This document shows, piece after piece, positions 1-64,000 of a stretch of 64,000 nt of DNA (positions are counted from its first letter, which is position 1; the number at the start of each line of letters is the position of its first letter). Source of the DNA: Rosa chinensis (lineage: Eukaryota; Streptophyta; Magnoliopsida; Rosales; Rosaceae); the NCBI RefSeq assembly GCF_002994745.2, contig NC_037092.1, positions 7,244,501 to 7,308,500 on the forward strand, written 5' to 3'. Position numbers and translations under genes: made by a program. Below the pieces are notes generated by a model. The model worked only from the letters and a program-made list of their open reading frames with translations. It had not been told where the DNA came from and did not search any database.

Positions 1-1605
1 TCGCGTAGGCCTGACCACTTGGAGGGGTCGAGGCCTGTTGGCGTCTTCAGAAAAGCGAGCGAGCACTTCAATATCAGTGGGGTATGGGTTCCTGAGCTCG
101 CCAAAGAGAGTAGCAAAGAGTTCGTCATCTGGTTGAGTCCAGCAGTTGACAGAGACTTCTTTCCACCAAATCTCATACCCTTCTTCAGTTCCGTCGACAG
201 CCTCTAGGCTTTGGGCCCAATCGGGAAGGTCGACCAGCACGAGCATACTTTGTGCCGGTGGGGGCCCGGAAGGTGGACCGAATCTTCTCCAGGAGGTGTT
301 GTAGTTCCAGGCATCATACGGAGGGATTGGTACCAATTGGACAAGGCCAAATTGGCGGGCGAAATGGTTAGGAGCGTAGAGCTCATAGCTGAGTTCCTCG
401 GTAGCGAGCCGAATGTCTGAACAAGAGATGGCGCGGCGGAACGCCAGGCGAGCGCGGTCGGGATAACGAGGATCACCAGGGAGGAATCCATATTGTAACA
501 CAGAAGGGAATCGTCTCCCCAGAATTAAATCACAGTATGGCATGTCGTCTAGCAAGTACAGATAAGAAAAGCATTCAGAGTAGGGGGGAGATGAGTACTT
601 GTCCTCGCAACAAAACCATCGACCTAACAATTGATCGACCGGCGGAGATAGCAGGATATCTTCGCGGCGGAAGAATGGGAAGTAGGTCTGGATCCAGAAG
701 TCCAAGATCCAGAAGGGTCCGGAAATGTTGGTCTCAAAGGGGTGCATCGTCGCTTGGTACAGCATGCGATAAATAGCGCCCAAGACCGGTTGTCCGAGCC
801 CGATGTTGCGGCCGTTGTAGAGAGCCGTTGCTAAATAGGTCCAGGTACTAGTGGGCTTGCAGGAGGAGGTTCCGAATACGAATTTACAGAGCCAATACTC
901 AAGGAAAGCGATTCCTCCGGTCGCATTGTGTTCCCGGCTGTAATATGCCAGCCATCTTGGGTATGAACCACTATGAGCGCTGCGGCCTTGCTGGGCCATG
1001 GTCAAAGTGAAATTGGTCGAGTCAAATTGACCATGCACATACGGCTCGCCATCGATGGGAAGGCCAGTGATGGCAAGGATATCCAACAGGGTAATGCTCA
1101 TTTGACCAAATCTGAAGTCAAATGTGTTGGTGGAGGTATTCCAGAAACAGAGGAAAGCAGCGAGTGGCGAGCGATTACCACCGCGAGGAAGGTGGAAGCA
1201 CAAATCAATAGCATGGGTGATACCCGCAGCATTCTAGCGACCTAGATCTCGCGCCCGCGCCTCGCGATACCAAGAGGTTTCCTGCGCACTAATGGAGGAT
1301 GGCCAATTCCCTATCTTGGCTCGATGGTTTTGGACACCCCAACCGCTAAAGTCTCCGGGAGTCCTTCGGAGGACTAGAATGGGCCGTCGGACAGGAAGAC
1401 CGTACATAGCGATGGCATCATTTGGGATAACACCTTGCGGTGCTGGGCCTAATCCGGTGTGGTGATTGGAAAAACGAAGGAGTAGGGGTCGGTGAATAGT
1501 GGTCTCTAGATGAATGCGAGCCCCGATACTGGTGCCCCAGGTCCGAGCAGCCATTTCGTTCAATTCTTCTTCCTGATCGACGATAATTTTCTTAGGGGGA
1601 GCCAT
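1..1605 (-). pseudogene. Plant mobile domain (PMD) protein, retrotransposon antisense ORF, one in-frame stop
   Basis: The minus-strand frame from ATG at 1605 stays open to the left edge except for one TAG at 1234-1236. The first 123 residues begin MAPPKKIIVDQEEEL and end in a tryptophan/tyrosine-rich stretch. Directly after the stop, in the same frame, come the PMD hallmarks: an FWN motif near 1105, a TITLLDIL-like segment followed by the GLP motif, and an LAYY/EYWL block. PMD proteins of the MAIN/MAIL1 group and their transposon relatives carry the same ordered blocks. The protein role is unknown; host PMD proteins act in silencing and transcription. The gene is 3'-truncated by the window edge. 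The TAG probably replaces a tryptophan codon. It runs antisense to the LTR at 1822-2853. Confidence 0.7.
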
Positions 1606-1804
1606 TTCTGGATCGTTTGCAAAGAAGATAGAGCAGAGATGAGTGCGGCTGTGAGTTTAAATAAAGAATTTTGTGAGGGAAACGATGCGACAGAAAGCGT
1701 TTCACAAATGAGGGGACGCGACCCTTATTAATGGCATCGTTTCAGGCGACCGACGCTTCTTTCTAAGTCCCCTTCAATCAGTTGCATTTTAGCAGGCCTG
1801 ATTT

Positions 1805-1821
1805 CGGGGCCTGGGGGGCAA
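1805..1821 (+). other. Polypurine tract before the 3' LTR
   Basis: A G-rich stretch (CGGGGCCTGGGGGGCAA) directly abuts the LTR start TGTTTGAG. Position and composition fit the plus-strand priming site of a gypsy element. Its presence is the reason for calling the adjacent LTR a 3' LTR. Confidence 0.5.
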
Positions 1822-2853
1822 TGTTTGAGCCCAAAAGTAAGTTTGGCAAAATCCTTTAGTGGGTCTGAGCCAGTGGGCCGATACTTGCGGCCCAAAATGG
1901 GATTACATGGACTTGGGTCGTGATGCTGCTTATCCCGTATCTCATAAGGAGATATCATCATTAATTGCATGAAGATTTGAGCGCTCAGAAGGGCGTGAAG
2001 ATATATTTGCACTTAATACGTGCGTATCCTACTGCTCGCATCCAGCGATCACGTCTAGGATTCTAAAAGGGAAAATGTTTCTCTGGCCGATACTCACCTA
2101 CATTCTAGCGACGACAGAGGCGGATAACATTAATTATCGCTTACGATAGATATCAAAACTATTAAGAGTTTTGATTTGATTCAAGGCCAATAACTGTGGC
2201 CTAAAATATAGTATTTCATTCCTATTTGGACAATGAATCTGCAATAGCCTATATATAGAGGCTAAAGACAATACAGAAAAGGGATCTCTCTTAAATCAAT
2301 CAATCCCAGCGATTACAAAGCCTCCCCGGAGCAAACCCTCAACCTCGTTGAAACCCGGTGACCGCCCGCCAGTCCTAGTCTCCTCGCGAGCCGACTGTCA
2401 GCCTCACCAGTTCAACCCGGCGACCGTACTTCCAGTCCCAGTCTCCCCAGGAGCCGACTGCGAGCACAACCGCCACTGTTACTTCCAGCGAAGCAAGGGT
2501 AACGCCCTCGCACCCAGCGAAGCTAAAGTCACGCTTTAGCAAACCCGTGCTTCTCTCAAACTTCCCAGTGATTGCTCTGCTCAGCCTCTCAACGTTGAGT
2601 ATCGATTCGGTGAACGCAAAGAGACCACAACCAAAGCCCTTACTCGCGTAAGGCAAGAAGTCCTTCTCCGGAAGGCAAGAAAAGAACCCTGTGACGAGGT
2701 TGGTGCTCTCCTCGTCCACAGCGCTTGAAGAAGAAGTCAGGTCACGGGACTACCCCAACGACTGCACCCCGCGGTGCTGGCACGCCTGCGCAACCACTCG
2801 CCTAAAAGAGACTGTTTGCACACCAGCTGGTTTTGGAGTTTTGGAGCCAAACA
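1822..2853 (+). repeat. 3' LTR of the Tat-like gypsy element
   Basis: Begins TGTTTGAGCCC and ends GGAGCCAAACA, so the ends are 6-bp inverted repeats (TGTTTG/CAAACA). A TATA box (CTATATATAG) lies at 2249-2258, about 60 bases before the block ATCAATCAATCCCAGCGATT that is conserved in the second copy. The same sequence recurs on the opposite strand at 18822-19632: the first ~100 bases and most of 2300-2600 align by eye, with a diverged U3 between. The copy here is ~220 bp longer. Confidence 0.75.
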
Positions 2854-3272
2854 GCATCACTGCTGCGCAAACAAGCCAACGCACACCCACTGCATCTTTT
2901 TCCCGTTCCTGTGCACATCCGTCTTCTTGCAAGCCTCGAAACGTCTAGTTCGGAAGCTCAGATCGAAAAACTTTCTTCATCAAAGTTGTTCGTCTCTGTC
3001 TCTTTCATCTAACCACCGAATTTCAGCCTTATCGGAGTTATATTGAGATCTGTAAACCAATCGAAGTACAAGCTGTTCAGAACAGAATCTGCTCCGAATT
3101 TTTCAACAAGTAAGTATTCAAAAGAGTAAGTTTTGAAGTTCCTATAATTCGAAATTTAAATATTTCTTCTTTTCTCGGGGACTTGAAAACCTCCCTTCTT
3201 CTACATCCCACCTTTCTTATAACGTGGGTTCGATTCTTGAAAAGCGGAATCGTGGGGATTCACGCAATTAAC
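2854..3272. other. Spacer or retroelement leader, no gene seen
   Basis: Between the gypsy LTR and the first copia-like repeats. No coding pattern is visible. It may be old leader sequence of the copia element whose 5' LTR is missing, or the insertion target. Confidence 0.3.
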
Positions 3273-3376
3273 GAACTAAGAGCGTTCGTAAGACTTCGGA
3301 CTAAGAGCGTCCGTAAGCATCGATTTAATGAACTAAGAGCGTTCGTAAGCTACGGACTAAGAGCGTTCGTGAGCAT
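3273..3376 (+). repeat. Four-copy short tandem repeat
   Basis: Four copies of an 18-nt core ACTAAGAGCGTTCGTAAG occur at about 3275, 3300, 3333 and 3356, with alternating GA- and CGG- lead-ins and single changes (TTCG to TCCG, TAAG to TGAG). It lies upstream of the copia gag remnant, in what would be the untranslated leader. Confidence 0.7.
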
Positions 3377-3587
3377 AGATTTTGACCATTTAAACATCAT
3401 TGTTTCGGTCTAATCCAAATATTCTTGGAAATCGATTTCTTGGTAGCATTAAGGCTCAGAAATCTTATATTAGTTTTCGTGGAAGCACTGACTCCGAAAC
3501 TAATACGTTCTTGCTTTCCTTTCAGGATGTAAGACTTGAACGAGCTCGATTTTACTCCATTGGATTCAACGGGCACGGGATATTTAT

Positions 3588-3791
3588 TTGCCTACAATCC
3601 AAGAGCCCTGTTCTAAAGGAACCGCTCAAGACTCACAAACTGAGGTAGAAAATTCCAGGGCATTTACCCTGATGAAGCGCCACATGAAGATGGCCCTCCA
3701 GTTTGAGTACATGAATGAGGATAACGCTAACAACCTTTGGGTTGCGCCTAGTGAACATTTTAGTAACATTCACAACTTTCCGAACATATAA
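3588..3791 (+). pseudogene. Copia gag fragment
   Basis: A ~65-residue frame contains the block LMKRHMKMALQFEYMNEDN followed by LWVAPSEHFSNIH. This is the charged-helix, LW and F-GN-h motif order of copia gag amino-terminal regions. The frame stops at 3791 where a full gag continues for more than 200 residues. No zinc knuckle is seen downstream. Confidence 0.6.
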
Positions 3792-4498
3792 GCACGATGG
3801 AATAATATCTGCTTCACTATAGCTTTGAAAGAGTTATGAAATATTGTTCGGAGGCTCTCTGCATCATATTATTTATGCATGCTTGTGGAAAAACACAAAA
3901 TAACAAATTGATTGAGAAAACCCTAACATGACCATAGGAGTCATGACGTTGAGGGTATAGGGTTGGACACCATGGCGCCATTTTTGGCCATGATTGCACT
4001 ATTCCAACGCCATTGGTTCTAGGGACCATATGTATTGTGTCAATACACCTCAATCAAGAGAGCATCCTCTTCATGATATTTTATGGAGTACCTGATCAAT
4101 GGTAATACATCGAGCTATAACAGACTTTAAATCTGGCGATGAAGATAGAATGCCGCAGATTTTTATTTAGAATAGTCTTTTAATTTCCAAGAATTATGTA
4201 ATGGCAATTATACCTTAATCAATAAAATGACTTATTGGATTATCTCTTTTCTTCTAGGCGTACTCAGTTAAGTATGATGTCTAGGAAAGTAATTGAGATT
4301 AGTGGTACTTAAGAGAGCTTTGCTCCACCGACATCTCTCTCTACTTCCCTGGTCATATTTAATTGGAATTACCGAACGAATTGAGTGACTACAATTTGTC
4401 TAATGTTTGATTTTTCTTTGGATTAGATTATGGTCACGAAACTTTGATGTAATCATTGGCTATTATTAATAAAGTATCGATTTATTTTATCTCATGTC
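3792..4498. other. Degenerate copia interior, no reading frame
   Basis: The expected place of the gag carboxyl end and protease. Only short frames with stops are present. It holds a CATGGCGCCA-type palindrome at about 3969, like those inside the pol linkers, and AATAAA at 4470. Confidence 0.4.
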
Positions 4499-7400
4499 AT
4501 GGACATATTTTTTGAACTTGCCAATGGTTTTCATGCGGACACGCATTGTGAGAATGGACAAGAGTTCCTTTGCATCACCTCTAATGACTACGGACGTAAA
4601 AGAGTCTTAGAGAAACTTATGTGTCGATCTAGTGGGTTGTATGCAACCACTATTCGCATAATTGAATCCAATCATGTTATGAGAGATGATTTATGGGATT
4701 CTGACACATATAGGCTTTGGCATGACCGTCTGGGACACCTAGGTCGTGATATGATGATCCGTATATTAAAGACTTCACACGGACATCCATTCTTCAGAAC
4801 GAAGAGAAGTAAAAACCAAAAATTGGTTCGAGGAGATGCACCTGCGCCTCACGGCGCCAAGACTGTGCAAGACCGGCCACTTAGGGCCGGCGCCGTCTAC
4901 CCCCTACGGCAACAACATGGCATTGACGCCATGGATCATTGTTTGACTCCTCCTTCTACTTCTAAAGTCAATTGTGACTTTATGGCTAAACCAAAATCCT
5001 CATTGGTTGTCTCAAAAGCCCATCATTCGTTCTGGAAAGCCTGCTCTTTAGCAAAATTAGGATCGAGACCATCCTATGCAAAGGACACTAAAGAAAATAT
5101 ACCATTCTTGCAAAGAATCCACGGTGATATTTGTGGACCTATTCAACCACCATGCGGACCATTTAGATATTTTATGGTGTTGGTTGATGCATCGACACGC
5201 TGGTCACATGTCATGCTATTGTCCACAAGGAACGCTGCATTTGCTAAACTCCTAGCACAAATACTTAAGTTAAGGGCTCACCACCCTGATCATCCTATTA
5301 AGTCTATAAGGTTAGACAATGCTGGGGAGTTTACATCAAAGACTTTTGATGATTATTGCATGTCCATTGGGATAGAAGTTGAACATCCAGTTCCTCATGT
5401 TCACACCCAAAATGGTCTCGCAGAAGCCGCCATTAAACGACTACAAATGGTCGCTAGGGCATTGGTAATGCGCACCAATCTCCCTATTTCTGCTTGGGGC
5501 TATGCAATATTGCATGCAGCTGTGCTTCTTCGTCTGAGGCCCACTGCCACTCAACCCTTTTCTGCGTCCCATATGGTGACTGGGTATGAGCCTAATGTCT
5601 CACACTTACGCATATTTGAGTGTGCAGTTTATGTGCCTATTGCGCCGCCACAGCGCACCAAAATGGGTCCTCAACGACGATTAGGCATTTATGTTGGATA
5701 TGATTCTCCAACCATTGTCCGCTATTTAGAACCCTTGACAGGCGATCTCTTTACCGCAAGATTTGCGGATTGTCACTTCGATGAGACAGTCTTCCCGTCG
5801 TTAGGGGGAGATAAGAACATAAATGTTCAACAGGAACGACAGGAATTGTCGTGGTCTGTCCCCACTCTGTCTCATCTTGATCCCGGAACTGCACAGTCCG
5901 AAATTGAAGTGCGGAGAATTCTCGATCTTCAGAACGTAGCAGAATCGATGCCTGATGCGTTTTCTGATATCGCTAAAGTGACGAGATCACACATACCTGC
6001 TGCAAATGTGCCTGCAAGGATTGATGTCCCTAAAATTAGAGGACATGACGCCACCTCAAGGGCACTTGAGCATGGCGCCAACGTCCACAGTGGTAGTGAC
6101 GTTGTGGCTAGGCCCACGGCTCTTGCCAGGAAGCACGGGAGGCCAATAGGTTCGATGGATTCTAGCCCAAGAAAGAAAGCGAGTTTGGCACAAAATAATC
6201 CATTAATCATCGATGTAAATAATCCATCTCATGAGAATATTCCGGATTATGGTTATGTCCAAGAGACATCATTGGGGGACGCTCCAATGTCAAAACCAAC
6301 TCCAGAGAATAGAGAGATCTCCATAAATTACACTAGTGTACATGAGATGATGGATAGAAATTCTATGGCGATTGATGATGCATTTGCATATCATATTGCA
6401 AAAGGAATCATAGAATATGATGATATCGAACCTCGCTCTGTCGAATAATGTCAACGAAGAGCGGATTGGCCTAAATGGAAAGATGCGATCCAGGCTGAAT
6501 TGGATTCACTAGCAAAGAGACAGGTATTTGGGCCTATAACGCAGACACCCCCAGATGTAAAACCTGTTGGCCATAAATGGGTCTTTGTTAGAAAGCGTAA
6601 TGAGAAAAATGAGGTGGTTAGATATAAAGCCCGCCTCGTGGCGCAAGGTTTCTCACAACGCCCTGGAATCGACTACGAGGAGACATATTCTCCCGTAATG
6701 GACGTTATAACGTTCCGCTACCTTGTCAGTTTGGTAGTTTCCAAAAAACTTGACATGCAGCTTATGGATGTGGTTACAGCATATCTCTATGGGGATCTAG
6801 ATTCAGAGATATATATGAAGGTTCCAGATGGACTTCAATTACCCAAATCAAGTGGCTCTAAACCACGGAGCGCGTTTTCAATAAGATTAAAACGCTCACT
6901 ATATGGATTAAAACAATCCGGACGGATGTGGTATAACCGTCTAAGTGACTACTTGATTGGGAAGGGATATATTAATAATGAAATATGCCCATGCGTGTTC
7001 ATTAAAAGAACAAGTTCCGGATTTGCAATCGTAGCAGTTTATGTTGATGACATGAACCTAATTGGAACTCTAGATGAGTTAAAGGAAACTGCTCAATATT
7101 TGAAATCCGAATTTGAGATGAAAGATCTTGGGAAAACACGGTTTTGTCTCGGTTTAGAACTCGAGCACCGTAGTGATGGCATTTTGATACATCAGTCTGC
7201 ATATACTCAGAAAATCTTAAGGCGCTTTAATGAAGATAAAGCAAAGCCTGTGAGTACTCCCATGATCGGTCGTAGTCTTGAGCTAGGAAAAGATCCGTTT
7301 CGTCCAAAGGATGAGGACGAAGAGCTATTAGAGGCAGAAGTGCCCTATTTAAGTGCAATAGGCGCATTATTATACTTAGCTCAATGCACAAGACCAGACA

Positions 7401-8193
7401 TCTCATTCGCAGTGAACTTGTTAGCTAGATATAGCTCTGCGCCTACACGTCGCCATTGGATTGGTGTAAAGACAATCTTTCGATACCTAAGAGGTACGAT
7501 TGATATGGGCCTATTTTATCCCTACAGAGAGAAGGGGAATGACGGAAGAATGGGATCGGACCCCATTAGGCATGGAGCCACCGTCCACCATGACAAGGTG
7601 GCCGGCCATGTTGCCGCCAACGCCGTCATCACCACCAGGGGTGGCCGGCCTCACCCTATCCCCCTTCATCAAACGACAATGATGTCTTGATGGGTTTTGC
7701 TGATGCAGGGTACCTCTCTGACCCTCACAAAGGTCGCTCCCAAACGGGTTATGTCTTTACCATGGGAAGCACTGCGATATCTTGGAGGTCTACGAAACAG
7801 ACCCTTGTTGCTACTTCCTCAAATCATGCAGAGATTATTGCTCTACATGAAGCCGTACGTGAATGTATATGGCTAAGGTCTATAATTAGACATATCCGAG
7901 GAAGTTGTGGTTTGAAGTCTACCACAGATGAACCTACATGCATTTATGAGGATAATGCAGCTTATATTGAACAAATGAAGTTAGGTTTCATCAAGGGCGA
8001 CAACACCAAGCATATATCGCCTAAGTTCTTCTATAATCAGCAACAACAATCACTTCTAAAGATTGAAGTGAATCAAATCCGATCAGAGGATAATGTAGCG
8101 GACTTATTCACTAAGTCGCTACCTAAATCCACATTCGAGAAACATGTGAAGAGCATCGAATTGAGAAAGTTATCCGAAGTCCCACGATTGTAG
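4499..8193 (+). pseudogene. Copia pol: integrase, reverse transcriptase, RNase H; broken
   Basis: Residues numbered from ATG 4499. GAG-pre-integrase motif LWHDRLGHLG at ~73-82. The integrase HHCC zinc finger (~175-182) has tryptophan at 179 where cysteine is expected. The integrase triad is D210, D273 and E309 (NGLAEA). An in-frame TAA at 6446-6448 replaces what looks like a glutamate codon; the same frame then runs on through the reverse transcriptase, with YVDDMNLIG near 7040. Near 7540-7680 a GC-rich insert of about 140 bp flanked by AATGA shifts the frame, and the RNase H part (GFADAGYLSDPHKGRSQTGY, 7690 on) is in another frame to 8193. So there is one nonsense change, one frameshifting insertion and one lost zinc ligand. 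Confidence 0.85.
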
Positions 8194-8391
8194 CAATCAG
8201 GGGGAGATATCAACATCAGGGGGAGTTATGATGTCTACATGTTTGATCTCGAAGAGTGAAGGACGTGTTGTGCTCTTTTTGTCCTTCGACCAGGGTTATT
8301 TTTATCCCACAGGGTTTTTGTTACCTGGCAAGGTTTTTAACGAGGCAACGGATGAAGCGTCACCACCAAGTTTGAGCGGCACAAGGGGGAG
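8194..8391 (+). other. Polypurine tracts and 3' untranslated region of copia
   Basis: Three AGGGGGAG-like tracts occur at ~8199, ~8217 and 8384-8391. The last abuts the LTR start TGTTGAAGGA and is the likely plus-strand primer. The region between carries no gene. Confidence 0.6.
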
Positions 8392-8599
8392 TGTTGAAGG
8401 AATATCGATTTAGTGTGCCTTATCAAACTAGGAGTAGCAATAGGAGAGAAGGTTCTAGATTTCCCAATCCTACACGGATTGGTATTCCTTGTAACATTAG
8501 AACTAGTACTTTGTAATCCCTATATATAGGGCTCCTATTCTCAATAATATGACACACAATTCTCTCATCAATCTCTCTCAATACACATATCCTTAAACA
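8392..8599 (+). repeat. 3' LTR of the copia element
   Basis: Starts TGTTGAAGGA right after the polypurine tract. A TATA box (CCCTATATATAGGG) lies at 8517-8530. The right end is uncertain: AAACA at 8599 is one CA-ending choice, and 8586 is another. With no 5' partner the end cannot be fixed. Confidence 0.55.
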
Positions 8600-9288
8600 G
8601 TTCTTTCCCAAATCCTCAGACCCCATAATTTTCTACTATCCATCTCTTTCCCTGTCTCTTATCCCATTTGCTATGTCAATCGAGCTACTTTCCTATTGGG
8701 AATGTAGTCACTTACTATATATAAGTTTTATGTGTGGGTTCCATTGCATTGCGGATTGTCTTACTAATAATTCGTTTCAGATCCAAATCACAAAAGAGCT
8801 TATAACGATATGATGAATCAGAACACTTTGCTTGATATAAGTAACAATTACTTGATGGTAAAAATCCTACTTGGAAAAATATTCAGCGGCCTAGACTTGA
8901 ATGCATTTAGAATGTAAATGTCAGATTACTTGGCTTGATAATAATTAATGAGAGATTATTAGTTTGAGTCCATTCCTACATGCAAGAACCAAATTATGGG
9001 ATTGAAAAATGCACCAAAACTGGTGCCTCGTGAGAAATAAGAAAAATCAATATGACTGTGAAATAGGGGATTGATCAAAATGACTGAAAATGTAGATATT
9101 ACTGAGAGCGCAGTTTTTGTGATTGAAGCTGAAAACTAGAATGGTATAGCATATATGTTATATCTGCCTTGGCATGTATTACAGTTACAGCAAAATAAAT
9201 ACAAAGTGAAAATATATAGCTATATTTTATTGAAGACTGAATCAAAGGCCAAGATCATAAGCAGAAATGAAACCCATACAATGAGCTG
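8600..9288. other. AT-rich spacer
   Basis: No reading frame or repeat recognised; the right part is probably the 3' flank of the receptor kinase pseudogene. Confidence 0.5.
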
Positions 9289-12200
9289 CTAAACAAGAGG
9301 ATGGTTCAACACCACAACTCCTTCCGGAGCAGCATCCTTGAAAAACTTGTTTTTGATTTTGTTTAGAGTGGCTAGAGCCTCATGCATATTTATCCTCCCA
9401 TCTTGTGATTCGATGGAACAAGCTAGAGCTAATCTCATAATGGATGATAAACACTCCCTATTGTTCTCAAATTCACGATCCCCTTCTTCAATCCCAAGTA
9501 AGTTGGCATCCACGACATCAAGTAATGGTGAATTTGCAACCCATTGCTTCAAACTGATGTCCCCAAACATCTCATCTGTTGGCTTCTTTTTTGTGAATGT
9601 TTCCATCAGTACAATACCAAAACTGTAAACATTCCTTCTTCTAGTAACTATTCCTTCCATTCCATACTCTGCAACATACAAATGTGTAATTATTTTTTTC
9701 AAATATAATAAAAATTAAACGTTAATGTTCTCATAATGAAGGACAATACATGTAAAGTTGAATATAAACTAGCATTAGTTCTTTACCTGGGGCCATATAT
9801 CCAATTGTGGCTTGTGTGATGGTTCGGGTCATCGAATCTCTTCCACACAAGAGTTTTGCAATGCCAAAGTCAGCTACATGTGCACTCATATCCTTATCCA
9901 GAAGGATATTGCTGGGCTTCAAATCACAATGAACAATAGGTGTTCCATAGCCATGATTCCATGATGAAGGTATTCCAATGCCGATGCAACATCTATCATA
10001 ATACTCAACCTCTGCAGGATGTTCAAAGAAAAGTTCACAGAATACAACCACTTCTCAAGGCTCCCATTAGGCATGTAGTTCAGTACCACGGCTTTGAAAT
10101 CAGTTTGACTGCAGTAACTGATGATTTTGATAAGATTTCGATGACGAATGTTGCCTAGCATTTCACACTCAATGTAGAAACTCTTAAACGCCCCCTTCTA
10201 GCTATAAATTGAAAACCTTTATAGCCACATCTATCCCATCAGAAAATGTTACTTTATATACTGAGCCAAAACCACCACTGCCAAGTAAGTTGCTTTCATT
10301 AAATGTATTTGTTGCTCGAACCAGTTCGAGGTGCGAAACTCTTCTCTGTAGAAGTTGAGGGAACAATGTAATCTCTTTTGCAGCTTCCACATTCTTTCTT
10401 CGGCATAGTATCACTATCCAAATGAAGGTAGCTATGAACAATGCTGACAAGATCCCTGATATACTGGACTTCAAATGTGCTTCAAATGTACTATTATTGC
10501 ATGATGGGACAAGGAATCGAGATGCACCACAGAGTTCCCCGCTCGAAACAAATGATTGAGCAGAGAGGTTTTGGAAAGGTCCACCCGTTGGAATTTCTCC
10601 TTGGAGTTTGTTGAAAGACAAATTTAAAATTTTGAGATATTTGAGTGATTCTAGTGACTTTGGAATCAATCCAGACAGATTATTTCTGGATAAATCCAAA
10701 TTTTCCAAGCTGAGCGACTTACCAAGTGAATTAGGAATAAGGCCTTCAAAATTATTATTCTCCAAGGAGAGCATGACCAAGCTTTGTAGATTCCCAATGC
10801 TGCTCGGTATGCTACCGGATAAGTGGTTGTTTGATAAATCTATCTCTATGATAGCTTTCAGCTTACCAACATCTTCTGAGAGAGATCCACTTAGATTATT
10901 GGATGACAAGTATACATACAGGAGATCTGAAAGTCCCCACAAGTTAGTTGGTATTGTTGAATTCAATAAATTGGACCCTAAAGCTAGAGTTCTTAGTGCG
11001 GTGGCTAGATGACCCAAGCAAGAAGGTATAGAGCCAGAGAGCTGGTTACCATACAACCCTAACACAACAAGGTTTTTTAGTCGACAAAGTTCATCAGGGA
11101 TGTGTCCTTGAAAGTTGTTACCGCCCAAAGACAAACCTTGGAGATTTTTCAGAGTTCTTATTGAGGTTGGAATTAATCCACTTAATTTGTTGTTAAACAT
11201 GGATAAGCTCTAAAACCTAGAGAGAGAGAGAGAAAAACCCTAAGGTCGGCGACGTGGCCGAATTAGACCGCAAGATTGCTTCTCGTCCGGTGGCGACCTG
11301 GGCCTCTAGGCTGGCCTTTGGCCTCACCGACGCCATGCGGTCTGCTGCCTGACGGGGATGAATGGCTAGCTTTCAGGGCGCTTCTTTGAGGGGTATTTCT
11401 TGGGGCTTTGCAGGTTGGTCTTGGCTTCAGGTTTGGTGTGACATCTCTATGATGCGGTGGCTATGACGGATCGGGACTCGCTTTGCTGCTTCCTGGATCC
11501 ACTACTTTCGGGGAATGTTCTCTTTCTGCAGCGGCGTGGATCATAAGTGCTGGACTGGGGCGATATGTGGTGTTGCTTGGTGTGGCGGCACTGCTCCAAA
11601 GGTGATTGGGTCGTGGCGGTTGAATCGTGGAGGCGGATCATGGAGGTGCAGGAGTGGCATGGTCGGCGGAGCAAAGCTAGAACTGGTGACGCTGGTCAGC
11701 GTGTTTGGTGAGATGGCTGGGCTTGGACCCAGTCGGGCCTGTTGGGCTTTGGGTGGGCTTCTCTTTGGATTTGCCTTGCACTGATTATGGTGGGCTAGGT
11801 TTTTCTACCCAGGCCCATCTCTATGTTAATTTTGTCTAAGTACTTTATTTTCTACTATTATTTTCCTTGCTTGGGAACCCTAGGTTTGTATTACTCCCTA
11901 ATTTTGTTAGGGAACTACGCACTTTCGTGCCTCTAGCAAATCCTCTTGAGTAGTTACGACGGAGGATTCTCGAGACAAGGGCTTGGGAAGTTTTTGGTTC
12001 CCGGGTCTCCTTGCCTAGTACTTGATTTTGTGTCTTTACTACTTGCTTCTTAGTTCTCTCTAGTTGTACACCAATTGAGGTCTCTAGGCAACTAGGTTTA
12101 CTTTTCAAAAGAGAGGTTTTGTAGTGAGGATTTGATCTCTTGTATGTAGGCTCACAATAAGTGGGCGCATGTGTTAGCAGTGATGGTCACCTGTCCTTTG

Positions 12201-14793
12201 CCTGGTAGCTTATACCATGTATGATTTTGGTGTAAGACAGTATTCGATGTACGTGCCTTCTAGCCATGGATAAATGAATGAAATTATCTCCTTTTCTTAA
12301 AAAAAAAAACATGGATAAGACTATCAAGCCGCTCAAGTTGCCTATATCGTCAGGAATATTGTCTCTCATGTTGCAGCTGTATAGATAAACATTCTGAAGT
12401 GATGAAGAGAAATTTCTAATAGAAATAGGGAGGTTGGCATTTAATGGGTTTTTACTGAAGTCCAAGTGCTTCAAATTTTTTAGATTTGCCAAGCAAGAGA
12501 GAACATTTACTTCCGTAGTAGGAGTATCAAGAGTTAAATTATTCTCATCTAAGGAAAGCCGCTCAAGGTTTGTTAAGGCACACAGCGTGCTAGGAATAAA
12601 GCCTGAAAGAAAGTTTTCTTCCAATGATAGGGTCGTGAGCTGAGAAGCATTGGACATCGATTTGGGGATTACTCCCCTGAGTTTATTTTGTCCTAGGAGG
12701 AAATGTTGTAGGTTTGGAAGCCCAAGACCTGTGTTTGTTGGGAGGTTGCCTGAGAGCTGATTACTAGTTAGACCAATGGTCACTAATGTGGACTTGTTGA
12801 AGATTGTGGTTGGGATGTGACCATTCAGATTATTAAAACTGAGGTACAATAGTACTAAATTTGGAAGACGACCAATCTCATCTGGTATAGTACTTGCCCC
12901 AATAATATAATGAGTCAGTTACAAAAATCGACACTTTATTTTCAAATTAATTAGATGACATATATACAACTAATCTCATATAGGAATGATAAAACTAAAT
13001 GTTGAATTTTTTTGTTTTGTTTCGTATAAAGTAGTTAAGAAATAAAACGTGATGAATGGTACATGTACCTGTCAAATTGTTATCCATAATAATGGGAAAT
13101 TGATAAAACAATAAGTATATATTAAAACACTACACGATATATATGCATATGACCAGATAGTTTTTTCGCCAACATCATGTTCACAAGGGAAATTAATTGA
13201 ATGAAAAATAAAATTGTACACCTAGTTAGGGGGGCCTACCTGTGAAATTATTATCAAAAAGATACATCTCTTTCAACGTTGTTAAATTTCCAATTTCTCT
13301 CGGTATACTACCTGTTCATACATAAATTAACAAATAACTGGGACCAATGTTAAAGTGTAATGGTCATAATGATCGACCTGATTATAAATTCAAATAAGAG
13401 CCAGTTTGTACCTGATAGTCGGTTAGATCTCAAAGAAATTACTTGTAGTGCAGATAAGCTGAAGATGGTCGCTGGTATGGAACCTGAAAAGTTATTACCG
13501 TATAAATACAACTCTTGAAGTTTGGATAAGGCCCCCACCACTTATAAATCATGATGAATGGTACAAGTACCTGTCAAATTGTTTCCAGCAAGATAAACAT
13601 GTTGTAATTGGGTTGCGTTCCCAATATCTTTGGGTATGCTTCCAACTGAACTTGTTACTCTCCAATCTTAAATCAACAAGTTGTTTGCATTGCCAATATA
13701 TAGATGGAAGTGGACCTTTAAGCTGGTTATCACCGAAATTCAAAATTTGAATATGAGGAAGATTCTGGCACATATTGTCTGGAAGTCTACCCTTCAAGTT
13801 GTTTCCAAATAGAGTCAAAGTAAACAAAGAAGACATGTTGAAGACAACCATAGGAGCATTTCCTTCTAGGACATTGTCTTGCACATACAACTTCTCCAGT
13901 TGATCTAAAGCGCCGATCTCATTTGGAATTTCTGAAATAAAAAAAAAATCTCAAGTGAATATCAAAACGCTCCATGATATATGCATATGACTAGATAGTT
14001 TTTTCATCAACATGGTCTTCACGAGAGAAATTGATTGAAAGAAAAATCAAATTGTATACCTAATAAGACAGCATACCTATGAAATTATTATCATCAAGGT
14101 AGATCTCCTTCAATGTTGTTAAGTTTCCAATTTCTCTCGGTATACTACCTGTTAATATATAAATTAACAAATATCTGAGACTAATGTTAAAGTGTAATGG
14201 TCATAATGATATCAACATGTTTAAAACTCCAAATGAGAGCCAGTCTGTACCTGATAGTTGGTTACGCCTGAAATCAATTCGTCGCAGTGTAGATAAGTTG
14301 AAAATGGCCGTTGGTATGGAACCTGAAAAGTGATTACCTCTCAAAGTGAAGTTTTGAAGTTTGGATAAAGACCCGAACCACGACAGAATGGCTCCCATAA
14401 ATGAGTTGTTTCCAAAGTTGATGAATTTCAACCGGCACAGACGAGTCATTTCCTTAGGTAAATGGCCTTGAAAACTGTTATTTCTCAAGTCAACATTGAC
14501 AAGAAACGATAGGTTACCTAGCTGTGGAGAATAGTGCCTTCGAGACCAAAGTAGGAGAGGTTCAAGGCTGTGACTCGATGATGGTGTTTACCACAAGCAA
14601 CACCAACCCAGTTGCAAACAGGAGTGGTGATTGACCAGTTGGTCAAGATCAAGTTATGAGGATCACTGGTGATACGGGCTTTGAGAGCAAGAAGAGCATA
14701 TTTGTCTGTGGTGATGTTAGTTTGTGGTGCTGCAGTTAAGCAGCTAACCGCCATACAACAAGAGTAGACGAGGAAGAACCAAGTGCTCTTCAT
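9289..14793 (-). pseudogene. LRR receptor-like kinase pseudogene (subfamily XII-like)
   Basis: Order on the minus strand: signal peptide (MKSTWFFLVYSCC, ATG 14793), LRR N-cap with CNWVGVAC, LRRs, transmembrane segment and Ser/Thr kinase with HCDLKPSNILL, DFGIAKLL and GYMAP. Family members sense extracellular ligands such as microbial patterns. Exons read: 14251-14793; 14077-14148 (72 nt, one LRR); 13571-13931; ~13412-13541; 13240-13311 (72 nt); ~12897 onward to the kinase; last intron 9669-9786. Lesions: frameshift ~14528, extra base ~13646, collapsed intron 13541-13570, acceptor AG to AA near 12898, retroposon insertion 11208-12308, TAG at 10202-10204, extra G ~10195, frameshift ~9955. It cannot give a full receptor. 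The start was chosen because a TATA box sits 56 bases upstream. Confidence 0.85.
11208..12308 (+). mobile_element. LINE-like retroposon inserted in an LRR exon
   Basis: 1,101 bp ending in a poly-A run and flanked by the direct repeat ACATGGATAAG (11197-11207 and 12309-12319). The receptor frame is continuous if the insert and one repeat are removed. It begins with a purine-rich leader containing GAGAGAGAGAGA and AAAACCCTAAGG, and has no reverse transcriptase frame. Its 3' block (GTACGTGCCTTCT.GCCATGGATAA before poly-A) recurs at ~32660-32695, so both belong to one family. It is probably a deleted, non-autonomous LINE. Confidence 0.8.
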
Positions 14794-14848
14794 TGTGTAC
14801 GTAGGTGAATATGGTTGCGGGATTTGGATGTGCAAAATGTTTGGAGGA

Positions 14849-14856
14849 TATATATA
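14849..14856 (-). promoter_or_regulatory. TATA box of the LRR receptor pseudogene
   Basis: TATATATA read on the minus strand, 56 bases before the ATG at 14793. It excludes the longer in-frame start near 14940 as the main start. Confidence 0.45.
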
Positions 14857-14940
14857 GTACGTTGAGACTGGAAACCGAAGAAGAGGTCGAGGTCGAAGAC
14901 TTGCGAGAGACACCGGTGAGACTTGGTTAATGACTTCCAT

Positions 14941-15718
14941 TAATTTCTTGCAGCACCTGGCGGGAGTCCACCACTAAGAAAAGGTTAGGCTGGGTGCGTT
15001 TGTGAGTGATTAATGGATTTGGAAAAATAGATTTGGAAATCAACTATTGTATTCTTTGCGCCGTCACTATTCACACCAAAAGGAGACCTGAGCATTTTTT
15101 TGGTTCAAGAAGCGTGAATTACACATATTTGATGAGATGAAGATGTCAGACAAAAAAAAAAACGATTAGATGCAAACCCAAAGAAGCGTGAATTACACAT
15201 ATATCTATGACTGTAGAAAACGTTTTTCTACAAAGAAGAAGAATACATCATGTCAAGGGAAAAACACGAACCCTTACCCCATACAAAGAAAAACCAACAT
15301 TGAAGGGACTCCCTCCAAGAAGAAAGAAAAGCAAATAGACTCATGAAACCTAAAATTTGGCAAACCTAAACAGTCTCTTGTACAAAAAGAACATGCAAAT
15401 AGTGGAACTAAGTCCCACCAAATCATTTCTAATAGACCCTTTCTAATAAAGAAGTGTCAAAATTAGCTAACTTAATTACCTTCTCGGTTATAATTAATTA
15501 ACTAATTATCATATGTTATTTTATATGCATTGATAAGTTAGAAGATAAAGTATTTCGATCATTAAAATTTTTGTGATCCAATGAAGGTGAATTCATTCAT
15601 ACGGAAGAAAACGTTAAAAAAGTAGGATGAATAAGATATAAACAAAAGCATTAACAGACTTACTCCACTAACCACCATAAAATCTCCCATTGGTTGTCAT
15701 CATGATCCTGGGAAGTGC
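14941..15718. other. Spacer upstream of the receptor pseudogene
   Basis: AT-rich, no gene. The bases nearest 14940-15120 match the upstream flank of the second copy (21470-21700) in short blocks, so the duplication that made the pair included the upstream region. Confidence 0.4.
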
Positions 15719-15804
15719 TTAATTAAGGGAGCAAAACACGTGTCATCCTCCTCTCTTTGCAATTGACCAAAATGGTGCAGCACGTGTTTTGCTCCCTTAA
15801 TTAA
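15719..15804. repeat. Perfect 24-bp inverted repeat with G-boxes
   Basis: Arms 15719-15742 and 15781-15804 are exact reverse complements (TTAATTAAGGGAGCAAAACA plus CGTG), separated by 38 bases. Each arm ends in CACGTG, the G-box core bound by bZIP and bHLH factors, facing the spacer. Unrelated to the neighbouring genes as far as can be seen. Confidence 0.9.
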
Positions 15805-15944
15805 CCGGCCACAAATCTCAGACCATGTGCCACATACCCACACGGACCATTTCTTTTCTTCTTCAATCTCATCCATCCGTTCCGGATGCATCTCTATCTT
15901 CAAGACCAGCCACATCCTTTAATTGATGAATTGAATCATCCCTT

Positions 15945-17345
15945 TTGACAATTCCGCCGCACACCAAAATCCCATCAGACTCTCTCTCTTACCAACCCCA
16001 TTTCAGCCGCACTCCCCATTTATTCCTTCTTCTCTCTAACACCGAAACCACCCACCTCCAATCTTCTCATCTTTTCTTCTCTTCACTAAGATTCACATCT
16101 CCTCGCCAAGATCAACCTCACCAAAATTCCTCATTCTCATCTTTTTTTCACCTTACCAAGATCCACCTCATCAAAATTCACCTGACCAAGATCCATCTCA
16201 CTAAAATTCCATCTTCTCATCAATTTCACAAGATTCAAAGAGGAAACTTAAACATTAAGAGCTTCATCACTATCAAGTTTGGGTAAAAGTGAAGAGCCAT
16301 AAATCAAGGCTAACCATAATTGCTATATAGCAATTTGTGGCTTGTTCTTGTTACTCCTATCTCTCTTCACTTTGTTCCTCTTTAAATTATGTATTTTGAT
16401 GTTTGTTTAATGATGGGTAATGAGTAGATTTGTTGTTTGGGGCTAGGGTTGTGTGCCCTAGTCCAAATCTTGTGTAAAAGATGCTTATTTTAATGTAATG
16501 ATGCAATTTTCATATGATGGATGCTTATATCTATTTTTGTTGGGTTAAAATGCATGTCTAGGAGCCTAGTCAACTGTATGGTGTGTATTTTGAGCATGTA
16601 TAGGATGGAGTTAGAGGCTTGACCCCCTCTAATTCCTAAGCTAGAAACCTTCAATTTCGTATTCGATGGGTTATAAGCATGGTGATTTACGCCCGTTGCG
16701 TGAATGCACTGGCGGATCACTTAGTAGTTTAATTCCTCGATCTTTAGGCCTCTTGATATGAATTAGAGACCCTTGAACTGACTCTAATTCATGCCAAGTG
16801 AGTTCCTACGACCCTTGAACCGGAGTAGGAATACCATGAAAGGAAATTTCGGTCTTTGAGCCTTGAACCGCTTTGGATACGACTACCGCCAAAGTAGGAA
16901 ATTTGCATCTACATTAGATTAGCTTCCGACACATGAGATTTGGGTGAATGAATCTCCCTAGCACTCGACATTCTCATTATATTGTGCACACTTTTCTAGT
17001 TTAATTTCCTTGCATTTTTATTAATCGCTTTGCATTGTATTACTTTTTGTTAAGTTCAAATCAACTCTCAAATATTAAATCCATCGACTCATTTGTGTAT
17101 ACCCATCTTGAGGTTACAAGTTAGGTGGCTTTGAATAGGCTTGGTGTGAGCTAAGCCGAGCATTGCCAAGGCTTGGTGCCTTGATTGTTTATAGTTTTTA
17201 TTGTACTTTTTATTTTCTTGTGTGCTTTTAGTATCCTACCACCAATTATCTTGGTTAGGTCCAACACCTAATCCCCGAGATACGATAAACTAAGGTCCAA
17301 ATACTTCCCTTACTTGACACAATTCGTACGCTTGCGAGAGTTTAT
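15945..17345 (+). repeat. Noncoding segment resembling the large LTR at 33-35.6 kb
   Basis: A pyrimidine-rich leader (including ~15-nt tandem repeats at ~16145-16210) is followed by a GGCTAGGG...CCCTAGTCCAA...CTTGT module near 16440 and an AATGATGCAATTTTC block. The 2.5-kb LTR at 33080-35588 shows the same order (GGTTGGGG...CCCTAGCCAATCTTGT then GATGCAATTTTC near 34780-34840). I read it as a diverged, possibly partial relative. The ends and target duplication could not be fixed. No protein: the pyrimidine-rich frames are compositional. Confidence 0.35.
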
Positions 17346-18816
17346 GATTCAAGTCATACCAAATAAGAAAAGAAAGAAGATTGGGATGCATTATTTTCCA
17401 TTTAAACCCTACAACCAATAATCCAGTCTTTCTAAAACCAATACTGTAGAATTAAGTGGGTACTGGTTTCATTTGGGAACATAATGTACTAATTCACTCA
17501 CACTCCCAATTTATCATCTTGATACATGTATATATATATGAATTCGCAAACTACCATCTAAAGCTGAGTTGGGATTTAATTAGAATAGGTACAGTACATA
17601 CTACCCAGAAAAGAAAAGAAAAAGAAATAACTTAATATATCAAAAATCAAATCAAAAACCAAAATTTCCCAATTAATCATCAATATTCAACAACTCATTG
17701 GAGGAAGATCATAGCCCTTTTCATCCTCCATCGAGTTCATCTTCTTCGTGTATTACCTCTTCATCTCTATCTTCTTCGGGTTCCTCTGCTTCATCATCTT
17801 CAATATTGTAGTTGGCATCACATCTGATTCTTTCTCAATCTAGATAAACACCCAGTTCTTCGTCTTGGTGGATGACCTCTTCCTCTCTATCTCCGTCTCG
17901 ACCTTGATCAGAGATGTCATTCTTCATCAGAACGATGTTCGAAGTCATAGGAAAGAGGGTGCCTTTGCACTCGCCGATTGGGACCAGTCGTAGCCCATCG
18001 AGCTTCTTGAAGTCTAGACATTTTCTATTGGGCTTCCCACACAGAGGGTAAAATGGACAAAGCCAATATGCATATGAGGAGAGAGAAATACGTTGACTGC
18101 TTTAATCCCTTAACAAATAAAAAATTGCCAAATGACTGAGTGTGGCTGACACACACTCAACCGAGTGTGTATATAGCACTCCCCCATGATCATATGTAAT
18201 GCGGGGTAATGATGCTATTACTATTGTTAAGGGTCATATATTTTCCACATCGTGATGAAAATGAAAATGAAAAACCATTAATTAAGTGATCCACTCAAAA
18301 GATTTATTTCCACTTGGTACAGATTTCTTCCTTTAGTGTAGATTTACCCAAGCAGTCATTTTTCAATATACTTATCAGTTACCACCAGCAAGTCTTTCAT
18401 TTGGAACTTTTTACATTCCACTTCCACACGGGACTGGTCAGTTTACAAAGTCCTCAATTGAAACGTAAGTTTGTGTGCATAATTATACTAACATTTGCCT
18501 GCCTTGACCCCAAAAGTAGTATACTTCATGGAGAAAAAAAATCATTTAATCGATCTCAGGAAGCACTTAAGAAATATGATGCTGCTTGAAGCTAGATTTG
18601 TATTATAGAATGTTTGTAATATATACTTGAAGATTCAAATGTGTTGGAGAAGCTTGTTGTAATGGTGAACAAAGTAGACATGTTTGAAAAGGCTCTTTGT
18701 CCAGACTTTAAAGTCGTCCATGTATACGGCCATGCAATCGTATCAGATTATTTTGTTTAATGAAAGTTAATGAGATGTCTCTTTGCAAACCCATAAGTTT
18801 CTCTGAAGTTTCCAAT
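17346..18816. other. Spacer between repeat segments
   Basis: Apart from the acidic remnant at 17705-18060 I see no gene. A short plus-strand stretch near 18545-18740 (SQEALKKYDAA and following) has protein-like texture but is broken and not identified. Confidence 0.35.
17705..18060 (-). pseudogene. Unidentified coding remnant with acidic stretch
   Basis: The minus-strand frame reads roughly LDFKKLDGLRLVPIGECKG, then a hydrophobic/Met block, then DGDREEEVIHQDEELG, broken by TGA near 17840. A second acidic block (EDDEAEEPEEDRDEEVIHEE) follows. It reads like protein but I do not recognise the family. It may be a transposon or gene exon remnant. Confidence 0.25.
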
Positions 18817-18821
18817 ACTCT

Positions 18822-19632
18822 TGTTTGGCTCCAAAACCAGTTGGCTTGCAAACTGTCTCTTTTGAGCATGTGTGCGGGCGTGCCAGCACCGTGGGGTGCA
18901 GTCGTCGGGGGACTCCCTTGACCTGACTTCTTTTTCAAGCTCTGTGGACGAGGAGAGCACCAACCTCACCACAAAGTTCTTCTCTAGCCTTCCGAGAAAA
19001 GACTTCTTGCCTTACGGATAAGGACTTTGGATGTGATCTCTTCTCGTCACCGAATCGATACTCAATGTGGTAGGCTGAGCAGAGCAATCACTGGGAAGTT
19101 TTGGAGAAAGCACGGGTTTTGCTAAAGCGTGACCTTAGCTTCGCTGGGTTGCGAGAGCGTTACCCTTGCTTTGCTGGTGGTATCGGTGGCAGTGGCACTA
19201 ACAGTTGGCTCTTGAAGAGACTAGGATTGGAAGCACGGTCTCAGGGTTGATCTGGTGATGCTGACAATCGGCTCTTGGAGAGACTAGGACTGACGCGCGG
19301 TCACCGGGTTTCAAGGAGGTTGAAGGTTTGCTCCGGGGAGGCTTTGTAATCGCTGGGATTGATTGATTCGAGAGAGGTCTTTCTTTCGTCCTTGAAACCT
19401 AGTATTTATAACTAGGGTTTCGACTGTTCCTTGCTATAGAAGGATTATTGATTGAAGTTTCCTATTCAATCTCTGCTACTTGACTCCAATAAGATTTCGT
19501 TTTCCTTATGGATTACGGAATGGGCGAAGCTGCAACTCAAACCCAAGCAGGCTTATTTTTGGGCCGCAGGTGTCGGCCCGCTGTGCTAAATCCACTAAAA
19601 GATCTTGCCAAAATTACTTTTGGGCTCAAACA
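18822..19632 (-). repeat. Solo LTR of the Tat-like gypsy family, reversed
   Basis: 811 bp, read on the minus strand from TGTTTGAGCCCAAAAGT (19632) to GGAGCCAAACA (18822). Flanked by the 5-bp duplication ACTCT (18817-18821 and 19633-19637, plus-strand reading). No internal domain or second LTR adjoins, so it is a solo LTR left by LTR-LTR recombination. The TATA-like TTATAAATA lies at 19404-19412. It aligns with 1822-2853 over both ends and the ATCAATCAATCCCAGCGATT block. Confidence 0.88.
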
Positions 19633-19637
19633 ACTCT

Positions 19638-19944
19638 GTTGAAGTTTCCAATACTCTGTTTCTAGTGCTCAGCTATATACACTAATAGTTGTAGTTTTGT
19701 GCTGGTACAGCTGCTATAGTTAAGCAACAATATAGAAGGAAGAAGTAAATCTCTCTTTTGTGTGAGAATGGCTGGAGATCAATAGGTCAATGCACGTATA
19801 TCTACAAATTAAGAGAATTTTTTTTTTCTGTGTTCTTTGAAATTTAAAGCAATTGAGACAAATAGGAATGTACCATATATATTTCTTAACTAGTCCATAA
19901 GAAATAATTCAATAAATAGTGATGAAGGGTACATGTACTTGTCC
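19638..19944. other. Short spacer
   Basis: No gene; flanks the truncated end of the second receptor pseudogene. Confidence 0.4.
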
Positions 19945-21318
19945 ATTTGTTTTCTTTAAGATCCACCTGTTTTAACTGGGTTGCGTTCCCAATATTTTTG
20001 GGTATCCTTCCACTAAATTTGTTACGCCACAACGCTAAATCAACAAGGTATTTGTATTGTCAAAATATGGATGGAAGTAGACCTTCAAGCTGGTTAATTA
20101 TGACTGAAATACAACTCTTGAATATGAGAAAGATTTTGGCACAAAATGTCCGGAAGTCTACCCTTCAAGTTGTTTCCATGTAGAGTCAAAGTAATTAAGG
20201 AAGACATGTTGAAGAGAACAACATTTCCTTCTAGGGCATTTTCTTGCACATACAATGTCTCCAGTTTCTCTAGAGCACCAATCTCATTTGGAATTTCTGA
20301 AAGAAAGAAAGAAAGTAAATATCATAACACTGCATCATATATGTGCATACGATTAGCTAGTTTTTTCACCAACATCGTCTTCACGAGAGAAATTGATTGA
20401 AAGAAAAATAAAATTGTACACATAATCTAGGGTGCCTACCTATGAAATCATTATAACCAAGGTAGATCTCCTTCAACGCTGTTAAATATCTAATTTCTCT
20501 CGATATACTATCTGTTCACATAAAAATTAAGAAATAAATGAGATCAATGTTAAAGTGTAATGGCCATAATGATATTAACATGTTTAGAATTCCAAATAAG
20601 AGCCAATATGTACCTAATAGTTTTTTTTTTTCTTCTTTAACTAAAAGATGATCAAAGGATTTCACTCCCACCCCCATAGTGACTCGAACCCATGACTTCG
20701 TCATTACGTAGTGGGTGCTCTAACCACTGAGCTAACACAACTTTGTCATTAGGTAGTATGTACCTAATAGTTGGTTATGCCTGAAATCAATTATTCGCAG
20801 TGCAGATAAGTTGAAAATGGCTGCATGTATGGAACTTATAATTTATTACCGTACAAATACAACTCTTGAAGTTTGGATAAGGACCCAAATCATGCTGGAA
20901 ACATTCCTGTAAACTTGTTGTATCCCAAGCTAATAAGTTTCAACCGGCGCAGGCAAGCCAATTCTTGGGGTAAGAAACGGTGAAAGTTGTTATTTGTGAT
21001 GTCCAGATCCACAAGAAATGATAGGTTGCCTAACTTCGGAGGAATGGTGCATGCGAGACCAAAGTATGAGAGGTTCAAGGTTGCGGCTCTAAGGTGGCGT
21101 GCACCACAAGTAACGCCAACCCAATTGCAAATAGGAGTGGTGGTTGACCAATTGGTGAAGATCAAGTTACGAGGATCACTAGTGATACGGGCTTTGAGAG
21201 CAAGAAGAGCATATTGATATATGGTGATATTGGTCTGTGGTGCTGCCATAGTTAAGCAGGTAGCCGCCATACAACAAGAGTAGACAAGGAAGAACCAAGT
21301 GCTCTCCAGTCTCCATTG
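19945..21318 (-). pseudogene. Truncated second LRR receptor kinase pseudogene
   Basis: A paralog of the gene at 9289-14793, keeping only the first three exons: signal peptide and N-cap (STWFFLVYSCCMA, CNWVGVTC) with LRRs at 20773-21318, the 72-nt LRR exon at ~20447-20517, and the exon-3 homolog ~19945-20296. Kinase and transmembrane parts are absent. Lesions: the ATG is out of frame with the signal peptide because of a 7-bp insertion next to it (~21315), a TGA replaces tryptophan near 20890, a frame change follows, the exon-3 donor is altered, and a SINE sits at the exon-1 donor. The truncation lies just left of the solo LTR, but the junction shows no clear mechanism. Confidence 0.8.
20623..20756 (-). 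mobile_element. tRNA-derived SINE
   Basis: 134 bp. Read on the minus strand: a head with A-box TAGCTCAGTGGTTA (20734-20721), a B-box GGTTCGAGTC (20690-20681), a short body and a poly-A tail. Flanked by a 16-bp duplication TATGTACCTAATAGTT (20607-20622 and 20757-20772). The boxes are the internal RNA polymerase III promoter. The host site is the exon 1/intron 1 donor of the receptor pseudogene, so the donor is present in both copies of the duplication. Confidence 0.93.
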
Positions 21319-21465
21319 TATAGATGAATATGGTTGCAGTCTTGCAGATGATTTGGATGTGCAAAATGTGTGGAATATGCAGTCGTTGAGACAGTAAAAC
21401 CAAGAAGAGGTCGAGGTCGAAGAGTTACAGGAGACGCCGCCGGTAAGTATTAAGATTGCTTCCAT

Positions 21466-22261
21466 TAATTTCCTGCATCACTAATAAAGAGTTAAGTTGG
21501 GTGCGTGATTAAGGGGTGATTAAGAAGAAAATCTATTTAATATAAGAAAAAGAGATTTGGAAATTATCTTCATTTGTCTTGCGTGTTCCTTTCCAGCAAT
21601 ATTTAACTTCACAAGATGACCAAAGAGACTTGAGCTTCTTCTTTTTTTTGGTCAAGAAGCGAGTATTACGCATAAGTGATTAGATGAAGACGTCAGACCA
21701 TAAAAATAAAAAACAATTGATGAAGATCCATGACTGGCAAAGCCCAATCAACTCTTCATGACCAACCCACGGAGGGAAGTCTAAAAAATTTGGGCTGATC
21801 AGGGGCGTGGAGGCAACGACCCGCTAGGCCTATAGCTAAGGTCCGACCCTAAAACCCACATAATAGTTTCACTATTGAAAGTTTCTAATCATCGTCACAA
21901 CATAATTGTCAAGAAATCAATTAATTTAAAATCGTTAGTAATCTGTCATGTATGTTTATTATTATTTTTTTTTTCAGCAAACCTTGAGAACAGGAGATAA
22001 ATTTATTCCAAGAAAGAAGAACAAGATAAAAAATTAGAGCCTTAAAATGATACCAATGATAATTTCATGTATCAGGTAGCATTAATACATTAGGTGCACG
22101 TACAATTTTGTATTCTATTATTGAAAAATAAATAAATTACCTTCTATTATATTTTTTCAAATAAGTTATGTCTTCTATTATTCGCATAAACGCTAAATTA
22201 ACCTATGACTTTTTCTATGTATGCCAAACACATGTTGTCAAACACACCCTATCGTTTGCAA
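21466..22261. other. Spacer upstream of the second receptor pseudogene
   Basis: No gene. Includes poly-T and A-rich runs. Confidence 0.4.
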
Positions 22262-22372
22262 CAACATTAACCCAACAAATAAAACATTTATATTTGTGTG
22301 ACATGACACATGCACGACCAATTCCGACATTGAGAATTGAGGAAACTCAACACTATGAATCGTCTCGTTTGA
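22262..22372 (+). repeat. Direct repeat, left copy (partner 25030-25140)
   Basis: About 110 bases (CATTAACCCAACAAAT through the ACTCCGACATTGA-like block to CTCAACA..GTGAATC) recur in the same orientation at about 25030-25140 with scattered changes. The pair brackets ~2.7 kb that includes the TTC4-like fragment. Nature unknown. Confidence 0.7.
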
Positions 22373-22389
22373 TGATACAACTTTGTTGG

Positions 22390-23060
22390 ACCTAGGCCTG
22401 ACAACTTGCGGGTATAGTGGGGACACCGTGCACATGCCGGGTTCTTAACGGGCCGACAAGGTAAGAACCTGTTAGCTTAACGGGTTTCACGGGCTAAACC
22501 CGGGGGTTACCCGTTGGAACTCGTTAAGACCCATGAACAGATTTTTTTTTTCTTTTCAAAAATCTGGAACCAACTATTAAATTGAACCTAACAGTAAAAG
22601 CAGGAAAATCAAATGCAGAACATAAATTCATTCACATTAAAGTGTCAGCCTTTACTCCACTACACCCAAAAAGACAAAGTAAACATTGGAAACATCAAAC
22701 TGTGATGAACACCCACATTGAGATTAATAGAAACTAGAAAGCATGAGAATTTGTGAGATTAAGACCCAGAAGGAGAAAAATGGAGGGAGAAAGCGAAAAC
22801 CTTTGGAGAGAGGAAGTGAGAGAGAGAGAGAATTGAGTTTTGGGTGAGGGAAAAGAAAAGGGCGGAGGCTGCTGTGGGTTTTGGTTTTTTTTTTTTTTTT
22901 TGAGTTAACGGGTTCAACACGCACTACCCTTTAATTTATAGGTTTTTTTAGCGTGCGGATTTTTTTCTGCACGGATTAATAAACGGGCGAGTTCGTGCGA
23001 ATTATTGTTTAAATCACGGATTAATAAACTGCCCTAAACCCATGTTATTGTTTCATATTC
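22390..23060. repeat. Old repeat with ACGGGTT-type motifs
   Basis: GC-rich patches with repeated ACGGG and TTAACGGG words at both sides of an AT-rich centre resemble the ends of some non-autonomous hAT elements. No matching terminal repeats or 8-bp duplication could be found, so this is only a likeness. Confidence 0.25.
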
Positions 23061-23365
23061 AAATCAAAAATGGATCATCGCCGACTCGTCGCAACATATT
23101 TTTGCGAGAAAATTATTAGTGATTTAATTATAATTATCATACACCAGCCCCTTAACATTTGGCTTTTATTTTATTTTCTTAAATTAAAAAAGTTACAGCA
23201 ATTTGTCTTCTAATTTTAGGGAAGTTTCTCATTTTTTCATGAGAGGTATTGCAAATTTTTCAAATATGATATAGTGTTATCCTCATATAGAAATAATTTA
23301 TTTATAATATTATGTGAGGGCATATATGGTAGTTCAAAAATTTAACCATTCTATGAAGAATTGGC

Positions 23366-23369
<4 letters not shown>

Positions 23370-23410
<41 letters not shown>
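23370..23410. repeat. TA microsatellite
   Basis: About 20 uninterrupted TA units. A second GT/TA array lies at 23582-23616, just past the hairpin repeat. Confidence 0.9.
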
Positions 23411-23411
<1 letters not shown>

Positions 23412-23567
23412 TCTGGTCAGCTACTGACCATGGATTATTTGCTCAACTACTGTCCGATTGAAATTGGACGGTTGACAGATATCTAGACCAGGGGAACAAC
23501 AGGTCTGTCAACCGTCCGATTTTAATCAAACGGTAGTTGAGCAAATAATCTCTGGTCAGCTACTGAC
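23411..23567. repeat. Hairpin repeat flanked by 18-bp direct repeats
   Basis: Arms 23434-23479 and 23504-23549 are reverse complements at about 41 of 46 positions, with a 24-base loop. Both outer ends carry the exact 18-mer CTCTGGTCAGCTACTGAC (23411-23428 and 23550-23567) in direct orientation. Looks like a short foldback element between two microsatellites. Confidence 0.75.
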
Positions 23568-23689
23568 AAAGGGAACATCAGCGCGCGTGTGTGTGTATAT
23601 ATATATATATATATATGTTTTTTTATTTTGTCAAACCTTGATAACACAAGAAAAGTATATTCCAAGAAAGAAGAAGAAACAAGATAAAA

Positions 23690-23890
23690 TATGAGTCTTA
23701 AAAGAGAAAAATGCACCAACAGTCCCTCAACTCTTGTGTACCGGCCAATTTGATACCCACACTGCCAATGCTATCAATGTGATACCTGAACACTTATTTT
23801 GCTATTGATGAGATATATCCGTTAGATTTTCTTAACGGAGATATTAGAACAGTGACGTGAAAGATACGTGTCATTTTATTAAGGGCAAAA
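23690..23890 (+). repeat. Possible terminal segment of a Mutator-like element
   Basis: The text CCCTCAACTCTTGTGTACCG, later GTGATACCTGAACAC and a TTAACGG segment, is of a kind common at ends of plant DNA transposons. No partner end was located. Low certainty. Confidence 0.2.
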
Positions 23891-24379
23891 TTGTCTTTCC
23901 CTCCTAACTAATTAAAATAATTTTATCTTTCTTTTTAATTTTTTTCCTTTCTTCTTCTGCCTGATCTACTTTCTTCTTCTCCCGTCCTCATCCTCTCTCT
24001 TTCTTTTTTTTTTTCTTTCTTTTTTTTTGAAAGGCCTTTCTCTCTTTCTTTTCTCCTTGAAATTTTTGGAATTAGTGTTTGGAGGATTTCGGGTTGGAAT
24101 CTTTGATTTATGAATTGGGGATTTTAAAGTCATAGCGACATTCCTCATCATTCAACCCACTTGTTCATACTGAAACCCAGAAACTCTAGATCGTTTTTTT
24201 TCCCATCAAACCCGAAAATTTCTCAATTCCACCCATCACATCCAAAACCCCCAATCATGCTAGAAAACCCTAACCTTAAACCAATTCTTGCAATTACCCC
24301 CAATTTCTTTCTGGATGGAATTTTCAAAGAAGAAGCCATCATCAAGAAGCATGATATCATACTTGCAATTACCAAGCAA

Positions 24380-24700
24380 GAGATTGACATGGGCTCTATT
24401 CGAAAACAGAGTAGACGTCTCTGGGTCACTCAAAGCTTGGTTATTGATTGCCCTGGTCTAGCAGTCTATGGCATCCAAGTAATGCTTCTTACCCTTTTTC
24501 ATAAACTCGTTGCCCTTCTCCTGCAAACCCAGTAAAATTTTAAACACAAAAGACCAGAGTCATAAAATTGTTTTAATTGTTGAGGAAGAGAGGACCTTGA
24601 GTTCAATAGCAGCAGATTCTTTGAGGGAGGCGATGGCATCAAGGTCAGCTTTTTCGCTTTCGGTTTGGGGTTCAGCGCCTTTCTCCATCCATAATGCCAT
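24380..24700 (-). pseudogene. TTC4/CNS1-like TPR co-chaperone gene fragment
   Basis: Exon 1 (ATG 24700 to 24596) reads MALWMEKGAEPQTESEKADL then an AIASLKESAAIELK segment. A 75-bp GT-AG intron follows (24595-24521). Exon 2 (24520 down) reads EKGNEFMKKGKKHYLDAIDC, then TAG, then TRAINNQALSDPETSTLFSN. This is the start of the TPR domain of the plant TTC4/Cns1 homolog, an HSP90/HSP70 co-chaperone. The stop replaces the tyrosine of the first TPR, and homology fades after about 24380, so only the first ~80 residues survive. The kept intron means it arose by DNA-level copying, not from mRNA. Confidence 0.75.
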
Positions 24701-24985
24701 TGCTTTGCTTCTCTGAATTCGTTTCTTCTCCTGCAAATCCAGTGGGTTGGATTTGGATTTGGATTTGGTGGTGGTTGGGTCAAAGCCTTAAAGGTCGAAG
24801 CCTTAATGGATTCGGATGGATAGAGTTAAAGAGAGAGAATGAGAGACCTGCCATTCTTCTATGTTCTTTGGAACCCAGACCGGCAAGTGAATCCCATCGA
24901 TGAACAACAACGAAACAATAGACCCAGAATTTTATTTTTTTTCAGAAGAAAAAAAAACAATTAATTAAGTAGGATTTGATTAATT

Positions 24986-25048
24986 ACATTAACCCAACAA
25001 ATGGTTCATTTGTTGGGTTAATGTACAAGAACATTAACCCAACAAATG
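24986..25048. repeat. 18-bp palindrome plus third direct copy
   Basis: ACATTAACCCAACAAATG (24986-25003) is followed after three bases by its exact reverse complement (25007-25024) and again in direct orientation at 25031-25048, which opens the right copy of the ~110-bp direct repeat. Confidence 0.9.
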
Positions 25049-25140
25049 AACCATTTATATTTGTGTGATGTGAAACATGCACAACCAACTCCGACATTGA
25101 TAAATCAGGAAGCTCAACATCGTGAATCCTCTGGTCTGAA
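25030..25140 (+). repeat. Direct repeat, right copy (partner 22262-22372)
   Basis: Same orientation as the left copy. See that entry for the shared blocks. Confidence 0.7.
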
Positions 25141-26450
25141 GGTTTAAAATTTGTTGGACCCTTGATTATTCTTCCATGTCTCGGGGGAATTTATACAACA
25201 TAGATAGTCCAAAATGCGGAAATCATTTCAATAATCTAGTGTTAGAGAAACAAAAAGCCAGAATTTCAGCATAATCAGTCAATCAAGGTAATCACAATAA
25301 AATCAATATCTAAGAAAACCATTTTAAATTGTTCCACACAAAAGCAAAAACAATCAAGACTGGCTTTTAGGATCGGGTCAAGATTCAAATATGGTGATCT
25401 CCGCAATTAGAGGCACTTTATAGGAAAGCATTTGTGTTATTTTAGTTTTGTCTGACAAATTTTTTTCCCTTCAATGAAACTTACTATCTGGTAAACTCAA
25501 TGTTTCACATTCTGCTGCCATCTGCAAAGATGAAAGACATTATTGTTTACTTAACTGTTTTTTTTTTTTTTTAAGGATTGTTTACTTAACTGTTTTGAAA
25601 CACAGAAAGAAGATATTATTTTGATAATTCCAGCATTCATAATTGAAATGGATCAAGGGAGAGCGAGTCAAATCATCATCACATGCTAATGGGGCCAAAA
25701 TGCTTCACTTTCACTATCAGTTTCATGAGACTATGCATGCTTTTCTTTCATTTTTTCACTACTTAGCTTAGACTCTTAAGCCCACCATGTTAGAAAGTAA
25801 TCCTGTCTTAACCATAAAATGATTGACAATGATTCACAAGTGGTACGTGGAATGGAATCGTGGACTCAAAGTCTTTGAGAAAATCATTCAGTGTAACCGA
25901 CACGTTCTTCTAATACTGTATTATTCAACTTAAATGTCACTACGTATTCAATTCGAAATGATATATTTTCATTATTGCATGATTTATATGTAACGTCTGA
26001 TAATGTTTGAGTCAAATAATACTTTCTAACAATAACAATGCGAAAGATTATCATAGATACTCGATGACGCAATATTTCTTTTGCAGTCTCAAAAACTTAA
26101 TAAATTGGTTTTTTGGTCCACTAGCGAGTAGTGACTAGTGTCCCCCACAAAATTTGGCAGATTTCAATAGTTAAGACCTTGGATCAGCAACCGTCTCTGT
26201 ACCCTCAACTGTATTGTCCGTGACAGCACCTCAATGCCGTCAATATGTAGGGCTTTCATAAATAACCCAGCAAGAATCAAAAGGAAGATAATATATAGCA
26301 AGAAAGAGAGCTCGAAAATGGGACCACTTTGGTAGAATTAGGAAGCAAAATGATGGAGGCAGTGCACAAAATCCTCTGCAACTCTGCATGTGTTTGGTTT
26401 TGGTAGTGGACTAAAAAGTTAAAAAGCATACACTGAGCTTCTTCCATTTC
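25141..26450. other. Intergenic region and promoter of the DUF688 gene
   Basis: AT-rich, no coding signal. The last few hundred bases are likely promoter. A CT-rich leader typical of a plant 5' UTR starts near 26440. Confidence 0.4.
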
Positions 26451-27682
26451 TCTCTTTCCCTCTTGGCTTTTCTTTGTCTGCACTCATTCCCTTACTCCAC
26501 GGCTTAATTCTCGGAGCCAAGTATCATCAGCAACACCCATCTCTCTCCCTCATTCATACAGTGATAGCTTGAGAGGTATGCCTCTTAAATTCTTCTTCTC
26601 TTCCTCGGTGAGCCTTTGATTTCATTGATGGTGCTGATTGTACATGAATTCTGAGCTTCATAAACTTTTTGCTTTGTGGGTGGTTCTGTTTTTTTCTGGA
26701 ATTGCGTTCTGGTGTTAGTTCTTTGTTCTGAATTGGGATGGGGTTGAAATGATAGTGAGACCAATTTGGATTTCTTGTTTATCCCTCAGTTTGTTAGATT
26801 GTAATGGTGGGATTTTGTTGTGAAAAGTTTCCATCTTTTGTTGAAATGTTTTAATGTTCTGTTAACCTGGAGTAGTAATTCTTTGGTTTATGGCAATTTG
26901 TCATAGTTGGTGAAACTCAGCTAGCCTAGTAGATGAGATGAGAGTGAGACCAATTTTGATTCACAGTTTGTTAAGATTGTATTGATGAGATTTTTATGAG
27001 AGTTTCAGCTTATTGTTGAAAAGTTTCAATCTTTCTAACCAGGACTAGTAATTCTTTGTTTATGGCAATTTGTAAGAGTTGGTAAAAGTCAGCTAACCCA
27101 GTAAATGATTTTCTGCTAGTTATTTGGTAGAGGCAAATTCACTCTGTACTTGCTTGGTTTAAAGGAGGAAGATGGAAGAAAAGAAAGAAAATGAAAATTC
27201 TGTATTTCATTTTGGTTTTTTTGTAGCCTCTTAAATAAGGAATTTTCGAAAGTGTTTTCCTTTCTGGGTACTTGCTCAATACAGCAGCAAAGAACAATAA
27301 ATGCTTATTTAAGAAATTCGGTGATCTTTCTGGTACTAATGTGTTTTCCTTTCTGGTACCAATTCCCATAAAGTTTTGTAACGTTTACAAAGCTAATTAC
27401 GCATAAGCTAAACCAATAAAAAGCAGATTCTATGGTAATTAGTAATTACGATTAGCTTTTATACTTGGATTTGTAACACATCATAATCCAAGCAGAGAAT
27501 CCATTTTCTTAATGGAATTCCTTTCCTCTTTCAGAATTCATTCTAAACTTGGGTGTAAAGGTATTTAGTATTTACTGTGATGTTCCTACCCTGTTGTCAG
27601 ATATTGCATTTTGTCTCACAATTGGCGACCTTTGAATACATATAGAGAGGTCTGGAGAGTTGGCTTGAATTCAAGTTAGGAC
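26451..27682 (+). promoter_or_regulatory. 5' leader of the DUF688 gene with probable UTR intron
   Basis: CT-rich leader at 26440-26570, a good donor (GAGAG/GTATGC) near 26576 and a polypyrimidine acceptor (CTGTTGTCAG) at ~27600, with no open frame between. A ~1-kb 5' UTR intron is inferred; such introns often raise expression. Confidence 0.4.
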
Positions 27683-29993
27683 ATGGAGGGGAGGAAACTG
27701 AATTTCAGTGCACCACTTCTGTCGGTGAGACGAATTTCTGCAACTCCAGTGTCCACGAATGCAGATACTGGGAAGGTAACTCCTAGGTTGGCTAATGGAA
27801 GACATACTCTTCCTCTTCCCAAATCAGATTTTTCTTTGGAGCAGGTAACAAAACCAGTTGCAGTTCCGTTTCATTGGGAGGACATCCCAGGAAGATCTAA
27901 GGAAGGTGAAGAACTGAAGATTCAGTCTCGAGAAGAGGCTTCTGTTACTCCAAGACTTCCCCCTGGAAAGATTGTAGATGGTAAAAAGAAACCTTTGGAA
28001 AAAGAGCGAGCTGATCAAAAGGCTATCACACCCTACTTGAAATCATATTCATCGAATGAAAATGCCATGGAAGCCAAGTGCTCAAAAGAGAGAGTGAATG
28101 AGAGAAGAGCTTCAAAATTTGAGGATGAGGATGATGTTTATTCTGATGCACAAGAGACACTGTCCCCGCCTACAGAGTCTTTCTCCATGAACTGTAGTGC
28201 AACTGGCACAAACCAATCTCATTCTGCAAATGTGCAGCCATCTATTGATCCACAAACTCGAGACTTCATGATGAAGCGATTCTTACCTGCAGCCAAGGCA
28301 ATGGCTTTGGAGACGCCTCATGTTGCTATAAAGAAGCAGCAATATTCAGCACCACTTGAACAACCAAGACAAGTCACAAGGGTAATTCGCCAGGATTCGA
28401 GTCCCTTACCTAATCAACAACGGTCTCACATGGAACTAGTGCTGTATAGCCAGTACAAAGAGGAAGAAGAAAGTGAAGGAGAAGATGATGAGTATGATCA
28501 GCCTGGTTATATTTCACCAAAGGGTTGTGGGTTGTTTCCTCGGTTAGGCTTAAGAAATTCTTTGTGCCCTTTACCTGTTCCGGCAATGAAAGCTAGGGCC
28601 CGGGCTCTCATGTCTTGCTCCTCTAGTGTTGCAATACCAGGAAAAACTACTCGTAGTCAATCTCACAGTCAACCACTCAAGCAGGTTATCAAGACTACCA
28701 ATAGACAGTCACATAGCCAACCACTCAACGAGGTTATTAAGCCTGCTAAGATCCAGTCTCATAACCAACCACTCAACAAGGTTATTAAGCCTGCTAATAG
28801 TCAGTCTCATTGCCAACCACTCAATAAGGTTATTAAGACACTTCCTTTCCAGTTTTATGTTATTCCTTTTCTGTGACTAGAAGAAATCAAATTCATTGCT
28901 GACAGTATTTTTTTTTTATCAGCGTGATCAGGGTGCTGCTTATAATCTCAAAGCAGAACGTGGATTTTATTCAGGTGAATTGCCGAGATTGATGAATAAT
29001 CAGGCTGCTCAATCCATTCAGTTTCGGCACTCTGGTGAGCAACCAAAAGGCAGGTCATCTCCCTTCAGGCAATCAAGAAGTCCTTGCATATCCCCGTATC
29101 GAAATGAACGGCCTAAATCTCCCTTCACTGGTGCGGGGTTTCTTGGCGTTCCCAAAGAAGAAAATGTCAAAGCCAATAGTAGTAAGTTCAATATGAACGA
29201 CAAAGTTGGTCACAAGTCTCAGGAGGTACTAAGCCATCATAGAAATAAACAAGGGCCATATACTGTGATCCCTATGATTGAGAAGACACTATATGTAGAT
29301 ACTGTAAATACTACCAGAACATCGTGTCTAAATTCAAGCTCTTTGTATACCAAAGAACGAGTCGACTCTGCTGTTGAGGACTTAAGGACCCTATTAAAGA
29401 GAAGTGGGATGGAAGAAACGTCTGCGGGAGAGTCTTTGTTTCAAGATATCAAATGCCTGACTAATTTTGAGAGCAATGGCATCTCGGAACCTGCAGCATT
29501 GGAGTCTGTTGAAGATAGTTTATCTTCGTTCTCCGACATATCCCATATCAAAGGCCAAGTAGTTGCACTGGAGGACTCCCAGCCAGGACTTGATATGAGA
29601 AGTGATGACATTATGAAAGAGGATCCACGAAATGCCAACACCATCGTGGTACAGTCTTCTCTTCCCCCACCTTTACCAAAATCACCTTCCCAGTCTTGGC
29701 TCTCGTCGACCCTCTCTTCAATTCCTTCACGGAATTCAGTCTCCTCTGGTACCAAAAGGCATAGTAAAAGGTCTGATTCCAAGACTTCTTCCACTGGCAC
29801 CAAGTGGGAAACCATTGTAAAGATTTCCAATTTGCACCATGATCATGTGCGCTATTCCGAGGTAACCTCAACATCCTTCTTTGCCACTTTATTTCGCCTA
29901 CCTTAGAAGTCATTTGTGACAAAAAGGAGCTCTAACTTTTCCTCCCCTTGACAGGAATTAATTACTCATGCTTGTCAGCAATCTAAGAGTTAA
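27683..29993 (+). CDS. DUF688 family protein
   Basis: Exons 27683-28828, 28923-29861 and 29955-29993, all introns phase 0 with GT-AG ends, giving 707 residues. Family marks: the amino-terminal block MEGRKLNFSAPLLSVRR, the VPFHWEDIPGR motif (61-71), RLPPGK (91-96) and an acidic patch before PGYISPKGCGLFP. DUF688 proteins are plant-specific, mostly disordered and of unknown function. Odd point: residues 326-382, the end of exon 1, are four 16-residue repeats (QSHSQPLNEVIKPAKI type) encoded by 48-nt units at 28658, 28706, 28754 and 28802. Each contains a usable AG/GTTAT donor in phase 0. I used the last donor (28828). If exon 1 is read through instead, the protein ends at 28876 with 397 residues. 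Confidence 0.85.
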
Positions 29994-30956
29994 AATTTTC
30001 CAGTTCTTCAAAGTTTCTTCCACTCTCTGGATAATAGGGTCTGGCCTATTTATTTTGGGGAGATTCTCGTTCCTCAATTGTTTTTGCTCATGATATCTTT
30101 GAAGAGCAATATAATTTGGTGTTCTCAGTTTTTGCTTACAATTTGATACAGCATATAGGTAAGAAACAGATGGGCCAAATTTTTGTGTAATTGGCATGTC
30201 TCTCAATAGTCAATTCTAATTTGTTTGGCTTCCTCTGACGTTAATGAGAAGGAATCACTTGTGTTTTTCTTATTGATATGACATTGTGTGGTTTTGAAAC
30301 ATTTGGTAAGGTTCAGATAAATCGCACCAAAGATCCATCATATAAATCTTTGTGCATTTTGCAGTTTCAGATAAGGTACATCAGGGAAAGATTGCTACAA
30401 TGCAGTCATAGCTCCTAGTTTCTTTGTTTCCACTTTGAATTTGTTCTCCATAGTACATACAGAAGAAAACTTCAGAAGGATAACTATAATTTGGGATAAC
30501 TTGTCCAAGAAGTCTGACATTCCATTAGCTGCTTGCAAAATAAAGGCTTTAAAATCACCAAAATCTGCTTGGTGACTCTGCTTTCGTAATCAGGACTTGA
30601 GTTTTCCATTTGGATGTGCATACTAGGATTTTCTTAAATCAATGCTAGCCTGAATATTATCAATCCAAAGACAGCTCCCACTTAGGTTTCTAAGATTAGT
30701 AAGACATTTTCACATGATATCAAACCTGGGCAAAACCCAAGACTCATAAGACGTACATTTGGAAAACATTCCAAGTTGCCAACCGCACCTTATAAAGTCT
30801 TCTCTGTTACTTACCACCACCAAACAAACTCAAAATATTAGAAGTAAACTTTTCATGAAAAATCTTAAAACCATGTGTTATTATAAGAAATTTTGATATA
30901 AAATGGGTCAAATGGGTTTGTAGGACTCATAGTAAAGCATGGCAACATTGTTGAAT
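29994..30956 (+). other. 3' UTR and spacer
   Basis: The first few hundred bases are the likely 3' UTR of the DUF688 gene (AATAAA at ~30540 if long). No other gene is seen. Confidence 0.4.
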
Positions 30957-31030
30957 CATTTTCTCGGCCTTTTGGCTATGATTACACAAAAGTTTGTATC
31001 GTTCTCAAATATGATGGATAAATGGGTCAA
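30957..31030 (+). pseudogene. U2 snRNA-like 5' fragment
   Basis: TTTTCTCGGCCTTTTGGCTA (30959-30978) matches the highly conserved 5' end of U2 snRNA, and the next ~45 bases (AAGTTTGTATCGTTCTCAAA and on) follow the U2 branch-recognition region with indels. The branch-pairing GUAGUA becomes GTTTGTA, so it is not functional. It lacks the upstream element of plant snRNA promoters and the 3' half. Confidence 0.5.
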
Positions 31031-31062
31031 TGATCTATACCATGCCAAAACCTATATTATGT

Positions 31063-31198
31063 TACAAGTAGAGTTAACAAGATATCTCACTCATACCTCC
31101 GAGTCTCCAAGTATGCTTGTTACAAGTAGAGTTAACAAGATATCTCACTCATACCTCCGAGTCTCCAAAGTATGCTTTTTACAAGTAGAGTTAACAAG
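31063..31198 (+). repeat. 58-bp tandem repeat, two copies plus partial third
   Basis: Units start TACAAGTAGAGTTAACAAG at 31063, 31121 and 31180. The first two are near identical apart from one or two bases. Noncoding. Confidence 0.9.
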
Positions 31199-31218
31199 CA
31201 TACTCAGAGGTTTTGGTT

Positions 31219-31565
31219 GCCAACTGCAGTACAACAATTGAAGTTAAACGCAGATGGGGCCGTCCTACCTTCCATGGATATTGGAAAAGTGGGGGGAGTA
31301 CTACGAGATGAGGACGGTCGTTTTGTTGCTGGATTTGATAAACGCATTCCATTTGCTACATAAGCTAATCAAGTGGAGCTAATTAAGGGAGGGAGTAGAG
31401 CTGCTGCACGCTTTGCCTGTTGATAACATTGTTGTGGAAAGTGGTTGTCTTAATGCGGTACAGGCCATAAACTCCGGTTCATCAAATCTATCCCTCTTGG
31501 GTAATCAAGTTGGTCCATCCAACTTGCCCTTTGAAGTTCGAATATTGTTACTCACTTTGAATCAA
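31219..31565 (+). pseudogene. RNase H-like domain fragment (RVT_3 type)
   Basis: Reads LPTAVQQLKLNADGAVLPS, then GGVLRDEDGRFVAGFD and PFAT, stop TAA at 31361-31363, then ANQVELI and in another frame LPVDNIVVESGCLNAVQAIN. This is the RNase H-like domain seen in plant non-LTR elements and dispersed At1g65750-type genes; the LNADGA aspartate is the first catalytic acid. At least two lesions. Probably a retroelement remnant. Confidence 0.65.
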
Positions 31566-31599
31566 ATCAAATGTACAATTTGAATGGTATACTCAAGCT

Positions 31600-31900
31600 C
31601 AGGGCCGGCCATAGGGTAAGGCAACCGCTCTGGCCGCAACGTGGAGCATGCCTCATTTTTTTAAAAATCCATCATACAAAGATCCAATTTCATTCTCTGT
31701 GGATCCATTTTGTTCTATATATAGTTCAAAGTTTAAACTCAATAGGAAACAAAAGGGACTCATTCGAATATAGAAAAGAAGGTTAACCATATTGAATAAA
31801 ACCATGCTTCACCTAATTAAGAAGAAAGAAAATATTAAATGTGGCCAAGTATTGACTTGACTTAAGGCTCTCCCTAAACTGCTCCCTTTTTCTCGGAGCA
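31600..31900. other. Possible single end of a hAT-like element
   Basis: CAGGGCCGGCCATAGGGTAA at ~31600 looks like a hAT terminus. No matching right end was found. The rest is uninformative. Confidence 0.2.
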
Positions 31901-31904
31901 TCCA

Positions 31905-32725
31905 TGCTAAAACTCTAGGTTTCGTGCAGAAGCATGACGGTGGCTCCGAGGATCCTCCGGTTGTGAGAAGGATGCTTTGGCGTCAAGTATTCAGAGTCAG
32001 TGAGCAAAGCAGCGGCGGTAGTTCTCGAGCTCAGTTTTGGGCTTTACGCACAATCGGTTTGTGGGTGAGGAATCGCAAAAGACCTTGCGGAGGAGAGGCA
32101 GGTCTGATCGGCTTGTGGCGGCAGTGCTACGGAGGAGGCGAGCGGATCTTTCTTGACTCGGACTAGGTCATGTTTGTAGTGGTGGAATACCAGCACGTTG
32201 GTGAGTGGTATGGATGCCATGGATGTTCGGGTAGGGCGGCCATCGGACTGACATGGCGGCGGCGACAGCGGCTCCGGCGAACTCGCTAGGGTTCCTGCTT
32301 TTGCTGGTCTGGGTGTTAGGGCGAGGGTAAGGGACAGTGGGTTGGGCTTTGTGTTTCAGCCCACTTTTCCCTCCTCTCTTCAGCTTGGGCTGGACCTTTA
32401 GTTGTGCTTGGTGGGGCCAGCTTGGTACCTAGCATTTGGACTCTAGTCTTTTGCTATTTAAGTTTAACTTCTCTAGTTGTATACCAATTGAGGTCTCTAG
32501 GCAATTAGAGTTGCACCAGCAAGGATTTAGATAGTGTGGATTTGTGTTCATTTGGCTAGGCACTAAAATAATTGTGCATATTTGTTTACAATGAGGGTCA
32601 CCTGTCATTTGTTTGGCGGCTTGTGCCATCTAGAACTGTTGGTATGAGACAACTTTTGATGTACGTGCCTTCTGGCCATGGATAACTAATGAAGGTATAT
32701 GTTTCTCAAAAAGAAGAAAAAAAAA
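31905..32725 (+). mobile_element. LINE-like retroposon, second copy of the family at 11.2 kb
   Basis: Shares with 11208-12308 the blocks CTCTAGTTGTA.ACCAATTGAG and GGTCTCTAGGCAA, CACCTGTC.TTTG, and GTACGTGCCTTCTGGCCATG followed by a poly-A run. Carries no reverse transcriptase frame. The left boundary is approximate and no target duplication was secured. Confidence 0.6.
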
Positions 32726-32730
32726 ACATT

Positions 32731-33074
32731 ATTCCTATTCTACAGTACTTAGGCCTGTATTCAAAGATGAAAAATTGACAAAACATATGTCGTTGTTTAT
32801 GTAGAGCAAATTGAGTTTATCCAAAGAGAAAATCAAATTGAACTTACCTAATAGGCTAATAGTTATATAGAGCAAAACTTCTTTGGTTGTTCAAGTATGA
32901 AAGTCAATGTCATTTCATGAGAGAAATTGAGGAAGAAAAGAAGAGAACAAAGTTACAAAGCTTAGAAGGCATAGAACCCAGATCATGTTCATGAATAAGA
33001 AAATTGTTAATATTTTTTTTTCCTAACTGAGGTAACGGCATTTTAAGCTACAAAATCTTTAAATTTAGTTGAAC
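32731..33074. other. AT-rich spacer
   Basis: Nothing recognised. Confidence 0.4.
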
Positions 33075-33079
33075 ATGAT

Positions 33080-35588
33080 TGTTGGATCATAATTCATATA
33101 TATATATGGGGCATAAAACATGAAAATTACTTGTTCTAAAAGTCCAATTTAGTATTGACTAATTGAATTCCATGTTTTGTAGAAAATCTTGGCAAGAGAA
33201 GAAAAAGTGAAATTCTGGCGAATTTTACATGCACCACTACTATTGGCGGCATAAGTAATTCGTGAAGCAATCCCAGAAAAATAGGAGTTTAAATGGAGCA
33301 ATGAAGCCATGGGCCATGAAGTACTAATGCAAAGGACTAAGTTTGATCACCTCTTTGGCTGGAAATTACAAGGGAAGTCCACGGAAATAGTTATGCAAAA
33401 CAGTTGCTGCAAAGCAGAACACCACAGTTTCAGAATCAGCTCTTCGGGAACAGTTTTGGAGAGAATTTCTTGCATACTTCCAATTGCACCTTGACAGAAA
33501 GGGTCAGGATTATTTAAATATATGATGTTGTACTTCAACATGAGTTAAAAACCTTGTCAGAATCATCAACGGGGCAGCAGGAAATCAAGTGCAAATTAGG
33601 GTTCGTGATAAAGCAGAAACTGTCAGCTTTTCACAAAACTTTTTTGAAGATCTTTTCCGGGGACTTACTTGGGGTTTTTCTAGAATTTTATGGATCATTC
33701 TTGAAGATATGATGTCATATATCATGTATAAGTCAAGAACCATCCAGAATCACGGCAATATCAAGTCAATCCTTGCCCAAGAAGTAAGCTTCAGAGAAAG
33801 AAAACGAATCCTAGTCTAAACAGGGCAGTTTGCCCTAGAACCTTCTTTGGGCGGATTTCTTGTGTATTTTTGGAAGGTCTATGATGCTGCAATTATCAAG
33901 GAGAGTCCTAGAAGAATCCTACAAAATTATGACAAGATTAATCCATCATATTATCTTTTAGATAATAAGCATCCCTATGCACATTTTCTCCTTTGGTTGT
34001 CACATTGACTTTGGTGACCCAAAACCACCCCAACACTCTTCATTTTCATGTTTTCCATGCACAATAAAGATAGCTAACTGCTCATCTCTTCTCCTAAGTC
34101 ATCATTTTTTACTTTACACTCTCATAGCTCATTATTACTTCTCTCTTTTTACTCTATTTCTTCCATACCTTTTTTTTTTTTTTGGATCTATTACCATTCC
34201 AACACTCTTCCTTTTTGCTCCATTCATGAAGCTAGCTGCTCCTTTTGCCTTTCTTCATCATTTTACACCTCTCTCTCTTCCCTATATAAGAATCCCTTCA
34301 TTACACTCTCACTCTCAAAAAGAGTTTAACCATACCACCCCATTACATCTTCTTTCTCTCTATCTTCACCACAAAAGCTCCATCTCCACCTACCAAAATC
34401 CAAACTCATACCATCCATATTACTCTATCTCCTCCATCGATCACTACCACCATTTCTTATCCTCTACCTCTATTAACACCACCACTACTACATTATTTTT
34501 TCACTCTCTTCTTTTCTATCATCATTTTCTCCATCTACTCCACCTATTCACACAATACATAATACAAGGTTCACTATTTTTTATCATCAAATCTTCAAGA
34601 GCAAGAAGGAGAGGGAATCACCACCACCACCATCACCACCAAGACGTGAGCTTGGGGACCATTTGATACACCACTAGCAAACTCTATCCCTTTTACTCTA
34701 TATTATATTTTGGTGTCTAATTTGATTATGAAGTTAGTATATGTAATTATGAGTGAATAGTATTTTGTTGGGGTTGGGGTTGACAGCCCTAGCCAATCTT
34801 GTATGAATTGATGTTATAATATGATGTGATGCAATTTTCTTTAATATGCCTACATGCTAGTTCAAGAGTTGAATGCATATGCTTAGACTTTACCACTTTG
34901 AGTATGTGTGTCTGCTATGTCATGATATAATGTTTAGAGATTGGTAACTTTTGAATATTAAAGCATGAAAACACAGTAAGTGTGCATGTAGGGGTTGTAA
35001 ATTACAATCACTTAGATATAAGCTTGGTTGGTTTGCATGATTTCTTCATCTCCAAACTTTATGCACTTAGGGTAATGCACGAGATACCTAACCGGATTGA
35101 AAAATGCATGACTTAAGTAGTTAAGTACTACAACTGAGAGGGGTTGTTTGATATTATAAAATGAGCATGTCCCTTGTTATACCCGAGAGGGATGCAAGAA
35201 GAGAAATTGGTTAATTAATTTGGCATCATTCATATTGAATTGCATCAATACTTGCATGGGAGGTTAATGGTAGACAATCTAAATCCTAACTTTCATTCAT
35301 TTGATCACTAGTTTAGTTTAGAGTAATTTGGTTTACATTTGAGCATCTAGTTATTTTCAATTCAAAAACCAAAATCAAATCACTACTCCATCTTGCACAT
35401 ACTCACCATGAGCCTAAATTTCCTTGTGATTCTAAGTTCGTGATTGTACATTTGCATATTCTAGCTCTCCTTAAGTTCACTCCCTAGCTAGTGAAAGGAA
35501 TCTAATTCTCGTGGGTTCGACAACTTTTCTTAAATCCCTATACTATTACTTGTACCCCTTATATTTGAGGGTGACTATTTGGCTAACA
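33080..35588 (+). repeat. Large (2.5 kb) solo LTR
   Basis: Begins TGTTGGATC and ends GGCTAACA (TGTT/AACA ends), flanked by ATGAT at 33075-33079 and 35589-35593. A TATA box CTATATAAG lies at ~34282, followed by the CT-rich start of a transcript. The 229-residue open frame at 33977-34666 is pyrimidine-rich low complexity and not a protein. No gag, pol or second LTR adjoins. Length and style suit long-LTR gypsy elements or LARDs. A diverged relative may lie at 15945-17345. Confidence 0.6.
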
Positions 35589-35678
35589 ATGATGTGGCAA
35601 ACTTTGAGACCATTAGATAATTTAGAGCATCAAAATTTAATGAACTTCATGTAAATTCACAACCTTCTAACTTTAGAG

Positions 35679-36603
35679 TAGAGGTGGCAAATGGGCCGGC
35701 CCGGCCCATTTTAAGCGGGTCTAGTCGTGCTTCGTGCCGTGCTTGGGCCGGCCCATTTATTATCGTGCCGGACTCGTGCCGACCCATTTACTTAAACATT
35801 AAGCCCGGCCCGGCCCATGGCCCGAGCCCATATCGTGCCTGGCCGTGCTCGTGCCGGATCAATAACTGGCTGTGCTCGTGCCTACCCATTATAAAGCACG
35901 ATTTTAAAATCTTAATTTGAACAAATAAAAATTAATTTTATTTAACTATTTAGAAAATTAAAATAAATTAAGTTATACAACGTTTTTCTTAATCTTAGCT
36001 TTTTAAGATTAGATTTCTAATAATTTTTTATATTCCACTATAAGAAAGAAAGAAAAAAAAAACTCAAAATATATTTTTTCAGTATATTATTGTGAGATTA
36101 ATCTTTATTAATATAATGAAGATTTAGTATATATTATTCTTTCCTTCATTCTATAGTTGTATTATTATGAGATTAGTCTTTATTAATAAACATATATTTA
36201 ATATTTAGAAAAAATACTTATATCAAAACGAGGATATAATGTTTTGTTTCATTATTTTGACAATATAAAAGAAAGATTGGTGGAATTGTCATGAGATTTT
36301 AAATAAAAATGTCTCATATTCAAATCTTATCATTGTAGTTTTTTAATATTTTTAAAAACAAAATGAAATTTTGTGTTTGTAACAGGCCGGCCCACAATAT
36401 GTCGTGCTCGGGCCGTGCCCGACCCATTACGGGCTAGGGCCGGGCCGAGCCAATGGGCCAATATTCTTAGGCCTAGCCCGACCCGTTATTCTAACGTGCT
36501 CGGGTCGTGCCGGACCACTAACGGGCTTGGGCCGTGCCGGGCCTCTTTTAAGCGTGTCGGGCCAGTGTCGTGCTCGTGCTTAGTGGCCCGTTTGCCACCT
36601 CTA
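35679..36603. mobile_element. Non-autonomous hAT element
   Basis: 925 bp with terminal inverted repeats TAGAGGTGGCAAATGGGCC / TAGAGGTGGCAAACGGGCC (one mismatch) and the 8-bp duplication CTTTAGAG at 35671-35678 and 36604-36611, the hAT signature. Both ends are rich in GGGCC and CGTGC words, the centre is AT-rich and has no transposase. Confidence 0.92.
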
Positions 36604-37758
36604 CTTTAGAGGAGTCGGATCTGTCTTTAGTATAGGAACAAAATGAAGGAAAATTAATAGTTGAGGCCTAAGTTTGAACAAAATGGAAAGTGAGTGGGAC
36701 TGCCCTTTAAAATTTCGCCTTAGGCCTCACATTGGGAAGGTCATACTCACACTCCAGAATTAACCCTGGATGCACTCAACACTATGCCAAAAAGGCCTTC
36801 AGACGACATAACTGTTCTGTCGTCTGAACGAACAAAAATGTGTCGTCTAGTACGGTGTCGTCTCTTAGGGGCATCAGACGACAGAAGTGTTCTGTCGTCT
36901 GATTTTTCAGACGACATAAAAAAAAAAAAGTCTTGTGTTGTCTGATGAGTTTTGCATTTTGGGAACATTGTGATCTGTATCTTTAAAAGCATTCAAACAA
37001 CAGTTTTGTATTGTCTGATAAACAAAACAACCACAGTATTTTTTAAATGCTATTGTGTGAAGCATATTTGCAAGACTTATTTGTGTGGTCTGAATGCCCT
37101 TAAATAAGAAATATGAACACTCATATGTAGTGTCTTCTCTCATACAACAACAATTAAAGGTTGTGCTAATTTACTTTAAACGACAATTATATGTGGTCGT
37201 AAAGAGTATAAGAGGACAATTAAGTGTCGTTCTAGGGTCCATACATACGACACTTAAGTGTTGTGTGAAAGGTCTTTTATTAGGTCTTTTATATTGTCTG
37301 TGATTGATTCCAACCACACTTATTTGTTGTTATTATATGCTTCAGCCAATACTTTCGTCTAACTTATGTTGTCGTTTTGCCCTTTAGACTACAATTTTAT
37401 GTCGTCCCAATGCCAAAAAGACAATAGACTTCTAATTGGTTTTTGTGTTGCTTTTGTACAGCTGCAACCACACATTAGTGTGCTTTTGTTGTAGTTTGCA
37501 ATTTGAGATAACACATGGTAGTAGTCCTTTGTTACAATTGGTATGCATGCATTTTGGAAATTAAAATTGCTCATTCATGAAACCATAAAATCCACATCCA
37601 AAATCATTCATTACAATTTCCATTAATCCACAATTGTCTCATGTACACAAACCTAATCATGAGCATCAGTTCAAAATGACCGATATATACTAATCTGGAA
37701 GTCCAAATGCTTAATAAAGGAAGAACTTCTACTAGACACAAGTCAATAAAGGAACTAG

Positions 37759-37880
37759 CTAGTTGTACTGCTGTACCAGTTTCACGATCTTATCATGAAT
37801 GGAATCACCCGAAGCATAGAAGTGGTCATAGAAAACTGAAGGTATTCCGGGGTGCGTGAGCATACATGCATAACCCTGCA
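37759..37880 (-). pseudogene. Captured alpha-amylase exon
   Basis: After an acceptor-like CTGCAG the frame reads GYACMLTHPGIPSVFYDHFY, then ASGDSIHDKIVKLVQQ and a stop at 37761-37759. This is the signature late in the catalytic barrel of plant GH13 alpha-amylase (usual form GYAYILTHPGIPSVFYDHF followed by DWG). The W of DWG is changed to S and the frame ends where the family continues with RK. A single exon inside the CACTA element. Confidence 0.75.
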
Positions 37881-38492
37881 GATATGCTTTGCCAGGACTC
37901 AAAATCCCAAACTTGATGCCAACCCATAACATATACTGTTGAGAATTCCAAACCTTAACAGCAAAAACATAAACTTGATTGCAGAAAGTGAGACAAACAT
38001 AGTAATAGCAAAAGCCAATATCAAAATGAAGCTAAAGACTCAATATTTACATAAAAATGTGGGGAACAATGAAAAGGTTTATTGAGACCAATAATCCTAA
38101 ACCAAATAATCGAATTCTTCCATATCTAATTCTAGTAGATTAAGAAATGAATTTGTTGCTAGTAGGTATAGTAATCTAGTATATGTGCTTACTCTAGAGT
38201 TTGTCTCAAAGCTGAAATAGGGTCACGGTGATGACTACCCCATAATTTAGAGGAAACAAAAATGTCCTCTCTTTTTATAGTCCCATCTTGAAACGTACGT
38301 CTCTGTTAAAGTGTTTATAAGGGCAGCCTCAGAACCATATATCTTGACTGTGCCAAAGTGCATGTAGCCCATCTGCATTGTACAGATCAATTATTTCAGA
38401 AATTTGTAGGTAATATTGAAAATCACATTGATCCGAGTTTTCATCAATTTCATCGACGACTTACCAACACATGCAAAAATTATAAAGATCAA

Positions 38493-38933
38493 TTACCTAC
38501 AAATAGAGAGAACAAAGCAGCAACAAGTTGCAAGGAACTAAATTTCTCTTTACCTTCTTATTTCTATTCTAAGAAAGATTAAGAATTAATATAATTGCTT
38601 TTCCAGCTAGCTACCTACTTGCAGATAGTTTAAGAGAGAAGGAAAAAGAAGCAATTAACAGAGACGTTTGGCAGCAATTCACACCATTGCAGGTATTATG
38701 GCTGCTACTGTTTTTACGTTGGACATTACCAGAAAGTAATCAACACCATTGCAGGTATTTAAATTTTCTGACATCCAAAATATAAGAGAACGTTAATTAC
38801 AGGTATTTACCTGAGCAGCCAAAGAGAGCATCAAGAAGACAGTCCTTGGAAATCTACCTACAAATAGAGAGAACAGAACAGCAAGAAGTTGCAATGAACT
38901 TAATTTATCTTTATCTTCTTATTTATATTCCAA
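38493..38933. repeat. Direct repeat pair of ~80 bp
   Basis: CTACAAATAGAGAGAACA and about 60 following bases (GCAA.AAGTTGCAA.GAACT..ATTT, then CTTCTTATTT) at 38497-38573 recur at 38858-38933. The ~360-base spacing includes a smaller repeat, ACACCATTGCAGGTATT, near 38678 and 38739. Lies inside the CACTA element. Confidence 0.7.
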
Positions 38934-39360
38934 ACATGCCAAAACTTTTGTTCAAATATCCTAAGCTATAGTACCAGACCCAAACTTCAGATTATACAAA
39001 TCTCTTAGCATGATCTAACAAATTTGAGCCAGCTTAGCCCCTGCCCTTCCCTTCCCAAGCCTTAAGCTTCCTTTCTACCCAAAACAAGAAAAAAAAGACA
39101 AAGACAAAACACACCAACAACAAAGAAGACAGCAGCAAATGCTGCAAATCTCGACTGAAGTCACTATAAATCAAAACCATCTCAAACCTGCATCCAGAAA
39201 CCCAAATTCAAACAGCACCAAAGAATCATAAATCGAAGAAATCAAAGAATCAGAAACTGCAAATCTCGACACAATGTATCCTCTCCAACCTCCAAAGAAT
39301 CAGAAATAGAAGAAATACTCAAATCCCTAACTGATCTACTTAAGCTTCCAAACAATCAGA

Positions 39361-39423
39361 TTCAAAGAGGCTATGGGCTGCCCTATATTCCACTCTAGCT
39401 CAGCAGCCCATAGCCTCTTTGAA
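39361..39423. repeat. Perfect 21-bp hairpin with 21-base loop
   Basis: Arms 39361-39381 (starting TTCAAAGAGGCTATGGGCTG) and 39403-39423 are exact reverse complements. The arm and loop lengths are those of a short foldback or a young small-RNA precursor. I do not recognise the arm as a known miRNA. It is inside the CACTA element, between the amylase and AXR1 pieces. Confidence 0.9.
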
Positions 39424-39856
39424 ACTCTTCAAAAACTTCACCCTATTCTCATATATAATTCCAGAAACTCAAATTCAAATAGCACAATGCCTACATAATT
39501 AGTAGAAAACAAAAATCACACATACTTAATTCATAGCTCTGGAAAAAGTAACGAAACAGATGCGAACTGCACGAGGAATCAAAAGAAACTATCTAACAAC
39601 AAGAACTCAATCAAAATGGCTGTCCAACATTTTAAAAACCAAACAACAAAGACCAATTTCAAAACAGAAGATGAAGGGAAAATACAAGTAGTTTGGAATC
39701 TATATGGATCCAATTGCCAAGCCCCGTCCCAATTAACTCTTTACAGTCTTCAAAATTTGAACGAAAGAAACAAATTCAGGAGCTCAAATAAGATCAAACC
39801 AACAATCAAACAGATCGAATACAAGTAAATGACACTATAAAACTCCACACACTTAC

Positions 39857-41722
39857 TTTGAGTTTTCTAGCATTCTTGTAGAAACTTATAACAGTTGCCT
39901 TTGAGTTGCTACTAGGATCTCTACTAATTCTCTTTAGAAGAGTCCTAACCCTTTGGTCAATACTAGAAAATCAGCCTCAGCCTTGGCTTGGTAGGTTTTC
40001 TGTAAAGCTACATAGTGCCTGCAAGAAAGTAGATAAAGCACACATTTCAACAAATTAGTTTTTAAAGCACAAAAGAGAAACATGAAATTCTGGGGATGTC
40101 GACTAACTCAGTTGAAGATGTCATATCTGGTACTGATCCCTCGAGGGGTGCCTCACCACCACCTTCATTTGCTAGGAATTCCTGTAAAGTGAAAATTTAT
40201 GATTATACAACTAAATAAATGAATAGTGGTATGGATTGTATAGAATTTGACTAGCTAAATACAAGCATTTGATTACTTGATAAAAAATATATATATATAA
40301 AAAGTAACTTTTGCAACCTTCATGCATCCAAAGAAAACGGCAGAAATCTAAGAGCCTTATTAAAGCGAAGACTTCTAGTCAGATTACTCAGGTGTTCCCT
40401 CCCTGCATGGACCACTCAATTAGACAACATGCTTCAACTCTGAGCATTTATTTCTGTATTTACAATGATCATGTCGGAAAACCGAGGACTAGAGCTAAAA
40501 ACTCTGTTTGCAAAAAATATGAGTTAAGCCATTAACACTAGGTTTTACTTTTTTTTCCTTTTTTTTAATCAATGCATCAAAGTTAAACTGCCTTACACTC
40601 ACAACTAAGAACACTGAACCATTTTGAAACTACAGTTTAGGGTTATCAATCAATTCAAAACTTACCATAAGGAAATCAGTTGGAGATTAAGGAAATCAAT
40701 TCAGAACTTATCATAAGGAAATCAGAGACTCTAGAAGATGTTATAAATGTTAAGTGATAAAAAACACTCTCACCAAGATAAACAGATCTAATTTATGCAC
40801 ACTATATCCAGTTGTCGCAGATTCAATCTTGGTTTCACAAATCTTCAATGCCGCCACCATGACCCAAAAGTCTGATTAACCGGAATGAACTTAAGAACGG
40901 CTGTCACTAATTATTTGTTGCAACTCTGGACCTGAGACATAAAGTAAGAAAAATCAACCACCTGCTCAATGGGGATTGATATTCACGCATGAGTATTTGA
41001 GGCTGAAACACTAGTTATGACGGCAAACTCCAAAGAAGTGTGTGCAAAACCATAAAGCCAATACCAACCCCAAAGGAGTGAGAATGTAAGCAATAATTGA
41101 CAAAGCGTGACACCGACACTGCATCTATGCAGGTGCAGTAATTGAGTGCAGTTTGTAGCTTAGTTAAACAAATACTAATTTTAGAATTTTTCCTGACATG
41201 AAGAAACAATGTCATTTCGAATTTTAGTGACAACTATATCCTATCTTGAAAATTTCCATTCGCAACAGCCTCTTCAACTAAAAACGTTCTCAAAATTCCA
41301 ACCAATGCTTGAATAACATATCCTCACTAATTCCTCAAGGAGTAAAGACTTTAAAGGAGTTCTCAATGCTTCACTGTAGTTATCTACATCATCTGCAGTC
41401 ATCCTAGTTTTGATAAGCTCCTTATAAATTCAAGAACACAGGAAGAAAAATCACGGTGCTGAACAGCAATAAAACGATTGTTCAACATAGTAATTAATAT
41501 ACAAATCAAGAAGGTAAACCTTGAACTCTTTTTTCTCTTCCCTAGTTGTTGGAAGTACACTACTAGGACTTTTTATCAGAAATGCAAAAGAGACTGACAT
41601 TGATAATGTCTCAGATAACAACATGAAAATAGCACTCTGTACCTTCTAAGCTCAGGCCATGGATTATTCAAACGAAGGTCATCCAGAAAATGTTCAGGCT
41701 TGGACTCAATCACAGTATGTTT
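39857..41722 (-). pseudogene. AXR1: Captured AXR1 gene segment (NEDD8-activating enzyme E1 regulatory subunit)
   Basis: Collinear exons on the minus strand: 41722-41643 (HTVIESKPEHFLDDLRLNNP, then WPELRR); ~41556-41520 (LPTTREEKKEFK); ~41430-41325 (LIKTRMTADDVDNYSEALR); ~40885-40835 (FWVMVAALK); 40181-40108 (EFLANEGGGEAPLEGSVPDM, TSSTE); 40018-39857 (HYVALQKTYQAKAEADFLV, then, after a frame slip, SFYKNARKLK). This is the middle-to-late part of AXR1, which with ECR1 activates NEDD8/RUB for cullin modification. Splice sites remain recognisable, but frame slips and missing flanking exons make it a non-functional copy. All of it lies inside the CACTA element. Confidence 0.82.
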
Positions 41723-42678
41723 CTGCACCCAGAAAACCATAGAGAAAATGAAGGACATGCCCATTTCATTTCATTTTCTTCTCTTTTATTTTGTCTTCAA
41801 TATCCCAGCAACCAAAGCTAGCAAGAAAAGCATCAAAAACCCAATAAAAACCAAATCGAATGACAACCCAGATCACATAAATCCCAGAAACATTCACCAA
41901 AGCCAACACCTTTTTCAAAAACAAAGCTTAAACAACCAGAACTAGCACCTGATCTAATTCGAGGACAGAGGGAGAGGGCTAGTGCTGGCAACCGTCCAGG
42001 AGAGATTGAGAGAGAGAGAGATGAAGAGTCACTAAGTGATTGACTTCGAATTCATGGAGAGACCAAGACAAGAGTCATTGAACCAAAGCCAGTCTATGAA
42101 ATCAAAACCTACTGACCTATCAAATCAAAATACAATTGTAATCTACATAACTAAGTTCTAATGGCCCAAACAAGACCTTCAAACTCAAACCCAGATCCGT
42201 ATAATCCCAAATAAGAGATGAGCTGCTGAAAATGAGACTTACAAAACCAATAGTCATCGAAGCATAGGTTAGCAGAGTCCATGAAGGATATACAAGAGGC
42301 TATCTGTCCTCCCAGATTGACCATGATCAAGAGGAATTGTATAATAACACCCATATTCTCTCCTGGAATCCCACTAGCACTGCAATTCCAAGCATCAAGC
42401 TACCAAAGTGAATAAAGAATTGTATGAAATTTGCCCAGAAACTTAAGATAACTTAGCAGCCTATTAATGCCACTGACCACTAAGCTCTCAACCTATGTAC
42501 TCAGCTAACACACAGACTTGCCAATCCGATATCATCAAAGTAAAATTAAAAATTTCACCCAAAGCTATAGAAGCATAACTGTGTCTAGCAATTTGTTCTA
42601 AAAGCAAACAAACGATGCAATATGAGTAGAAAACAGCTTGTACAATAAAAGAAAGAAAATCATCTAGTGTAAACATAC

Positions 42679-43080
42679 CTTTTAAAAGTGGGCCTGTTGA
42701 TTTGTGTTATCGACAAGATGAGCAGCCTTGCCAAAAAAGGTATGAACACTAGTGGCAATCACCATAGCTTCAATCTCTCCTTGTTTTCATGTAGACCCCA
42801 AATACACAATGTCACCAGAGCCTTTGATCACAGGAAGTGACTCACCGACAAGTGTAGACTGCAAAGACCAAATGCAAAAAATGAGACTAAAATCTAAATA
42901 GCTCCATTCAATCATATAATCTTGCGAAAATGTGATTGTTAAATCACCTGATCAATTTCAGTGGATCACCATCGAGGAGACAAGCATGTGCTGGAATAAT
43001 ATCCCCAAACTTAATGTTGATTATATGATTTATATCAGCAGGAACAAGAACGGAAGCATCCTCCTCAATCCACCTCCCAA
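42679..43080 (-). pseudogene. Captured plasma-membrane H+-ATPase segment
   Basis: Two exons: ~43080-42948 (GRWIEEDASVLVPADI, then FGDIIPAHACLLDGDPLKL) and 42858-42679 (STLVGESLPVIKGSGDIVYL, then [20 protein letters not shown]). They correspond to the actuator domain of type IIIA P-ATPases (AHA family), including the GES of the TGES loop, whose threonine is valine here. Stops: TGA in place of the cysteine in GSTCKQGE, and TAA near the end of the second exon. Inside the CACTA element, same strand as the AXR1 piece. Confidence 0.82.
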
Positions 43081-44561
43081 TCTGATACACGCACAAATTC
43101 AGAGAACTCAAGCCACCCAAGAACTGGGATATATTATTAACAATTTCATTAGCTTTAATAATTTCAATTTGGGTTTTATCAATTAGGAGATGAATTGGGT
43201 TTTAGAATACCTCTTTCGGTGGAGTGACCGGAGTGAATAACCCAACAATTTCGAACTGATACAAGACATATAATCATGAATCTTAAAAAGTTACAAACTG
43301 CAATTGAAGAAGAAATCAACATTAAATGGAAATCAAGTTATCACACCCATTTCTAACTACCCAATCAGTATCATTAGTTCATTACCTTAATTAAAATCAA
43401 CATCAAGATCAAAACTCAAATGGAAATCGACATCAACATCAAGACCAGATCAGTTAATCAGTAACATTATCTTTGTTAAAAACTTAAAATTACCATCAAG
43501 ATCAAAATATCAAATGGAAATCGTCAAATCAAACCCATTTCAACTTTACCCATTCAAAATCTAATTTCCCATCATAATTTCCCAACAAGATCAAATGGAA
43601 TTCAAAGTATCGAACCCAAGTTTACAGATTAGAAATTTAGAATTCAGAAACTCAGAGGAGAAGCAGAGGAGGAGCGGAGCTCGGAGAGGGAGTAAGAGAT
43701 AGTGAGATACCTAGAGCCTGGAGGAGGAGCTCGGAGACTGCAGAGGCGGACTGGCGGAGACGGATTGCTGGTTGTAGCCTTGCAGGTTGTTGTGTTTGGT
43801 GTTCCATATTCCTCGTTCAGGTCGGGACTCGGGAGTGCTCCAATTCTCCAACTGAGTTCAGCGGTGGGGCTTGAGTCCTACCCAGTCGGGGCTGAATCCG
43901 CCCCTGCTCTGTGATTTAGTTCTTGGGAAGTGAAAGACTTGTGGTGATGGACAGGTCCCCATCCCCAAATAGAAGAAAAACCTAATCGAAACTAAGAAGA
44001 AGAGGAAGAGACTAAGAAGAATAGAGAGAGCGAGAAGACAGAGGAGGGGGTGAGAATCAAGATCTGAGAGAGCTGAGTGAGAAGGAGAGAGGCTGGTTTT
44101 TGAGGTTTTCAATTTCGCGAGTTCTAGGTACAGCTGAGAGAGCTGATCGATCGAGTGAGAATTCGAAGGACAGAAAATGACTTGTATCAAAAGTTCAAAA
44201 CGCACAAGTCAATATAACCTAGAAAATTTTAAAACAAGCTCTACACTCGGACGACATTTAAATGTTGTCTGAATGTCACAACATTTTCTAGTCAACTAGA
44301 GCTTGGTTATTTGAGAGGGAAAAGTATTTGATCAAATTTTGGATATCCCTCCAAATTTGGGATAGGAAATCATCATCTATTACAACAACAAATATGTGTT
44401 GTCTGAAGGCTGGCCATTTTTTCAAATTGAACGGGTATGGTTTTAGCCTATATTCAGACAACATAACAAAAAATTATGTCGTCTGAAAAACTCAGACGAC
44501 ACAAAACGAAACTTATGTCGTCTGAAGTGTGTCGTCTGAAGGCTTTTTTGGCATAGTGCAA

Positions 44562-44817
44562 TTACAATTATAACCATGTTTGCAATAAAAGTTACTTTTT
44601 GTCAAAAACAAAAAAATCTCACTCGCCAAAAAGAAGAAGAAAAAAAAATCTCACTCATACATAAGAGTTATATTTTCATCATATAGTTGAGAAACTCAGG
44701 CTCAAAATGTGGCCTGGCTACAAGGTTGTTTACATTACTGTGATTTTGTTTGGATCATTTCAGCTATTTACTATGTTGAGGATATATAGTTGACGATATG
44801 GGGTGGACTACTAATAG
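44562..44817 (-). other. 3' flank of the GARP/MYB gene
   Basis: A short AT-rich stretch between the CACTA right end and the stop codon at 44818; the CACTA sits only ~260 bases beyond the stop, so it may interrupt or border the 3' UTR. Confidence 0.45.
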
Positions 44818-47365
44818 TTAAAGAGAAAGGGAAAGCTTGGTGCTAATAGTTTCTTGTTTGCTATTCATGTCCTCGAATTGATGATCTTTGTAATGTTGTG
44901 AAGTCTCTATAACTCCTTGCACAGTTTCATAATTTCCTTCTGCGTGACTAATCGTCTGATGATGCTGAGTCTCGTCATTGATCTCATTCCAAACTCTTTG
45001 GCTTTGCAGACCCAACTCCAAATCAGGCATCCATTCCTTGTACTTCAAAATTTTTTCCTTGTTCCACTGAGAAACATTTATCAGATCATTCAAGAACAGC
45101 CAATGATATGTATATATATATATATATCAAAATACTTTTTACATGATAGAAAATACATACCTCAAGCCTAAATGGCGGTTCGAATTCTTGTTTGTAGCTA
45201 CTTGAATTGCTATGACCTTCAAGGTTCCAACAACGTAGATCATGATCTGTTGGTCTGTTGCTAATCATGTGATGCATTATATCAGATTGGGATGAGCCGT
45301 TATGACTATTTGACCAATTGATATTGTTGGAAGCAAATCTTCTGGCCCTCCAGCTTTTGCTAATGCTTTGAAATGGAGGCCACCTCTTTTCCTCATGTAA
45401 TCGGCTAGGGTTTATGGGGGTGCTTGTATGATGCAAAGCTTTGTTCAAATTGTTGCCTTGTACGACTTCTTTCTTTGTCAGAGAACTTGACCTGTCATAT
45501 ACAACAGCATTAGAGGCAAGCATGTACATACAAATAGATCAGCTAGAATTAGGAAACTGGATTAATGCATATACCTCGAATCCAAGTTAGGTATGTGATC
45601 CCTTGATTCTCTTCCATCCGTGTAGTCGTAAGTTTTCTCATCAGATACTACTGTACATTCATAAAATAGAGTTGCATGATACTTAAAGAGAAAGCAAGTA
45701 AAGAGGCTTACTTCTTAGAATTGAAAATGAAAAATTAAGTAAAAACAATTAAAATATGGCCTTTAAAGTTCATATAGAATTCGAATCTGGAATTCAACTT
45801 TTTGATGGTATGTGTGTAATATTTTGTCCATTTTTTTTATTAGTTTTGTGCTTATGTCTAAAACTATGTCATTTTGAATAGAGAAAATTAGATATAAACC
45901 CAAAAATTCAATCTTCTATTAGAAAAAATCCAAATCACATTAATAAACCTTCTATATAGAGTGATTCATAAAAATAAGAGAAATAAAAAGAAAACCTTCC
46001 ATATAAACTGTATGCCTATAACCAATATTTTTCCTTATTTTCATGTATATCTAATTTGCCTTTTTACATTCTCTCAAATAATACATGTCTAATGTACCTA
46101 CTAAATAGAGAGTCTGCTAAAGATGCTCGAACAACTGTATAATATGTTATTAACCTATGTTTGCTTTCCATTCAAGTGTTTATAAGAAAAATATAACATA
46201 CCTTTTATATAGAAAAAACAGACCACAAAATAGAGAAAATCAGATATAAATCTCGACCTAGGTATTGATTACTAGAGCTTCAATCAAGCATCTAGTTCAT
46301 CAAGTGTATTTGTTTAGAGCTAATTGTGGCATATTAAGAAATTTTTGACAAAAACATGTTTTATTTTCTATGTCACTTAATGAGAATTTATTTATGTAAT
46401 CAACAGATTTGGGTGTATATTAAAAAAAAAAAAATCATGGATGGGTTTAATCTAATAGGTGTAATCAAATTTGAGTACAAAATGAAATACCCCTTTTGAA
46501 TATAAATAATGTGGTCTATACAAGAATAATTAGATATGTACTGAACTCCCTTTTTTAACTCTTGAACTCCAAAATGATGTCGTTTTTTACATAAATACAA
46601 AATCAACAATAAAAAGAACAGTATAGGAGTATATATGTAAACTCGAGGAATATGCGAGATCAAACTTTACCTTGACCATCCCTATCAAGCTTCTTACTTC
46701 GATACATCTGAAAAAGGATAATTCATGAATATTCGAAGACATTAGCTAGGAAAATGAAGGAAAAATTATCATTTTTATTATTTTGGACAAAAGGAAAAAA
46801 TTATCATAAGAATCACCTGCAAGTGACTCTTTACGTGGGAAATACTTAGTCCTCTCACATTCATTAGCTGAAGAACCAACTTGGGAGTTGCTCCTGTATA
46901 TGTATAACCACCAATAAGTAGAGTCAGAGCAGAAAAACCATGCAATAAGGAAGTTACGTTATCTTTCAAATCTGCAAACTTACTCTCATGCCCTCCCAGT
47001 AATTCCAAAGCATGCAAAAATGAAAGATGGAGTTGGGGTGTCCACCGCAGACGAGGTAGTTTGGATCGTACATATGGCCTTACTTTAACCCTAGAGCTAT
47101 TACTAATAGTAGCTGCATTACTATTAATGTTTCCCTGGGCTAGGGCTCTACATTCATCATTTCTAACTGTACTAAGTTCATTATCAGCCAGGTTAACGTT
47201 GGCATTGCTAATATCATTGTCGCTGTTATCGCTGGCTTCTTCATTTAAATCAAAGCATGAGCATTTCTGGGAAGAACCCACCGATATGTTTTCTGCTTGG
47301 TCCTCACTGATATTTTTGTCAGTCTTTTCTTTTTGATCACCAATTAACTCCAGCTCATTCATCAT
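44818..47365 (-). CDS. GARP-type MYB-like transcription factor with EAR motifs
   Basis: Exons 47365-46984, 46893-46817, 46707-46671, 45650-45575, 45491-45161 and 45066-44818, with phases that fit, giving 383 residues. The start is the first of two adjacent ATGs. A GARP DNA-binding domain at ~102-165 carries PRLRWTPQLHLSFLHALELL, then the ATPKLVLQLMNV and SHVKSHLQ blocks and MYRSKK, split by introns in the places usual for this family. Three repressor-like motifs: DLNEEA (39-44), DLELGL (316-321) and the terminal LSLSL (379-383). Relatives (the At1g14600/At2g40260 group, rice MOF1) act as nuclear repressors in development; the exact role here is inferred. A UTR intron upstream is likely. Confidence 0.87.
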
Positions 47366-47438
47366 GGCACCTGCTAGCAACTTACAATTCCCAAGATGTA
47401 CGGATGAATTGTTTCTTCTTAATCAGCTGGTTACAATT

Positions 47439-48280
47439 GCTGAAAATGAACAGGATTAAGTACGTTATCAGTAAATCTTATCAGACAGATTACAACTCAA
47501 TGCTTGTGAAATTAATGTGAATAATCTATATTCCCTACCCTACTATACCAATAATGCTTTAGCCATTGCAAACTTGGTAAGAAGAAGCCACCAGAATAAA
47601 TTCAGAATTAAAAATCGAATCATTTAAACAACAAATACTGGACGCATGGAAATGAATAAAAAATCAAGAATGGAATTTACGACTGCAAAGAAACAAAAGT
47701 TTATTTCCCAACATATAATACAAAATTAAGAAATCGATTTCGGGTATCAGCTGTCAGTTTCAGGATGGAATCACTAACTTGAACTTCAACAAAACATGAA
47801 AGAAATCAAATTATTTATTTTTGTTATTATCATTACTACCATTAATCATGATTAATTCTCTTTATCATGTGAATCTGGATTCAAGGAGGTGGAGAGAGAG
47901 ATCAGATAACTAGGCTAATTAATCTGATACAATTAGAGTTTCAATAACACAGCTGGATCGAACCTCAAAGAAAATAAGAAATTAAAGCAATTAAGGGATA
48001 GTTTCTTCTACCCCCAGCTAGCTAATTAAATACAAACCAGTAGTGGTGAAAGTACCTGCGTGCCTCAATCCTTCTTGCAGTTGATCGAACAACTTGCTGG
48101 CCAACCCAATTCTTCCATGCGGTATAGAGATGAGAACAAAATCGATCAGTCAAGGTGGAGATAAGGCATATATGTTTCTGAGAAGCTAGGTTTATTGTTG
48201 ACAGTGGAAATAAAGTCCTCCAAGTGCAGAGATACCCTATGACTTTGATCGTATAACCATGAAAAACCAAGGAATTTTGG
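47439..48280 (-). promoter_or_regulatory. 5' leader of the GARP gene with probable UTR intron
   Basis: Donor GCAG/GTACTTTC at 48055 and acceptor TTTTCAG at 47440 bracket a ~616-base intron without open frames, ending 74 bases before the ATG. The first leader exon would lie at ~48056-48280. Confidence 0.4.
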
Positions 48281-50178
48281 TGCTCAATTTCGAGCTTTAA
48301 TTAAATTCCAGCATGCATACATAATAAGATACTCACATTATTTTTGGTCTTTATGGGTAAAAGATCATATGCGACTGATTGCTCCCTTCGGATTGTTGGA
48401 AATCATGTGACCACACCTTAGCTTTAATTCTTCATCATCTTCGTCCTCTCTCCTTTTCAGTTTTCACACTTTGAGTTGTCCTTTTAAAACCTGCTTTCTC
48501 CGTCTCTGTGTGTGTATAATGCTCGTGATTATTTTAATTGTATCGTACTTGACCTCTGCGGAGACTCATCCGCAATCTATTGGTTTATAATCAAACTCTT
48601 TTGTTTTGTTCAGTAAGTTTCTTTCATCTTGATTAGTGTAATGAATTAACAAAAGAGTGGGGCCTCTTCTGTGTCATCACTCTTCCCAAGTCTCAATTTC
48701 CAATTCCTACCTAAAATCGGACTTTTCCCATAACAACATGCACCTGCTTTTCTGTGTCCATCCCTAGGTTTTTTTTTTTTTTTTTTTTTTTCAATTATAG
48801 CACAAATAATTACTTGGTGTCTCTGATGTAGGTTGATGTCTACTTATATTTCAAAATTTGTATACATTATTTCTTACAAAGATATACCCAAAATGATGAA
48901 GTTCTTCACATATTCGTTTAAAATATGTATCGATATGAAGCAAAACAATTTTTTCTCTTCATTTTTGGTAAAAGATGCTTCACATTATTCACATTTTATA
49001 TAAATTACATGTACAAAGTACTAAAAACTAATTTCTTCAGTTTGGTAACAGATGTTTCATGGAGTCACTAAGTTTTGTAGGGCCAATGCATGATTGCATG
49101 GTGAGTGTGAATACTTGAAAATGATTATTATTCTGGAGAAAAGAAAAATTCTTTGCAACATAATTAGTCAAATTTGGTGGGACTTCATGCATGGGGCGCC
49201 TAATTTACTGTCTAAGAAATGGGCATGGATCATTCGTTCATAATTTCATTCTCATATATTTAACACATTTCCAACTGCGGGCAAATTATTGGTTTCAGAC
49301 TCATCTCTCTCCAGATCGATCAATTAAACAAAACCTAGCTTTAAACAAAATGAATGATCTTAGAAATTGAACTATATATATATAGGACACGTACTTTACT
49401 ATACTATAAAAGAAAAGACAAGACAGTGTTAATCCAATTGGATTATATTGATAATCGCATTTCATGATCATCCTGTGAGTCTGATCGATATATATGACAC
49501 CTAGCTACCTATTTGACTAAGGGCACTTCCTTTAAGGCTAGAAAAATGTATATAAGAGGAAGAGGGGGAATGAACTAGCTAGAAGCATTATAACTACCAA
49601 CTTTGTTGACTAACCAGATAGGCATTTCTTTTATGTCATCTAGTACTTGTTAAAGTCAATTTTGTCACTATTTCATTACCCTAATATGCTAGGTCGACGA
49701 ATATTTATAAATCAGGATAGTGATTAGTACAGGCAGATGTATCAATTGTGTTCTTAAAATTTTTCCCCCTCTTCATTGTCTAATATTGCCATCCATGCAT
49801 TTCCCCCTAGAATCCAAACTAGATGCTTTACTTTTGTAGGCGTTTAGTATCTTATGTGACAATTATAGAAGATCAAGGGTTTACTTGGCCAAAAAAAAAG
49901 GACCTAATGGTGGAACTATATTGGGGCCGGAGTGGGCCGTAAGTTGACTTGTGTTTTTCTCATAACTAAAAGATATTTTACAATCATGGATAATTATACT
50001 TTGGGCCCTCAAGTTGAACCCTTAACACTAACTGTTCCTTGTAAATTACCTTAATTAATTGCCTTAATGTCTCTTATAAAATTCTATAAAATATTAATTA
50101 ATGAGTACATTTAAAGGAGAATATTAATGCATGCTTGATATATGGCTTCAAAATTAATGAAGAAAAAATAGTGATTCT
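48281..50178. other. Promoter and AT-rich spacer
   Basis: No gene. Contains a T-run of about 22 near 48771. Confidence 0.4.
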
Positions 50179-50546
50179 TTTTCGTTATTTAATATTTTGT
50201 ACATTTGAATTTTATAGTAAATTTTGATTGTAGAAAAAATATATATATCAATATTTTTGCCTCCCGCCACTGAGAGGAACCCTAACCTAGCTAGCTAGGA
50301 AATTGCATTCAACCACTATATAGATCAATTTGTGATAAAATCAGTGCATGATTGAATAGTTATCCCTTTTCGTTATTTAATATTTGTTTTTATTTAAATT
50401 TCATAGTAATTTCACTTGTAGAAAAAAAAAAAATTATAATACACCCCCCAAAGAGAAGTTTCAAGTTCTGCCCTTGAGAGGAACCCTAACCTAGCTAGGA
50501 AAATGCATTCGAGATCAATTTGTGTTAAGATCAGTGCATGATTAAA
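50179..50546 (+). repeat. Tandem duplication with 188-bp period
   Basis: TTTTCGTTATTTAATATTT begins each unit (50179 and 50367). Both continue through TGAGAGGAACCCTAACCTAG and GATCAATTTGTG to CAGTGCATGATT. Noncoding, diverged. Confidence 0.8.
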
Positions 50547-51473
50547 CTATGGGTTTGGAAGAAAAGCATTTGCTCTCGTCTCCACGTATGCATGGGAAGT
50601 TGACAATTTCAATTTCTTTTTGAAGTAGGAATCTTTCGATTACTGGTTCGCTGTTATTATTCAACGTACAATGTGGACGTCCAACCTAGCTAGCATCGAT
50701 CACACTATGCAATATCATGGTGTCTGTACATAATTGGGATAGAATATAGTTAAATTAACGGTAAAGGAGAATCATGTCTGATCATACTATTGTAATGGAG
50801 TTTATTAATGTTAGTGATGCATCTCCGGGTATTAATCTGTCTGTTTGTTTCCTATCATTGCAGGAAGAAATATATAACCTCAAAGTTCTTTATGGATTAT
50901 TTGGGAATCCATCATTGACTAGCTAGAAAATGAGTGATCAACTGTCTGACCACCGTTCAACGATATGACATGCGCGCATGTATAATGGTGTTGTTTTTCA
51001 TGAGTGCCTGTTTCACACTGTCCCTTAATTTAAGGAATACAAGAACAACCCTTTGTGTAACAGTGAACCGACTGCAAACTCTACGGATGATGCTAGGTCA
51101 AGCAGAGTAATCATTAAAGTTACCGCAGGTCCAACCTAAAGTTAATTAATAATTAATAGAGATGTCGAAAGTCTTATAAATTATAGTGGAAAATCTTGAA
51201 TCTGGATGTGATTAAGATTTTTACTCCATAGATACAGGATTGAATCCAAAGAATTCCTCTTATTTTATTGGGGAATAATAGCACAAAGTACATGTAAAGG
51301 CTAGCTAGTCATTGATCGATCGACTAACTGCTCATTTTAAAGCTTTTAGCAGATGCTAATCAATATACAGTTCAGAGTCTTGTTGATTGATATTAATACT
51401 TTAAGGTTTTGTGTGTCCAAGCAGATTATCTATTACACAGGTTATATATACTAGAATTTAATTAATTCAGACA
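50547..51473. other. Spacer
   Basis: AT-rich with CTAGCTAG words; nothing recognised. Confidence 0.4.
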
Positions 51474-51476
51474 TTA

Positions 51477-51717
51477 GAGCAAGTCCATCAGTGAGTCATC
51501 AGGTCACTTATTATTCACTGCTTTTTATGTGTATTTTCACTCTTTGGGTAACGATTGAGCACAGTGTATTTCGTGCCTTGAGTCACTCTGGTGACTTGCA
51601 AGCTGACATGGTGACCCAGGTCTTATTGAAACTGTGCCCGTGACCTAGAGAGTGGAAATAGACACTAAAAAACAGTGAATAGTAGGTGACTTGGTGACCC
51701 AACAGGTGAACTTGCTA
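51477..51717. mobile_element. PIF/Harbinger-type MITE
   Basis: 241 bp. Ends (G/T)AGCAAGT(C/T)CA pair as imperfect inverted repeats of ~43 bp (left ...TCAGGTCACTTATTATTCACTG, right ...CAAGTCACCTACTATTCACTG). Flanked by TTA at 51474-51476 and 51718-51720, the Harbinger target. No coding capacity. Confidence 0.75.
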
Positions 51718-51727
51718 TTATAAAACT

Positions 51728-51910
51728 AAGGCCTGCTCGATCACCTAAGGAACAGTTTTTAAGGGACTGAGAGATAAGTGAATCTGACGGCTGAAAATAA
51801 ATACACAGTTTTAAGTTGTTATAATTTCTGCTTTTATATTTAATACATGTGGTTGAGATACATTTGTCCCTCACAGTCCCTTAAAACTGTCCCTTAGTTA
51901 AGCAAATCTG
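51728..51910. mobile_element. Foldback MITE with 10-bp target duplication
   Basis: 183 bp with inverted ends centred on CTAAGG.ACAG.TTTTAAGGGACTG. Flanked by the exact 10-mer TTATAAAACT (51718-51727 and 51911-51920). A duplication of 9-11 bp suggests the Mutator superfamily. Its left duplication overlaps the TTA of the neighbouring Harbinger MITE, so one inserted at the edge of the other. Confidence 0.78.
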
Positions 51911-51920
51911 TTATAAAACT

Positions 51921-52810
51921 CATAGTTCCCTTACTTTTTATTTTTCCTCTCCTGCATATGATGAATAACTACAAACAGAAGCCTTGAATCAAAAAAGAAA
52001 AAAACTACAAACAGAATCAACATGTGCAGATCTATATTCATATGAAATGTTCGCAGAAGATCGGCACCGCCAACATGGGAAGTTCATCAAATGAGGGACA
52101 AAAATTCTGACAAACATGTGGGGAAGAGAAGTTGTGAAGGAAGTAGATTGATTAGTTGACCTTCTTCCATCTGCTTTTCTCTTCTCAAAACCCCAACAAT
52201 AATACCAGTCTAGAAACTGAGAAAACCACTTCGTTAAACACGCCCTATCGATCTGAATTGGCCCTTAGCCCGTAACCAAAAAATGTATATTGAGCCCACA
52301 TTAGTAAATCTAAGCATACTCATGACTGAGACTGGATCATGGCAATGGCCCATGTAATCACACCTCTCAATCATCTAACAAATTCTCAATCACACCTAAT
52401 CAAGATTGATATTTTTAAGTTTGAGTTCTCGGGGTTATTTTCATGTTTTGGTGGCCAACGAATTATGGTGAATGTCTTAATGATGACCTAATTTTCAACA
52501 ACTCTTAGCAACTATGATTACAACTCAATACTAAAGATCAGTATACCTATTAACTTAAGGATAGATATTGCAAGTTTGCAACTACACTAGCATTGAGCTC
52601 ATAATATCCAATCAAGCTCCAATCAAGTTTGCAACGACAGTGCCCACATGACCATAGTGAAATGATGCCAAAACAAAGCCTATCACTGGCCTACTCTATA
52701 CCCTTAGGAAGTGAGGTGAATCTAACTTTTTAATGCATTATTCTAGCTAAAAACATCAAATGCACGCAGTGTATATAGCTTGTGATGATAGATTTTTTAT
52801 GCCATGCATT
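51921..52810. other. Spacer
   Basis: No gene or clear repeat. Confidence 0.4.
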
Positions 52811-52827
52811 TTCTCTCTTCTTTGGAT

Positions 52828-53774
52828 TTTTTTTTTTTTGAGTTGTAATGCCACGGGGGCGAAATAGTATATTCATCACAAGCCAGAATAGGCCGTTACA
52901 TACCATTCCGCTGTCATTTATAGACAGATAAGAAGCTAGTGGTAGTACCCACAAGTGATACGTACATATAGTCCTACTCATTGTACATTCAAATACGTAG
53001 AAATAGCGGATATCCTCCTTCGGTACTACTCCAGAGACGCTAAAGAGACATAAGGTGCACAAAAGTGCATAGGTTCCTAAAAAGGAAATTATTGTAAATA
53101 GATAAACTAAAAACATAGAAATTGGCCTAGGGAAAAACACCCCAGCCCAAGAGGGCAGCTCCAAGAGAGAGGAAGTCCAGCTCGCGACCGAACAGGAAAG
53201 GGTGCTCCAAGCCCAGCCCAAATACCATCGCCAACTAAAACCTATGGACAGCTCGGTGCAGGGCCACCGACCACCATCATTTAGAACCTCGTCGAGGCTA
53301 CCACCCCACGAAACCACCAAACCACGTCGACCATCACGATCCTGCCAGACCCTCCATAGCCACACCGCCACAACAATCCATCCAGATCACCAAAGCCACG
53401 CCTCCACGACACGATCTTCTCCGACTCCTCCATAGCCACCGCCGCCTCCAGTTCTGGAAATCCCATGACGAAGACATTGTTGCAGGTCCTGGAAGCCCAT
53501 GACGAACCCACCATATTTGTCCAGTTCGATCTCGAATCAGAAAAAGGCATCCGGACTCCACCTCCACCTATTCCGACAAACCTGCAAGCCAAACCTCCCA
53601 CACATGAAGCCACTGAGGCAATAATAATCCCGCCCGGCAGCAAAGCCCAGCGGCTTGGGCGAAGCCAAACGGCCAGCCTAAGCCAAGGCCGCCGCCGGAG
53701 GAGAAAATTCTCAAGGTCGTGAAGCCATCTTAGGGTTTTCTCAGAGAGAGAAAACGTCGAAGTAGAATTTATGA
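52828..53774 (-). mobile_element. LINE-like retroposon
   Basis: 947 bp read on the minus strand, ending in poly-A (poly-T at 52828-52839). Flanked by a 17-bp duplication TTCTCTCTTCTTTGGAT (52811-52827 and 53775-53791). The 5' part has the leader GAGAAAACCCTAAGATGG, like the copy at 11.2 kb (AAAAACCCTAAGG), then GC-rich sequence without reverse transcriptase. The long minus frame to 52730 is GC-driven, not a gene. Probably a non-autonomous LINE derivative. Confidence 0.85.
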
Positions 53775-53791
53775 TTCTCTCTTCTTTGGAT

Positions 53792-55222
53792 GGATGTTAA
53801 TTGTAATGAAAAAATAAATATGCATTTAATGATCCAATACAAAGTGAACAACTTACGATGAGTAAATATATGTCGTTGTCTTACCTTTTCAATAGAGTAA
53901 TTAAAGGTTCGGAATTCGAATATCTTCTTTTATTAGAAAATAAAAAGAGACTTACTACGTAATATAATTTTTTTATGGTCGTACATAGCTCTTACAAAAT
54001 AATTAAATAGAAGTAGACCGTGAAGTCTCAAAGCTGTTATGTTATAAACGTTGTAAGTAGTCACACAATCTATAGAACTATATATGCAAAGAGAGTTTCT
54101 ATTAGGACCTCCTAATCTACTTACTAGACCTCCCTCATTTTTTAATTATTAAATGACATATATATCCTTATATGAAAAAACTGTTACAGACAACAAAATA
54201 TTAAGAAAAAATATAAATTTTTGTTCTCTCTCCAAAGCTTTATACTAATTTTATTATTCATTTTCACTTTCAAATCTCATTTATGATTTTATTTGTTCAC
54301 GAAAGCTTTCGAAGATTAAAAAGATTCAAAAGAAAATGCATTCAAAATTACTTGGTGAATTATACAAGAACAAAGCTATGATGCAATAGATAAATATTAG
54401 ATAAATGTTCTTCTCATTAGTATAACAAGATCATGAAACGAGAGATAGAGAGCCATCGTGTAAACTAAATCAAATAAGCTTATGAAGCAGCTTATAAGAT
54501 AAAGTAAAATAAAAATAATAAAATGAGCAAATTAAATTTTTATAACCATTAAACATGAAAAATTAGGCTTGAAAATAATTATGGTAATATTTTTTTAATC
54601 AGTTATCAAGCTATGACTTCTTTCAATAATTATTTTAAATTTTCTTTTTTTGGCAAACAAATAATTATGGAAGCATTAAAACTCATCTTTAATGCTGGGA
54701 ATATTCCATTTATAAATAAGATTAAGTTAGGTATTTGAAAGAGGTTTAGATAGCAAATTTTATTTTTTAAAAAGCAAATAAGAGGTGTAAAGAGCATGAG
54801 AGATCAAATGAGCAAATAAAGAGGTTCCAATAAAAAAATTCATATGCAAAAGACATAATTTTATCGATGAGAGAATCCGGGTCTAATTTCTGGGCTTGTT
54901 GAGTTCTTAACTGCGATTGAATATGAATCTTGATCGACCTACATCTCATCCCAGAATTACTATTGCCATCAATCACCGGTGGTCCGGTAGTGGACGGTAC
55001 CGATAATGAACAATCATCAATTAAATTTGACCAAATAATATTTTCAAAAAAAAAAAAAAAATTAGACCAAATAAGAAAACAATTATGAATTACGAAACAT
55101 CAGCTAGCTAGCACTGTTAACCAGCAGTGTTCTCCATCTTCTTATTCCAACCTCCACATTCACTTTCTCTATATATACAAAGATTCTTATAGCTTCTTAG
55201 GTCATCAAGATCCTCGAGTGCT
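53792..55222. other. AT-rich spacer
   Basis: No coding signal. A TATA-like TCTATATATACAAAG occurs near 55170. Confidence 0.4.
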
Positions 55223-55223
55223 G

Positions 55224-55277
55224 ATGGCGTATTTTCGTCTATGGATATATAAGAGCAAAAGCAGCAAGAGTGAGTAG
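55224..55277 (+). CDS. Possible tiny ORF or first exon of a short transcript
   Basis: ATG at 55224 gives MAYFRLWIYKSKSSKSE and a stop. A TATA box lies about 50 bases upstream and a consensus donor GTGAGT starts at 55270, so the ORF may instead splice onward. No downstream partner exon is recognised. Family unknown; could be chance. Confidence 0.15.
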   Translation: MAYFRLWIYKSKSSKSE

Positions 55278-57698
55278 AACTTAATTTAGTCTCTCTTCAT
55301 TTTTCATTCATATTATTAATTTTCCTGGTATTTAAATCGCTGTTCGTATATGTTTGAGTTTCTGACATTATTATCATATAGATTATTGCAAAAAAAATTG
55401 CGCTTCTTATCGTTTGTGTAAACAATAAATATTTCGAGGAACCCCAACTCTTAAACATCTGCTTAATTCCTCAAAACAGACTATTCACAGTTTTTAATGG
55501 CAAATAAAGGGTTTTAAAAAATTAATGATTCAAGTTTGAAACCTATCTAGTTTTAAATTTGATTATTGATGATTTTTGGGAATCTGGCATGTGAAGAATG
55601 TGCATCAATATCATAGACGATTCATCTTCAATTTGGAATGATTCAGAAGGTTTTTGAATATATTGATTTCAGTTTCAAATTTAATAGTTTTGTATCTGAT
55701 CAGTTGATGTATAGTTATGATCTCGTCACATTATCGACTATTGGTAAGGGCTTTTGTTGAAACTTGAAATGCTAGTTTTGTACTCTCAACTTCTCTTTGT
55801 ACTCCATGTCTTTCTGTTGGCTATGTATAGTCTTATCTTTACATTTAAGAAAAATAAAGACTATCTAGAGTATGATCTAAATAGCAAGATCGATATTAGA
55901 TCAAACATCGATGTAAACATAATTATATCGTGTTTTTATACTAGCCGCCTGTTTTATAACCAAAACTACCAATGAAGAACATAGTACATGTAATATATTG
56001 ATGTATGATAAACTTTATTTTCACTAAACCATTTTATATCTACATCAACCAACCAAACTAGTTTAATATATAGTAGTACTGAAGAAAAGGGACAAAAATT
56101 ACTTTCCAAACTCTAGAGCAGTGGTTATTAAGATTCAAATGTACAATAATAATATTGCGAGCTCAAAGCTTTTCAAAATCCTCTAGTGTAGAAAATGGTG
56201 ATGCTGGTGGGTGGCGCCATTGCCACCAAATACACTAACCTACCTACGTGCCCAAACTTGATTGGTGCTATAGATGATCATGTTAGGAGAACGATTTTTT
56301 TTTTTTTTTTTATCAGAATTTTAGGAGAATAGAATGACGTATATAATCTTTGATTTTTTCTTCTTCTTTTTTTTCCTAAAAAAAAAAAACTAAATTAGGG
56401 AGGTTCCGGTCCTTAGAGGGAAGCACGCAAATTAGGTGGGGCCCGGTCAGCTATTCACGGAAAATAAACATTGGAAGCGCGTCCGATTACGCCGGAAGTG
56501 GGGGCCCTCCCCACCAATCATTGGCTCCAAAATTCCCAAAATGCCCCTCACTCTTTACTGCAAAGCTCTGTAGAGAGTTTCCCGCCGGAATCAAACTAAC
56601 CCTGATTAACAGCAAAGAAAACCAAAGTAACCCCTGTGGACCCCACCCTAATCTCTACCCTCCAAATAAAAACATTCATGGGGACCCACCAGGGCCAGTA
56701 AACAATGTAGGGAAAAAATAGAAGAGGAGGGGAGGAAAAAATAAAAAATAAAAAATAAAAAAAACAGCTTGTAGGGGGTGGCTGGTGGCTGGTGGGGGTT
56801 AGAGCGAGAAAGGAAGAGAAGGAGAGAGAAAGCAAAAAAAAAAAGAACTGGGAAAAGAAAGAGAGGAAGTGTGTGAGATATTGAGAGAGAGACCCAAAAA
56901 GATGGTCGAAGAGAGGTTTGTCCTCTGAGATCATCCTGAGAAGGGCAGTAATAGAAAAAAATCCCAGGGGAATAAAACGTTTCGAAAACTTGTGCAAGGT
57001 TTTAAGGCCATAAATCATATTTGTGTGTGATTTTTTCTCTTGCTGCCTTTTGAAGTTTTGAGTCTCGATCAATCTTCCCCCCACCAATCCAAACCCCTTT
57101 AATCTTGTCAAATCCAATCCAATTCATATCACATTTCTGGGTTGTTATCATAATCACCACCCACCGCAATAGATGAGAGTAAAAAAGAAACAGAGCTACT
57201 TCAACACCTGTTTTGCCCCCCTTCTTTATGGTAAATGTACTCTGTTTTTGCCCTACATTGCTTGCAATGGAGGGTATTCCCTTAAGTTTTGTGTCTTTAT
57301 CGCTTTTGGTGTGTATGTGGGGTCATTGGCATATTGCTAACATTGTGTTTTTGTTTTGGTTCTGGCTTTTCAGCTCTGCCCTGATAAATTTTGGGTGGAA
57401 AATTCAATCTGCTGAGCCTGGGAACAGGGCTATGCGTGCGTTGAAGAACAGGGTATTGTAACCTCGACTCAATGAGTTATCATGAGGGACCCTGATATGG
57501 TTCTGGGTTTGCGTTTGTATGTAGCATAGGTTTTGGCCTAGTTAGAAATTGTAAGCTACGTTCATTTTTGAGCATAGTAGAAGGGGTGCTCGTATCGAAA
57601 AACCTGGCGATTTTGTATAGGGATTTTTGTAGCTTCTTGGCTTTCAGAGGAAATAGTTACTATCATCTCCAGCATATCTGCATCTGGTTCATCAGGCA
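55278..57698 (+). promoter_or_regulatory. Spacer, then promoter and 5' leader of the LRR pseudokinase gene
   Basis: 55278-56390 is AT-rich without a gene. 56393-57698 is richer in GC, with AG- and GA-rich runs typical of a plant 5' UTR, and probably holds the transcription start (about 56800-56950) and leader. Minus-strand frames here are composition shadows. Confidence 0.4.
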
Positions 57699-60600
57699 AT
57701 GGGGGCTAGATGGAACCCTTTGGGGTTCCGCTTGCTCTCTCTCTTGGCTCTGATATTTGCTTCTTCTGGGATTCCGGGTTATTGGTCCGTTAATGATGAA
57801 GGTAGTACTTGTTTTCCTGTTATTTTTGGCTTTTGGATTGAACACTCTTTAATTGTTTGTTATTGTGTTTAACGTGTTGATTTCAATTGGTGTGGACACG
57901 CAGGAATGACTTTGTTGGCATTCAGAGAGAACATAAAGTTTGATCCTTTTACTGCTTTGGAAAATTGGAGTCCTGACGATGGTGACCCTTGCCTATGGAC
58001 CGGTGTTCTATGTGTGGACAATAAAGTGCAAATGCTGTAAGTCCCTTCTGCATCTGTTCATGTTTTTCACGGTTGGATAGTTTCGAGAAATCTCTTTTGT
58101 TTTTGGTGAGGAGTCTCAGTTCAGGCATTTTCAAGAGATGCGCTTTTGTTTTTGGTCTGGTTTTTTGATGGTATTTTAATTGACTTATTGTAGGAATCTG
58201 ACAGATCTTTCTTTGGAAGGAACGTTGGCACCTGCCCTTGGGAAACTTAGTCACTTAAAATCTCTGTAAGGACTCTCATCATCACTGAGTTTATGGGTTT
58301 TGTTGAATGTGAGGTTTTGGTATTTAGTGAATGGTTTTTTGCACCCTGATGTCTCTTCTTAAACATATATTGCTTGGTCTTGGAGAATTTGAACAATGAT
58401 TGGACCAAAAGTTGCAACCATGTTTTGAAGATGCTTACAATGATCTAGAAAGCAATGGAACGTTTCTTTTTGGTCGAAAATAAAGATTTCTTAATAAGGT
58501 AGTAGTAGAAAGCAACGAAGCTGACACTTTTTGCGTTAAAACATGTCGAAAGACTGATATATGTTATTCGATCTCATGGTTATTGTGATATTAAAGTTTT
58601 TAGTTGATTTCATGGACCTAAGTGAAAATTCAGTTTATAATAGTCTAATTTTATGAGCAATACTGATTTGAACAATTGATAGATCATGGATCTAGGGTCG
58701 TCATTAAGTTACTCTGTAACCTTATAGAGTTTCCTGGTTACTGCTTCCTCTGATTAACAGTGTGTTCTACAAGAACCATTTATCTGGTGAAATTCCCAAA
58801 GAGATTGGGGGCCTTGCAAGGCTAGAGCTTCTTGATTTGAGGGTCAATGACTTGAGTGGAACAATTCCAGTTGAGATAGGCAGGATGCTGTCACTGAAAC
58901 GCTTGTGAGTAAGCTGTTGCATCAATCCATCTCTAATTGATTCTCTAGCTCTCAGGTACCTGTGTTAAACTCTTTTGCACCACAGGTTGCTTGGTCACAA
59001 TAGATTTGAAGGCAACATTCCCCAAGAGCTAAAGAGTCTCAGCTTGGAAACTGATAGTGATCATTTCACATCTACTGAAGTCACTGGATTTGGCTCTGTA
59101 AACAGAAAATTTGGACACTGGTACGTACTGTTATTGCATGATTTGGATTTGGATACATTGCTGATTATTGGTTGCTTTCTAGTTTCCTAATTTTTCATGC
59201 ATTTGTTGGCAGCACCTGGCAGAGCAATTTAAAACATTGGAATAATGCAAATTCCTTAGCGTTTATGCTTAAAGGAACTTTTATGCATTATCTCAACTAC
59301 TTGCGACTGCCACGGTAAGAAGCCAACTTTATCCTTCCCATAGCATCCCAATAATGTTGGTTTGTTTGAATCATGTTCACTTATCTGAAAATGTTTGCTT
59401 TTATTGCAAGGCCCAGTATCATACAGGACTCTCTGCATGTCCATGGAGACACTTGCTGTGATAATTTATCTAGTAAGTGAGAATGCTTTACACATGCAGT
59501 ACTGAAATTTATACTTCTGAGGAAGTCCATTGACCTTGTATCTTTCATTAAGCAGGTTCATTTGAGTCACACATGAGCTTTGCCCGCCGTAGGCTGCTTG
59601 CACAAGCCTCCCTTAACCTCCCAGCTGTACCCTTTGGTGGTGCGAAGCCAGCTATACAGATCATTGCTCTTCCAACCAGCCGAAGTAGTGGCGCCTTCCC
59701 AGCTGTACTAGATGCAAAAAAGAAGCCTCCTGCACCTGCACCACTGCCTTCATCTCCTCAGCCCGCACCACCGAATACTCAACAACAATCTTCCCCAAAA
59801 TCAAGCAGCAATATGTGGAAGTATATCGTTATTGGTATTAGTGTGGCTGTGTTGCTCATGGTTCTTCTCGTGATGCTCTTCATGTGTCGAAGCCAAGCAG
59901 TTAAAACCATAAAACCTTGGAAGACTGGAATAAGTGGACAGTTGCAGAAAGCATTTGTAACAGGTAATATTATGATCGTAGTGGTGATGGCAACAACTGT
60001 TCTATTATTTTGTTCACTGAAACACAAGCTGATAAACCCAAGAACAAAGAAAATCAAGGGTGATAAGCACACTAAAATGGAGGAAACAATCATATTAGAA
60101 TTAAATAACAATGTGAGAGAAGTAAACCAGATCCTCTGTTTTCTAAGTGACTAGGACAATTAGACTAGCGGTTTAATGCATCTAACATCAGAATTCATTT
60201 TTAATGCTGCCTTGATTTAACTTAATAAATTAGATATTTTCACAATTAGCATCTAAATATGTTGGTGTGTGCTGGTTTATTTTGTTATGGAGCATTTACT
60301 GATGTCAAATCATGGCCTCTCTTTTATAGCTGCTAATTTCATTATCACCGATATATGTTAGCATGCCCTCATTGATACTAAACCAGTCCTACTGAATTAC
60401 GTCATTATATGGGTTGCAGGAGTTCCCAAGTTGAACAGATCAGAACTGGAAACCGCCTGTGAAGATTTCAGCAATATTATTAACACAATTGATGGCTGCA
60501 TTGTGTACAAGGGAACACTCTCCAGTGGAGTTGAGATTGCTGTTACATCAACCACACTGACTTCTTTGAAAGACTGGTCCAAGAATGCAGAGAAGGCTTA

Positions 60601-61761
60601 CCGAAAAAAGGTAAGCTATTTCTGTAACCAAAGACACCAACCAACGTAATTTTACTCTTTTCTTTCTCCTTCTCAAGTCTAATCATATGTAGTCTCGCTC
60701 CTTTTGTAGATTGATGTATTATCACGAGTGAATCACAAGAACTTTGTCAATCTCATTGGATACTGTGAGGAGGATGAACCTTTTACAAGGATGATGGTGT
60801 TTGAATATGCTCCAAATGGAAACCTCTTCGAACATCTGCACGGTAATGTTCCTACTTTTATCAACTACTAGGAGGAGGTTTCTTAAGTCAACTATTTTAT
60901 TTGGAGGGTGTAAGTGTAACGTTTTTTTTCCTTGTTTCTTTCAGTTGAAGAAATGGAACACCTTGACTGGACTGCAAGGGTTAGGATCATAATGGGAACA
61001 GCTTACTGTCTTCAGTATATGCACCATGATCTAAATCCACCCGTATCACATCCCAACTTAGTTTCATCTTCTATCTTATTAACGGATGATTATGCTGCAA
61101 AGGTACATCTTTCCTTTCTCACATCCACCTTGCGTTAACTCCATTGGATATCATGCACTTTACTCGATCTAATTCTTTCTCATACAAGCACGCAAACACA
61201 GATTGCAGAGTTATGTTTCTGGGCAGCAACACTGCCGAAGTCAAAGAAGGAATCTGATGAGGACGATAAAGAGCATTCTGAACTACCACCCCTTGCTGAT
61301 CCAGAAACAAATGTCTACAGTTTCGGACTATTGTTAATCGAGACCATCAGTGGAAAGCGCCATAACTCAGAAGTAGGGTGCCTTGTGGACTGGGTAAGTG
61401 TCAAACTAATTTGATGGTCGAAGCCTTCAGAACAATATGCATCCTCCTCAGGAAACAAATAAGAATCTAGCATATATTGACTAATAACTTGGTGTAAACT
61501 TTCCAGGCCTCTGCTTATCTCAATGAACAAAGAAGTAGCCTGGTTGATCCAAGCCTCAAATCCTTTAAAAACGACGAGTTGGATGTCATCTGTGAGGTGA
61601 TCAAAGAGTGCACTCAACAAGATCCAAGAAAAAGACCAGCAATGATTGATGTCACTGAGAAACTGAGGCAAGTGATTCCCATCACTCCAAACCAAGCAGT
61701 CCCAAGACTTTCACCACTCTGGTGGGCTGAGCTTGAGATCTTATCAGTGGAAGCAACATAA
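57699..61761 (+). CDS. LRR receptor-like pseudokinase (MRH1/MDIS type, LRR-VI)
   Basis: Thirteen exons with consistent phases: 57699-57801, 57904-58036, 58194-58265, 58761-58904, 58986-59120, 59213-59314, 59411-59472, 59556-59963, 60420-60610, 60710-60842, 60945-61102, 61202-61393 and 61507-61761; 695 residues. Signal peptide (~1-29), N-cap with DPCLWTGVLC, about four LRRs in 72-nt multiples, proline-rich juxtamembrane, transmembrane helix 339-361, kinase-like domain ~390-690. The domain looks inactive: IAVTS (426-430) lacks the ATP lysine, LNPPVSHPNL stands for HRDLKxxN, and IAELCFW (548 on) stands for DFG. Matches MRH1/MDIS2 and At3g56050-type proteins, plasma-membrane co-receptors in root-hair or pollen-tube growth; the role here is by family only. 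Confidence 0.92.
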
Positions 61762-62404
61762 GCTCAGCCTCCTCTGATTCTCTTGTCCGTGTTGTAAGCC
61801 AACAAAGTCTCTCTTTGTATCAGTAAAAATGCTGAAGAATATATAGCTTTTGACAACAACTCTGTGCTCCCCCAGCATAAAAATCATCCTCAATCCTACC
61901 CCACATCCCTTCATATACTTGTATTCATATCCCTTTTTGTCCTCCTTTTGTTTGTGTCCTTCGAGATTCATCTTATTCTATTCTTTGTGTTTAATCAAAA
62001 GTCCCATTGTTTTACTGGAGGAGCGCTGTTGTCCTAATTTAGTTTATACAACATATGTATGTATCTTTGTGTGATCAAAAGCTTGGATGTAAAACTAACA
62101 TGGCGCTGGGATATGATCATTAATTTTAATTATTCTTAGTCTATTTTTGAACCTTTCTTTGTTAGATGTATGTATTTCTCCACTGGTTCAACTCAAGCTA
62201 CTGTTTGTCTGCATTATAAATAGCAACCTTGAAACGCCGATACTTGGCCCAAAACACCCAAGAAATCAAACAATAAGCACTGAATTGATTTTAAATCAGT
62301 TGAAGCCTATGTGGGACATGTATTTCCTATTCAAAATTGTGAAAACACATAACAAGGTAAACATCCACCCACACTATACAAAACTAGCTAGGTCCTTAAA
62401 TTCA
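61762..62404. other. Convergent 3' ends of two genes
   Basis: 3' UTR of the pseudokinase gene (to about 62030) and 3' region of the DOG1-like gene on the other strand. No gene. Confidence 0.45.
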
Positions 62405-63115
62405 TTAGTTTAGGTCTATTAGGTCGCTCCTTTTCCTTCCCCATCGCCTCAGCTTAATCTGAACCATGCCAGTAGCAGCCAAAAACTCCACACACTGCAA
62501 TGGACTCAGCAAATCCAACACACCCTTCAATGCCTTCAACCTCACACAATCTGCAGCCTTCATGACTCTCTCCAACCCACTCAGCATCACCTTCATTGCC
62601 ATATCCACCAGCACTTCCACCTCGGCCACCGCCCCACCGCCGTTCCTGACCCGGGTGGACAGCCGGGCCAGTTCAACCGTCTTCCGGTCCGCCATGGCCA
62701 CCTGCTGCCTCTCCATCTCCCTCTCCACCCTCTCCTCCTCGTACCGAATCTTCAGCCTCAGCTCCTCTATCTTCCTCAGCTGCTGCTCGGACAGGTTCCG
62801 CAGCCGAGCTTTTCGCAGTAGCTGGAACAACATTGAGGGCTTCCAACCTGTCAGCCATGAAAAGGCATTCTCCAAAGGGCTGGACCAGACAGGGCAGAAG
62901 AAGGCAAGCACATCTTGATGAGCAGCAGCCCATTTTGCAGTGTAGTATTCTTTGTGCAAATTTGTGACCTTGGACACCAAAGCTTGGAGCTCTGCCTCAT
63001 TATGAAGCAGTATCTTCTCCTGGGACAACTTGAGCAGCTGGTGTTGGACTTGCTCAAGCTGACAAACCCACTTCTCAAAAAACTCGGAGAACCTCTCCTC
63101 AACTTGGGTTTTCAT
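62405..63115 (-). CDS. DOG1-domain protein (DOG1-like)
   Basis: Intronless, 236 residues. Almost the whole protein is the DOG1/TGA-type domain: FEKWVCQLEQVQHQLL near the start, KWAAAHQDVLAFFCPVW, SWLTGWKPSMLFQLL, LRNLSEQQLRKIEELR, a long charged coiled-coil, and a carboxyl LDLLSPLQCVEFLAAT block. The bZIP of TGA factors is absent, as in DOG1-like proteins. DOG1 itself controls seed dormancy through PP2C binding and haem; the role of this member is not known. A TATA box at 63190-63196 lies 75 bases before the ATG, and no other start fits as well. Confidence 0.92.
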   Translation of the reverse strand: MKTQVEERFSEFFEKWVCQLEQVQHQLLKLSQEKILLHNEAELQALVSKVTNLHKEYYTAKWAAAHQDVLAFFCPVWSSPLENAFSWLTGWKPSMLFQLLRKARLRNLSEQQLRKIEELRLKIRYEEERVEREMERQQVAMADRKTVELARLSTRVRNGGGAVAEVEVLVDMAMKVMLSGLERVMKAADCVRLKALKGVLDLLSPLQCVEFLAATGMVQIKLRRWGRKRSDLIDLN

Positions 63116-63189
63116 TACGAGTTCTCAAATTCTTAGAGTGGTATTCCAAAGACTAGAAAAGGGTGGGTGGAAAAAGGGTTTAGGGGGCT

Positions 63190-63196
63190 TTATATA
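63190..63196 (-). promoter_or_regulatory. TATA box of the DOG1-like gene
   Basis: TATATAA on the minus strand, inside CCCTATATAAAGCC, 75 bases upstream of the ATG at 63115. Confidence 0.7.
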
Positions 63197-63200
63197 GGGA

Positions 63201-64000
63201 GAGGGGGGCTAGTGGGGGTGACCAGATGTAGAGATTTGGAGGGAGGTGAGGTGCATGGATTACAAGTTGTAAGTGGTATTTGACGCTTTGCAACAGCGCT
63301 AAGGATCAGAGAGACGAGTCTAAGCGCTTTCTTTGATTTGGTGCCTTGAAAATTTGAATGAATCAAAGTGGTGTACGTATGTAGCCTTTGGCTGAGGTGA
63401 AGAGGCATGCAGAGCAACCAGGTGGTGGGTGAGGCTGTGTATGGTGAGACGTGGCAGTGTGGGAATGAATCTGGGTTCGACGTGGAGCATGGTGAGGGCT
63501 GAGTTTCAATAAGGTTGACAGGTCCAGACATGTTGACTCTGTTGTCATGCTTTTGGGGGTTCGGGGTACGGCTGCATTTCATGCTCTTTTAACTTCATTG
63601 GATTTAGACTATGAATCGAAAACTTTTGTATAGATTACGTGTATATATACTCTTCATTACTTAGATAATCAATACCGACAGAGCACTAGTGTGTGTGTAT
63701 ATATAGTCAGAGATTGTACATAACTTGTGAAAACAGATTTTGGGAAAGATGAATCTGTTCCAATTCAATTCATCAGTATAATTTTTAGGGGACAAGCAAG
63801 CTTTTTAACTTGTGTTGTGTAGAACAGAACATTTACAGAGTTTCTGCTGCAGATTTTTCTTTGTATTGGTTTCTAATAAGTTTTTTTCTTTTTGTTTTTT
63901 TTTTTCCGACAAATTGTTTTCTAATAAGTTGCAAAAACATCTTGAACACACCTCCTTTCTCACTAAATTCTGACCAATTGTTTAGTATACTTTCTCATTT
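63201..64000. other. Upstream region of the DOG1-like gene
   Basis: Probable promoter and spacer. Contains a GT/TA array near 63690 and T-runs near 63895. No further gene seen. Confidence 0.4.

Follow-up and report, generated by a model that had tools for sequence, protein, structure and literature searches.

A non-autonomous Pack-CACTA element of Rosa chinensis with pieces of three host genes and an AXR1 fragment apparently inserted at an internal break

The 64,000-nucleotide window of Rosa chinensis (GCF_002994745.2, NC_037092.1, positions 7,244,501-7,308,500, forward strand) contains a non-autonomous CACTA element of 7,779 bp (36780-44558, in window coordinates as below), which carries DNA-level pieces of three host genes in one orientation. 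We read it, with a probability of about 0.83, as one copy in a non-autonomous, multi-copy Pack-CACTA family that collected its cargo stepwise, received the AXR1 piece through an internal break and persists as a parasite with passengers.

Structure and classification of the element

The left terminal inverted repeat (CACTATGCC..., plus strand, 36780-36808) and the right one (minus strand, 44530-44558) are identical at 28 of 29 positions, and the target-site duplication CAA flanks the element at 36777-36779 and 44559-44561. Among the 3,836 CACTA/CACTG pairs in the window with a spacing of 200-25,000 bp, this pair has one mismatch in 29 and the runner-up has nine; about 3e-9 pairs as good would be expected in that set. 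The motif TCAGACGACA/TGTCGTCTGA has nine exact copies, all inside the element, and none in the rest of the window. With up to two mismatches allowed, the left subterminal array of this motif and its variants (36799-37409) comprises 19 sites in the left 640 bp (0.5 expected), the right array (44247-44539) comprises 8 in the right 320 bp (0.35 expected), and the core holds 5 (5.6 expected). The subterminal repeats occur in both direct and inverted orientation. The initial annotation had proposed near-perfect 29-bp CACTA ends, a 3-bp duplication and subterminal arrays, all of which were recovered, and its span proved correct to the base. In line with its description of the element as transposase-free, no transposase domain was found in the 20 element ORFs searched (ten per strand; the others are mostly shorter).

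CACTA-starting inverted repeats, a 3-bp duplication and direct plus inverted subterminal repeats place the element in the CACTA (En/Spm) group, where a transposase of its own, missing from the 20 ORFs, characterizes autonomous members only and is not required of a non-autonomous one. The host gene fragments between CACTA ends, in a multi-copy and mobile family, correspond to the Pack-CACTA type. Pack-CACTA or Pack-TYPE elements were reportedly also treated by Catoni in 2019. The end pattern was absent from the viral contigs covered in one scan; a 9-mer of the element end retrieved no transposon paper by title among the literature matches listed, and a 13-mer occurred in none of the matches listed.

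Captured gene pieces and donor-type genes

As had been claimed, protein matches were found for pieces of alpha-amylase, AXR1 and plasma-membrane H+-ATPase, all on the minus strand. The alpha-amylase piece (about 37763-37884) lies partly within the common family head and matches the PDB alpha-amylase type 1 isozyme (E 5.1e-8) and barley alpha-amylase 2 (E 4e-7). It is very short and is fused at 37882-37884 to unrelated DNA. The AXR1 piece (39817-41757, about 1.94 kb) is inserted in the family interior and contains frameshifts; compared with the donor-type gene, it is missing about 251 bp. It matches APPBP1, the human homologue, in the PDB (E 1.5e-22) and also a gene in the same genome. The H+-ATPase piece (42650-43079, about 430 bp) consists of two exon parts and one intron, contains a TGA stop as well as a 9-nt insertion, and matches AHA2 in the PDB (E 2e-37) and Pfam PF00122 (63.2 bits, cut-off 28.1); the AXR1 and alpha-amylase pieces had no Pfam match. 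The description as exon fragments with introns thus applies to AXR1 and H+-ATPase, which kept their introns and 13 of 15 splice sites (boundaries read by eye), and not to alpha-amylase, of which only part of one exon is present. Two ORFs of gene-like appearance (42154-42399 and 38250-38390) were considered as fourth gene fragments and rejected, as neither had a Pfam match at the cut-off.

A donor-type AXR1 gene is located at C2:75.36 Mb and differs from the captured piece at 32 of 530 exon and 171 of 1358 intron positions, so the introns are 12.6% diverged. The donor-type H+-ATPase gene at C2:83.44 Mb is 86.8% identical to its piece. The captured pieces differ by 7-15% from these genes, which may therefore be close paralogues rather than the true donors themselves. 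No alpha-amylase donor was found.

Copies and the wider family

The search for other copies with the same ends, suggested in the initial annotation, covered the 515-Mb genome that holds the window and gave 13 AXR1-bearing elements at different sites, 11 of which contain the whole H+-ATPase stretch. At first look, 495 candidate elements bearing such ends were counted there. Exact 3-bp duplications of varied sequence flank 10 of the 11 copies read at both ends; the exception, at C6:25.70 Mb, has AAT on the left and GAA on the right, with GAAT on both sides. In the stretch 38400-42500, divergence from the window copy is 0.4-0.9% for eight other copies and 2.4-2.7% for three; 2.7% is the value for a copy with a truncated end.

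A further 20 relatives share the head and carry eight other cargoes. The common head extends over 36780-37775, sharing stops between 37698 and 37884 depending on the cargo type, and the common tail covers 43957-44558; the ends are conserved across the family and the interiors differ. Elements without AXR1 also share the interior at 39028-39814 (39028-39363 and 39378-39814). The H+-ATPase stretch is present in some elements without AXR1 as well, whereas only the subfamily of the window element has the AXR1 piece. By A/T skew, used as a proxy, all eight family cargo types have one orientation, so cargo orientation looks consistent across the family. By-eye readings of other members' cargo as chloride channel, MAPKKK and CtpA were not confirmed (Voltage_CLC reached only E 0.03) and, like a weak LRR match, were left out of the count. 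The stretch fetched for one further locus (L070) had no match to the element.

Probable entry of the AXR1 piece

In all three AXR1-free loci fetched, from five such candidates, position 39814 is joined directly to what lies beyond AXR1 in the window copy, namely the family interior at 41759-42082, which is CT-rich on the minus strand. No element base was lost at the 1.94-kb insertion; one junction has a 2-nt filler, the other 1 nt plus 5 extra bases. Because three AXR1-free relatives show the unbroken site and no element base is missing, the comparison points to entry of AXR1 by repair of a break with DNA from an unlinked gene. This reading treats the absence of AXR1 as the ancestral condition; its precise loss is formally an alternative. 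The DNA fetched for one AXR1-free locus (L068) shows no element end, so just two of the three can be connected with the ends. On the H+-ATPase side, 135 bp of the relative correspond to about 1.87 kb of the window, which is no clean insertion; one mechanism may therefore not account for every capture.

An improbable alternative is that all captures, including AXR1, followed the published Pack-CACTA route, in which two adjacent elements are fused and the enclosed host DNA is turned into cargo. This route predicts conserved ends and differing interiors, as in this family (PMC8903248), and the H+-ATPase side and the switches of left cargo could fit it. However, the family stretches on either side of AXR1 abut each other directly in the three relatives, and no element base is lost, so fusion would need two deletion endpoints matching to the base. 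A hybrid of two truncated elements around captured DNA was not seen for AXR1, the unbroken site being exact to the base in 3/3 loci, and the core has no excess of TCAGACGACA-like sites.

Under the preferred break-repair reading of AXR1, a CACTA transposase made elsewhere would cut the element at its CACTA ends and subterminal repeats, after which the excised copy would reinsert and leave the 3-bp duplication; the enzyme is inferred, and the ends and duplications are observed. Cargo would have been gathered in steps: the alpha-amylase piece belongs partly to the common left head, and the H+-ATPase stretch is common to some AXR1-free elements. For AXR1, restricted to one subfamily, the entry point would have been an internal break of an element already in place, filled by copying or joining DNA of an unlinked gene.

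Fate of the cargo

The three AXR1 lesions checked are present in 12/12 copies, and the two H+-ATPase lesions are found in each of the 11 copies for which the fetched sequence extends over them. Among the nine close copies, variable sites number 23/831 in exons and 133/5239 in the rest (Fisher p 0.72), and no selection on the cargo was seen in this comparison. As the lesions are common to all readable copies and exons vary like the rest, the captured pieces are best regarded as mobile pseudogene cargo. The cargo was probably broken before the subfamily amplified, which, together with the lack of a sign of selection, makes the element a likely genomic parasite with passengers.

It is very unlikely that the element is a functional chimeric gene, whose spliced transcript, starting at the right end or in a neighbouring gene, would give a new protein or RNA. 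The uniform cargo orientation, the retained AXR1 and H+-ATPase splice sites (read by eye), the right end common to the family, with a CT-rich stretch, and a MYB/GARP-like gene on the same strand, whose stop codon lies 259 bp ahead of the element, would suit such a gene; the stops and frameshifts common to the copies, and exons that diverge no less than the rest, argue against it. Since the checked stops and frameshifts occur in all readable copies, protein from the captured frames is unlikely. Chimeric transcripts, or splicing of a read-through transcript, are possible.

A strong minus-strand hairpin with 24-bp arms (39358-39426; -51 kcal/mol, z -7.4) folds alike in 12/12 copies, but its conservation is equalled or exceeded in 676 of 3,659 windows of the same size and all its Rfam matches are below the cut-off, so it was rejected as a functional candidate; four 15-letter strings from its arms had no match in literature text. 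A role of the cargo through small RNAs directed at the genes for AXR1, amylase and H+-ATPase, in which this well-folding hairpin might assist, is very unlikely: the hairpin lies outside the gene pieces, has unexceptional conservation and belongs to no Rfam family at the cut-off, and the donor-type introns are 12.6% diverged.

Comparison with known systems and significance

Transposase-free CACTA elements with host gene fragments are already known, and CACTA gene capture, for which the initial annotation named soybean Tgm elements, is documented for Tgm-Express1 of soybean (PMC1947982). Contrary to what had been supposed, three host genes in one such element are not unusual: Tgm-Express1, at the wp allele, has five fragments in 5.7 kb, compared with three identified in 7.8 kb in rose (PMC1947982). 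Both have CACTA ends and several unrelated host fragments with exons and introns usable in one transcriptional direction. However, Tgm-Express1 lies within an intron of an expressed gene and its chimeric transcripts are proven, whereas the rose element lies downstream of a gene and has visible AXR1-free relatives (PMC1947982). Like Pack-CACTA and Pack-TYPE elements of Arabidopsis, maize and rice, it combines conserved ends with a variable host-derived interior and cargo from several loci in multi-copy families; the route proposed there is neighbour fusion, whereas the rose AXR1 looks like an insertion from an unlinked gene at an internal break (PMC8903248). In animal Pack-TIR elements, gap-filling (filler DNA) likewise introduces host DNA into an element, and the breakpoints show short insertions or microhomology; in 56.9% of those cases the parental copy is no more than 15 kb away, whereas the rose donor-type gene is unlinked and the element is a plant CACTA (PMC8277862). 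A 2026 review describes neighbour fusion and states that an "alternative, yet undiscovered" mechanism may serve unlinked genes (PMC13317346).

A single genome contains the relevant element stretch both filled and unbroken, together with donor-type genes, so the junctions can be read directly. The AXR1 case therefore bears on the open question of how DNA transposons acquire pieces of unlinked genes. Tentatively, and with more doubt than confidence, we hypothesize that the family acquires pieces of unlinked genes by break repair inside the element, the kind of route left open in that review, and retains them in a single orientation, which would agree with a conserved, leader-like right end and turn the interiors into series of host exons that can be read from one end. 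The orientation rule, if true over the full family, would mean that capture, or the survival of captures, is tied to transcription.

Ends and surroundings of the CACTA element

The CACTA element (36780-44558, 7,779 bp) has termini identical at 28 of 29 positions and is flanked by the trinucleotide CAA on the left and on the right. By comparing the 3,836 CACTA/CACTG end pairs in the window, the runner-up pair was found to have 9 mismatches, and only about 3e-9 pairs as good as that of the element are expected. Exact sites of the 10-mer TCAGACGACA, read on either strand, number nine in the scanned window, and all nine are within the element. Sites resembling TCAGACGACA with at most two mismatches number 19 in the outer 640 bp (0.5 expected) and 8 in the outer 320 bp on the other side (0.35 expected), while the element core is at chance level (5 vs. 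5.6 expected). Thus, the near-perfect ends, 3-bp duplication and subterminal arrays described in the initial annotation were confirmed. Its description as transposase-free also held for the 20 ORFs tested in the element (10 per strand), none of which has a transposase domain. A sub-threshold match to CREPT in a plus-strand ORF (E 0.001) was read as chance.

A MYB/GARP-like gene on the strand of the cargo (the interior between the family's left and right parts) has its stop codon (44818-44820) 259 bp from the element. We take this gene to be GARP-like; its MYB Pfam match is below the cut-off. Read-through would run into the cargo in sense. A small transposon at 35679-36603 (35671-36611 with flanks) stops 176 bp short of the CACTA element, and its ends, TAGAGGTGGCAAA...TTTGCCACCTCTA, together with the 8-bp duplication CTTTAGAG, mark it as hAT-like. 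The window also contains a Copia-type retrotransposon coding region (4448-8193) in several frame pieces with integrase and reverse transcriptase domains, and minus-strand pieces of LRR receptor-like genes in several ORFs (9289-14973 and 20890-21477), with LRR domains confirmed in one ORF.

Captured gene fragments and donor-type genes

The claim that pieces of three host genes lie on one strand was borne out by PDB protein matches, all on the minus strand: a short exonic piece of alpha-amylase (E 5.1e-8), an AXR1 stretch of several exons and introns at 39817-41757 (APPBP1, E 1.5e-22), and a plasma-membrane H+-ATPase stretch at 42650-43079 (AHA2, E 2e-37; Pfam PF00122). The AXR1 and amylase pieces gave no Pfam match. 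The introns of the AXR1 and H+-ATPase pieces show that these were taken from DNA and not from cDNA. All 12 aligned copies share the deletion in AXR1 and its two frameshifts, and the H+-ATPase stop and insertion are present in all 11 copies whose fetched sequence covers both lesions; the remaining copy ends before them. Among nine close copies, variable sites are as frequent in exons (23/831) as elsewhere (133/5239; Fisher p 0.72), and the sequence gives no sign that the pieces are retained for a protein. Judged by eye, 13 of 15 splice sites in the AXR1 and H+-ATPase parts are intact, with one donor mutated and one acceptor deleted.

The AXR1 gene at C2:75.36 Mb, whose exons are open across the corresponding part, aligns with 39817-41757 in two pieces (85 and 93%), with mismatches at 32/530 exon and 171/1358 intron positions; the element lacks roughly 251 bp of this gene, made up of the end of an intron and some exon sequence. 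The H+-ATPase gene at C2:83.44 Mb is 86.8% identical to 42650-43079. Either gene may be a near relative of the true donor rather than the donor itself. For amylase, the search yielded element copies and repeats and no donor among the 40 candidates scored out of 121.

Copies and probable stepwise filling of the family

Further copies with the same ends were indeed found in the 515-Mb genome that holds the window (C1-C7, each 50-90 Mb). At least 40 full-length matches at 98% or more exist for its initial 123 bp (40 candidates scored out of 495). The 16 candidates for the AXR1 stretch include 12 full-length element copies, counting that of the window, one copy split by about 7.7 kb, the separate gene at C2:75.36 Mb and one short match. 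In the H+-ATPase search (24 candidates), 11 element copies matched at 97% or more and one at 92%, with genes or partial copies below these. The whole H+-ATPase stretch is present in 11 of 13 AXR1 copies; the copy at C3:22.71 Mb has just 56 bp of it, and in the split copy at C5:28.87 Mb the genome search did not find it. Of 11 copies readable at both ends, 10 have exact 3-bp flank duplications (CAA, TTA, CCT, GAT, GCA, ACC, TTT, TTT, CTC, TTT). The copy at C6:25.70 Mb, with AAT on the left, GAA on the right and GAAT on both sides, was counted as non-matching. Divergence from the window element over 38400-42500 is 0.4-0.9% in eight copies and 2.4-2.7% in three.

We examined 33 heads (the left part of the family, 36780-37775), 30 from the family head set and three from the 123-bp search. 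The same left cargo follows in 13, and the other 20 diverge between 37698 and 37884 into eight other cargoes, two of which have about 170 bp in common past the divergence point. Two of these 20 heads, L049 and L052, are unmatched in their outermost part. The tail (43957-44558) is also common to elements with other cargo, one of which carries NADPH-cytochrome P450 reductase (PDB E 7.5e-17). Behind a head of a different type lies a piece of a receptor-like cytoplasmic kinase (PDB E 1.5e-11; Pfam kinase below cut-off). A sister element at C5:46.2 Mb (L048, L069) has the head in common with the window element, as well as the H+-ATPase side from 42947 onward, including the same odd insertion, and differs in its interior; by eye, its ORFs look like a chloride channel and a MAPKKK, a reading that database searches did not confirm. 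Since the amylase piece lies partly in the shared head and H+-ATPase occurs in some AXR1-free elements, the amylase, H+-ATPase and AXR1 pieces were probably picked up in successive steps.

Probable entry of AXR1 at an internal break

A miRNA-like hairpin at 39358-39426 (24-bp arms, z -7.4) lies within the element. Five other loci match only from inside it onward and have a single arm, so the hairpin may have arisen by inverted duplication in this lineage. The hairpin stretch also occurs, outside the AXR1 results, at C4:19697788 (96%) and C4:19784682 (94%), possibly further AXR1-free family members. In all three of the five loci that were fetched (L066, L067 and L068), window sequence up to 39814 joins directly what follows AXR1 in the window. 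L067 has the right CACTA end, L066 adjoins a head from the head-match list, and no element end was found in the stretch fetched for L068. The unbroken junction reads ...AAACAGA|GCCCATTTC...; in the window, AAACAGA is followed by two foreign bases, then by the AXR1 stretch, a single foreign base and GCCCATTTC with five extra bases. At base level, the AXR1 insertion cost no element bases.

As all adjoining bases were retained, a break within the element would have been repaired by copying, or joining, DNA from an unlinked gene. For Arabidopsis Pack-CACTAs, capture by fusion of neighbouring elements has been proposed (PMC8903248; PMC13317346). To account for AXR1, this route would require a pair of deletion endpoints matching to the base, and it is unlikely. 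Another route is open for the H+-ATPase side, because about 1.87 kb in the window replaces 135 bp in the relative. From these comparisons, a multi-copy Pack-CACTA family with stepwise cargo and AXR1 inserted at an internal break is the best explanation, at a probability of about 0.83, which was slightly lowered because one copy lacks an exact duplication and L068 has no proven ends.

Cargo orientation and relation to known elements

All three window fragments and the two identified pieces of other cargoes (P450 reductase and kinase) are on the minus strand, although this strand was examined first and two Pfam rounds on other cargoes took minus ORFs only. Pfam does not tell the strands apart, since besides H+-ATPase both gave sub-threshold matches only (minus: Pkinase, LRR, NAD_binding_1 and Voltage_CLC; plus, 25 ORFs: CcmH and CREPT). 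The A/T skew of the cargo was used as a proxy for the sense strand (donor-type genes, -0.142 and -0.134). It has one sign in 20/20 loci and 8/8 cargo types, weakly (0.03-0.04) in the P450 reductase type, whereas the same sign occurs in 15/30 flanks and 19/39 other windows. If the types are independent, chance would give a single sign in about 1 of 128 cases. One-way orientation as a family rule is suggestive only.

The element is of a known kind. Three captured genes had been called unusual, a view that does not stand beside soybean Tgm-Express1, which has five fragments and gives chimeric transcripts (PMC1947982). In maize, Pack-TYPE elements commonly carry several loci, Pack-CACTAs most (PMC8903248). 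No description of this family was found among the literature matches listed for the end sequence, Pack-CACTA and Rosa chinensis CACTA. What gives the case its value is the unbroken AXR1 site, together with a possible orientation rule.
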